In this document: positions 1 through 64,000 of the stretch, in pieces
Layout: every line of letters begins with the position of its first letter
Position numbering within the stretch: position 1 is the first letter of the stretch
From: Dioscorea cayenensis subsp. rotundata
Lineage: Eukaryota; Streptophyta; Magnoliopsida; Dioscoreales; Dioscoreaceae
Assembly: GCF_009730915.1 (NCBI RefSeq)
Contig: NC_052472.1
Coordinates: 19,312,382-19,376,381, forward strand
Direction of reading: 5' to 3'
DNA: 64,000 bases
Position numbers and translations under genes: made by a program
The notes under the pieces: model-generated
Databases searched by the model: none
What the model was told of the DNA's origin: nothing
The model's input: only the letters and a program-made list of their open reading frames with translations

Positions 1-212
1 TTCAAATTTATGGTTTTTTTAATTTAATAAAAATTTCATAATTATTTAGATATTATATTTAAATGCATCTTTCTTGTGATTTAAGAACTAAATTTAACCT
101 ACTTTGACTTTATACATTAAAATGAATGCATAGGTGTGATTCAAGATAAAAATAAAAGTATACCTTTACTAATTTATTAAATAGGTGTTTTAATTACTAC
201 TTCATAAGATTG
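1..212. other. AT-rich flank, no gene seen
   Basis: This is AT-rich sequence lying before the copia target-site duplication. I see no coding potential, RNA gene or repeat structure in it. Confidence 0.6.
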
Positions 213-217
213 AAGCT

Positions 218-557
218 TGTTGAGATGACTTGAATTCGATTGTGATGGTGACCCTATCCGAATTATGACTCGACCCTAAATTAGAAAATTCAATGAAAAC
301 ATGTGGTGCGCTTTTGGCTTGGGCCTGCCCAACTGACTGATCCACTGTGGGTTATATTATTTTATTTTATTTTAATTCATATATATATGGTTTTTTCTGT
401 ATCATCTGTATTTGGTTTTTTCCCTCGAAAAAGAAGAATAAGAAATCTCTATCTCCCTGCCCGTGGAAGCAGGTCACATCGACCGAACCATGTAAATCTT
501 TGTGTGTTAATATTTTTCCTTTGCTTTCCTCATATTATTGTTGTGCTTGGCATATCA
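218..557 (+). repeat. 5' LTR of the copia element
   Basis: This 340-bp LTR starts TGTTGAGATGACTTG and ends CATATCA. It aligns along its whole length with 7986-8348, with scattered substitutions and an extra stretch of about 20 bp in the 3' copy near 8040. The primer-binding site follows directly. Confidence 0.88.
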
Positions 558-559
558 AG

Positions 560-571
560 TGGTATCAAAGC
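560..571 (+). promoter_or_regulatory. Primer-binding site for initiator tRNA-Met
   Basis: The sequence tggtatcaaagc differs by one base from the canonical plant copia site TGGTATCAGAGC and lies two bases after the 5' LTR. This is where minus-strand DNA synthesis would be primed. Confidence 0.85.
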
Positions 572-623
572 AAGGTCCCTTGAATTCAACTTCGAATTTA
601 GGGTTAATGGGTTTATCGAAAGG

Positions 624-3563
624 ATGGCCTCTCATAAATTCAAATTTGAGAAGTTCAATGGATTGAATGATTTCACTCTGTGGAAGATCAAGATAAAGGT
701 GATCCTGGTTCAGCAGGGATGTATAGCAAAGTTGGAAGGAGAAGGAAAATTACCAATAGAGTTGAAGGTGAAAGAGAAGGTTGAGATTCTGGCAAAGGCG
801 CATATCACTATTCTTTTAACTTTAACTAATGAAGTCCTGTGAAAGGTGATTAATGAAATGACTGTAACAGGATTATCGAAGAAGCTGGAAAGCAAGTTTC
901 AAAAAAAATCCCTAACCAACCGGTTATATCAAAAGCAGCATTGTATACCTTGCAGATGACAAAGAATATGCAGGTGAAAGATCATCTTGACAATTTTAAC
1001 TGGATTATTCTAGATCTACAAGGTGTTAGTGTTAAAATTGATAATGAGGATCAAGGTATCATCCTCTTATGTTCCTTGCCAAATTCATATGAGAATTTTG
1101 TTGATACTATGTTGTATGGTAAAGACAGCATTTCTGTTAGCGATGTGAAGGATGCCATGCAGTCTAAAGAATTGAAGCGGAAGGTTTCTAGTTCGAAAGA
1201 AGATGGTGCAGAAGCGGGTTTGATTGTTAGCAGAGGCAAAATTAAGGAAAGGGATGGTAGGAGTAGGGGAAAATCACGTTCCAAATCGAGACATGGAGGA
1301 TTACGTTATTTTTTTTGTAAAGAAAAAAGTCACTTTAGAAATGATTGCCCACAGAGGAAGAAGGGAAATGAGAATAAAGAATCAAGTAGTAATGCCAGTA
1401 CATCTGTAGTGCAAAAAGAAGTTACAGTGATGCAAGATAATGATGATGTAGTAGTGGATAGTTCTGATGAAGGTGTGGGCAGTGATATTTTGACTGTCAG
1501 TATTTCAGGTTCTACAAATACTTGGGTCTTGGACACTAGAGCATCTTATTATATGACATTCTCAAAAGAATTATTCACTTCTTTCAAGGAATGGAAGGAC
1601 GGTGTGCACTTGGGGGATGATGAGGAGCTTAATGTTGAAGGCAGTGGTTCTATGTAGATTAAGATATATGATGGAATAGTCAGAACATTTGATACATGGT
1701 ATGTTCCTGGTTTGCACAAGAACTTGATTGCTATTAGTACTCCAGCAAAAACAAAGGTATAGTTTCTCTGATGAAAATGAGCACTTAAGAGTTTCTAAGG
1801 GTACTCTGGTAGTCATGAAAGGTAAATTACAACATGGTATTTACTTATTGATGGGTAGTTCAGTGATGGGAACAGTGGATATATCTCGTTCCTTGGAGCA
1901 ACATGATGATACGATAGAATTATGGTATCACAGATTGGGTCACATGAATGAGAAGGGGCTTGCAGTGCTAAACAAACAAGGATTGTTTTATGGTGCAGAA
2001 ATTAGGAAACTAAAATTTTGTGAGGCTTGTGTAATGGGGAAGCAGTACAAGGTGAAATTCAGTTCTGGAAAGCACACTTCAACTAGTATTCTTGATTATA
2101 TTCAATCAGATTTGTAGGGTCCCTCTCCAGTTGAGTCTCATGGCAGATGTAGGTACTTCGTTACCTTTATTGATGATTATTCTAGAAAGGTCTATGTATA
2201 TTTTTTGAGATCAAAGGATGAGGTGTTTGAGCGGTTCAAGTAGTGGAAGACTATGGCTGAAAAGCAGATAGGAAAACAAGTCAAGACACTGAGAATAGAT
2301 AATGGCTTGAAATTTTGTAATACACCATTTAATGAGATTTACAAAAAAGAAGGTATAGTGAGGCACCACACTGTATGATATATACCACAATAGAATGGAG
2401 TTATTGAACGCATGAACCAAACACTCTTATAGCATGCTCGATGCATGCAATTAAGTGCTGGCCTCTATAAGCAATTTTGGGATGAAGTAGTTAACACTGC
2501 TTGTTATCTGGTGAATAGATCTCCATCAACTGTAATTGATTTGAAGACTCCTCAAGAGGTATGGTCCGATAAACCCTCTGATTATTCTAGCCTCTATATA
2601 TTTGGTTACCTTGCTTATGCTCATGTGAATGATGGTAAACTTGAGCCAAGGCAATGAAATGTATATTTCTAGGGTATGTTGCTGGAGTTAAGGGATATAG
2701 ATTATGGTGTACTGAAAAAGATAGAACTCAAAAATTTATTATTGGCAAAGATGTTAATTTTGATGAATCTGCTAACTCTATTGCTTATGTCTTGGCAATA
2801 GAAGAACATATTGATTCTGATAAACTAAGGTTATATAAAGAGGCATTGCAGAGTAGAGAAGCATCAGAATGGCTGATTGCCATGAATGAGGAGATACAGT
2901 CTCTAGCAAAGAACAGAACCTGGGAACTAGTTCTAATACCAAAGGGTGTAAAACAAGTGGGATACAAATGGGTATTCAAGAAGAAAGAAGGGATTCCTAG
3001 AGTTGAGTCAGCAAGGTTCAAAGCAAGGCTTGTGCCAAAGGGTTTCTCACAGAAGGAGGGAATTAATTATCATGAAGTATTCTCACCAGTTGTAAAGCAC
3101 AAAACAATGTGAGTTCTTCTAGCCATTGTAAGTGCTTTTAATTTGGAGTTAGAATAGCTTGATGTCAAAACAACTTTTTTATATGGGAATCTAGAGGTAC
3201 ATACTTATATGTCACAACCAGAGGAATTTCTCATTTCTGGAAAGGAAGACCTTGTATGTTTCGTTTGAAAAGATCTCGTATGGATTAAGTAGTCTCCGAG
3301 ACGAGTGGTATAAAAAGGTTTGATGCATTCATGGTTTCTCATGATTTTTGTGCTTAATGAGTATGATAATTGTGTTTACTCTAGAAAGGTTCTAGATGGT
3401 TCCTTTATATATCTGTTTCTATACGTGGATGACATGTTGATTCTAGCTAAGGATAAAGCTGAAATTGACAGTTTAAAGGCATTGTTTTGAAATGAAGAAT
3501 TTTGGTGTAGCCAAAGAGATGTTGGGTATGGAGATTTGGAGAGACATGAAAGCAGGATTGTTA
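624..3563 (+). pseudogene. Copia gag-pol, first part (gag to reverse transcriptase), broken
   Basis: The reading frame starts at ATG 624 with a gag N-terminus (MASHKFKFEKFNGLNDF). A CCHC zinc knuckle lies near 1300-1350, but its first Cys is Phe. The protease motif near 1525 reads DTRAS instead of DTGAS. The pre-integrase motif WYHRLGHMNEKGL is at about 1922, followed by the integrase core (FIDDYSRKVYVYF near 2165) and the reverse transcriptase (WVFKKKEG near 2965, YVDDMLILA near 3422). In-frame stops and frameshifts occur throughout, for example at 841, 1655, 2115, 2240 and 3110. It would have encoded the polyprotein that copies and integrates the element. It cannot do so now. The coding sequence resumes at 7094 on the far side of the CACTA insertion. 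Confidence 0.9.
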
Positions 3564-4251
3564 CACTACAAGAAATTTGACTATTCTCTACATTGTTTAT
3601 AGCTACATAGTAAATTTCGATGAGTTAAATATGTTGTATTGTCTATGATTTATATATTTCGTAGGGCAAAAACAAACATTCTCGAGCCGCCAAAGGTTTT
3701 CCTATCCGCTGGGAAGACGAAGGCCTCACGAATGATTTCGAGTAACTACGTGTAGGTAAAACAAAGATTTTTGTCTCACGAAATAGATCGTGAGCTGAAA
3801 AAGTTCTTCTAGTTTTCACCACTTAATTGTAAAACGTAGCTAAAATGTTTTCATTTGTAACACATACCAACAAATTATATATTTATCTACAACAAAAAGC
3901 GTAGGAACAATAACACTTTCAGAGGGAAATAAAAATGCTTTGAGGTACCAAACAATTCCAAACACTAGAAAACCAAATACTACGAATTATTTCTAATTGC
4001 TACAATGCAGGTAAAAATGGATTATTATGTCTATGAAACATATCATAGAGAATAGGAATTTAAATTTTGGCTAAGAATCGTACAAAAATAGCTAAAAAGC
4101 ATGATTTTATTTTCGTGCTCATGAAATAAATCCTAAAGAAGAGGGTTTAATTTTGGTTACAAAATGTGAAAATATAGCTAAAAAGTCATATTTTTAATCT
4201 ATCTACATACAACTAATTTAACATATTTGACTATAATTTTAATATGTACAA

Positions 4252-4307
<56 letters not shown>

Positions 4308-7093
4308 CAGGTACCTGCATTTTATATAGGTCTGGTTTGGACTAAGTTGGTTCTAGTATAGTTGCTGATTTTGGGATGGTGTTTGAGAAAAAATTGTAAT
4401 ATTGAATTTGTATTTTTTAATTGGTTATAATTATTAGATATAATTATTATTTTAAAATATTATTTCTTTATAATTTATTTAATATATATTATTTTTATTT
4501 ATTTTTATTTTATTATTATATATATTATATATTTATATAAATAGGCCTCATGCGATCTTCTTACAGGCTATATAACAATAATCTTTCTTCAGTTCTTCTT
4601 GATGCATATCTCTAAGTCAAAAATAGTTTCAATCTTATTGGTGGGGTCATTAATTCGATGAGCTTTTGGTCAAGTGAAATAAAAGATCATGAACCTTCAT
4701 TATTAGGTTCGAATACAAATATCACACACAAGAAAATCCATAGCGGAATTCTTTGCATAGCGATCGGTGTAGGTGCCCCTAGCATTATTGATTCTGGGAC
4801 TAGTCCCTCACGTGGTCTTCGTTCAGTCAGAAGGTTTTATATAAATTTTTTTCTTTGGTTCTTGACAGTGCTTTTAGGTTTTGCAATCCCGAGAGTAGTA
4901 TTCTTGGTGGCCTTCAGTCCGTATTAATTAGAAGGACAATGCAGCAAAGATGCATGATGAATTTCATGTGTTCATTTGTTTAATAAGTATATATATATGA
5001 GTGAGGTCTTGTTCTATTCATGAATATATGTTGAAACTCTTTGGGTTGGAAGACGGTAGACTTGTCTAAGACTATCTCCTAATAGGTAACAATTTTGCTG
5101 AATCATATATATATATATATATATATGACACATATTGTAAAATAACAAGCGATGAGAGTAGAGATTGTCAACTATCTATCTCAAATGTTTATTCTCATAA
5201 TCCAAAATGGTGATATATTATGTATTACATAGTTATAGCATTATGTATAATACAAATGTTATATATTGAATTATAAAGATGTCAATTTAAGCACACTCCA
5301 TGGTATTATCTTAAATACAAAACTGTGCATTTTCATTTTGTTGTATATGAACTTTTGGCCAGAAATGTGCACCTAATGAATTATAATTTAGATATTGCCC
5401 CAATTATGTTTTGAAGTTAATTTATTACGGATCTTTTCAACACAAATGAGTTGTAGGTTCAATTTGGGTTAGAAAATAAATATTAATTGATTACCAAAAC
5501 ATCAATAAAATTACATTTGTTTTCTTTCCTAATGTACAACAATTTAATTACTACATTTTTCTCATTGCCAATTTATCTAACGAAAAGTTAGGAGTAGTAT
5601 CACATGATTTTTTATACCCTGAATCGGTGGCTCTAAAGCTGGAATTTGTATCTGTTTTCTTTTGAGTGCCTTTTGAGCAAAGAAGTTTAAGTACTTCAAT
5701 GGTAGCATAAAATGATTGCCTTGCAATGTGATACCGCTGAGACTCTTACTGATACACAGAATACAATTGTGTTGAATTTTAATGAGTATTGTACATGATT
5801 CTTACTACATTATGCATCTAAAGATATTAATCGATAGCAAGGTGCTTTTCTTAATATGTAATATTGAGAGTTATTAGAGTCAAGGATAATTGATACCATA
5901 TTATAAATTCTTTTGAGGAATGAAGATATTATTTTGTTTTATTTGAAAGCTTTCACTGGTAAGATTTTTCTTGATCTGATAATTAGTTTGAGTACACACT
6001 GGTTTACAAGATTGTGGTATGAAACAGTGAAATCATCAAGGTTATAACATTATATGATTATATTTCTATTTACGATGATCCGACCAATAGGTTTTGTTGA
6101 CATTTTTTATTTATCGTGTAGTGGAGATGAACAAAGGTGTGAATCACAGTTTAATCATTATATGGTTGCTACAATTTTTCAGGTTTTACTATTTTTTGGC
6201 ATTTACTTCTTTTGCTTGGATAAAGAAAGTTATTTTAAAGAACCGCTATTAGTATAAATTTATGATTTAGTTATTTTTTTTGTAAATAGTACTATGATAT
6301 ATATATGAATTTTTTTATGCTTTAATGCAGAAGTTAGTAAGTTTGACAAGAGGTGGGACGCGTATTCATATGAAGCGGTTTCATTTTACAAGGGGCAAAG
6401 ACACAACTTAGCATTGATACTTTGGTCTTTTTTGATGCTTTTTGTATTGGATTGTTAACTTAAGTTTCTAAGAATGATTGTAGACAAATGGATTTATATT
6501 GAACATTTATTCTTGGATTCAATGTTTGCAAATTAATAGCTGGAGATGAACCTTTTTAGATTCAACATGTATATTAACAATGAATTATTAAGGTACAATT
6601 TTGATATCCAGTCAATTCTAAGCATTGCCCTATGATTTGTTAAATAATGACTGCAAAAATAATTGTAACTAAAGCACATGATAAAATAGAATAAATTCAC
6701 TAACTTGAAAATCGTAGACAAAGCCCAAAACTCTCTGAAAATTATCATAAAATAAAAACAACAGGAACAAAAATTCACTATTCTCAACAAATTTTCCTTC
6801 AACTAAATTTCGTAGAAAATAAAGGACACCATTACCTACAATTTTGATACGTAGCCAACCATCTTTTTCCCTCTACACGATTTTTTAATTTAACACAGGC
6901 ATATTTACATTTCTCCGAGAATAACGTGAAGAAAATTCCAGTTCAGCTACGAAATAGGAAATCATGGTAAATGCCTACAGGCCGTTCTCACGTTTCGTTA
7001 TACGATTTTTATGGGTAATATGTTACCTACGATTGCTTTAATCTCTTTCCCTGAATGGTTACCGTAGACCAATTAGCCAAATTTATTGTGGTG
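3564..7093. mobile_element. Non-autonomous CACTA (En/Spm) DNA transposon nested in the copia reverse transcriptase
   Basis: The left end CACTACAAGAAATTTGACTA (from 3564) is the standard CACTA terminus. The right end (7071-7093) is its inverted copy with three mismatches and one indel. The subterminal 300-500 bp on both sides carry many copies of a CGTAG/CTACG motif in both orientations (for example 3655, 3745, 3833, 3898, 6812, 6847, 6953, 7026, 7063), as expected for transposase-binding repeats of this superfamily. The copia reading frame stops at the left end and resumes at the right end, which confirms the insertion. The 3-bp flanks (TTA and ACA) do not match. I found no transposase. The interior is AT-rich with a TA microsatellite, so mobility would depend on a transposase encoded elsewhere. 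Confidence 0.88.
4255..4307. repeat. (TA)n microsatellite
   Basis: This is an uninterrupted TA run of about 50 bp inside the CACTA element. Confidence 0.95.
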
Positions 7094-7985
7094 ACATATA
7101 TTTCTATAATGAAGTACGTTGAAAGTTGTTACAATCTTTCGCCATGGAACACTCAAAGTCGATTGGTACTCACGGCAGCGCACCAAATTTGATGCTAATT
7201 GACACCTAAGATACAAATTATGATGGATTACATGGGTAGAAGTCTATTCGAATAATGTTGACACGGTATACTTCAGAATGGTATATAGTAGGCCAAATTT
7301 GCTTGTGCAGTTAGTGCAGTAAATGGAGTTTATAAAGTAATCCCAGAGAGGAAGCTCATTTAGGAAGTAGATTCAAATAGATTATAACTTGATATATCTG
7401 AACTGTACAGTGATATTTTCTTGGTTTTATGATACTGATATGGTTGTACTGGTGGTCTTGTTGACTTATACATAAGATTCTGACTATGGTGGAGACCTTG
7501 GCCAAGATGAGATCTCTGACTTCTATATATTTACCCTATTTGGGTGTACAATTATAGTTAGAAAGCAACACTGGTCTATAGTTGTTTATCTACCAGTACA
7601 AACTGAATACGTATCATTGACAGAAGGAATTAAAAGGCATATGAACCTTGGTCTCTTGTTGATAGATTGAAGCAGATATTACAGAAACTCAATTGTTATT
7701 ATGATAGTCATGAGCCATTAGGGTTGGTGAAGATCCCAATATCTTGGTTGAAGATCAAAGCACGATGTCAGGTTGAACTTTCTTCAGGATGTTGAAGAAT
7801 AAATGGCTCTCTTGGAAAATGACTAACAGTCAGCAGATATGTGCGAAAATAACTTATCTACAGGAAAAGTTTCAAAGCATAGCCTGTACTTGGTGAATAT
7901 CCACTTTGGCGTGAGCCCTTCAGAATGGATGGCAGGAGATGTTCTTGGTTCTTGACCATAGGAAAAATTCAAGTCAGTGGAGATT
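7094..7985 (+). pseudogene. Copia pol, second part (end of reverse transcriptase and RNase H), broken
   Basis: Copia coding resumes after the CACTA element. The region near 7100-7200 corresponds to the connection segment that precedes the conserved MVCTRPD block, which survives as MVYSRPN near 7280. RNase H remnants follow, including TEYVSLTEGIK near 7600. Numerous stops break the frame. The last bases before the 3' LTR (ending gtggagatt) occupy the polypurine-tract position. Confidence 0.82.
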
Positions 7986-8348
7986 TGTTGAGATGCCTTG
8001 AATTTGATTGTGATGGTGACCCTATACCAATTATGACTCAATCCAAATTGAGGTAGTTTAACCCTAAATTAGAAATTTCAATGAAGATCTATGTTGTGCT
8101 TTTGGCTTGGGCCTGCTCAACGAGCCCCAGCCATTAATAGGTTATATTATATTATTTTATTTTATTTTAATTCGGATATATACTAGGAACATCATCTGTG
8201 TTTGGTTTTCCCCCTCAAAGAGAAGAATGAAATCTCTATCTCCCTGCACCTGTGGACGTAGAGTCACATCAGTTAGAAGAACGTAAATCTCTATGTGCTA
8301 TTGTTTTCCTTTGTTTTCCTCCATATTGTGCCATTGTGTTTGGCATCA
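7986..8348 (+). repeat. 3' LTR of the copia element
   Basis: This 363-bp LTR begins TGTTGAGATGCC and ends CATCA, followed at once by the AAGCT target duplication. It is diverged from the 5' LTR. Confidence 0.88.
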
Positions 8349-8574
8349 AAGCTAGTTATGGATTTTAGCCTTCTATATGTTTTGGTGTGCGTTTATTTTA
8401 ATAATCAGCATATCAATACAGTATTTTTAATTACTAGTTTGCTGTATTGGGCATAAATTATCAATAAATTTTGATTTGAAAGAATGTGAGCCCTAGGCTT
8501 GGGCTCAGAATGATATCTTGGATGAAATCAGGCAAAGCACCAAGTCAATGTAAATTGAAGTTGAAATCATTGGT

Positions 8575-8712
8575 AATTTTTATTTTTTGACAATGTGGAC
8601 AACCAACCAAACACAAACACGCTTTTATTGCTTCTTCCTCATCTATATTTCTGGGAGAAAGTTGACATTTGACCCCCTATAAGGCAAGTGCTCTTGACCA
8701 CTAGGCTATTAC
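8575..8712 (-). repeat. Possible tRNA-derived SINE remnant
   Basis: Read on the minus strand, the segment near 8712-8680 contains agcctagtggtcaagagc, which resembles a Pol III A box of tRNA-derived SINEs. About 30 bases further on is a degraded B-box-like stretch. The call rests on motif resemblance only. I found no clear tail or target duplication. Confidence 0.35.
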
Positions 8713-8861
8713 AACTGTAACATTGATAAATTTCAAAATGAGGCTTAAGTTAACAATATTGAATCAAACTTTTTCATCTAGATCATCAGTAATTTAATTT
8801 AATTTATTTTTCTAATTAATGTGGAGTAGCCATGTCAAAGTATGGACGGACTTAAAAGGTG

Positions 8862-8954
8862 GCGTTTGGTTTATGATAATGTGAATATTACCGGGAATCT
8901 GAGTATGATATTCCTGTTCAGATTACCTGTTTAGTTACAACACAATACATGTGC
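8862..8954. other. Possible end of a DNA transposon running into the gap
   Basis: The stretch beginning ggcgtttggttt resembles the GGCGTTTGGTT-like termini common in plant MITEs. The rest is hidden by the N gap, so no partner terminus can be checked. Confidence 0.2.
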
Positions 8955-9954
8955 NNNNNNNNNNNNNNNNNNNNNNNNNNNNNNNNNNNNNNNNNNNNNN
9001 NNNNNNNNNNNNNNNNNNNNNNNNNNNNNNNNNNNNNNNNNNNNNNNNNNNNNNNNNNNNNNNNNNNNNNNNNNNNNNNNNNNNNNNNNNNNNNNNNNNN
9101 NNNNNNNNNNNNNNNNNNNNNNNNNNNNNNNNNNNNNNNNNNNNNNNNNNNNNNNNNNNNNNNNNNNNNNNNNNNNNNNNNNNNNNNNNNNNNNNNNNNN
9201 NNNNNNNNNNNNNNNNNNNNNNNNNNNNNNNNNNNNNNNNNNNNNNNNNNNNNNNNNNNNNNNNNNNNNNNNNNNNNNNNNNNNNNNNNNNNNNNNNNNN
9301 NNNNNNNNNNNNNNNNNNNNNNNNNNNNNNNNNNNNNNNNNNNNNNNNNNNNNNNNNNNNNNNNNNNNNNNNNNNNNNNNNNNNNNNNNNNNNNNNNNNN
9401 NNNNNNNNNNNNNNNNNNNNNNNNNNNNNNNNNNNNNNNNNNNNNNNNNNNNNNNNNNNNNNNNNNNNNNNNNNNNNNNNNNNNNNNNNNNNNNNNNNNN
9501 NNNNNNNNNNNNNNNNNNNNNNNNNNNNNNNNNNNNNNNNNNNNNNNNNNNNNNNNNNNNNNNNNNNNNNNNNNNNNNNNNNNNNNNNNNNNNNNNNNNN
9601 NNNNNNNNNNNNNNNNNNNNNNNNNNNNNNNNNNNNNNNNNNNNNNNNNNNNNNNNNNNNNNNNNNNNNNNNNNNNNNNNNNNNNNNNNNNNNNNNNNNN
9701 NNNNNNNNNNNNNNNNNNNNNNNNNNNNNNNNNNNNNNNNNNNNNNNNNNNNNNNNNNNNNNNNNNNNNNNNNNNNNNNNNNNNNNNNNNNNNNNNNNNN
9801 NNNNNNNNNNNNNNNNNNNNNNNNNNNNNNNNNNNNNNNNNNNNNNNNNNNNNNNNNNNNNNNNNNNNNNNNNNNNNNNNNNNNNNNNNNNNNNNNNNNN
9901 NNNNNNNNNNNNNNNNNNNNNNNNNNNNNNNNNNNNNNNNNNNNNNNNNNNNNN
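8955..9954. other. Assembly gap (1000 N)
   Basis: The run is exactly 1000 N, which indicates a fixed-size scaffold gap rather than a measured distance. Any open reading frame drawn through it is an artefact. Confidence 0.99.
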
Positions 9955-12505
9955 TATTATAAGGTGTTTATTATATTATCTGACAACCAAATTTTCTAGA
10001 GTGAGAATACAATTACGTAAGACCAACCGGCTAAATTGGTTGATTTTCCTGAGACAAGTGCCTTTCAAATTGTCTTGGTTTATGGGCAAAGGGTATCTCC
10101 GTAATTGAGAAATCCATAAAAGGATTAAACTATGAATTTTCCATTGGATGTCAAACACCAGAGTTTGTTATTTCTAGGCCCTTGAGAACCTAGGACCCTT
10201 CTATTAATCTTATCAATAATTACAGAAGTCAACCTGAGATTGAAGTAGGTGCGCTAGTTCTTGTATTGTCCCAAAGGGTTGTTGGGTTGTTGTGAACAAC
10301 TTAGGCCAAAGATACTTATGTGCACAATTGTTGATCCATCTATCCATTCATAATAGAGTGATAGTGCCGTCTTGAACTTGTGCTAAAATGCAAGATTCAA
10401 ATGTAGATATGCATTTCATAACTCCCTTCTAGAAGAACGACCTAGAAGTGTGGGTATCTTGATAATAATTAAATTGTCTCTTGCATCTAATTAATCTTTG
10501 GATTGTGTTTTGAATTAAGGAAAATAAAATTATTCAAAAAGAATTTATGAAAAATCTTTTATTTTTTAATTTTCAGATTATTTGACGTACCACACGCGTG
10601 CCCACAAAACCTAATGGTCATTGAATCATCCAGACATCCCAAACCTTTAGGTTGCTGATAATTTATTTTTATTTATTTGAAAATAAAAAATTATTTTATC
10701 ATGTAAGTTTTTTATTTTTTAATTTGTATTGGTAATTGAAACATGTGATTTTTTAATATGTATTATTAATTTTTTTTATTCACAAATTATAATTGGTAAA
10801 AGAGATATGCTATTGTTGCATATTTCATAAAAAAAACTACTAAAGGCCAATCATCCATCCCTAAAGTTGAAACTTCTTTCTCTAATCTTGAAACCTCATT
10901 ATCTATTCCCAACTTCAAAGCTCCAAGTTCCGATTCAATTTTAAATGATTCCAATAGTATGCAAGAGCATAAAGCACAACTTCAATGAATTAAATTAGTT
11001 TGTGTGAAAATTGAATATTAATTTTTTTTTCTTCGGCATCCCCTAAAAAAAAATTTTAGTGTTGCCCTTGCTAATCCTATGTATTTATGGAGGTAATAAT
11101 ATATATATTATATATATGCAGATACATATTTATATATATAAATTTTTTTATATATAACTTCTTCCAACCACCACATGCGTTCTCTATCAGGTGCAATCAA
11201 ATCAACCAACAATTTGCTAATTCCATGCCCTTTAGCTAAGCATATTTGGTATTTCTTCATCAGGCTTTAGGGAGGCAGGGGATTTACTCATTAAGGCTAT
11301 AACTTGAAATGTATGACTAGAAAAAAAAAAATGATCATTTTTTTAATGTTAAATTTTCTTTCGTGCTCTGTCATTGTCATAAAAATTATTTTTAAGTTTC
11401 TATCATGGTTCAATGCCACCTTGAAGCTAAAAGGACAAGACTAGCAGACTCAGTTACAATAGCAAAACATAACTTGCAGTTCCTTGATCACTATATTGAT
11501 CGACAGAGGTTTTAGCCCATGTTCCCTGAGTGCACCAGGTCTTGTTTCGGTTATTTTCCTTCTTTTTATTTTATTTTTAGTTTTCTGCTTGTACCTCATC
11601 TAAGATGTTATTCAATGTATTATATAATTATAGCCCAAATGACGCAAAATATTTGATATATATTTATGCATAAAATTAGTCAGTGGGCATCTTGATTTGA
11701 TAGCCACTCTATTTGGACAAATATAATAGCTGTCGGTCATATTAATTAATAAAACATAAAAAGGATCCTTCAATAAGAAAAAAGCATTCATGCCTCATTT
11801 ACTTGTATCAATTTATCTCCTTTTTATTTTAAAAAAATAAAACATCAACTGATATCTTTGTTATATTTATTTCTAGAAGTCCAAATCTAGTTAGTCTTTT
11901 TTAACAACTCTATTTACTTAATTTTTCTTAATTACGATGTCTATAATATTTCAAGTCAATTCATCCATTTCATTTAAAAATATAAAATGAAATAGAAGAT
12001 AAGATTTTTAGAAATAAATATTAAAACATAGTCTAGCAATCCATTGTTGACTAGATTCACAATGACATCAAAATATACCTCATCGAAAACAATAAAATTA
12101 TATAAATAAAGATTTGGATCTGGTAACTTTATTTTATTAAATAATATGAAATGAGTATAGATATTATCTCTGGCTACTTAATTAATGCTTTATATTAAAA
12201 TTAAACTAGAGTCATGAAAGAAGAATGGAGAGCTTTAAAGAAAAGAATAATAAGAAATTTTAAAAAAAAATCTCCATATAATTCAGACAATAAAATTTTG
12301 AAGATTATAATATTGTTCCTTTTATCATGTGTTAATCTTCTTCTTACCATTAATCTACGCAAATGTGTAGAAGAGAAAATCAACAATACAATCAATAAAC
12401 AAGAAAATCAACAATACAAGCAATGCAAACCAAACATTATTTCTAACAAAAATCTTGAAAACACTTACTATATAATTTTAGTAAGATTGTGGATAAATGA
12501 AATCA
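9955..12505. other. AT-rich intergenic DNA, no gene seen
   Basis: This 2.5-kb stretch downstream of the glycosyltransferase is AT-rich, with short homopolymers and TA repeats near 11100-11155. Short frames such as 12214-12522 have no recognisable content. The gene's 3' untranslated region must lie just below 12506, but I could not fix a poly(A) site. Confidence 0.55.
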
Positions 12506-13897
12506 CTAATAACATCTACTAATATGATCAATAAAAGCCAAAAGTTGTTCATAAGATGACCCTCCTTCCTTAGTACCACTCCTAATCCTCTCTCCCAACT
12601 CCTTAGCCCTTTTCCTAATTTCCACCCCTCCTTCATCCACCATCACCTTCCGGATAGCTTCATCCACATGCTCTCCCTTCAAAATCTCATCCCTTTTTTC
12701 CCACTCCCTCACCATCACCCCAACCTTAAGATGCTCAGTTATCATCAGTGCATTCCTTGGTTGGTCCGAATGCATGGGCCACGTCAGCAGAGCCGCCCCC
12801 ATGCTCATCCCTTCCATGCATGAGTTCCATCCACAGTGACTCATGAAAGCTGCTGTTGAACCATGGGCTAGTATATCCAGTTGTGGTGCCCATCCTCGCA
12901 CTACAATTCCCATCCCTTCAACTCTCTTATCAAAGTCCAACAACAGGCTCTTCTCCCTTATAAGTTCCCCTTCTTTACTTATATCCCCTCGATCAGCTTC
13001 TCTTAAAACCCAAATAAACCTCTGCTTGCTTTTCTCCAAACCCAATGCTATCTCCTTTAACTGCTCATCTGACATTGTCGTTGTGCTTCCAAAAGCTACA
13101 TACACCACTGACCTGGACGGTTGCTTGTCCAACCATTCAAGACACGGATGACGAGGTCCAGACTTATGATCAGTTACAGTGAGTGGACTCACAGGACCCA
13201 CTGTAAAAATCTTCTTGCCAACAAAGTCATCTTCTTTGGCAAGACGATCAATGAAAGGTTCTTCAATGGTGCGTGCCGTGTTGACGAGCACCCCTTCGCA
13301 TGGGCTCTCATAATCATGTTTCATTAAAAAGGTCCAGAACTCTTCAGGGCAGCAGTTGGGTAAGGGGGAGAAGAGGACGTTGTTGTCCTGAGGGAATGGT
13401 TTGGAGCTGAGTTCGTAGGTGAACGCTAGTTGAGTGAAGGCAGGGACGCACTGGAACTTGAAAGTGTGGATAGAAGGGATTAAAGCGGCATCATGGCCGA
13501 CATGGGACATGAGAGGGTCATGGATGAGGATGAGAGGGGAGGAGGAGGAGAGGGAGTGGAGGAGAGAGGCGAGAGGAGAACGGAGATGGTGGATGACGGA
13601 ATCCCAAACAGGGATTAGGTGGGAAGGGAAGTTGTGAATGGCGTTGGGGTTGGGGTTGGATGGAGGAAGAGAAGGGATGGGGATATCATGGAAGGTGATG
13701 TTGTGGGGGGATGTAGAGGACCAACCTCGGAGACGGTGGCGGGCTTGGTGGTTGTGGATGGAGGAGGAGGCGAAGTGGATGGGGAAGCCATGGGAAGAGA
13801 GAAGGAGGGAGAAATGGAGGAGCTGGTTGAGGTGGCCTTGTGCTGGGAATGGGACTACTAGAATTGGGATTTTGGTATCCTGGTTTGGAAATCCCAT
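12506..13897 (-). CDS. Zeatin O-glucosyltransferase-like UDP-glycosyltransferase (UGT93 type)
   Basis: This intact single-exon gene encodes 463 residues, the usual length for plant family-1 glycosyltransferases. Such enzymes transfer a sugar from a UDP-sugar to a small acceptor in the cytosol. The closest family by sequence character is the zeatin O-glucosyltransferases, which reversibly inactivate cytokinins by O-glucosylation. The catalytic His is H22 in PFPAQGHLNQLL, and the activating Asp is in LIHDPLMSH. The C-terminal PSPG box begins WAPQLDILAHGS, continues SHCGWNSCMEG, and ends MHSDQPRNA. The Gln that closes the box is typical of glucose users. The box has HGSTAAF where this family usually has HPSTGGF. 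ATG 13897 gives a start consistent with the family, with no transit peptide. The substrate (cis- or trans-zeatin, or another acceptor) is inferred and not shown. Confidence 0.93.
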   Translation of the reverse strand: MGFPNQDTKIPILVVPFPAQGHLNQLLHFSLLLSSHGFPIHFASSSIHNHQARHRLRGWSSTSPHNITFHDIPIPSLPPSNPNPNAIHNFPSHLIPVWDSVIHHLRSPLASLLHSLSSSSPLILIHDPLMSHVGHDAALIPSIHTFKFQCVPAFTQLAFTYELSSKPFPQDNNVLFSPLPNCCPEEFWTFLMKHDYESPCEGVLVNTARTIEEPFIDRLAKEDDFVGKKIFTVGPVSPLTVTDHKSGPRHPCLEWLDKQPSRSVVYVAFGSTTTMSDEQLKEIALGLEKSKQRFIWVLREADRGDISKEGELIREKSLLLDFDKRVEGMGIVVRGWAPQLDILAHGSTAAFMSHCGWNSCMEGMSMGAALLTWPMHSDQPRNALMITEHLKVGVMVREWEKRDEILKGEHVDEAIRKVMVDEGGVEIRKRAKELGERIRSGTKEGGSSYEQLLAFIDHISRCY

Positions 13898-13965
13898 TTC
13901 TTAGGATGATGATGATGATGAGGATGTTGTTTTGAGTGGTGTACGAATGGAGAGTGGGTTGAGTA

Positions 13966-13974
13966 TGTATATAA
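13966..13974 (-). promoter_or_regulatory. Candidate TATA box of the glycosyltransferase gene
   Basis: The minus strand reads ctttatataca about 70-75 bases upstream of ATG 13897. This is a plausible TATA position allowing a leader of roughly 40 bases. No transcript data support it. Confidence 0.4.
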
Positions 13975-14890
13975 AGAAGATGACGCTGGAGAAGACAAAA
14001 GATAAGTTGGGATGATTAGTTTTGAAGACGAGAAAGATCAAAAATATGTTTGAATTCCACATTGTTATGCTGTTATGGGCCTTGGATTCCACTTTGCATT
14101 GTGTACGTTATGTATTGGTTTTGTTTTTTTTAGGTGAGTGGAACCGGATGACCGGCCGGAGAATATTATAAGTGGTTTATATTCAATTTGGTGTGGATTG
14201 AATCTTGATGGGTGGTGGCATCTATTATAGGATTGTTTTCATAAAAATAAAGTCAAATATGATGAAGGTGGATTATCACACGCGAATGGGTTGACCAAGT
14301 CATAAGGGGCCAATTGCCCCCTCAATTGTTTTTTTAAATATTTTTATTTAGTTAATATATGTTAATGGTCCTAACTCTTTATTCTTTAATTTTTATAATT
14401 TATTTTTTATAAAAACCCCTAATTGTAATTTATATTTTTTAAAAGTACTTCATTTAGTTAATACACAAATTGCCCCAAATATATTTTATAATTAATTATT
14501 TAATTTTAGTTCTTATTGTTTATTTTTTATAATAGTTTATTAAATTAACAAAGAAGAATCTCTCTCACGGCCTCCCCTCATCTTCAGGCCGCAACCCTAG
14601 GTCATCTCTCTCTTTTGTTTAATCGCCTCCGAATTTTAATTATTCACCATCATGATCATCAACAAGCTCCAAGATCTGGTACCCATCTTTCTCATCTTCA
14701 TCTCCAATTCTCCAATTAGATTTATAATTAATCAATTAGTTTTTTTTTTCTATCAACTAGGGTTATTACAATTTGTTTCTTTTGCACACTTCTATAATTT
14801 TTGTGTTGGATTTGGGTTAGGTTGTCATTTGCCACCATCTCAACTCTCTACTAAAGCTTTATTTGTGTTGCATGCTCGGCTCACTTAGAC
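13975..14890. other. Upstream region of the glycosyltransferase, no gene seen
   Basis: The region is AT-rich. A pyrimidine-rich patch followed by an ATG at 14652 (reading MIINKLQDL, then hydrophobic residues) resembles a plant 5' leader and first exon. The frame ends after 78 codons and matches nothing I recognise. I therefore do not call a gene. Confidence 0.45.
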
Positions 14891-14894
14891 ACCT

Positions 14895-15250
14895 TTCGGA
14901 AGCACTAACACACCCGTGGATGTTCTAATAACTTGTCAAAGTTTGTCTCCAAAACACATGCAAAAATAGGGTAATAATAGAGAAAGAAGGAAAAATACAC
15001 ACAAACCACGACACAGTAATTACGTGGAGTTTGGCACTCTTGCCTACGTCTCCACGGGGGTCTAGAATTGGAATCCACTATGAAGAATATCTCTGATGGC
15101 TTGAACAACTCTCAAGCTCATCTCAAGAACAAAACAATAAAAAAAATCCTGACCTACAATCCTCATCACCAACACAATGAGAGATGATCTATATAACATA
15201 AGTCAATATGTGACTAACATGCACATGCCTACAAGACCCAACACCAAAAT
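14895..15250 (-). repeat. Copia-type LTR fragment
   Basis: On the minus strand this segment reads as a copia LTR: a TATA-like element (gttatatagat near 15200) followed by a block near 15073-15010 that includes ccccgtggagacgtaggc and aactccacgtaatta. That block is characteristic of many plant copia LTRs around the transcript start. No internal domains or second LTR lie nearby, so it is a solo or truncated LTR. It is unrelated in sequence to the copia element at 218-8348. Confidence 0.5.
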
Positions 15251-15329
15251 GGGCTCCAAATGTGCCCATGGATAATGAGAATGAAATTCTTTCCCACTCC
15301 TGCCACTGATAGTTATTTCTTATCATTGT

Positions 15330-15535
15330 TTCTCTTCACAGAAAGGTTAGCTCAATATGATTTTTCAGAGATGGAAGTCTTTGCTCTTGAGAATCAATTA
15401 GATATTTATATTATTGATGTGAGGTCCAACATGTCTACAAGAAATTAATGATCTTGCTATGAGATTGTACAAATAGAATTAGTGATCAATTCTTAGCCGA
15501 CTGCTTAGTGACATACATAATGAAATAATTATTCA
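15330..15535 (+). pseudogene. hAT-family transposase C-terminal fragment
   Basis: The frame reads ALENQLDIYIIDVRSN, a conserved stretch upstream of the hAT dimerisation domain in plant DUF4371/zinc-finger-MYM1-like transposases. Near 15440 INDLAM follows, and near 15484 DQFLADCLVTYI, which corresponds to the very end of such proteins. The dimerisation core between them (normally about 50 residues) is missing, and stops separate the pieces. This is a short, internally deleted relic with no function of its own. Confidence 0.6.
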
Positions 15536-16933
15536 TTGTTTTTAAAATATGAAAACTCATAGAGGTCAATTATGAATTTATTTTTATTGATGTTTTATTG
15601 TACTTGCTTATGTAAACAATTATATGATTTTGATTATACTTGAATTTTTGATTTATTAAATTCCCCTCTCCTTTTCTCTTTCCCTTATTCAAGTAGAACT
15701 GTTCACATACCACTTCTAGGTTTAGGTACCATTTATGATACCATTTAAATCTCTCCCAGATGGGTCTTATATGAAACAAGTTCTTTCTGGGATTGCATGG
15801 TGGGGATTTTTTTTCTTGTATAGTTTTTGTAAATCTTTTATCCGTGCAAATGGCCGACTTTCATTATCCCATACGGCACGTGAATATGTTAATAAATATG
15901 TAAGGATTCGATAATCTATCATAACTAGTTCATCTCTATACATGTATGTTCATTAGCAACCTTTTAAATAGGGGTATTGTCAAAGAAAAAGAAAAAGGTG
16001 TAGGTATAATTATTATAATTTTATGAATTACTGAAAATATGATTGGTTTTGGGCATTTCTCTAGTTGGCCTCATAAAACTTTTTATTGTCTAGATGTGTC
16101 TTAAGGCCATCACATCATTCTATGTTGATTGGGTATGTTCTTTCTCCTCCTCTAACTTTTTGACTTTTTTTTCTTGATAATTAGCAAAGTGACTTATTTT
16201 TAGTTGTTAACCCTTTTTTAATTTTGTTATCATTTTTAAAATTTGTCATTTATATTAAAACTCATTTGTTTTTAAAGAATATATTGTTATTAAAATATCA
16301 AAATAAATTGCAAAATTTTAAAATTTAATTTATAAATTGGATTAAAAATATATTTGTTTTAATTTTAGTAAATACATCATGTGAAATTTTTCTGAACTTT
16401 GCTTCCCATTTATAATCACAATTTTGTTTCAACAAATAGCATAAGTGTAATAGTCATGAACATGAGCACAATAGAGAATTGATTGTCCGGGGATTAGACT
16501 GCAAGCCTACGCTCATACCGAGGACCCTTATGCCACACTATGTATTGGGATTTGAGAGACTCTCCACCACTCAAACACCCATGCTCACCATGAATTAGGT
16601 GAGATTTGAACACTCAAATCTTAACTGTTGGGTTAGTGCAATTTTGATCATAAATTTTTATTAAATACTAAAAATGACAAATTTAAAAAAAAATTATAAC
16701 ACCGTGGTTTAAAAGTTAAAAATCTAAAAATAAGTTATTTTCCTAATTACAAGAAAGAAGGGTGAGGGTTAAAATGAAAAAAAAAAACGACAACAACATA
16801 TCCATTTAACAAACTATAGAATGATGTCACGACCCTAGAATCATTTTCACAAATAAAATGATTCAAAGGCCATTTAGATAATGAAGAAGTTTTATGAAGC
16901 CAACTAGGGAAATAGCCCTATTTCTTAATGTTT

Positions 16934-16964
<31 letters not shown>

Positions 16965-17274
16965 AGATGAGAAATCGCAATAGTAAAGAAAAAAAAACAA
17001 GGTATTCTTTTTTTGTTTTAATTGATGTGGTTTATCCACTTAAAAGGAAGAATGTGACTGATTTTTGAAATTTTTTTATTTGATAATTTATTATCTACAA
17101 AAGGTAATAAATTAGTCTTTGTGGTCCAACTGATCTATTATACTTTTTTTTTTTTACTCTTGTATCCCTTCCTTCTCCAAACTTTGGTTATTGAAAAAGA
17201 AACCCAAAAAGAGGTTTTAACAATAACTAGTTTTATTACGAAATAGCTCATAATGTTTATATCAATCTCTACAA

Positions 17275-17318
<44 letters not shown>

Positions 17319-19058
17319 CGCGCACGCGCAAGCGCGCGCGTGTAATCTTTTCATATTTTCCTATTGTGCTTTGAAGGGGTCAAGTTGTAAATATACTTAT
17401 CAAGATTGAAGTGGCCTCTCTTGTGTTTCTTTAGTGATCAACTCGTGAAGAAAACGTCAAGGACGATCTCAATTTATCAACGGTTTTTGTTGGCATATTT
17501 GACTAATGTTAGTATGATTTGAGCTTGTGATTAGTGAAGTATATAAGATCAGCTTCTAGAAGAGAAATAAGATTATGTTTAATAATAAAAAAAAAGTTAT
17601 TATTTGGTCTTCCACATGCCTTAGATTCAACAATTGACTTGAAAAACATATATCGTTAATGATAGACTAAGACCAAAGACCCAACATTGGATCTGGTATT
17701 ATTGCAATACTTAACAAATAAATACTTTTCTGGGTTAATATTAAATGATTAATAGTAATAAATAATCATTGAAGATAAAAACTTTCTTCCAAAAATAAAT
17801 TTAAATAAAAGTTAAGCATGGTCTCCTTTAATTTGATTGATGATGTTTGTTGGATTTTTTTTTTTTATTATTTATAAATGTGGACAAGCCTCAAGAATCT
17901 AACTTTTGACCATTTATTTGAGAATGAAATGAACTATTACAACTCTCTCTTATGAACGGTGGCTTTTTTTTTTTTGGAATATATCAACAAGAGCACTAGT
18001 TATTTACGGATCAAAAATAATAATTCCATGCATACGGTTCAATAGTAATTATTATGGAACCGAGAAGTGGCTCATCCACATCCACAAGTTCATAAATTCT
18101 GGTATTTATTTTAATGTGTAATATAGAGATAGGTTGGTCATTAGGTGACAAGGTTGCTATTTTTTACTATAGGATCTACTCAACTAAAATGATCATACAG
18201 CTGTAAATAATGCACATTTTGATTCTGTGGTAAATACCACAAAATTGTATCCATGGAATATCATTTTATTTGTGATCATTGGAATAGGTACACAATGGCT
18301 ATTAAATTTAAATTTAATGGTCCCAGTGTATATATTTTTTCACTGTAAAAAAAATATTATCTTCAATTTTAAATAGTTCCATTTTCCAAACATCTTAAAT
18401 GACTAAATTAATTCTATAAATCCAAGATCAATTTTTTTCACTTGATTGAAGTTATTTTTCCAATGTCCATCCAATCAATCACTGTTCCGTAATATATCGG
18501 TAAGAATTTTATAGGAAGCATAAAAAATTGTATTCAAATGCAAGTGACCCACAATAGTCAACAACCATTCTACAAGCAAACATTTATATCGATATGAATT
18601 ACAATATATGACATATCATATGCAAAATTATATTTGTTCATTCTTTCCAATGCTAAAACTAATTTTAAAGATTTTGATATTGAAAAAGTTTTGTGTACAC
18701 ATTACAAAACAAATGTATTTTATTATTTAGTCCACCAAAAGTTGTCATTTCTTGGAAGTTCAGACCAGTTAGAGTTTTCAGTTTTGGAAGACTATAAAAG
18801 GTATGTTACTTAGAAATTATAGCTTCATTTGACATAAGTGTTTGGACTATTCTTCTAGACTTCCATGAATCTCCTATTCTTCAAAGTACAAATATTTAAA
18901 GAAAATGAAGCAAGGTCTACTTTGGCAACTTCGTATATTTAATTCTTGTGTTAAAATACTATGAATGAAGCACCTTCATTGAATGCAAAAACAATAGAGG
19001 AATGCCAAAAGAGATTTTGCTATTGTGAGTGTTTTCTAGTTGCATAGTTGCAGACAGA
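15536..19058. other. AT-rich intergenic DNA with simple repeats, no gene seen
   Basis: This 3.5-kb stretch has no convincing coding sequence. It contains TA runs (16936-16963, 17277-17302), long poly-T runs, and a segment at about 16480-16640 whose minus strand has a weak B-box-like motif (gtgttcaaatctcac) that could be an old SINE. Confidence 0.6.
17277..17342. repeat. Compound (TA)n(TG)n(CG)n microsatellite
   Basis: A TA run passes into TG repeats and then into a cgcgcacgcgcaagcgcgcgcg tract. Alternating purine-pyrimidine sequence of this kind can adopt left-handed Z-DNA. It is strikingly GC-rich for its surroundings. Confidence 0.9.

Positions 19059-19103
<45 letters not shown>
19059..19103. 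repeat. (ATT)15 microsatellite at a LINE 3' end
   Basis: Fifteen ATT units directly abut the 3' end of the minus-strand LINE fragment. Read on the LINE strand they are an AAT-type tail, so the array is probably the element's tail, later expanded. Confidence 0.85.
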
Positions 19104-19690
19104 TGAGTAAAGTGGATAAACCACAAATTTATTAGAAAAATAAAAAATAGCAAATAACAAACAATACAAACAGCCAAACAAAACTACAAAACAGAAACAG
19201 AGACAAAAGGACTCTACACCAACGGTGTGACAGTCCACTATAGACAAAATAGATAAAGAAAAAGACAGGAAAAAAGAAAAAGACAGGCAGCAAACATGGA
19301 CGAAAGAACCCCAGCCTAAAATTGAGAAGACGAAGTACACCAAGAGGCTACAAAGGTTAACTCAATCAGTTCGAGAAGGGTCACTTCTGAGGCTGTGGAT
19401 GAACCGAGCTGCTGGCAAAAACCGCTGATCTGGCGCTCAAGAAGTCGAGAGCGCTTGACAAACTGAATGTTATCGCTGAAAATTTGTTGAATTGAGTCCC
19501 TAGCTGCAGAACACCAATCAATAAGCATATGAGAAATTTTAAATAAAACTGATATTGTAGGGAGAAAGGTAAGATTAAAAACTCTGTTATTTCTTTCCAA
19601 CCAGATATTCCAAAGAATTGTTCTGGTAAAAAGATCTTAGAAGGAGCGTCGGGACGCATTCAGGGAAGGAATGTAATTGTTCCTTTTCAG
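19104..19690 (-). mobile_element. 5'-truncated L1-type LINE (3' end with end of ORF2)
   Basis: On the minus strand near 19635-19560 the frame reads TILWNIWLERNNRVF, the signature of the zinc-binding region at the end of ORF2 reverse transcriptases in plant L1 elements. A second conserved piece, LIDWCSAARDS, follows. The frame runs to a stop at 19316 with a tail of non-conserved residues. A 3' untranslated region of about 200 bases and the AAT tail follow. The reverse transcriptase and endonuclease are absent, so this is a typical dead-on-arrival copy. Its 5' break lies next to the TA run that borders the FAR1-type MULE. Confidence 0.8.
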
Positions 19691-19712
19691 TGCTATATAT
19701 ATATATATATAT

Positions 19713-20406
19713 GGGGTTACATCTCCTAGGGACGTCCCCAGAATCCATATCTGGGGATGTCCCTAGGGACCGTTGGATCAAATGATCCAACGGTTCCTGT
19801 ACTCTCCCAAAAAAATCATTACACTTAAATGAAAACCAAACCTGAAATGAGTTTAGATCCATCTCCTCCACCAGCGTCCACCCATCAACGACGCCTCCCA
19901 TCATCTCCACCACCGTCTCCCGCTCATCTCCACCAACGCCTCCACCAAAGCACTCCCACCCATCAACGCCTCCCATCGTCTCCACCACCGTCTCCCGTCG
20001 TCTCCACCAACGTCTCCCGTCTTCTCCACCAACGCTGTCTCCTCGTCGTCTCCATCAACACCAACGCCTTCTCCGGTGTCAAGGTTTAGATCCATCTCTC
20101 TATAGATCAACCGATTTCTTTTTGTTGTTCTTCTTTCTCGAAGCAATGATTTGGGAGAAATGATGTTAATTTTGAGATGGAATAATATTTCATTTGATTC
20201 AGTGTTTTAACTTTAAGTTTCATCGATTGTCATAGATTTCCGAGTTTGATTTAGTCTATTAATTTCTGGGGTTCCAAAATTTCATCGAAAGATTTAAAAT
20301 TTAATTTTTTTTTTCTTTTTCTTATTTTAGATATGTATCTATGATTTCTTACCTGATCTTAGAATTTTGGTTGGTTGAAATTGTGAAAAGTGGCTGATTG
20401 GTGTGC
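19713..20406 (+). repeat. Left terminal inverted repeat of the FAR1-type MULE
   Basis: This repeat has three parts. The outer 80 bases hold two hairpins: arms 19726-19742 and 19750-19766, then a near-perfect 24-bp palindrome at 19770-19793. Next comes a GC-rich minisatellite (about 19865-20080) built from variants of tctccaccaacg. The inner part is AT-rich. The whole repeat matches 25832-26518 in inverted orientation with few mismatches, apart from rearranged minisatellite units. Confidence 0.9.
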
Positions 20407-20718
20407 ATGAGAATTTAATTTTTTTGTTTGCATGAGAATTTAACTTTAACTTTTTGTTTGCATGAGAATTTTACTCATGTCTCAAATGATGGTTCTGTGC
20501 AAGATTACTGACTAACATTCTAAAGCCATATTTATGAAAATATAATCTTTAATTTATTACTGGATCTTTAAACTATATTTCTCCCTTTTGTAATATTGAT
20601 TGGGTGATATACAATGAATTTTCAAGAAGCCCAGGTTGATCTCTATCTGATTTCCCATTTATTTCAATTATAAGCTTTAATATATTCTAATTAGTTGTAG
20701 TTTTCCTAATAGGATATC

Positions 20719-23033
20719 ATGGCCGATACCACTGATGGGATAGATTTGAATGAGCTCGGGTTAAATGGAGACCGTGGTGGTCTAACACAAGAGAATGATA
20801 GCCAACAACTTAAAAATGAAGATGATTTGGCAACACAAGATGTTCAAGAATTGGCAATGAGTCCAAAGTCTCGAGATGGACAAGAATTAGCAAAAATCCC
20901 ATTTGTTGGTATGGAGTTTGAGGATGAGGAGGAAGCATTTCGATATTACTTGGATTATGCAAAGTCCAGAGGTTTTGGGGTAAGAAAGGGTCACGTGTAT
21001 CGTTCGTCTCATTCTCAATTAATTACATGTCGACACTTTGTTTGTGATAAGGAAGGAGCCAAGTTGGTAGACAAAAGGCAACTGGGAAAAATTGTTCAAA
21101 GACGTAGAGATACAAGGACAAATTGCCAAGCTCGGATGGCAGTGTCAAAAATGAAGAATGAATTATGGACAGTAAAGACCTTTGAAGATGTTCATAACCA
21201 TCATTTACTAAGAACTCCCTCTAAGGTGATGAAGATGCGGTCTCACCGCCATATCAGTGTGATGTGTAGAAGTTTAATGGAGACATTGCATAAGAGTAGA
21301 GTGGGACCAAGCCAAATGTCTCGAATATTGAATGAAACACTTTCAAATACAGGGTCTGCATCTATTACCCCGAACGATTGTTCAAATCATTTGAGGGGAG
21401 TTCGAAGCAACAATATTGGGTAAGAATACATGGCTATTGTTAAGTTTTTCAAGGAGAAAAAACTCAATGATGATTTTTTCTTTTTTTGATATGGAGCTTG
21501 ATGAGTTTGTTCAAACTAGATGTGTGTTTTGGGCATATGGAAGATCTAGAGTTGCATATTCAGAATTTGGAGATGTTGTCGTTTTTGATACTACTTATCA
21601 AACAAATAGATTTTGTTTCCCTTTTGCTCCTTTTGTTGGAGTCAACCATCATAAGCAGTCCATTTTATTTGGTTGTGCTCTCATGGCAGATGAAAAAGAA
21701 GAAAGTTTTTTATGGGTATTTCAAACATGGCTGAAATGCATGCTAGGGAAACATCCACAAACAATTATTACAGATCAAGATTGGGCTATGGGGAATGCCA
21801 TTGCACATGTTTTTCCAAATTCTGGTCATCGACTTTGCTCTTGGCACATTGGGAGAAATTCAATGAAGTATTTAGTAGATTTGAAGAGCAAAGATGGCTT
21901 TATGAGGGATTACACTAACTGGTTGCATCTTAGTGAATCGATTGAAGCATTCGAGGATAGATGGGGTGAACTTAAGGCAACATACAACATTGATGATAAA
22001 CATTGGTTGAGTAGGATGTATGAGATTTGGAGCAAATGGGTTTCTCTATATTGGCAAGATACATTCACAGCAGGAATGACCACTACACAACGTAGTGAAA
22101 GTATCAACTCATTTTTTGATGGCTTTGTTAATGCACAAACCCCACTGGATGAGTTTGTTATGCAGTATGAGAAGGCTTTGTTAGCTCCAAGAAATGTTGA
22201 AGAAAGCGAAGACTTCAAGACTTTGAATTCTATAGCTAACTTTTATACGGGTCATCCAATTGAGAGACATGCAGGAGAAGTGTATACAAGAGCTGTGTTT
22301 GATACTTTTCAGGCAAAATTGCGAGAAAGTGATAGCATGCTTGCTGAACACATTCGAGATGGGTCTGATAATGCTAAATATGCAATTTGCAATCATGTTG
22401 TTGTATTTGGCAAAAACTGTACTGAAGATGGGGAACCTTACACAACGTGCTCGTGTAAGAAGTTTGAGAGAGAGGGCGTGTTGTGTTGCCACATATTGAA
22501 AATATTTAAAAAAAAAGGAGGTGCCGAAGATTCCCATAAAATATATTCTACGTCGTTGGAGTATGGATGCAAGGTATCAGTCAAGTGTTATGATGGTTGA
22601 GACCCACAACAATGCCTTTACACCATTGATGAAGTGGAGTGCACAAAATATGTGTTTCCGTATTGCACAGAGTATATCATCTCTAGACATGTATGAAAAA
22701 ATTATGCCTAAGCTAAATGATATATTTGAAATGGTTACTGAAAAGTCAAATGCACCAGAGCATTCATTAAGCACCAAACAAAATGAGGAAAATCAAGAAG
22801 CTATTGGTTCATGTTCTTTGCCTACCTTCTCATGTGATAATGATGTTTATGGGTCATACGTTAGTATTCTTGATCCAAAACCTGTCAAGAGAAAAGGGCG
22901 GCCAAGAGTAAACACAAGGATTAAATCCGGAATCGACCTTCAATTATCAGCCAAGAGGAAAAGGACTTGTAGTAGATGTGGGGAAAAGGGTCATTACATG
23001 ACCACATGCACATTTGAAAAGGGTTATTTGTGA
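20719..23033 (+). pseudogene. FAR1/FHY3-related MULE transposase, disrupted by one stop and two frameshifts
   Basis: Three consecutive frames make one protein. The first (20719-21423) has an acidic N-terminus and a FAR1 DNA-binding domain (GMEFEDEEEAFRYYLDYA, CRHFVC, then HNHHLL). The second (about 21485-22515) has the transposase core with acidic residues in FDTTYQTN, TDQDWAMGNA and QRSESINSFF, and a SWIM finger (CSCKKFEREGVLCCHIL). The third (22515-23033) has VPKIPIKYILRRW, a KGRPR basic patch and a CCHC knuckle (CSRCGEKGHYMTTC). The first break is a TAA at 21421 followed by a shift in a T-rich run near 21475-21488. The second is in a run of nine A at 22508-22516, where eight would restore the frame. 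It would bind and cut the element's ends. It is probably inactive as written, although both shifts lie in homopolymers and could be sequence errors. Confidence 0.88.
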
Positions 23034-23376
23034 ACGCAGGGTTATTTGTTATGGTGTTTTCAGTTTACTTCTATTAATGGATGTTGAATTTGTACCCTTT
23101 TAATATGAAATTTTTCTTTTGTGTTTGGATCTATATATTTATCTGCGTCTTTAATTGATGTGCATTAGGAGATTTATTCACTCTATTGAAGTTATTTTTC
23201 ATTCAATCTTATGGATTTTCATATGCATTGTATACTGATTCTCATTGGTCATATAGAGTAGCATATTGGTTGCTTCAATTGGCCTCACAATGTTTGTAAC
23301 AACTTTTATGCTAAGTTAATTTCATGTGAGAGATCTAATTTGACTGTCTATATCTTTCAGTAGGCTATTACTGGAC

Positions 23377-23408
<32 letters not shown>

Positions 23409-25831
23409 CTATTGCAGGATGGATGGTTGGTACCGGTGAAACCAATAGCATCAAATCAGTTACTGCATTTTACCCAGAAGAAGCTTCAGATTCTAATAGT
23501 GATATTTCACTATCCAAACCATTTTGTTTCTTTTAATTCTTAATTTGTTTTAAATATTAGGCTTCTGAACAAATTTTCAGTCAGTGTTGCAATGGAGGTT
23601 GTTCACCAATTTTTGCAGTTGATTGGCTCTGCTTTTAATTTGGATTGACTATTTTTTTGGACTTAATTGTTTGCGTGCTTGCAATGGATACAAACTTTTA
23701 ACTGTGATCCCTCTATGACACACTAGGTAAACCATTTAAAGATCTCGGTGTTTTGTTTCAATTAAAGTGGGAATATTTTTCTGAAAAGCTAGATAAATTG
23801 TTTGGCATTGTTTTTTTTTTAATTATTACATTATACAGCATGTTGAAATCACTTTTGTTTTTGTTCAAGATAAGAAAGTGAAAAATGTGAGAGCTTAGAA
23901 ATTTTTTTTACTATATGTTCTTCATTCTGTGTGGTTTTTCAGTTTGATGTTAATCTAAACCATTTTGTGTAGATTCTGTCACCTGATTGCAATTCTGTCC
24001 AACAACTGAAAGGTGAGAACTAATTGTCTCAAGTATTTAATCTCGTCTCTAGTTTGAACTATTTTCGATAACATTTTGGTGTCCTCATTTATTACAGCAT
24101 TGATTTCATTTACTTCGGTGACAAAGGAGGAGAGTGCTGATGCTGCCAACTTTGGAATTAAAACGTACTCCTTGAATGATTTTCTTTAGATGGTTAGTCT
24201 TTGTTTCACTGACAATTTAGCTTTTTCTTGATAATATATAATGATGAACGTTTTTCATATACTTAAGAGTGAATTCATTGCTGCATTTTTATTTATCTGA
24301 TTTTTAGCTTTTGCCTTCACTTTTACACTATGTATTGAATCAAGTTGAACATTTTGTAGCATGTTGAGAGAATGCATGAATTAACTAAGGAATTCTGCTT
24401 AATTTCAAGCTAAACCTGCTTCTTTTGTTCAATGATTTAATATGAGAATTTAGGCTTCTGAACAAATTTTCAGTCAATGTTGTGATCACTGGGCTTGGTC
24501 CAGACTTTACAAGATTGGAATCATTTGGCAAAGTCGATGAATTCGCAGAAAATCTGGTAGAGTTCGGCAATTGGGATACTTTCCAAACATTTCATTTTGT
24601 ATACTTTCCAATTGGGATACTTTCCAATTGGGATACTAAATCAAGAATGTAACATCTAATTTCACTAAGCAGGTAAATGGCTAGGAAAGAAGCTGGCGAA
24701 GGCCACCTGGGTTGGCTGCAAAACTAATTGATTCCAAAGCTGCAAATGGTGATGGCTGATGAATTATATTGATTTGTGAAAAGTAGCCAAAGTTTCATAT
24801 TTTTATAGCAATAGTGTACTTTCATGACTGTATTATTTATATTGAGTACACATTGCAAAACTGAATTCAGAGAACTTAATTGTCAGAGAACTTGTCATGC
24901 CTAAAACTGTATTATTTAATTGTCTTGCAGTTTATGGATGATGAATCAGAGAACTTGTCATGCCTCAACTTACAAAACTGAATTCAGTATTTGGTGTTCG
25001 AATGCTTTACATAGAACTTGTCATTGCATGCTGTTAAATCCTTCCGATTGACATGAAGACAACAATTATGAGTTGGACAAGTCAAAAATTGAGTTATTTG
25101 CGATGATAGTTTCTTCATGTTGTATAAGCTTTTGCTTCCACATTCATTGTGTTCGTCCACATTGACATGTAGATAAACAATAAGTAGCTTCTGCAGGGTT
25201 CGGAAAATAGCCAACCGAAAAAAATCCTTAGATTCCTCAATATCAACAAAATTCAAACTTTGATTCATATAAACAAGTGCATCAACCAATTAACCAAAAA
25301 AAAAACAAAAAAAAAACAAAACAAAAAATAAAGCCCATCTTTATAGCAACAATCTCCATCTAATAACATCCTGATTTTCACAATAAACATTTCGTCAACA
25401 CCGAATCAAATGAAATATTATTCCATCTCAAAATTAACAAAAGCCACAATGAAACTTGGAGAAAGTAATAGCAGTTCAGCTCCTCTGAATCATATGTTCA
25501 ACATCATAGTATTCTCAAAGATCAACTAACTCTAGAAACACGGAAGTTGTGTCTATCCTATCAATCACCACCAAAAAAGAATAACTTAATTTAAGGAAAA
25601 CATTTGAATAAGGAAGTCATACCAGTATTTGTAAGAAGATGCTGGCAGAGAACATAAACGCAAGTCCAGCAAGCTTGCCAAGCAGAAAGATTCCATAGTC
25701 AAGACAGAAACTTGTTAGCTACAACACTAGCAAAATCAAAAATTGAAACTCACACTGTCATCAGAAGTCAGGTGTTCATCGTTACCGCCAATTGCACCAA
25801 ATCCAGTAATACATACAAAATCACCGGAAAA
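23034..25831. other. Interior of the FAR1-type MULE, mostly unassigned
   Basis: No complete gene is visible. A 33-bp phrase (taggcttctgaacaaatttt and onward) occurs twice, at 23557-23590 and 24450-24482. A 36-bp copy of inner TIR sequence lies at 25403-25438. A small run of TA is at 23384-23407. A probable captured exon pair lies at about 23970-24190. Confidence 0.6.
23971..24190 (+). pseudogene. Captured fragment resembling a long-chain acyl-CoA synthetase, two exons with intron
   Basis: After a splice-acceptor-like gtgtag at about 23970, the frame reads ILSPDCNSVQQLK. It then meets a good donor (AAAG then gtgag, about 24012) and an 85-bp intron ending ttattacag near 24099. The second piece reads ISFTSVTKEESADAANFG and then IKTYSLNDFL before a stop. 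The pattern LK..ISF..V..E....A...G...YS...FL matches plant long-chain acyl-CoA synthetases upstream of their AMP-binding motif. Retention of the intron points to capture at the DNA level, as in Pack-MULEs. The family call is from memory of the motif pattern and is moderate at best. Confidence 0.4.
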
Positions 25832-26518
25832 GCACACCAATCAGCCACTTTTCACAATTTCAACCAACCAAAATTCTAAGATCAGGTAAGAAATCATAGA
25901 TACATATCTAAATAAAGGAAAAGAAAAAAAAATTAAATTTTAAATCTTTCGATGAAATTTTGGAACCACAGAAATTAATGGACTAAATCAAACTCGGAAA
26001 TCTATGACAATCGATGAAACTTAAAGTTAAAACACTGAATCAAATGAAATATTATTCCATCTCAAAATTAACATCATTTCTCCCAAATCATTGCTTCGAG
26101 AAAGAAGAACAACAAAAAGAAATCGGTTGATCTATAGAGAGATGGATCTAAACCTTGACACCGAAGAAGGCGTTGGTGTTGATGGAGACGACGGGGAGAC
26201 ACATGGCAGGAGAAGACGGGAGACGTTGGTGGAGACGACGGGAGACGGTGGTGGAGACGATGGGAGGCGTTGATGGGTGGGTGCTGGTGGAGGCGTTGGT
26301 GGAGATGACGGGAGACAGTGGTGGAGATGATGGGAGGCGTCGTTGATGGGTGGACGCTGGTGGAGGAGATGGATCTAAACTCATTTCAGGTTTGGTTTTC
26401 ATTTAAGTGTAATGATTTTTTTGGGAGAGTACAGGAACCGTTGGATCATTTGATCCAACGGTCCCTAGGGGCATCCCCAGATATGGATTCTGGGGACGTC
26501 CCTAGGAGATGTAACCCC
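25832..26518 (-). repeat. Right terminal inverted repeat of the FAR1-type MULE
   Basis: This is the inverted partner of 19713-20406, ending GGAGATGTAACCCC at 26518. It contains the mirrored minisatellite (about 26165-26375) and the two terminal hairpins (about 26432-26500). Confidence 0.9.
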
Positions 26519-26831
26519 TATATATATATATATATATAAGTTTGGGAGGAGAATGAGATATGGATTATGGGGACGTCCCTAGGAATCGTTGGATCATTTG
26601 ATCCAACCGTTGGATTATTTATTGAAATCATTAGAAAAGAGTATCCCATTAATTGATTAAAAAGCTAGGGTTTTATTAGGGTTTGAATCTCTCTCAACTT
26701 AAAGGTTATCAAAAATTGATAGTTTGTCCATATTTATTTTACAAAAAATTATAAGTTTTATTATTTTATTTGTGTTTTAAATATTTATCCTAATAAAACC
26801 TAAAATATATTCATATTATTATATTTTACTA
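26519..26831. other. Terminal fragment of a second, related MULE and flank
   Basis: After a TA run, 26548-26606 repeats the hairpin block of the FAR1-type MULE terminus (ggggacgtccctagg, then gttggatcatttgatccaac) in the left-end orientation, with substitutions. The rest is AT-rich with no gene. It looks like the edge of another element of the same family, separated from its body. Confidence 0.6.
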
Positions 26832-27727
26832 GAAATTACCAAAAAAAACCACTAACTTTGTAATATTACCAAAAACACCCTCTTAATTTGGTAATCCCTA
26901 AAAATACCTTTTTAAAGTCAATGATTTTCAAACCCCCAAAAGTTGTAACCGGCTGTAACAGAGTTACTTTTGAATTTTATGGACGAAATTGCCCTTTGCA
27001 TTTGAAGTTGTGGCAGTACAATCATGTGTCCGGTTTGAGAGGGAGTGGGGGTTATTATTTTGGGTAATCCCTAGAGCCATTATTGCCGCCGATTATATTT
27101 TTTTTTTTCTTCCTTCGTCTCTTCAGCTTTTCAATTTCCAAAGTCGTCTCTGCTTAGGCATCCTTGTTTGGAAGTTCTTCTTCACTTTCCATCATTGTCT
27201 CGAAAAAGAATTCCTGCTCAAGTATTCAAAGATTTCATCGACTTTGGGATGTGAAGGTATTGAGCCGGTGAGCGACGCTGACAGAAGTTGTGTTTATGGT
27301 TTTTTTTTTTTTATAAATGATTTTGTTAGAAAAAGAGATTTTTCGGTTTTGCTTTGTGGTTCTATTTTTATTGGATGATATTGAAGTCTGGAAGGAGATT
27401 TATCGGCTAGGGTTTTGTTTTGGTTTTCATTTTCGTCTACGGTTTTGTACACGATCGAAAGATATTTTTTGATTGTTATACTGTATAATGTTTACAATAA
27501 AGGTTTCCCTTTTACGTTGATATGGTTGCAGTTTTAAAAATGAGGTTTCCGTTTAAATAATGGGATACTATTTAAACATTTGATTTTTATGTTTAAGGAT
27601 TGTTGTTTCTGTTTAAATATTTATCTTTCTGTTTAAGAATTTAGGTTACCGTTTAAAAAACTTTACTTTCCACTTAAATTTATCTGAATACCATTTAAAT
27701 TATGGTTATTGACACAGGTTTGTGATT
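26832..27727 (+). other. Left end and leader region of the ULP1 MULE
   Basis: This part holds the inverted repeat, a subterminal region, and a probable non-coding leader of the ULP1 gene. The last 180 bases are a leader intron made of a 20-base periodic array and ending cacag at about 27718. The frame 26989-27378 is not recognisable as a protein family. Confidence 0.5.
27534..27712 (+). repeat. 20-base periodic TTTAA array A (leader intron of the ULP1 gene)
   Basis: Eight copies of an NTTTAA or NCTTAA core start at 27551, 27570, 27591, 27611, 27631, 27651, 27672 and 27693. The spacings are 19-21 bases. Only the core and a pyrimidine-rich lead-in are conserved. Confidence 0.85.
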
Positions 27728-28531
27728 ATGGCTGTCAACCTAGTTAATTGTCAATGCTACTTGACACCGGTAGTGGAGACTGTGGCTAAGTTGAAAGTTC
27801 ACATGAGTGGACGACACTAGGAGATAATTCGGAGGACACCGTTTGCAGCATTCACCGACGTTGAACCTGTGTTCCAAGAGAGGGCCCTCCCTAATTCTTT
27901 GCCGCAGAGATATGATGGCCGCACCAACAAATTCAGGATCGAGGAAAGCTTGGTAAGTTTCAGGCCCCAAGATGTGCCTCTCATTCTTGGACTGCATTGC
28001 GATGGAGACACAGTCGTATTTCAGAATAAGAATAAAGCACGCTCCGCCTTTAAAAATAGATATTTTTCCAAAACCTACGAGAGACACAAAGACTCCATCA
28101 AGAGAACACTTGAGCAGCTTGTTCAGCAGAGAGGAGAAGAAGAAAATTTTGTTAGACTCCTAATGGTGTACCTCATGGGTACAATCCTTTTCCCAAACAT
28201 GTCTTACTCGGTTCCGAACTGGATAGTTGACTATGTCGATAACCTACCTGCCATGGGACGATATGCATGAGCGCAAGTGATGCACAAGTGGCTGATGGAG
28301 AACGTCCCACAAGAGACCGCTCGAGTGCAAGCGAGATGCGCCGGGAAGAAGACGAACACGAGGTACGTCAAAGGTTGCTTGGACGCACTGAACATCTGCT
28401 TTTACGAGCTGACTGGCACCGGAAAGAAGGTGCAATTTGGCAAGACCCCAAGGACGCTATGCTACGGTAAAAATAGTTACCAGAATTAAGCAATGATAGA
28501 AGACATATTTCCATCGCTCGAAAGAAAGGAG

Positions 28532-28743
28532 GTAATAAATTATGAGTCTCTATTTAAATACCAAACATTTCTATTTAAACAATGTCATTTAGTGTTTAAC
28601 CTAGAAGTTCTCTATTTAACTATTTTGTATATCGTTTAAAAACATATGTAAACTGTTTAAATATTTGAGTTAACTATTTAAAAATATTTGTTATTGTTTA
28701 AATTGAATATTTTGACTAACATTGTGTTGTTTAACTATGTTAG
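28532..28743 (+). repeat. 20-base periodic TTTAA array B (intron 1 of the ULP1 coding region)
   Basis: Core copies start at 28552, 28573, 28594, 28614, 28634, 28655, 28676 and 28696, with a degenerate one near 28714 and one at 28729. The main spacing is 20-21 bases. The array fills the intron from just after its donor (GAG then gtaata) to its acceptor (tgttag). Confidence 0.87.
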
Positions 28744-29427
28744 TTACCTGAGCTGGTCGAGGCGAATGCAGATGAAGAAATCTTCGTTCGGGCCATCCGT
28801 CGGGGAATGCTATTACTCCCGAACCACTGGCACGAAGACAAGATGAGAGGCCATCCTCTTCAAGGCATCGTCAACGCCGTTCACATAATGACAACCCAAC
28901 CCACGTACGAATTCCTCGGCGCCGGAGAAGCCCCACCCTACCCCACTGCCGAAACACCCCTCCCCACCGCAACATTCCCTCCTTCGAGATCGTCCCCCTG
29001 CGGCGGCTACGGCCCCTAGTGACGCGATGTTGCAAATGCGTGCAGTGCGGGCGTGCTGGAGGTACTAATGACCGAGTTTCCTCGGCATGTTACTCGGGTA
29101 GAGGTATTGGAAGGACAGGCACAATCGAATGAGTCGTCCTTAGAAACAGACGCCACCCGGAAAAGCCCAGATGCAACCGAGGTAGCCCGGCGATTGTTAA
29201 TGACATGAGTGGGATAGCGTCGGATTTTGATGATGACGACGTCATTTGGATAGCCTTTCGAAGAGGGCCATGTTTGAAGAGAATCACCAAAAGAAAAAAA
29301 ACAATAATGTCTCTCCCTCTACTGCCCGATGATGAGACAATAGCAGTACTACTTACGATTGATCTGCTAGCTACAACGGCAGCGTCTGAGAAAATTGCTC
29401 CGAAAGAAGCATCAGTTATAGTCGATA

Positions 29428-29535
29428 CAATGGCCAAAGAGATCCCCATCTCGGTGGAACCGGCGATAGGCAAAGAGATCCCTATATTGGTGGAACCGGC
29501 GATGGCCAAAGAGATCCCCATGTCCGTGAAACTAG
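29428..29535 (+). repeat. Coding minisatellite in the ULP1 gene
   Basis: Three tandem copies of about 36 bases encode variants of AKEIPISVEPA. The array lies in the low-complexity acidic exon between the N-terminal domain and the protease, and probably forms an unstructured linker. Confidence 0.8.
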
Positions 29536-29984
29536 CAGATGACAGTGTCACGTCGAAGGTTGACACAAACCCTCAACAACAAGAACCAGCGAAGATTGTG
29601 TCTCTGGTTGATGTTGTCGTCATGCCCGTAATTAACAAGATCGTCGACAGCATTGTCAACAAAATCCCTGTCTTGGTTGAATAGGCAGACGGCACCGCCG
29701 CATCGAAGGGAGAAACTATCCCACAACCATCAACAACAGCACCTGCCGATGAACCGAAAGTTTCTATTGACGCGGGGCAAGGAAACATCGGCGAAAAAAC
29801 AACAACCGTTGCTGCAGTTTACGCTATGGTCCTCGCCAACCAACAATACCAAAAAGTACAGATGGGCTTTCAAACGAAGAAGAAAAGATACCCCGGACTA
29901 GGGCGGCTAGACGTGTTCGAGCAGGAGTTATTAAAGATCTACCTGAATTGTATGATGGATTCATAAGTATCAAGTATTTCCGTT

Positions 29985-30139
29985 ATACTTTAAATATATA
30001 TGGTATCATTTAACTTTCTTAGGTATTGTTTAAATATGTTAGTGACCATTTAAATATGTAAGTTACCGTTTAACTTTTGGCGTTACCACTTAAATATGTT
30101 GTCCCCATTTAACTTTATCTTTTACCAGTTAACCACAGG
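29985..30139 (+). repeat. 20-base periodic TTTAA array C (intron of the ULP1 gene)
   Basis: Core copies start at 29988, 30008, 30028, 30048, 30068, 30088, 30107 and 30127, an almost exact 20-base rhythm. The last unit merges with the acceptor (aaccacag). Confidence 0.88.
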
Positions 30140-30896
30140 ACTGTCGTATGGAGGAATGACTGTATCAGCACCACACGAGACAGCCTATACACATTGCTAC
30201 ATGGGAAGAAAATGGTGACAGACGATGTGATGGATGTGTTCGTTTGCATAATCCAGAAATCTCTTAAGAAAGTATCATATCCATATACGAAGCGCGCCTT
30301 CATCACGCGACCGCTGGCACTATTCATGTCCAAGTAGGAGGACGCGAATGACACGGCTCTCGCTATGATGGGAGATATCGCGCATAACCTACATGATGTT
30401 GACATAGTCATCCTGCTAATCATCATGAATGGTCACTTCCATTTGTTCGTTTTTTATAACGACAAGCAAGAATACATGCACTATACTTCTGTCGAAAGTG
30501 AGGAGTACGAGAGAGACGCCGGAGAGATGGTAAGTGCTTTGATAACTAGAGTTTTATAAATAGTCCGATCTTAGTCGGGATTCTAACATTAAATTTTAAA
30601 TCTCGACAGCGGAGACTATTCGACTAATGTGTCGATGTGGACCTCGGCGAGTCGGTGACTCTAACATACCCCTTTGTTCACGACACTGACACCATAAGGC
30701 AGAAACGAGGAAGTGTCGACTGCGCCGTCTATGTCATGGAGTTATCAAGCAGCTACTCAACGGTGAAAAGCTACCTCTACCGCAAGCGGACGTCCCTTAC
30801 TAGCACTTAAAATATGTTACCCGCATACTTAAGGAAAGGAGCGCAGCCGACATCACTGAGAAAGGGGATTCCTCGATGGGGACAAAAAAAAATTAA

Positions 30897-31213
30897 TATG
30901 TAATTATGTCAAACAGAGTTACCGTGTAAATAACATTGTATCTCATTTAAATATACTTGATATTGTTTAAATATCATTGCCATTGTTTAATTTATAAGTT
31001 TCTCTGCTTAAATAACATTGCCTCTCTGTTTAAATATCATTGGTTTTATTTAAATACTAAGAATTTATGTTTAAATTTTTGTTTATTTACAATGCCATTA
31101 TTGTTTCTCAAAAAGTTTAAGTAAACGTTAAGAAACAATGTCTCTATTTAAATATCAAAAGTTGACACTCAAATAAGTTTGTTTCTTTTCAAATATTTGT
31201 TCATTTACAATAC
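30897..31213 (+). repeat. 20-base periodic TTTAA array D (between the convergent MULE genes)
   Basis: Cores start at 30924, 30945, 30965, 30985, 31006, 31028, 31048, 31069, 31115 and 31146, in plus orientation. The spacing is 20-22 bases over the first eight. The array separates the stop of the ULP1 gene from the stop of the transposase and may belong to a 3' untranslated region or a terminal intron. Confidence 0.78.
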
Positions 31214-31754
31214 CTAGTCAGCGACAGTTTCATTGCGAGATCTACGATTCTAACCAGACGCGTGGCAGCGGCTGCAACGTAACTTGCGGACCTCGGACAC
31301 ATGCGACTCGATCCTCTTTCGTATAGGACGCCCAGGTTTCCTTCTTGTCACAGGCAGTCTAAAACGCAGTTCACAATTTTCATCCGTAGGTTTCTCATTG
31401 TCGGGTATGGGGAATATAGCTTCCAAATACGCCAATTTGTAATTGTCGACGGTGAAGTAGCCGCTAATAAATCGATGAATGTTGGTGTTTGTCTTCATTA
31501 TTTCAGCGCAAGCGTGTTTGCAAGGGATACCATAAACTTTTCATCTGCGACATGAGCAAGTTTTATTGGCAAGATATACAGAATTGCTGTACTGGTTAAT
31601 CACTTCATAACGATCATCGACACAATGACCAATATGAAGATTTCGGCTTTCCTCGACGAATATCTCTACCTTCGAATGTATGTCCGGGCATAAGTAGGTC
31701 TCCCATTTGTTCACTTGCTCACGTCGATTGCATAACATGTGCATCAACTTGAAC

Positions 31755-31965
31755 CTGTACAACATAGAACACGAATACTTAAACAAGGTTAAGCAAAGAC
31801 ACTGATGTTTAAACAGAAACAAATAGTTTTAAACGGTAGGATAAGAAATTAAACGAAGAGCCAGATAGTTAAACACAGACAATGATTTTCACACAGTAAG
31901 GAAAACTGTTTAAAGGATAAGAACAATATATTCTTAACCGTTAAATAAAATCAACATTTGAATAC
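31755..31965 (-). repeat. 20-base periodic array E (intron 2 of the transposase)
   Basis: On the plus strand the core appears as TTAAAC-like units starting at 31789, 31809, 31829, 31849, 31869, 31889 (degenerate) and 31910. The spacing is 20-21 bases. In the transcribed (minus) sense this is again GTTTAA, matching the arrays in the plus-strand gene. Confidence 0.87.
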
Positions 31966-33234
31966 CTTATGGAGTCGACCATTTTTGTCACCGGTAATTG
32001 CCGAGCTTCTTTGACCCACGCATTGAACGGCTCCGCGACATTTGAATACATCTCACCCCAGCGTTCACCTCTGAATAGATAATTTGACCAATGTGACATA
32101 TCATATTTATGAATCAACCACTGATAGGCTTCGAGTGATGTGGCTTGCAGTTCATTCACAGTATCATCAAATTCTTTAGCCGTGGATGCCCACGCAATAC
32201 GAAAGTATATGGACCAACACTCCTCCCTCAGTGTCTTCCCGAGTCTGACATTGGCTTTCAAAAAATTGGCCTCCAAATGTCGTAGGCAGTATGCATGTGG
32301 GGAAGAAGGGAAGACTCTAGCAATGGCGTTTACAAGGCCCTTAAACCTGTCTGACACGAACGTAATTATCTCTTGATAATCTCCTTTATCGTATAAAGCA
32401 TCACCTAACTTGGAAATGAACCACGTCCAATTGGCATTGGTCTCGTTGTCGACAATACCGAAGGTGACGTGGAAAAAGTCATCGTTTCCATCTTTACCTA
32501 TGGCACCCAATAGAGTACCCTGCTACTTTCTAAGGAGGTGGGTACCATTGAGAAACAGCAGCACCCTGCAAGCCCTTTTGAATCCCACAATACACACACT
32601 GAAAGAAAAGAATGCACGTTTAAAACACTCACCGTCTCTTTCCACGATTGCAATGCTGCCGAGGTTTGTCTCAATCACCTTATCCATGTACCAAAGCAAC
32701 AAATCATAGCTGGAGATGTCGCTGCCATCGAAGACCACCCGGGCATGCTCTTTTCCCAACCAAGCCTGCTTGTATGGAATTTGGACACCATATTCCTGCA
32801 ACATGTCCTTCTGAATGTCGATGGCCTTGTATAAGGCCCGGTCCTTGAGCTTCTGAATCACTCGTGCGCTTACCCATTTTTTGGATGCTTTCGGATGCGA
32901 TGCCGATCCAATTCCACCACCGCAAGTGTGTGATGGGTGCACTGTCTTGATTTTGAAAGCATTTTTATTATATTCCTTTGATGCATGAAGGCGCCATTGA
33001 CAACCATCGGCAGCGCATTCCACAGTCACCCGGTGTTTTTCGTTCTTTAGGAATTTGAAGTCAAAATTCCGTTTGATTGCAAAATTCTGAAGTGTCTCTG
33101 AAATGTTTAACGCTTTAAAAACGCTATCCGATATCAAACGACAACACTTCAGATTGATCTGACGAGGAAGGAAGGCATGCCACACCTTTAGGGTCGACAT
33201 GAGGTGGAACAAAAGCGCTCCCAAATCCGAATTC

Positions 33235-33474
33235 CTACCAACACTTTAGTTTTAGTTTAAACAAAAACGATCAAGATTTTAAGCAGAAACATAAAATTTT
33301 TAAACGATAAGTATAAAATTTAAACTTTAAAACAAATAGTTAAACCGAAAAAGAATAATTTAAGCGGAGAATACAGTTTTCAAATGGAGACTTGATATAA
33401 TTAAACAAAAACTGGGATAATTAAACAATAATTAATTTTTACAACAAGATAAACATAAAAGAGAAGAACCTTAC
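33235..33474 (-). repeat. 20-base periodic array F (intron 1 of the transposase)
   Basis: Core units on the plus strand start at 33257, 33279, 33300, 33320, 33340, 33360, 33380 (degenerate), 33401 and 33421. The spacing is 20-22 bases. The sense orientation follows the minus-strand gene. Confidence 0.87.
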
Positions 33475-34201
33475 AACGAGAAGAACTCGTTTTCAGTAGG
33501 ATACAATGGCACATCATCTGTCTCAACTAGATCGACTACAGCGCATTTGAAGATGGAGTCCACATGACACATGTGCTGGAAGTCAACCTCGTTTTTTATT
33601 GGACAAACCGTTTTATGTCCATCGGGTGTGATAAACTACACCCTGACACGGGAAATATCGAGACCACATCGCTCACATATCTCAGCTAACACTGATTCCC
33701 AAGAAGTCTGCGCCATGAACATTAGCACTCGTTCATCCCCGTTGTATCTAGCAATAGCACAAAAACTCTCCATAATAGCCCTGCATTTTTATAAATTGTT
33801 ACTCCCTCTCACAGAATGATCAAAGTGAGAGCAACGAAGAAATTCTCACCTTATCGGGAAACCAGCAGAATCCAAATTGAACAAACCAAATGAGGAGAAG
33901 AAGAAGAAGAAGATGTAATGAGAGCCTTCTAAACTTTGTTTGACAAAAAACAAGCAGGGAGGCAAAAAAAAAATGCAAATTGTATGCATAAAGGTCGGAC
34001 ATGATGTGATTGGACAGTATTTTTCCCACCATTTGCAAGGGCAAAAATAAAATTTCATAACATGGACCCACTTGAAGTGACCGATAGGGGGTAAAAGGGA
34101 ATATAAACTATAACGGAATGGTTGTCCAGGATGTGCAAAAGTTGGAGGGGTTTTTAGAAATCTTTGAAAATTTAAACAGTAATTTTCCCTATATTTTATT
34201 A

Positions 34202-36790
34202 GTTGTTACTAAAGACAATTATATTTAATATAACCGAGAATTTTTTTTTTTTAATCTTTATATTTTCAAAGTCTTTTTTTTAAATAATATCTATCTAGTT
34301 GTTCATATGTTTTAAACACCATCAAGGTTTTTTTTAAATTTTTAATAAATTAAAAAAGCACAGAAGGAAACTCAAATTTTCTTTTTTTTTAAATGCGAAA
34401 AAAAGAAGTAAATTTAATTTGTATATATTTTACAAATTCCTTCTAATTGAAGGTCACATGTGAAAGTTTGGAAAATCTGATTGATTGAGACCACTAAAAT
34501 TTGGAATAAAAGGTGCATAGTGAGAGGGACCCAAAATGAGTTGGAGAAGCAGCAAGCTCAGACATTATTGTGCCACATAAGACAGTCTCAACTTTCTAAA
34601 CTTGTAAACTGATTCTCGTAAAATAATTATACAGTGAGTATGAGGTGGGGATCCCTCATTCCCTCTCTTACTGGGATGGGAAAAACTCTCTTGTCCCTGT
34701 AGCGGGAGGAAGTGCTTTTCCCATCCCGAAATAAAATTATATTTATACATTTATATATTATATATTTAAGTATATAAATACAAATAATATATGAGGTTAA
34801 AAAATAATTTATTTATTTTTAATTGTGTGGGGATCCTCGTGGGGAGAGGAGTGGGTTTTCCCTTCTCCGGTTGCCCAATTGGGTGGAGATAAGAAATCTC
34901 CACCTAAGTTGGGGAAGTGAGTAGAGAAAGATTTTCGTCCCAATGGGTATTTCTAGCTGGTTTAAAACTCAACTTTTTCAATGCTATCCAAAAATAAATG
35001 TTTTATTTGAGAAAAAAAAAAAATAAGTATCACTATATATGGGAAATTTCATTAAACTATGGTTTTCCAATTTATCAATTCTGAGTTTATAGTTTGAGTT
35101 TTAACACTTTAGCATTTTATAGTCTAAATGATTTATACAAAAGTGCCAAAACATTTAATCTCATTTATACTTGTTGACATGGCATAAAAATAAACACGAT
35201 TTTATTTTTTTTACCATTATTTCAATTACTACAACCATATCCATTAACTTAGACCAAAATGTAATGCTTTTCATTAAGACATTTATTGCAACATTATAGA
35301 ACACATCCTAAACTAAAACATTCCTAAAACACTATTCCCACATTAAATAAGTATTAGTAATTAATTTTTGGTATTACAATTTAATTATTTTTATCGAAAA
35401 CTTTATTTTACTTTAAATTTAAATTTTTTAAAATTTTAGATATTTGGGTATTTTGGGATTTTTAGAGTATTATCAAGTTGATTATTATAATCAACAAAAT
35501 ATAGTAATGAAAGATTACCAGTCCCAATCAAACATAATCATCATAAATTACCATAATATTCTTAGACATATAGTATTTTCAACCTCATTACTATAATAAT
35601 TTTATTACTGTAGTAAAATATCATTACTATGAACCAAAAATTAGTTAAAGAGTTAGACTCCGCTCACCATCTTTGATGTTATTGTGCTCATGCACCAATG
35701 ATGCTGGGATGATACACAATCTCAGACTTGGCTACGAGCTAGACTTTCTATACTATTTAAGTTGGATGGTTCATTTTCTGTGAATATTTTTGAGTGTCTA
35801 TGTTTTTTAGGTTGATGTTTTATTTTCGCTTCATTATTTATTATATCATCAACACTGACCACGCAATAGAGTCATTGGCTTAGAGATATTTGGAATAAAA
35901 GGTACATAGTGAGAGGGGCCCAAACTCATTGTCAAATGAGTTGGAGAACCAACAATTTCAGGCATTATTGAAGGGAGGCTTCAGCGTTTTACTTAAATTC
36001 CCTAAAATGTTTTCATATATACCCTAAATTTTTTTAAAAATATTTGCACATCTCTCTCATTCTCTGTACTCAATCAGGGTATTCTGAAATTAAATTCTAT
36101 GTTAATGTTTTGTAGATAGTAAAGGAATTATAAAATTTTCAATATATTAACTTGAATTTGAATACAATTTAAGTTTGGGACAAATAACATGATCAATAAA
36201 AAGGATTTTTCAATATAGACACAATGAAATATAAATATATCAGCTACAAAATAATTATTTATTATATGATAAAAATATTTATAGTAAAAAGTTTGAATTA
36301 AATATTATTTGATAATAAAAATTCATATAATATTTATTTAGCTTTAAATGGATTATAGATGTTATTAATTATTTATAACAATATCAATGTAATCATATAC
36401 AAACCAATTATGACCAAAAAGAAAACAAATCAGTATTAACAATATCAATGTAATCATATACAAAACAAGAGTTTGTTATATTTAATACGTTAATTTATAT
36501 ATTTTAATCTTTTTAAAAAGTTAAACAAGTCACTTTATATAAATACTAAATTTTATTTATTTAATTTTATTATATTATTTTTATAAATATAAAATTTAAA
36601 CTCAAAACCACTTAAATAAATAAAAACTCTACCACTTCAACTATGCATGTTGCTATATTATTTTGTATTATACCTAATCATTATAACTACTCGTAATAAT
36701 ATATACAAACAATAACAAAGTTTTGCGGGGCATAGATATACAACCCTGAGGTTCTTAAGAGGTTGTACATGCAGCATAATAATAATAACT
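34202..36790. other. AT-rich intergenic DNA, no gene seen
   Basis: I find no coding sequence. Two diverged copies of a 70-85-bp phrase starting tttggaataaaaggt lie at 34491-34570 and 35889-35972. Between them a segment with ggggatccctcattcc-like phrases (34640-34930) suggests an unidentified transposon remnant. Confidence 0.55.
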
Positions 36791-37409
36791 GGAAATGAAC
36801 AAAAAAATCCCTCCAAAGTTCAGGTATTCACAAAAAAACCCCATGACTTTGAGTATTCCCAAAAGATCCTTCCTTTTTCTGACAGGTTATTTTTCAGACC
36901 TTTCTGACATAAAGGTGGTTGATGTTGACAAAAGGTAACAGATATTAACTGGGATGACTCTCAGTTTTTAAGCGAAAATACCAAATTTTAAGCAAAACCC
37001 CATAATTTTAAGCAGAAAAGTCAAATTTTAAACGCAAATGTGTTATATGTTAAGCGAAAACTTATGTAGTTAAGCGAAAACACCAAATTTTAAGCGGAAA
37101 CTAATAATTTTAAGCGGAAAAGTCAAATTTTAAATGCAAATGTGATATATGTTAAGTGAAAATTTATGTGGTTAAACGAAAACACGCAATGTTAAATGAA
37201 AACTATATATTTTTAAGCGGGAAATACATGTTGTAAAAATAGAATAAAACTAATGAGTAAGATGCGTTAATTGAAAAAGTACAATCTGTCGAGGGATTGA
37301 AAAAAATAAAGCTATCAAAAAAAGGAGGGACTGTCTGCGAATTTAAATGTCGGAGGGAGTGCATGCAGGATGTTTTGAAACTTTCGAGGACCCAAAAAAT
37401 AATTTTTCC
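36791..37409. mobile_element. Non-coding deletion relative of the ULP1 MULE
   Basis: The left end GGAAATGAACAAAAAAATCC and the right end (reverse complement GGAAAAATTATTTTTTGGG) are degenerate inverted repeats that resemble the ULP1 MULE ends (GGGAAAATTACT). Flanks taataata on both sides are compatible with a 9-bp duplication but overlap an AAT repeat. The interior has no gene and is dominated by a 20-base periodic array. It would need an outside transposase. Confidence 0.6.
36968..37222 (-). repeat. 20-base periodic array G with a 102-base higher-order repeat
   Basis: Thirteen TTAAGC/TTAAAC cores start at 36968, 36988, 37008, 37028, 37050, 37070, 37090, 37110, 37130, 37152, 37172, 37192 and 37213. 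The flank is gcgaaaa-rich. Five-unit blocks starting near 36982 and 37084 are similar along their length, giving a 102-base second-order repeat. Confidence 0.88.

Positions 37410-37410
<1 letters not shown>

Positions 37411-37461
<51 letters not shown>
37411..37461. repeat. (AAT)17 microsatellite
   Basis: This is an uninterrupted AAT run directly at the right border of the small MULE. Confidence 0.95.
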
Positions 37462-38009
37462 CCAAAAGAAACGAAAACAAAAACATGGAGATATTTTGAT
37501 ATTTGATGGTGATAGGATACCTAAACTATTCAATTTGGTTCCTGCTCAGTGACCTTACAACTCATCAATGCCGAACTATATAATCATATGATAAACTAAT
37601 GCATTAATTGCACATGAGAAGAAGAATATTATAACCATTGTGCTTCATGTCTTCACTTAATTATTATTATTATTATTGAACTTGAACTTGTATGTCTTTC
37701 ACTTGAATTGTTTTTTAGCCATTTTAGACTAAGAAGGTTTCATTCATCATGTAATTCTTAAAACAATATAATGGCAACTAATTCATTAATGATCTCTGAA
37801 TTGTTTATAGAGATATATTATTGTTCTAATTGTTATTTATTTCAACCAAACCACAAATTTGATTCTTGAGATACAACTTTTAATCAAATGCATCATTAGG
37901 ATTTGGAGATTAAAATTAAGATACTGTATTAATATTATTTTGGACTTCAAAATATAATATATATTCCTCTTCTCTATTACTATCCAAATTGTTATATCAA
38001 ACTTATTTG

Positions 38010-38046
<37 letters not shown>

Positions 38047-39996
38047 TTTGGTTATAATTGATGTTTTAAAATTGAAATTTTAATTAATTCTTGACTGAAA
38101 GCTCATTACATAATAGATTTTTCTCATAGGAATTTTTCTCTTGCTTAAGCAAGGGCATGCGCTCAACAAGAAATTGAATGTTTGGTCATGTCTTCTCACC
38201 TGGTGACACGGGATTTGAACTGTAAGTCTGCACCTAAAAATCCATTACCATCACTATGTCCAGCAAGTTTAAAATTTAGGTAATGAAATTATTACATTAA
38301 TATTTTTCATAATGAGGCCAATATCACAAGACTGGATTTATGGACGCTTGTTACTTATATTTATTTTTTAGCTATTTTAAATAAAAGAAGTTATCAATAT
38401 GAAATAGATATATTTATATCATTGTATACATTAAAAATCAATAATTTGAATTATTGATGAGCTTGTGATTTGGCGAACGATACTTTGAACTATTTATAGT
38501 CATATATAATAATTATAGTTGTTATATCTTGCCCCACATGGCTTTAATATATATTGGTTTCAATAGAGGAAGTGTATTTACTCCAAATTTATTTCAACAG
38601 ATGTGACCTCTAAATTGAGAGTTTCTAAATAAAAAATTTAGATTTTGAGATATTGAAAACATATTTCTAAGTTCAATTATTATTCAAAATTATTATATAT
38701 CAACATGATTTACATAAACTCACCAACCAATAGCTTTTTTTTTTTTGACGTATGATACTTGTAAAACCATCAAAGACTTATGTTAGTTATAACTTCACTA
38801 TTTAAATTTAACCAATAATTAGACATATTATACCAACATATTTTTAGAATAAGACTTTCGACCCGAAATAAAATAATCAAATAATACCCCATAATAAAAT
38901 ATATATTTTACCCTTATTACCAAAACAATAAACAACTGTGAATTACCCTACACACTGTACACAATCAATTGCATCCTAGAAAGATAACACATTAATTGTT
39001 AATTAAGCTAACCATTAATCAAGATTAGACCTTCCTCACAAGAGCCATCATAAGATTATATATATATTATATAAATGTGCATACAATATCATTCATGGGG
39101 CCATGCAAGATGAGATGCATCTTTTCAAGGACCCACACAAATTGGTGTTATTTCAATGCACCGACAGCTTCAAGAGGTTGAGGTGCACTGTTGCATCAAA
39201 ACAAAACAATTAATTAATTAATTAATTATTACAATTTTTTTTTTAGTTTTTTCCATCAGTTTTCTGAACTAGATATTGGGAGTATCACTCAAAATTCTAA
39301 ACTGCTGGCTGAAGTGATTTTTATTTGACCATTTTAACTAATTTAGATGGATTAAAAAAGTTAATTAAAATTGGTTGATAATTTAAAATTTATAAAAAAA
39401 ATATGTTAATGGTCTAAGATTATTTTTATTTAAAAAAATTAATTTAATAAAATATGTAGTTGAATATAATTTATTGGAAGTTAAAAAACTATATTAAATA
39501 TAAGGATAAATTTAAAAAATAATATTTTATATTTTATAAATTTTCTATATGGTCAAGTACCTATAAAATAAAACAATTAAAAAAACAGAGGGATTTACTT
39601 AAGTAATCGCGGGGATTTTATCACTTAAATCAATCTTGATTGGTGCATGAAAAATTATGTGTGTATATATATACATATAATAATTTCTTTTTAAAAAAAT
39701 TCAAATTATTAAATTGAGTTTTGAGATGGTAAAAGCTTTACATGTGGAGATGACATTGGATTCCAGTGAGTGCCAAGCAATCAGTGAAGAAGACACACTC
39801 ATGTTGGTAGATCTCCAAACCTTCAATTATTGAAACATCTTATATACTTTTCTAGTTATTTTGCTTCTTTTTCTTTGTCATTTTACCCGTTTTTGCCCTT
39901 TGTCATTATCCTAAAGGTTTTGTGAGAAAAACATTTTTATCTACAAACCAATAAACCGATACTTTATCAATAATTTATTTAATTAATCATACTGTA

Positions 39997-40031
<35 letters not shown>

Positions 40032-41247
40032 ACAAATAGATTACAAATATCCCCATTTAAGAGAAGTCAAAGATATACAAACATGAATCAAGTTCAATAA
40101 ACTGTATCCTTAGTTTATGAGAGTTTTAGAATTCAATCTAGAGTCTCCTCCAAAATGAGCACATTATATAAAGAATCCAGTATCAAAAGATTATGAACCA
40201 TTGGTCAATATAATCTATATGGTTAGAGGCGTTTTTTTAATATACTATTTAATATTTCAGTTAATTTTAATATTTGTATGAATTAATTTAAGGGTTTAAA
40301 AGTAAATTTCTATTTTTGGATTTTAAAGATAAATAAATAAGTATGATATTTTTTTGAAATCAAATAGACAATTAGAGGTATTTTGAGGGATACATAAAAT
40401 GATTTATTACATTGAAAACTCATAAACTAATATTTTTGTTCGTTATGATGTATCAACGCTAATATAATGTTAGCGTTGACTTAATCAAGCTAATAGAATG
40501 GGGAAAAAATCACTCTTGTTTTTTTGTTTCTATATTTATTTAGGTAATTCACATGAGACTTATTACTTATAATATAAGGAAAGTGCTCTGAATTCAATTT
40601 ATTATAAATATTAAATCAATTGCAAAATATACCGCATTGCCTACTCATAAAGTAGCCATTTTTGTCAAGCAATTTATGATATTATATTGATTAGGGTAAA
40701 TACAAAGAAACTGACACTAAAAAAAAAAAAATTTATTCGTCTTCCAAAAATATATTTGTTTAAGAGTAAAATAAATTTTTTAATTTATTATTATTTTTAT
40801 TTTAATATATTATATATTATAATTAAATACAACAAGCATATTAAAAAAATACCAGGCATAACAAAAGATTCTAAGTTTAAAAACAGGGGCTTATCCAAAT
40901 TATAAAAAGCTTGGCTTGTTTAAACAAAGCAGTTTCATATTTAATGTATATATATAAAAAAATATTATGATAGAAAAAGATGTATCATCTTACAGGGGTT
41001 ATCCAATTTATATTTTTATCATAAATTGATTTAGAATCCATAGCTCCTATGAATAAGTGTGCATTTTTAATAAAATAGACAAAATCAATGTCGGGGGACG
41101 AGCGAGGGAGCTCTCCTGAGAGAGATCGGCTCTGTCAACCAGGAGTGCATTCAACTTTCAAGTGCCCTCAACTATCAAAGTGGGGAGAGTTGAATTCACT
41201 TTTCACCCAGAGGTCAAAGGGGTGCTTGAGCACCCCCTTATCCCAAC

Positions 41248-41331
<84 letters not shown>

Positions 41332-42300
41332 TGTGAGGAGGCGTAGTTCAAAAGCCCTCTCTCTAATTTTCTCTCACACACTCACTATTCATTTGAATTT
41401 TTTTATTTTATTTTTTTAAAAAAATAACAATTTTTATAAATGAATACTGATAATTAAAAAAATGTTTGGAAAAAAATATATTATTTTGATATTTTATATA
41501 TTGGTTCATATAATATAAAAGATCAAAAAAATTATTTTTAGCCATTTATTACAAATCAATTTATATAGAATAAAAATTATAATTTTTAAAAAATAGTAAA
41601 AATATATTATTTGACCTAGCGATTTTTATAAGGTAGGATATATATATATAGAAAAATACTTATAACATTCTATTGTTTGGCCCTTAATTTTTTTGGTACG
41701 TTTTACATAAAAAAAATTATTGACTGTATTTTATAGTCTCTTTTATTTTTTATTTTTTTAAATAGATCGATCAAACGACAATGAATATGTCATTTAACTA
41801 ATCTGATTATATATTTTTCTAAATTTTTTTTAATAAATCTCAGCACCCCCTCTACTTTTCTTCTGATTTCGACACTGGTTTCACCCGGTGAAGAGAATCG
41901 TGTACAGTTGGTCTAAACGTCATTTGGTATAAAAATTAAACTATATATATATATATATATTAAACAGGGGTAATAGTAGAATCACAAGGTATGACAAGGC
42001 AACAACCATGCATGACCAAGTGATGGTGCCAAACTTGTCTCCTTCCCTGGTCCAGCTCACCACCCTCCCTCTTCTTGTTGGAAGGTGTCCATCTCTCAAC
42101 ATGCTCACATGGAATTTATCATCTAATTAAACATTTTTCTCACCTTTCTTTCCCCATTTTTATTTATTTACTTTTTAATTCCCTCCATCCACCTCTCTAC
42201 CTTTCCCACCATCCATTATTCCCTTTCTCCTAAAAAAAGAGAAAACCCATTTAATTAAATTTAAAAAAAAAAATAAAAAAAATAAAACAAAACCAGATCT
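37462..42300. other. AT-rich intergenic DNA upstream of beta-tubulin, no gene seen
   Basis: This 4.8-kb stretch has no convincing gene. It contains TA runs (38012-38041, 40001-40028), a TTAA repeat near 39208-39229, and a segment at about 38190-38260 whose minus strand carries a B-box-like cagttcaaatcccg and could be a SINE. A slightly GC-richer patch at 41085-41250 precedes a long TA array. Confidence 0.6.
41252..41328. repeat. (TA)n microsatellite, 77 bp
   Basis: This is the longest pure TA run in the window. It can extrude a cruciform and is prone to assembly length error. Confidence 0.95.
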
Positions 42301-42497
42301 CAACCAATGTATCCTCCTTCCACTACTACAAAAACCCAACCCTGTTTCCTTCCCTCTCTATCCTCTCTACCTCCCATTCTCTTCTTCTCTTCTACCAATT
42401 TATATTCATCCACAAAAATCAATTCATTTTTATTTTTAATTTCCATTCTTTTCCACACACACACCCCCCACACACACAAAAAGAAAAAGAGAAAGAA
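42301..42497 (+). promoter_or_regulatory. Leader and proximal promoter region of beta-tubulin
   Basis: The 200 bases before the start codon are strongly pyrimidine-rich (ttccctctctatcctctct and similar) and end with a cacacacaccccccacacac stretch and aagaaaaagagaaag before ATG. CT-rich leaders are typical of highly expressed plant genes. I see no convincing TATA box. Confidence 0.45.
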
Positions 42498-45714
<3,217 letters not shown>

Positions 45715-46580
45715 GATTCAATCAGCGTTTCAGTGTTGCTTGTGATCATAATGTGTGTTTTGTGAGACTTTTGTGATTCTGATGCTACTCAAACTCAGTA
45801 ATAATGGTGGTCTTTGTTGTCTCCCCACATATAATCTCTCTCTCTCTCTATATATATATATATAGCTCTTGTATGATCTCATCATGTCTTTCTGTATGTA
45901 TATGTTGTTATTTGGAATTTAATTGAAATTGAAGGTTTGTAAAAAGAACTCATGAGTTTATGTTGTTTGAATTGATGCCACATTTTCTTTTCTTTTATTT
46001 ATTATAGAAAAATGGATAAACTATAAATATTAAAAAAAAAAATTAAAGGTTAGCAGAAAGACCACAAAGAAAAGGAAAGAGACAAAACAAAAATCTCACA
46101 ACAGAAATAAATCCATAAAACATGAAGAACAAAACACTAACACTAAAAACAGGGAAGATCACTATACTAAGGACTATAACAACACAAAAGATAGACAAGC
46201 GGCGATCTTTCTTCAGGTGTTAAAAACCATCAAGTCTGGTCTGGGTCTTCTGGATGACTAGTGAGTTTCCGCGAAGTTGAGACCTCTTTTAATAGTTAGG
46301 ATCGTTTCTTTAAGCATGATCTTTTTTTACAACTAGTTGCACTGTTTATTCATTTTGTTTTGTTTTGAGCCTGTAATACAAATTTAATAAGACTTTCTGT
46401 TATTTTTATAAAATAATAGAGACATTGATTATTGGAATCAATTAAGATAGAAAGAAATTGGAAACGCTTGAGGTGAAGAGTTGTAGTGAAATTTTTGTCT
46501 TTTGATCCTGGATAAGAGCAATGTGGAAAGGAAAAATTTATGTAAATGACTCTAAATAGTTGGGATTAATGACTTGTTGT
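45715..46580. other. 3' flank of beta-tubulin with a possible LINE tail remnant
   Basis: The tubulin 3' untranslated region occupies roughly the first 250 bases. At about 46003-46200 the sequence (ggataaactataaatatta, then an A-rich stretch) resembles the 3' end of the LINE at 19104-19690 in the same orientation. It may be another truncated copy, without any coding part. Confidence 0.35.
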
Positions 46581-46614
<34 letters not shown>

Positions 46615-46616
46615 TG
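46581..46616. repeat. (TATG)n microsatellite
   Basis: About eight TATG units lie immediately upstream of the PPR gene. They supply in-frame ATG codons that extend the open frame artificially. Confidence 0.9.
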
Positions 46617-46668
46617 TGTAAAAATGAATGCATATGATGAACAGAATTTTAGTTGTTGTCTATGGAAA

Positions 46669-48226
46669 ATGGGAATAAGGATTCTCATTTCCAGGCCAAA
46701 TCAGCTTGGAAGTTGTTTAAGCAAACAAAGTATGAAATTCCACACTGCAACACAGTCACACTCTTCATTGAAGCAAAAAATCAAACACTTTGCGAGTGCC
46801 GGAGAGTTTGAGCATGTCTTTGATCTCTGTAGAGCTGTCCATCTTTCAGAATCAAAGCTTGATTCTTTCACACTCCCTTGTGTTCTCAAGGCCTGCACCA
46901 CCCTCTTGGCCTTTGAAGAAGGGCTATCAATCCATGCATTCATCATCAAAAGTGGCCATGAATGCAATCTCTATCCCATGAATTCTTTGATTGAAATGTA
47001 TACCAAGTTGGGCTTTTTACCAGATGCTCGCAAAGTGTTTGATGAAATGCCTCAGAGGAATCTGGTGTCTTGGAATTTGATGATTTCTGGCTATGGGGCA
47101 TGTGGTTATCCAGAACTTGCACTTGAATTCTGTGGTTTGATGAGAAGCCAATTTATTGCTTTGGATGAAGTAGGCATCAAGATCATTCTTCGTATATGCG
47201 GCAGTGTGCAGGCTCTGAGAGCCGGCGAGTCTATTCACGCCCGTGTGTTTGTGTTTGGTTTATCTAATGAAACTACATTGCTAACAGCAGTATTAGATAT
47301 GTATGGCAAATGCAGAAAACTGGATGCTGCAGAGCAAGTGTTTGATGAGATATTGTGCAGAGATGTCGTCTGTTGGAATGCGATGATAACCGGGTATTCG
47401 AAAGGCAATAAGCCAGAGAAAATGCTTGAGCTTTTCAAGAATATGTTAGTAGAGAACTTCAAGCCTAGCATCCCGACAATGTTGCTCTCAATTCAAGCTT
47501 GTACTCAGTTGTCGCTACTTCATTTCGGCAAGGCACTGCATAGTTATGCAATCAAAAACGGTTTTTTCCCGGATGTTTCCATAGGGGGATTACTGATAGA
47601 CTTGTATTCAAAGTGTGGTGAACTTGCCTCTGCTTGTTCGGTTTTCTATGGGATGTCGAAAAGGAGATTAAGTTTAAATTCATGGAGTTGTTTGATGAAT
47701 GGCCTTGGCATGCATGGACATGGGAAAGCAGTTTTGATGGTGTTCTTTCAAATGCTGAAGAATGGGATTGATCCTGATGGCATTTGCTTTCTTCTGATTC
47801 TATCTTCTTGTAGTCATAATACTGGGTTTTTCGGATATAGGGCGGAGAGTTTTCCGTTATATGGTAGAACAGTTTTGGAATTCGACCAACAATGGAGCAT
47901 TATCGCGAGCATGGTCGATATTATCGGTCGGTCTGGATGCTTAGAGGAAGCCTTGAAGTTCATATGCAAGATGCCCTGTAGAACCAAACAGCGATGTATA
48001 CGGAGCATTCCTTGGGGCATGCAGGATCCATGGACACTTGGAGATGGAAAGAGTGTTTACCGATTTTTTCGTTGATTCAGATTGCACAATTCCCGGGTTT
48101 TATAAGCTTGTATTGAGTGTACATGCCTGCAGAAATAACTGGGATGAAGTTTCGAAGATCAGAAGACTTATTGAAGAGAAGAGATTCAAGAGCTCTTGTG
48201 GTTGCAGTCTAATTGAATCTAGCTGA
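46669..48226 (+). CDS. PLS-class pentatricopeptide repeat (PPR) protein, E-type end, one-base frameshift
   Basis: PPR proteins bind organelle RNA sequence-specifically and act in editing, splicing or stability. About ten 31-36-residue P, L and S repeats are visible, with hallmarks such as NSLIEMYTKLGFLPDARKVF, DEMPQRNLVSWNLMISGY and NAMITGYSKGNKPEKMLELF. The C-terminus (GFYKLVLSVHACRNNWDEV and SSCGCSLIES) looks like an E-type extension. No DYW domain follows. I prefer ATG 46669: it gives a basic, Arg/Ser-rich presequence (MGIRILISRPNQLGSCLSKQ) suited to mitochondria or plastids. The open frame extends to 46594 only through a TATG microsatellite. Near 47972 one extra base (in atgccctgtagaacc) shifts the frame. 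Correcting it joins the two parts into about 518 residues ending at TGA 48226. There are no introns, as is usual for this family. Confidence 0.87.
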
Positions 48227-48571
48227 TTAATCTTCGGCATTATGAAGTTTCAGATACAACATAATCAAAGATCAGGTTCAATGAAAAGAGCTTTCTATTG
48301 CTTCAAAGTTTAACTTCTCTTACAAAGTAAAGTAGTACATTATGTTTAACTGGATTATTACCATCACCATCATGTACAGATCACTTGAACTAAATCAACG
48401 CTGAATATTTCCTTTCCATAACTGAGAACTTCTATAGACAACCTTCAACAAAATTAGAAAATGAATTGAATTATACTTAGCTAAATCCTAAAACCGATTT
48501 TTCCTAGAAACCCTCATGGCTTGCACATGGACTGAAGCTCCACAGTTGTCAGTAATATCATACATGTTGGT
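48227..48571. other. Tail-to-tail spacer between the PPR and DUF3527 genes
   Basis: This spacer of about 345 bases must contain the 3' untranslated regions of both convergent genes. I see nothing else in it. Confidence 0.5.
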
Positions 48572-51500
48572 CTAGACCCGTCCGATTGGCGAAAAGGGTG
48601 GGTCTAGAAGGAAGGATGGATGGATTTGTTCCAACCTCTTCTTCGTTTTTTTCTTTTCATCCTTTGCTACTGCTTCAATTAGGTTCCTCACTTCCTCCTC
48701 AAGTAGTAACTTCAGTGAGTTAGAGTACAGTCTTAGTCTGTTCTCTTCACAACCACCGGAAGTTTCGGAACCATGTAACATTGCAATACAAATTGAGAAT
48801 GCCTGTAATGCCGATAATTGTGCATGGAATTGAACTGAATACACTCCTTTTCCTTCAGCTGTGACTGTCAAAGCAGGTACTTTGTCTTTCTTTCCCTGTT
48901 TACAGAGCAGTTAAAGACAAAATAATGTTTAAAGGAATTAAAAGATTACAGAGGGCGAAAGGTTATTGGAATACAAAATGTAATTAGTATAAATTGGTTA
49001 TAATAGTTGTATCACACAGATCAATTCTATATGGGTTTCAGAGAGCCCATATGGGTTCCGAGAACATAGCCATTGTGTTAAAGTATTAATTTCTTGGTAA
49101 ATAGAACAGGTGCTCGAAAGTGGCAATCAACAATCTAGGTGATGAGTAAGATAGCATTCGTGTTCAAGGTGATTTTGTATTCATTCATAGCAATGCTAGA
49201 GGTTTTCAGGTGGATTTCACGCATAATGTTTCCTCATATCCAAAGTTACAAGTGCGGACTTGATAAACCTAATGTTTCTACTAAAGCTAGATATTGTTTG
49301 TTCAATCATCAGATATCTGGGTGACATAAACATAAAAAGCAAGACAATCTTTTCCAAGGCCATTTGTGTTGCATGATGTGCATACCATAATTTTAAATTC
49401 CTCATTAAAAGCAGAAGTGTTACGTCTTAAAATACAGTCAAACATATACCAAGATCATGTCATACCTGTGAGAACAGCATCATTAACTTTTGGCTTTCAT
49501 GGCGTGTATGATTTGTCTTACTCCCACGCGAATTGTCAAAAATAACAATTGGACATCCCATGTCCCAACCACCACAATCACAACCACCACCAGTTCTCCA
49601 TCTATCAAGCAATGATGAGGGGCCACCTTTGGTATTCGGCAACCCATGGCTTCCACTAGGAGTGACAACCTTCATGTTTGCAGGGCTTGACAAGTTTGGG
49701 CACTCCTTTGCACTAACCTCATCTGTTTGTAATGCTTTTGAGTCATCCTTTTTACCAAAAGGAATCTGAATTACAATAGCTGCAATTTCATTTTGCGGCT
49801 GCACATCTACCGGTGTCCAGGGCAAAGAAGCAGAGCAAATTGGGTCACAAGCAGGACTTGAATCGTTAGTGTCTAAAGGTCTAATTCCAGCCGAGCTAGC
49901 ATTAGTATTTTTGGTGGGAATTTGCACCGAATCTGAAGAATAATGACCTCCTTCCTCCATAGCTCGGTTCTTTGCCAAGGCCATGTCATGCAAAACGAAC
50001 TCTGTCACCATTGAGTTGTCTACACATCCATTATCATTCATTGATGAGCACAGATAACAAGTAGCATGCATTTGACCAATTACTGAAGGTGACTGCCCTT
50101 GTCGGTCTTTTTGTGCCCCCATGCTGTGCTGCTGCTTCTCTTTTCTGAAAGGTGTATATCCAATTAAACGCATTATTCGTTTTTCCATTGCTTTTGCTGA
50201 AAGCTGGAGTTCTGGATCTTTGACGGAGAACTCAAATGATGGAACACCGTACTTAAATTCTAATCTAAGAGTTCCATGCAGGTGAGCTGGTGAAGAACCA
50301 GCCATTAAAACGGGGTCTTCCCCAATGAAACAATCATCAAATTCAGTCTTCTCTGCTACATCTGAGAAGTCATTCAAAAGGGATTTACACAACTGCCTAC
50401 TTTTTCTGGGTGTTTGCAGGATCAGTAGTAGTGATCCCAGAAGTTTCTGTTTCACCAGTTGATGGGTTCCGCAAAAGATCTGGATTTCATGATGGGATCA
50501 AACATTTTTCTTCAGAGGACTAAACCGAGGGTCTCAAACTGTCTTTCAGATAGCCTTTTCTATGCGACATGGAACCTTTGCTGAAAAGGATTTTTGAGAA
50601 AGTGAAGAATGTGCCTTTGTCATGACAAACATTTCCATCATTTTTGTGGACCAAGCACTTGACTGAGGCTATCCTTCAATTCTTCATCTTCTGTTCTGGA
50701 GGCTCTGGACCTCCTGAGCATGAACTGTTGAGGTCTCGACTGCTCTTCAGCCATATGGCGGAAGGGACAAATCATATCCACATTTTTGGAAAAAACTGAT
50801 TGAGCAGGAACATTAGACATAGATACATGCTCTTCACTCAAAGAAACAAGTGGTGATTTCTTCTGTTGAGGAGTAATAACCAGTTCATCTTGCTGGGACC
50901 TTGCCAAAGGGGTGATTTGATCTCAAAAGATAGGAAAGCCTCCTTGCTATCCACTGGTTTGAGATTCCTCTCACCTTCTCTTTGCTTCCTCATTTTTCTA
51001 ACTTCTCTAGAGCTATGATACATAGAACCCCTCTTTTGGACTTCATTATCTTTCACAGTAGGCCTAGAGGCATGCTTGACGGCATGGACTTGAGGAATCA
51101 GTAAGGCTTGCTTCTGGGAGGCTACCATCCAGAATCTTCAATTCAAAAATATCTGTCTTTAGTTTTCCCTTTTCTATCTCTGGCTGTTGGACAATCAATA
51201 AACATATAAGTGGCTTTTGGCCTCGGTCCTGCCTGGTAATTTTCACCTTCCAAAGCTACATCTAACCCCCATATATACAATAATCTGAAACAAGAAACAT
51301 GTATTAGGTTTTTCAAGAGCGAACCGACATGACATAAGCTAGAAAAATGATATGCATTGGCCGATGTCATTTGATTCTTATGCTTCATAACATCTGATAT
51401 GTTATAATGTTAAATGGTTGCTGCAGCAAAGTGTTATGTAAATGACTTCATAATGATTGATTAACAGTAAAATAACTACTCTAACAGAGAGTAAATATTG

Positions 51501-52860
51501 TTAGTTTGGATGAAATGTAGTTTGGCACATGAAGCATAATCTCATCAACTTTGTCAACACATGCAATGGCTTGTGATTTGTTTAAACTAATTCAAGAAAT
51601 TTAACATATGTCACCACCTTTAGAATATGAACCCACCTTTAGAATATGAACCAACAATCTTGTCATGAAAGAGGGGATCTCTGTCACTAAGACAACCAGC
51701 TCACACCTATACTATTGATAAACGGATTACTCTTGATACATGGTAATATTTGTAGGTTGAAACGTTGAGATAATTTCTCGGCAAGGGGACTAGTTATATA
51801 CCTTAGAACTCTTCATTGAATAACTTGGGAATTGCCAACTAAGATCTATCAAGATAGAAGTGCTGTTGTACAAAATGTACTTCTAAGAAATCATCCCATA
51901 GATCCTACACCTACCCAAACACAAAAATATTAGGTCAAATATAGGAATTAAATGCTCCTTTTCGTTCTAGGATATCTTGCTACCAAAATCATCAATCTCT
52001 ACCAAACTTGTGCCACAAACCCACATTGTACTTGGCAAGAAATCTACTAACGAAGATAAATCAATACGGATAACATGACTGACTCTTTTGATCACAAAAC
52101 CTTCTTTTGCTATACTAACACTGAAATACATCCAATGATCACCTAATTAAGAAATTCAGTACTAGATCCACAAATCAGCAAGAATGATACAGATCAATGA
52201 AGCAAAGTGGATGCACAACTGAAACTCTGATTACAGACCTTCTTAGCTATACTAATACTGGAAAGCACATTCAAAGATCACCTAATTAAGACATTCAGTA
52301 AAAAGTGGAATCTAACCTTCTGACTCCATCTAATCAGTATGAATTTGAAAAGCTTAATTGTAAAACCCTAATCAAAAACATTCAATTGATCACATGAAGA
52401 AATCCAAAAATCCAGAAATCAAAACACTAGAGAACTATGCAGGATTGAGGACCCAAAACAAGATTCCCACAAGAGAAATCTGCAGACGATCTGTCTTTCA
52501 ACACATTAGAGCTAAAGTTCCACCAGATCCCATGAATTAACTCCAAACAAAACATAGACCCAAAAAAAATCACATTTTTCGCAGAAATAAATCATGATTT
52601 CAAACAATCATACTTGAATCATGCATCAAAACACAAGCTTCCAATTTTTCAGAGACACATAACTATAAACACACAAAGCAACACAAAGCAAAGGAAACAA
52701 AACCAATGGATCACAGAAGAGTGAAGAGAAGAGTACCAGTGAGAAGAGAGGAAGAGGAAAGGTAATGGGGGACAAGAGGGCTGCGGCGCCGCACTGAAAG
52801 CTTTTAGTGAAGAGGAAAGGAAAAAGCCATGAGTGGGAGTGAAGACAGAGAGAAGAATGG
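48572..52860 (-). CDS. DUF3527 family protein with leader intron, frame broken at several places
   Basis: The family is plant-specific, of unknown biochemical function. The coding exon 51272-49466 starts MGLDVALEGENYQAG once one G of a five-G run after ATG is discounted. It continues with KRGSMYHSSREVRKMRK, then SPLKK and DPIMKSRSF, SPAHLHGTLRLEFKYGVPSF and GGPSSLLDRWRTGGGCDC. Intron 49465-48896 has GT-AG ends and joins LFSQ to GKKDKVPALTV. The last exon (48895-48572) ends in the family hallmark PSFLLDPPFSPIGRV. A 5' leader intron spans 52736-51285 (donor CACTG then gtactc, acceptor tttcag), giving a leader exon near 52737-52860. At least five frame changes are needed between 51272 and 50400, several in homopolymers (G5 near 51266, T3 near 50916, A5 near 50510). 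The 3' half from about 50400 is clean. Confidence 0.8.
51285..52736 (-). other. 5' leader intron of the DUF3527 gene
   Basis: This 1.45-kb intron lies between a GC-rich leader exon (ctgcggcgccgcac near 52780 on the plus strand) and the coding exon, 12 bases before the start codon. Both splice sites fit the plant consensus. Long first introns in the leader often raise expression of plant genes. I see no gene inside it. Confidence 0.6.
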
Positions 52861-53368
52861 CGTGTATTAGTACTACGAGGAGTTGGGTATCTCTCTCTTA
52901 TTTATTTTATTGTTATTTATTTATATTTATTTTTATTTGGAAGTGAAGGAAAACATGGAATCTAGTGATTTTGATTTAATAAAATAAGTTATTTATTTAT
53001 TTATTTATTTTTGCCTTAAATAGAGCAGGGTAATATTTAGAAGGAGTGAAAATAGAGAATATATATATATAGTTCCCATGAATTTAGAGTTTTTTCCGTC
53101 CTTTTATTTAATTTTTATTTTTGGAAGGCAAGAAAAACATGATATCTATTGATTGTGTTGAAACAATTAAATATGTTCATGCTAATTCCGGAGTATTTTT
53201 AAGGTAAATAAGACTAGAACTCTGCTTACTATATTGAAAGGCATACAAGCCAATATTCTCCATAGATAAAATTATTTTTGCCTGTATTAGAGCACGGTAT
53301 ATATTTATTTATTTAAATTATTGAATGAGAAGGGGCAATATTTAGAAGGAATTTATTTGGAGAATAGA

Positions 53369-53411
<43 letters not shown>

Positions 53412-56400
53412 AGATTCCATAAATTTAGAGCATTTTCAGCCTTTTTATTTTATATTTTTGGAAGTCAAGAAAAACATGGAATCTAGTGATTGTGATGTAA
53501 TAAAAAAACAATTTGTTCTTTTTTTACTTAGTATTTTTTTAGGAACATTTTTTAAGGTAAATAAGCCTAAAATTTTGTCCATAAAATTTTATTTTTAATT
53601 ATTTTTAATTAAAATTTTGAGCTTGAGTTCACTTGGTTTAAATTCGCTTCTGATTTATGTACCACATTTCTCAATTTAAAGAAGAATTGTATATTCTATA
53701 TCGTCCTATTAAATATATAAATTAATTTTATTTGCTTTTCCCCCTCAAATTTTTCTTATATTTAATTTTCATGATTATTAATATTAAAACAAAAATATTT
53801 GGAGAAGTTGTCGGTCATTACACTCCAAAACCCATGGTCAACAAGAACTTTATAATAAATAGCACACTCTCGTGCTATGTCATGTGCCTATCACTTCTTT
53901 GTCCTCTCCATAATCAATGCTTATTAAATATACATGTGGAAAACAAAATTAAAGAGATCTAAGTTTGGATATATATACCAATAACGTATCATTTAGAGAC
54001 GTTGCACAATACCATTAGATTATTTACGTCGGCTATCATCATTTCATGTATGGGTAAATTTTTTGATATGGCACTAAAGCTCTTTTTTATTTTGAAGTTC
54101 AAATTTCAATTTGAATTAAAATAGCTACTTAATTTTAATTTTATTTTGATCTATCGATTCGTGAAGATATTAGAACTATAAATTTGATGATGTACATCAA
54201 AATCTCTTTCTCATCATATATATATATATATATATAGCATTGCTTACTAACCCGTGATAATTTATCTCTTACTGTGAGTAAAGATTTTCACATCAAACAT
54301 AATATATACGAATTTGTCGACAATCTTCTATGAAACAAAATCGAAGTTAGAAGAATTATTTTTTGATTCAAATTAAAAGTTTGACGAAAACAGGATCGTA
54401 ATTTACGCTGCCATCAGAAAATTTCCAATGCCAAACAATATTAAACAACAGTAGATCTATATAAGAAATATGCACAATAAATAATAGTAAATCACTAAAT
54501 CTTCACAATTCCTTATATAAGTAATAGACGTTAAATTATAATCTAACAACTATCATTAAAATCTTATAAATAAATTTTTGCATACATACATACTCATATT
54601 ACCTCTACCTATATATAGGCCTATATGTATACATATATATGCAAATTTAATTTTGTTTGCATGTGTATATAAATCCCTCATTATAATTACCTGTATTTGT
54701 GTTTTTAATGGCTCTAATATATATAAATTTAAGTCTATAGTTATAAATGTAGTGTACTTTTATTATAAATATACTATTTTTACTTGACATTATTTTGAAT
54801 CAGAGCATAATTAATCTAACTTCACTAGGTTTACAAGGATACTCAAAGCAGCTATCAACTACCAAGGAAAATGATTTTAATTATGATAAAATATGGTACT
54901 TTCGAATTTGTGATGATCTTGGATCAGGCTTATATGGTTAGTAAGGATTACACCATTATTTATTTTACATAAAATTTTAATTTAATAAAATCGCAAAGAG
55001 GAAAGTCATCAAAACTTTTCGATTTTGGGATGAGGTGGTGCCATTGCGATACCTTAAAGAAAATACTCAGTTTAGTTACACATTGTATCTCTTCAAACCA
55101 TCATGAAGAGTAAACCAATCTATGTTTTATTCTCACAAAGGGCTAGAGTCAACCACTTTTACTCCTAATTTTATTTTGTGGAGTCGGAGTTTTCAAATTT
55201 CATATCATATCACAAAGATTTCATAAACACTGTGTATAGAAAACGATAAATTTTGAATTTATAATTTTTATTAAAAGAGAGTTATTATTATTATTGAAAG
55301 GTTTGTCTCAATCAAGAGCATTTATAATATCTTGCATATGCAACTATTTATAAATAAATAATTAAAAAGCTTTTGTTAATTTTACCTATAATTATAGTGG
55401 GGCACTCATATTACCACAATAAGATATTGGTCCAAAGTAATTAAAAATGAGTATAACTTTGTAAACTAGTGGACTCGTACCTATAAGGATCTGAATACCT
55501 TGCATTTGACTGCTTTTAGATTCTTGATTTTTAGACTTGTAGGTCAAAAGACTCTTTAAAAATTATCACCATTATTTTCTTACAGTTAGGCAGGATTTTC
55601 TCATCTCAAAGTTTTGAAATTCTATCATTTTAGTATTTGAAGCCATTATTAGACTCATGTCAAACGGGACTCTTAATTAATTATAATGAAAATATTAGTC
55701 ACGGGCTCTTTTGGTTTGAAGTTACTCAAATTTGAGACTTACTAAACACAATGGTGGTTGGTGATAGTGTGTCTTTAATTGTGAGTATAGTTTTGCGGTT
55801 CAAATGTAATTTACCTGACGGGTTCGTAGCTAAAAGTTCATTAGCTGTGTGCATGCGTCATTAATTACATATATCTTGTGTTTATCAGTATGTATATATG
55901 GATATATATATATCTTGGTATATATTCGAATTGGTCCATATCCTTTCTCTGCTTCCTTATTGGTCATCTCTAACAAAATCTTGTACGTCTATAACTAAAT
56001 TCGATTTAGTTAACCCCTAAACTTTAAATCTCTTCTCGTAGTCCTTCTTTCTTGAAATACGTAATAATCGACTATTTTAGGTAGGGGAGAATTTAAGAGT
56101 AAAAAACGAATTTGAGTGAATTCTTGGGATGCGTTTTCTGGAGAGAGTCAAAGAGAGTGAAAAAATAGATGGGAATTCGGATATTATCCTGAATCACATT
56201 ACTATTTAAAAAATTATTTAGCCATAAATATTTCACATAAATTGTAGTACAAAATTTTCAGTATTTTCTAAAATTTGAACTAGTAAGGGTTAAAGACCAA
56301 TATGAAGTTCTTGTGCATATTAAAGAAGTCCAATATGCCACGAGACAATCCGACTGCGCAAGCAAGGGACCCTCCAAGCTCACTATGTTGTCCTTCGTTT

Positions 56401-58250
56401 ACCCTACAAAGGCATACACAAATTTCCTATTGTAGGAGTCAGTGTATGTGCTTCTTCCCAACTCACTGTGCCCTCTCTTGAGTCAAACACATGTAACGAG
56501 GTCTCAGGAGTAACACCATTACTTGCATCATGCTTAAAAGCTCCAAAGTCTTGCTCAAGATCATTAGTCTTTGATTATGAATTCCTTTTGGCTTTTGATC
56601 ATTTGAATATAGGTATCTACGTGATCGTTATGATTATCATCAAAACCGTATTGAGTGATAGATAAATCATAAATTCTTTATTTGATAAATATATAGTGAG
56701 CGGGAAATTCAAAACTAAATAAGATTGTTGTCATATAAATTGTCTCATGTCCTACTTAATGGTAAATAAAACACCTAAAACCTAAACTCACCAGCAGGGA
56801 AGTGTGTGCCAACTCGGAGGATAAATTGTTTGACCTAGACCGTCTCAACTTAAAGGACGCTGGAGTAAAAAGTGCTAGCTGATTTAGCTCAGAATCACTA
56901 TTTAGCCGGATCAAGTTCTTAGGAGTAGTCAGTGGGATGTGACAGAAAGTTTGAAAGTTTTGTTTGATTGTTAGAATGAACTCCTCCAGCTTAGTGTGTG
57001 TTGTGAGGATCCTAGATATCCTAAAATGCATGCAATGTGTCAATTTTGTTTATGATTTTTAAAATTCTCTTCATTTTAATCTCAACTTAAACTTAAAGTT
57101 GGAGTAATTGATATGCTCAAAGTTAACTCCAATTTATTTAGCTTAAAGAACTCTAGTTGCTTACATTTATTTTGTATTGAGACATATAAAATGGAGTTGG
57201 ATCTCATCAATCCAGTTTGATCAGGTTGTTGTACTTCGATAGAGATTGCCTCAAAAATGTATTCCAGTTTAAAATGCGCACAGTTAATTTTGATCAATTT
57301 TCATCAATCATAATTTAGAGTGATGAAAAATGCCATTTCACTCCTATTAAACTACATTAATTAGAAGTCAAAACTTTTTTGGGTCTTATAAAAACATATC
57401 ATGGATTTCAAGATTGAATATAAAAAGCAAGGAAGTGCCACAGGAGACCAGACATTGTGGAAGTTTGCTAAGATGGAATTGCAAAAGCTTGCTATGCATG
57501 GCTGGTTTTCTATGTGATGGTTAAAAAGTGCTTGTCCTCATGCATGAACCAAGCTTCTCTAAATTGATTAAATAGTCTTGGATCTGTTTGAGTGTCATGT
57601 TGAGAAGAACATGAAAATGAAGAGAAAAACACTATATATTCTCAATGATGAATATGAACATGAAGATGGAAGTGGGCATGTGAATGGAACGCTTGGAAGT
57701 GCACTTTCATTGGAAGTGATTGTGTGCAAATTAGGAAAGGATAGGTAGCCATAAGTGATCCCATATGTCATCTATTTTTATGCTTCTAACTTGTCTACTC
57801 TGCTATAATTGCAGATGATCAAATAACCGGAAAAAATTATTAAAAAAAAAAGAAAAATTTGTACTTATTAAGGCAAAAATTTTACTAGTTCCTATCCATG
57901 ATACAGAATTTGTGGACATTTATAAATGTTGAAAACATTTGGTGGGCTTGTCAAACATTTGATGAAAAAAAAAAAAACAAAAAGACGTTTGAAGGTGAGA
58001 CGGGGTACCACGTATTCTTGGAATGCCCTTAAATTACTTGAATTGTAGTTATTTTTATCACATTTGACTAAATACACAACTTTTACAACCGAGTTTCGGT
58101 GTTTTTGACCATGTGCCTATCCACCTCCTATCATGTAACAATCCACTACGTTACGTATATATCCACTCAGTGCCATGTGACAATCCACTATCTTCTATAG
58201 TAGTTGTCGCTAGATTCACATATCCGCATATTGCTCTGCAGTGTTCATTT
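52861..58250. other. AT-rich intergenic DNA, no gene seen
   Basis: No coding sequence is supported. The first 700 bases contain three diverged copies of a repeat unit (52925-53580). TA runs occur at 53053-53071, 53371-53407, 54218-54236 and elsewhere. A patch at 56340-56660 is less AT-rich and has a 65-codon frame, but nothing recognisable. Confidence 0.55.
52925..53580 (+). repeat. Three diverged copies of a local repeat
   Basis: The phrase ttttggaaggcaagaaaaaca and its follow-on (catggaatctagtgattgtg) recurs with variation at about 52928-52985, 53123-53160 and 53455-53500. It shares flanking blocks such as gcaatatttagaaggaatt, gaatagagaatatatata and aaggtaaataag. Unit length varies (about 190 and 335 bases) because of indels. 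Confidence 0.7.
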
Positions 58251-58325
58251 TGATCTATTAAAGATAATTATATATATATATATATATTGGTCATACGCTG
58301 TCTAAGATAAAAAAAAAAAGGAATA

Positions 58326-58471
58326 CTACAACAACTATTAAATAGAGATTTTTTATGCCTTTTTTTCTAGTACAAATGGGAGCTCTCCTCTGATGCTTCT
58401 ACAATAACTATTAAATAGAGATTTTTTTATGCCTTTTTTCTAGTACAAATGGGAGCTCTCCTCTAATGCTA
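58326..58471 (+). repeat. 73-bp tandem duplication
   Basis: Copies at 58326-58398 and 58399-58471 share ctacaa, ctattaaatagagattttt and gtacaaatgggagctctcct, with few differences. The low divergence suggests a recent local duplication. Confidence 0.85.
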
Positions 58472-61184
58472 CTCAATCAAAAATCTCTCTACTCCATGTC
58501 TATAGATAACTGACAAACAAATGATTTTTTGCATAGTTATTTCCTACACTCTTGTCATAATGCCTCCATCGCGTATCATTGTAGGGTCACTTAATAATCA
58601 TCGGGTAGTTTTACATAATTCAATCACTACATGCTCAAAGTCCTCGACTCTACTTGTACATTTAATCGCCTTTTTTTTCTAATAATTTTAAATGATTTAT
58701 TTGAAAAAAAAATTACCACACATTCATTAATATATTTATAATAAAAAGCAAATTAAAAAAAAACTAACATATAATAATAAAATGTTCAGACGTTCTATAT
58801 ATATAAATTATAATATATATATAAATTATGCAAAGCATCATAAGTACCAGATTTAAGTCTAGGATGTTTTAAATCTAGCGGCCATTTGCGATCAAGTAAA
58901 TAAATCGTGATGATTTGTACACGTTGTACACTGCACATCGCGATCACTGTCTGTGTGTGACTATGCGGTTTTATAACGTTCGTAATATAGGGACAGTGAT
59001 TCAGTGATGTAGGACGTCCCTAGATTTTGAAATACGGGCGTCCCTGATGATGAGTCCTCATAAATTATTTATAAAATAAATATAATATATTAGTACTCGA
59101 TATGTTATAATTAAAAGAATAGAAAATAATATGAGTAATGACTTTGCAAATTGTGACCGTTCTTTAATGCTTGTGTGTTGAACGAATCTTGTCATAATTT
59201 CGAAATATCTCTATACATACAATGTATTGTTAACCTTAGATTATAAATGATACACCTGACTTTTTTTTTTCAATCTTTTATCAATTTTGTTTTTAAAAAA
59301 AATACTCTCAACTTCAATTGCTTTGCTTTGGGAGGGATGCCTTCAAATAATTTTCAACAAAATCATGGGGAAAAAAAATCCTGAATCAATTATATACAAT
59401 AATTCACTAATAAATCATCTTAAATATTCCCTTCATTGTAAATTATTTTTTATTTTTGACATTTGTATAAAAATTAAGGTTGCTACTAAAGCTCTTAAAA
59501 TCTAAAACAATATATATATATATATATAAATATAAATTTCAGAAAATGACAAATTTTTCTACTCTTTAAAATGACATATAATGGAGAAGGAGTAATAAAT
59601 AATAGGCCAACCATTTTTTAGCCTATTGGCCCTGATTTTTTCCCATAAGTTGTTTGTTTTAGGAAGTATCAGAGATCAAACTCTAAAATTCATGTAAGGT
59701 AAAAACACAGGTGTGTTGAAATATTAACTCTATTCGTGTATGCCCTAGATTTTTTTTTTTTTAATTAAGGGTGTTTGTTGTTTAAAAAAAATAATAAATA
59801 AGCGAAGGATAAAGTTTTGTACTGACAGTGAAGTGACCAGTTATCAGGATGTTGAGAATGTCGAAAAATAATGGCACTAAATAGGAAAGAAGTCAAAGAC
59901 ACTGATCCGTAATCCATGGATTTATGTTTTAGAAATTATAATATTTATCACTCTTTTAAATATGCTCACTAATCATGGAAAATTATAATTTTTGTCACTC
60001 TTTAAATATGCTCAAGGTGTAATGTTTGAAAGAATGAAAAAAATAAAAACATCTCTTTCTTCGAAAGATGGTTTGGAAACATTGAGTTGGGTGTATGGTG
60101 GCCTCAACAAATGCTTGTCAAGCCTCAAATCTTTTGAAGCCACTAGAACTCTGTTTTCAATTCTCTCTCCATGGAATGTCAACTTCTATCTTTGATAAAA
60201 ATAGATATTTTTCAAAATAAGTTGAATGGGATCATTCCAAAACATCTAGGTAAGCTATTTCTAATTTTTTTTTCTTTTAATACGTGTGAATACTTTGTAG
60301 AGAGAAATGAATAAATCACTTAAAATATATTCAATGATAAAAGAATGTCCGCTATAAACACAAAACTCAAAACAAATGGTGAATAACATAAAGAAAAGGT
60401 GCACCACAAGTAATGATTTGGCGCCTTTAAAAAAATAGAAAAAAAAAGTTATTTAAGCTTTTTAGTTTTTTTCTTATTTTTTTTAGTATGATTCTATTTT
60501 TTAAGATTTTTCAGTATATATTAAAAAAAAAAAAGATGTGTGATTATGCATGACACCAGATCTAGTTTAAATCGTGGTATGTCTCTGAGTGCGAGCCTCG
60601 CATGATGTGATGCATTCTGCCATCCAACATGCATAATACTAGCATCTATGCCGTCTTGACTCATTTTACACATCTATACACGATGTATTGTTATTTTGTT
60701 ATTTTTTAAAATACATCTAAACTCATTTTATTTTTATCTATAAATCAAAAAATTAAGAAAAGTTAATTACTCCCTACTTCAATTGGTTTGCTTTGAGAGG
60801 TTGCTTTTAAATAATTTCCATTAATTAATCATTAAAAAAAAATCCAAAATCTTGCATGTATTATACAAAATAATTCATGAATAAATCATCTTAAATAATA
60901 AATAACAGACACACCCAATAATTTGCCAAAATTATAATAATTAAAATACATTCTAAAACCCAAGCTCTCAAGCACCAGTGGCAATTTCGTAAATAACGTC
61001 AACATCCCATTCAAATCATTCGGTCACCCACGCCGGCAAGAGGTTCACGCAACCGCCACGTCAGCAAACAGTGGCAAAATCGTAAATAAATAATCAACAA
61101 CGTGAATATCGTGCCCGTTCGTTACTCAATCCATTCCAAATGCTCGGTCAGACACGCCTCCCATTAAGGACACATGCTTAGAAA
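58472..61184. other. AT-rich intergenic DNA upstream of PYRP2, no complete gene
   Basis: It holds a possible MULE-terminus relic at 58985-59040 (gacgtccctag and gggcgtccctg), TA runs near 58797 and 59512, and a short leucine-rich-repeat-like fragment at 60198-60257. The rest shows no coding signal. Confidence 0.5.
60198..60257 (+). pseudogene. Leucine-rich-repeat fragment
   Basis: The frame reads KIDIFQNKLNGIIPKHLGKL, a textbook plant extracellular LRR turn (NxLxGxIPxxLGxL) as in LRR receptor kinases. Stops bound it closely on the 5' side and no further repeats are visible. It is either a gene scrap moved by a transposon or a chance match. Confidence 0.3.
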
Positions 61185-61225
61185 CTGACACGTGTCAGTC
61201 TGAGTGTCAACCCGACTCACACGTG
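61185..61225 (+). promoter_or_regulatory. Paired G-boxes upstream of PYRP2
   Basis: CACGTG occurs at 61189-61194, inside the perfect 14-bp palindrome ctgacacgtgtcag, and again at 61220-61225 (cacacgtgtcgg), 31 bases apart. They lie about 220-250 bases before the start codon. G-boxes bind bHLH and bZIP factors in light and stress responses, which would suit a plastid enzyme gene. Confidence 0.55.
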
Positions 61226-61441
61226 TCGGTTTTCAGTGCCGTGTTCGGTGGTGTCTTCTCCCCCGACCGTCCGATCCTGATCCTACGGCCCGGGATTCGT
61301 TTCCCAGTTTCTCCATCTCATGCTCTTCGGTTACTTGAAATCCAAATAAATCAATTTGTTTCCAATCCGTTGTTCTTCAATTTGTGATAAAAATCCAATT
61401 TTTATTGAGAGAAATCCAGAGAAATTTGGTGTTTTGAGGTG

Positions 61442-62398
61442 ATGGAATCGCTTTTTAGGGAGCACTTGGATTGTTGCACATCACCTGTTCGACGGAATGC
61501 CTGTGAGACGTTTGGCGCTGTCCGGCAAGCACCGGCGCGCGCGTGTCGCTGCTCTGGCTGCGGGGATCACCGAGGTCGCCCCCGGTGAACAAGGCTGATA
61601 ACCCGAGGTTGCACAACCCGTTGCTCCGGCAGAAGATGATGGGGGTGTGGATGGTTGGGCGTGATCTTTGAATGGGAAGGTGTCATTGTTGAGGATGATC
61701 CTAAGTTGGAGAGGAAGGCATGGTTGCAGTTGTCCCAAGAAGAAGGAAAGTCTCCACCTTTAGCCTTTGTTTTGAAGAGAATTGAAGGGATGAAGAATGA
61801 GCAAGCTATTGCTGAGGTCCTTTGTTGGTCTCGTGACCCTTTTGAGCTCCGGAGATTAGCTGCTCGGAAGGAGGAGATAAGCCGGAGTCTTGGTGGAGCA
61901 TTTCATCAAATACGTTCTGGGTCTCAAGAATTCATTGGTACTCTTGTTAATCATAGCATACCAATGGCTTTAGCTACAACACGGCCAAGGAAAACACTCC
62001 AAGAAGAAATGATGGCAGTTGGTGTCAAAGGTTCATTCAATGCTATCATCGCTGCTGATGATGTTTACCGTGGGAAGCCTGATCCTGAAATGTTTGTGTA
62101 TGCTTCTCAGCTTCTTAGCTTTATACCAGAACGGTGCATTGTGTTTGGGAATTCGAATTTGACTGTGGAAGCTGCACATGATGCTCGGATGAAATGTGTG
62201 GCTGTTGCAAGTAAGCAACCGGTGTATGAGCTTAGTGCTGCAGATCTTGTTGTGAGAAGGCTTGATGAACTTTCTGTTGTGGATTTGAAGAACCTTGCTG
62301 ATATTGATTCTTTAGAGTTTGTGTCCGAAGAACCGGAGCTCGTGGAAGATGTGTCTCCGGCCACCGTCTCGGTGGCTTCTGATGATCTATTCTGGTAA
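61442..62398 (+). CDS. PYRP2: Chloroplast HAD phosphatase of riboflavin synthesis (PYRP2-like), N-terminal part frameshifted
   Basis: PYRP2 removes the phosphate from 5-amino-6-(5-phospho-D-ribitylamino)uracil in plastid riboflavin synthesis. From 61655 the frame is intact to TAA 62398: IFEWEGVIVEDDP (HAD motif I, with the first Asp position replaced by Glu as I recall for this family), MALATTRPRKTLQEE (motif II region), RGKPDPEMFVYASQ (motif III Lys) and CIVFGNSNLTVEAAHDARMK (motif IV region). The 5' part changes frame. ATG 61442 reads MESLFREHLDCCTSPVRR. Another frame then gives RRLALSGKHRRARVAALAAG, a plausible transit-peptide end, but TGA TAA follow at 61596-61601. That frame resumes QPVAPAEDDGGVDGW, and a one-base loss in the G run at 61657-61659 joins it to the body. 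The gene is a single exon unless a 48-bp segment (61585-61632) with GT-AG ends is removed, which is too short for a usual plant intron. Confidence 0.85.
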
Positions 62399-64000
62399 GA
62401 TTTCTTGGTTGTACAGTTTATTGTTTTGCTTGATTGATGTAAGTAGTAAATTGGTAATTGATTATCACTGATTATGCTAGATATTAAGAGCAGCATAGGA
62501 TCCTCTTCTCTGAATACTGTATATATATTAGAGATAAGAAGAGAGGATGAATGATTTATATAGTTGGGTGGTCCGCATTGGCACCCTTGTTTCGGAAAAC
62601 CGAAAACATGACATGTATTTTGTGCACATTTATTCGAATTCAGAATGTTGTGCTAGAATGTTATTAAAAAAGGAAAGTAAATTTACAAATGGTTTACTGG
62701 AATCTGCATTTGAAAATGTTACATTTATTCTGTCATTTGTTCTTTTGAAAATGCTTGTGCTTGAGTATGATTCATGAATAGGAATGCCATAATTAACTAA
62801 CATATTTATATATTGGATGTAACTATTACAAGATAATTGCGACCTCGATCTTATGGAATGCTTGTTATGTTATTCTTTTTTATTCTGCTTTGTAAGAGTC
62901 ATGGTAGCCTATTATATCAGTGATTATATATTCAATAAGATGGGCAATGCAACACATCTTTTTTGAATTACTCATTTATGATTTTGTTTCTTGGCATAGA
63001 AATATTCAAACCTTTTGTTAATACATTGAAGAATGCCTGATTTTTGAGATAATAATCATGTATTCGGACTTGCTGACTGATGCTACAAAGCTTAGTTATA
63101 AAATTTATGCCAAACGAACACCTGAACTTTATCTTACCTTTGTTTTATTTAACACTTGAACCTTGTGGGTTAATGAGTTGAGACACTTTTTATTGTTCAC
63201 AATGGAAAAAGAGTGGCATGCATCTGTTTGTTTATTGCCAACAAAAAGACAGGAGACTTAAGAGAATACTGCATATATTGCTACAAAGATTAGAAAAAAA
63301 CAATTACATATCAATGATTAATTGCAATTAAATTTAATGTCACTGTTTAATTAATCAAATGGAAGCATAACATTTTCATTCAATCTGAATTTACAACATA
63401 CATTCACTGTAAACTATGTTAGCTTGGTATTGAGAATTCCTCCTCTTTTACAACTTTTTGTAAGAGCATTGTTTTTGCCAAAGTTTCTGATGAAAAATTA
63501 AACTTCACCAAAGAATGTTGGTAATTCTATATAATTAGAACAATAACTAGCCTTGAAGAGCAATGCAGTAAAAATCCTATAGTAAGAAGAATGTATGTCT
63601 TTCCTTTACTCTGTAAAATTAACAATCTCTTTGTCTGAGTCCTTCAACTCTGGTTTTTCTTCCAAGTCATTGACCTTCCAGAAACTGAACGACATAAGGA
63701 AATCAAAGTGCATTTTGGTAATCATTCTAACAATTAGGTTTTGATGCACATCTATACCAATCTCCTATAGCCTCTGCAATTGTCTCAGCCAAGCATAATA
63801 CATTTCTTTTATTATTCAGAGTAAATTTGAAGAATAGTGTCATAGGTCCTAGATCAACTTCTGGTAATGGGATTTTTGTGGGAATATATTATAAATAAAT
63901 AACTAATGGCAATATGTATAGAAAAAAATATTACTAGAAAGCTATTAACATTAATAGTTATTTTCTTTTACTTTATATTTATGCCATTTATTTCTTATTG
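62399..64000. other. 3' flank of PYRP2 and AT-rich intergenic DNA
   Basis: The PYRP2 3' untranslated region occupies the first few hundred bases. Beyond that I see no supported gene. A short minus-strand frame at 63606-63684 looks slightly coding, but stands alone. Confidence 0.5.

Follow-up and report, generated by a model that had tools for sequence, protein, structure and literature searches.

Phased 20-base arrays in a monocot Mutator-like element as candidate targets of a VANC-type anti-silencing protein

Introduction

The closest described systems are the VANDAL elements of Arabidopsis thaliana and their VANC proteins. In the sections of Hosaka 2017 (PMC5735166) considered here, a VANC protein combines DUF1985 with tandem peptides, acts in anti-silencing, and binds short motifs that form same-orientation tandem arrays in VANDAL introns, spacers and ends. 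These motifs are dense and lie in tandem repeats that turn over; they are given as YAGTATTAY for VANC21 and AGTTGTMC for VANC6. Excerpts of two further papers state that the terminal inverted repeats (TIRs) of VANDALs are degenerate (PMC10398659) and that some VANC genes carry Ulp1, with Ulp1 MULEs already reported in rice, melon and grapevine (PMC13317346). Going by its title, as cited in a review, Sasaki 2022 describes target arrays for eudicots.

Here, we study a window, i.e., a stretch of 64,000 bases from the monocot Dioscorea cayenensis subsp. rotundata, for which a sequence-only reading had noted 20-base phased TTTAA units in the introns of a Ulp1 Mutator-like element. That reading knew of no description of such a pattern, which needs correction given the arrays of VANC-bound motifs outlined above from Hosaka 2017. 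A literature keyword search for phased 20-bp repeats in Mutator-like introns gave no paper matching four of its five keywords. Ulp1-carrying non-TIR MULEs of the Kaonashi (KIU) type, or Ulp1-type VANC, are reportedly treated in work by Hoen in 2006, van Leeuwen in 2007 and Sasaki in 2022, and the abstract of the latter is said to name a helical periodicity of the motifs already.

Results

Structure of the element

The features of the element and of a nearby relative are as follows.

26832..34189, no strand: Mutator-like element; terminal similarity weak, limits set by eye
26820-26831 (TATATTTTACTA) and 34190-34201 (TATATTTTATTA), no strand: probable target-site duplication with one difference, flanking the element
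27503..27717, plus: leader intron with phased array, borders putative; nine TTAA cores, 27534-27695
27821..28267, plus: DUF1985 part of the VANC-like gene (Pfam); gene broken by stops downstream
28532..28743, plus: intron 2; phased array of 10 TTAA cores; GT-AG, frame open across the joint
29433..29532, plus: 36-base (12-residue) tandem repeat, 2.8 copies, within the plus-strand gene
29974..30138, plus: intron 3; phased array of 8 TTAA cores including variants; GT-AG, open frame
30139..30807, plus: Ulp1-like C-terminal part with stops, from similarity to the relatives L060-L063
30530..30609, plus: intron 4 of the plus-strand gene, without array (internal control)
30897..31213, plus: intergenic spacer of the convergent gene pair; phased array, plus sense
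31213..33800, minus: MURA transposase gene (DBD_Tnp_Mut, MULE, Transposase_mut); limits approximate, by eye
31755..31965, minus: transposase intron with phased array; GT-AG, open frame
33244..33474, minus: transposase intron with phased array; GT-AG, open frame
36789..37409, no strand: short relative of the element in which no gene was recognised; ends resembling those of the element, with one phased array between them; limits set by eye
36966..37219, minus: 13-unit phased array, CGCTTAAAA-like, within the short relative

The inverted similarity of the element ends scores 51, while the largest of 500 shuffles reaches 49, i.e., the TIRs are degenerate. Degenerate or absent TIRs are found in VANDAL-type (non-TIR) MULEs, as is a MURA-type transposase, and all three transposase domains score over the Pfam cut-off in the window. 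A search of solved structures with a transposase piece returned nothing at E 0.01, no transposase relative was confirmed among viral contigs, and Rfam at gathering scores has no match anywhere in the window.

In the plus-strand gene, the DUF1985 match (E 1.8e-6) and a PMD match (E 6.4e-6) are both below the curated Pfam cut-off. In the genome search, the window's DUF1985 is found at C2:19340313-19340648 with E 3.6e-4; there, relatives with better scores exceed the cut-off, and the lowest-ranking ones are under it together with the window's own. The Ulp1 label of the sequence-only reading has Pfam matches in relatives: Peptidase_C48 is over the cut-off in open stretches of L060 (E 2.3e-4) and L063 (E 8.3e-6) and under it in L061 (E 0.031), three other pieces giving no match. 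Pfam has no match for the Ulp1-like part of the window copy itself. Its piece 30338-30556 aligns with L060-L063 at 41-42% identity, close to the open stretches with Peptidase_C48 in L060 and L063, and we take the GSVDCAVYV stretch of the plus-strand gene to resemble a Ulp1 active site. Searches of solved structures with the DUF1985 piece or the Ulp1-like reading retrieved chance-level matches only (E of at least 0.16). A fold prediction for the DUF1985 piece from the single sequence was discarded (mean pLDDT 40).

Phased arrays within the window

A TTAA core at steps of 19-22 bases forms six arrays inside the 7.4-kb element (about 26832-34189) and a seventh in the nearby gene-less relative of about 620 bp. 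For the six arrays, we counted TTAA pairs 19-22 apart and compared the counts with 1000 dinucleotide shuffles per array. The respective counts are 8 (27525-27715), 7 (28532-28745), 7 (29970-30139), 7 (30897-31213), 4 (31755-31965) and 6 (33235-33474), with shuffle means of 0.22-0.80 and shuffle maxima of 2-5. That is, the observed count exceeds the largest shuffle value in 6/6 arrays, which bears out the phasing of TTTAA-type units in introns and spacer. Outside the arrays, a maximum of 3 pairs is reached among 3,039 overlapping 200-bp windows from the rest of the window. Of the eight unit starts initially placed in 29985-30139, six read NTTTAA, and those at 30088 (ACTTAA) and 30127 (AGTTAA) are one-base variants.

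Over all seven arrays (the seventh taken as 36950-37240), 49 of the 62 adjacent TTAA spacings are 19-22 bases and 32 are exactly 20, with a mean of 20.31. Small-RNA phasing, with steps of 21 or 24 bases, was also considered; the mean step speaks against it.

The arrays are furthermore oriented. Based on a leave-one-array-out matrix, 53/56 sites of the six arrays score better in the sense first proposed, i.e., that of each gene, and 13/13 sites of the seventh array fit the minus sense, which was assigned in this analysis. In the plus arrays, the sense strand has 31 occurrences of YRYTTAA and the opposite strand 17, many of the latter by palindrome, compared to 4 plus and 1 minus occurrences in 4,915 coding bases. 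Among units picked by TTAA, T-rich bases upstream and A/T downstream are weakly conserved as well, so the statement that only the core is conserved was too strict. The window thus shows what is described for VANC targets, namely a short motif of high density and single orientation in non-coding parts.

The polarity led the sequence-only reading to tie the pattern to the transcript, and RNA-level signals that serve the splicing of AT-rich introns or their stability would indeed explain it. T exceeds A in the sense strand of all seven arrays, and GT-AG introns with open frames are kept at 28532-28743, 29974-30138, 31755-31965 and 33244-33474 (the borders of the leader intron being putative), both of which fit such signals. 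Still, arrays are also found in the spacer and in the short relative without recognised gene, and the intron at 30530-30609, the fourth of the plus-strand gene, has none. The tie holds for the polarity of the intron arrays, whereas the pattern itself does not require a transcript, and we regard RNA-level signals as a very unlikely cause.

The short relative matches the element well at its left end (alignment score 72 vs. 46 for the largest of 500 shuffles) and weakly at its right end (45 vs. 42). Its array, which the sequence-only finding does not include, is the longest of the seven and among the most regular (12/12 spacings of 20-22), and contains a higher-order repeat of 102 bases with 90/102 identical positions.

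Arrays across the genome and change of the core

Genome-wide, phased TTTAA triplets at steps of 18-21 amount to 46,449 (23,091 + 23,358; overlapping triplets included), compared to 3,178 + 3,222 for the reversed pattern. At the wrong spacing of 23-26, we find 4,920 triplets (2,423 + 2,497) and 2,604 + 2,611 for the reversed pattern.

The genome holds at least 150 DUF1985 matches, with 455 candidate DUF1985 loci. At least 3 phased [GA]TTTAA pairs are present at 15/30 DUF1985 loci, some of the array-bearing loci being near-copies of each other, and in 15/15 the arrays are sense-dominant relative to the DUF1985 gene. The strand-matched 20-base peak anticipated for other copies thus recurs. It is nearly missing from random stretches: the background consisted of the window outside the arrays plus 20 random 2-kb stretches, and the latter contain one phased pair in total.

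A second core, GTGTAT (GTGTA/TGTAT), is arrayed with the same spacing at 6/30 DUF1985 loci. In L060 and L061, each read over 8 kb, GTGTAT arrays lie in introns of both convergent genes, each on its own gene's strand; the phased TGTAT sites number 5 plus/0 minus in the left half and 0 plus/11 minus in the right half of each. At another 6/30 loci, which form one supported clade, neither core is arrayed. Two elements of this clade read over 8 kb show no array of either core, nor a third core in a scan that could miss divergent units.

The core class (GTTTAA vs. GTGTAT) changes with the DUF1985 clade, but the spacing and three of the intron positions are retained. On the DUF1985 tree, the only tree compared, the class needs 4 changes (minimum possible 3), whereas shuffled classes need 13.8 on average and 0/200 are as low as 4. 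Tree agreement alone is no proof of interaction, since an element passes on its proteins and arrays jointly. The layouts are not identical: neither L060 nor L061 shows a GTGTAT array corresponding to that of the window's intron 3, a leader array is missing from L060, and the array past the transposase end has minus orientation in L060, unlike the plus-strand array of the window's spacer.

Both tandem repeats that expand and differ among related copies and a motif that differs between related families (the GTTTAA and GTGTAT classes) are found here, as for VANC arrays. Alternatively, the arrays could be neutral minisatellites, passively carried and spreading by slippage, with a 20-base step that arose as an accident of the first unit. 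Ordinary tandem duplication is indeed visible in the 102-base repeat of the seventh array and in a 790-base duplication in L059 (534/600 identical). We nevertheless consider this account unlikely: the spacing is kept although the units, picked by TTAA, have diverged outside the core, one core is common to separate introns on opposite strands, and the sister clade has another core in three of the same introns.

The arrays could also be internal binding sites of the transposase that aid or regulate excision and are not anti-silencing targets. The transposase gene holds arrays too, and the short relative retains ends plus array. On the other hand, they occur in introns and spacer at distances of up to kilobases from the ends, and the transposase of the array-less L063 is still 54-70% identical to that of the window. 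Divergence alone does not decide between the two proteins because the transposase has diverged as well in the GTGTAT elements (L060/L061 vs. window: 49-62% identity in pieces, compared to 43-46% for DUF1985). Overall, transposase sites seem quite unlikely.

Discussion

We consider it probable that the arrays are target sites of the family's own VANC-type protein, i.e., an anti-silencing protein of DUF1985 plus Ulp1. Of the four explanations offered by the sequence-only reading, phased sites bound by a protein of the element are the best supported because the arrays match the published Arabidopsis VANC targets; the binding itself is a prediction. No observation made here favours a role in splicing or RNA stability, or nucleosome exclusion. 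The ~20-base (two-turn) spacing, the polarity, the non-coding placement and the genome-wide spread of the arrays are direct observations. Several points count against the VANC reading: one supported clade (the 6/30 DUF1985 loci above) is array-less, the array layouts of the window and of the GTGTAT elements differ, the known Arabidopsis motifs are absent from the element, joint inheritance limits what the tree can show, and the window's protein gene is broken, with DUF1985 below the cut-off and PMD close behind.

By analogy with the Arabidopsis system, the VANC-type protein would bind the core, many copies would sit side by side on one DNA face, and the bound protein would remove silencing marks from the element. 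Packing of the protein would determine the spacing and its base contacts the core, with local tandem duplication expanding the arrays.

VANDAL21 (Hiun) with its VANC21 is similar in several respects: a Mutator-like element with transposase and DUF1985-type gene, introns and spacers that hold tandem arrays of a short motif in one orientation, turnover of these arrays, and tandem peptides in the protein. It differs in its core (YAGTATTAY vs. YRTTTAA or GTGTAT here) and in its host, Arabidopsis, and VANB was not identified in the element studied here. Spacings here cluster tightly around 20 bases, whereas the considered passages of PMC5735166 give none for VANC21. VANC6/VANDAL6 in the same passages parallels our two core classes, i.e., a related protein with a different tandem motif, AGTTGTMC; neither this motif nor YAGTATTAY occurs in the window's element (0 occurrences of either). 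Kaonashi (KIU)/Ulp1-type VANC likewise pairs DUF1985 with a Ulp1 end, in a MULE whose ends are degenerate, but the target arrays named in the Sasaki 2022 title are those of eudicots, in contrast to the monocot host here. Anti-silencing target arrays as such are an already known kind of system; new are the cores YRTTTAA/GTGTAT and the 20-base spacing kept across the core change.

We tentatively suggest, as possible rather than probable, a monocot DUF1985-Ulp1 MULE lineage with a fixed two-turn DNA ruler. Packing may keep the 20-base step across clades while recognition evolves, such that the core is replaced in several introns of both genes together, always in local transcript sense.

In a single genome that holds at least 150 DUF1985 matches, two protein clades are each paired with a target core at constant spacing, so base reading and distance measuring can be asked separately. 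The simultaneous swap of a target word across several introns of a transposon likewise becomes open to study. The monocot host would widen the known range of target arrays and, given how common the phased triplets are, arrays could trace element families without genes left.

TTTAAA-type words in helical phase are not known to bend DNA strongly, and curved DNA as a cause was set aside on this ground. With regard to helical phase including off-register sites, the best period is 10.2-10.4, and not about 20.4, in three arrays of only 9-10 sites each.

Phased arrays of the element

The Mutator-like element carries two convergent genes, the minus-strand one encoding a MURA-type transposase. The plus-strand gene contains a 36-base tandem repeat and has a DUF1985 match that falls below the curated cut-off and is closely followed by one to PMD. 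At its ends the element shows only weak inverted similarity, and the 12-base duplication on either side differs at one base. The following features are considered:

about 26832-34189: Mutator-like element
27525-27715, plus: intron array, DUF1985 gene
28532-28745, plus: intron array, DUF1985 gene
29970-30139, plus: intron array, DUF1985 gene
30897-31213, plus: array in the spacer between the genes
31755-31965, minus: intron array, transposase gene
33235-33474, minus: intron array, transposase gene
36789-37409: short relative of the element, with a seventh array at 36950-37240

Four array introns have GT-AG borders and frames that are open across the joint; a fifth, short intron is free of an array.

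First, we consider the spacing of the core. In the plus-gene half, TTTAA pairs number 2, 13 and 6 at distances of 19, 20 and 21 bases and zero at all other distances from 15 to 26, and the same count gives no 19-21-base peak in the remainder of the window. TTAA pairs at 19-22 bases number 8, 7, 7, 7, 4 and 6 in the six arrays of the element and 12 in the seventh. As a background model, each array was subjected to 1000 dinucleotide shuffles; their means range from 0.22 to 0.80 pairs, and no shuffle reaches the observed value for any of the seven arrays. Outside the arrays, at most 3 such pairs occur in any one of 3,039 overlapping 200-bp windows. When all 16 A/T four-letter words are tried, TTAA is the word phased in all seven arrays (TTTA ties in two). 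For units picked by TTAA, the repeat extends past the core, with T-rich bases upstream and A/T downstream. That is, pair distances, shuffles and window background agree that the phased core described in the sequence-only reading is real.

The same reading had placed the core in the sense orientation of each gene, i.e., on opposite strands in the two genes. This holds, since the claimed sense is favoured at 53 of 56 sites in the six arrays. For the seventh, all 13 sites are in the assigned sense, which was set by ourselves. A matrix built from the plus-gene arrays only ranks the sites of the minus-gene arrays (p=6e-7 and 5e-5) and of the seventh array (p=3e-8) far above 575 background TTAA sites.

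The relative holding the seventh array is about 620 bases long, lies about 2.6 kb downstream of the element and has no gene that could be recognised. It resembles the element clearly at the left end and weakly at the right end. The stretch in between holds 13 phased units of the same core, within which a 102-base higher-order repeat is seen. Thus, an array is kept where no intron exists.

Occurrence in the genome

Pattern counts over the 584-Mb assembly (overlapping matches included) give 23,091 + 23,358 cases of three TTTAA words at 18-21-base steps, compared to 3,178 + 3,222 for the reversed pattern. At 23-26-base steps, the counts (2,423 + 2,497) do not exceed the reversed control (2,604 + 2,611), so the TTTAA excess is specific to the two-turn step.

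A genome search for DUF1985, in which 150 of 455 candidate places were scored, gave at least 150 matches with E ≤ 0.001. The 30 best were turned into loci with 1.5 kb on either side, oriented by the strand listed in that search. Among them, 13 pairs are near-copies (more than 300 shared 20-mers). TTTAA pairs in these loci number 10, 108, 36 and 21 at 19, 20, 21 and 22 bases. Distances of 16-18 bases have none and those of 23-26 bases 1-2, and minor counts appear at 13 (12) and 27 bases (10). The 20-base, strand-matched peak proposed as a check in other copies is thus present in 15 of these 30 best loci, some of them near-copies: each has three or more [GA]TTTAA pairs in phase, and all 15 are sense-dominant. 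Over all 30 loci, 178 sense pairs face 40 antisense pairs, part of the latter being due to the palindrome TTTAAA. As background, 20 random 2-kb stretches from 16 large contigs hold a single such pair in total.

A second core

Array classes of the 15 non-TTTAA loci were assigned by eye from phased-word counts. Six (L010, L012, L018, L020, L024, L029) show GTGTA/TGTAT at 19-22 bases, all pairs being sense with a single exception in L010. CTTAA or a CTTAA/TTTAA mixture is found in L023, L030 and L035, with unclear polarity in the last. Counting TTTAA, GTGTA/TGTAT and CTTAA gave no phased array in L009, L013, L014, L017, L033 and L036. Phased GTGTA or TGTAT is absent from the loci with TTTAA arrays, and some TTTAA pairs occur in the GTGTA loci L018 (three) and L024 (one). 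Among 20 random stretches, 3 hold two phased TGTAT sites each. Genome-wide, phased TGTAT triplets number 1,653 + 1,415 versus 719 + 609 reversed, a weak count in which many listed matches are TGTA microsatellites.

In the DUF1985 tree, built from 31 stretches and 124 columns, the array class changes 4 times (minimum 3; shuffle mean 13.8; 0/200 shuffles as low). The GTGTA rows form a single clade (100/99), the array-less rows another (100/100), and L023 is placed among the TTTAA rows. The array-less clade may use some other word. Two of its elements were read over 8 kb and show phased arrays of neither core: L062 has a Ulp1-like piece, L063 transposase and Ulp1-like stretches.

Two elements of the GTGTAT clade, L060 and L061, were each read over 8 kb. 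In both, intron 2 of the DUF1985 gene carries a GTGTAT array on the gene's strand, and there are opposite-strand arrays at sites matching the window's two transposase introns. In each, phased TGTAT sites number 5 plus/0 minus in the left half and 0 plus/11 minus in the right half. That is, the clade fills 3 of the window's 5 array introns; intron 3 lacks an array, and at the leader L061 shows two units but L060 none. Past the transposase end, L060 has an extra minus-strand array (5428-5489), in contrast to the plus-strand spacer array of the window. Intron-array polarity matches the transcript in both core classes, although strand and element half nearly coincide in such a layout. Beside a lysine/glutamate-rich frame after the Ulp1-like end, L060 also shows 51- and 18-base periodicity (4480-4800).

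The agreement of core class and tree can be explained by common inheritance. Stronger evidence is that separate introns on both strands share one core in one clade, with another core in three of the same introns of the sister clade, because local duplication cannot move a core between distant introns. Such duplication does occur within a gene: in L059, an element of the GTTTAA class, a block of exon plus array within the DUF1985 gene is repeated in tandem at 1700-4300, with offsets of 790 (534/600 identical) and 796 (429/600). Parallel change or gene conversion could also have put the same core into distant introns.

Relation to VANC targets

Helical periodicity was reportedly already among the determinants in the 2022 EMBO Journal work of Sasaki and colleagues.

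According to PMC5735166, Arabidopsis VANC21 has YAGTATTAY as its binding motif, both in vivo and in vitro. The bound regions are non-coding and rich in motifs of one orientation, with tandem repeats that differ among copies, and bound copies lose DNA methylation; DUF1985 and tandem peptides are present in VANC proteins. A review (PMC13317346) has Ulp1-carrying VANC genes acting on the non-coding motifs of their own group, and Ulp1-carrying MULEs as already known from rice. As far as this literature goes, a monocot host would be new only for the target arrays.

The structural features tested agree with the Arabidopsis targets, except for the array-less clade, the unfilled introns, the strand of the extra L060 array, the below-cut-off DUF1985 match of the window's broken plus-strand gene, and the absence of the known motifs YAGTATTAY and AGTTGTMC from the element. 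Most likely, the element works like the Arabidopsis VANC system: by analogy, its own VANC-type protein would bind the arrays, and binding would lead to demethylation of the element. The DUF1985 protein is a candidate reader of the core, a role we only infer because the transposase, too, differs between the core clades.

For Ulp1, a Pfam search of the window's copy gave zero matches. The piece at 30338-30556 has 41-42% identity to pieces of L060-L063. Of six open stretches adjoining such pieces, one in L060 and one in L063 match Peptidase_C48 above the cut-off and one in L061 below it; three are without a match.

Neighbours in the window

The gene at 20719-23033, 4 kb from the element, is of FAR1 type; it has MULE and SWIM domains and is probably a tamed Mutator transposase. 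Stretches of GGAGACGACGGGAGAC type at 19898-20059 and 26178-26366, one per strand, are possibly parts of another repeated element. Open pieces at 42565-45714 match the GTPase and C-terminal domains of a tubulin gene, and reading frames at 303-3112 resemble, by eye, a broken copia-type retrotransposon. A 19-base tandem repeat around TTTAGAATATGAACCACC (51600-51652) has a step near the arrays' spacing and a different word.
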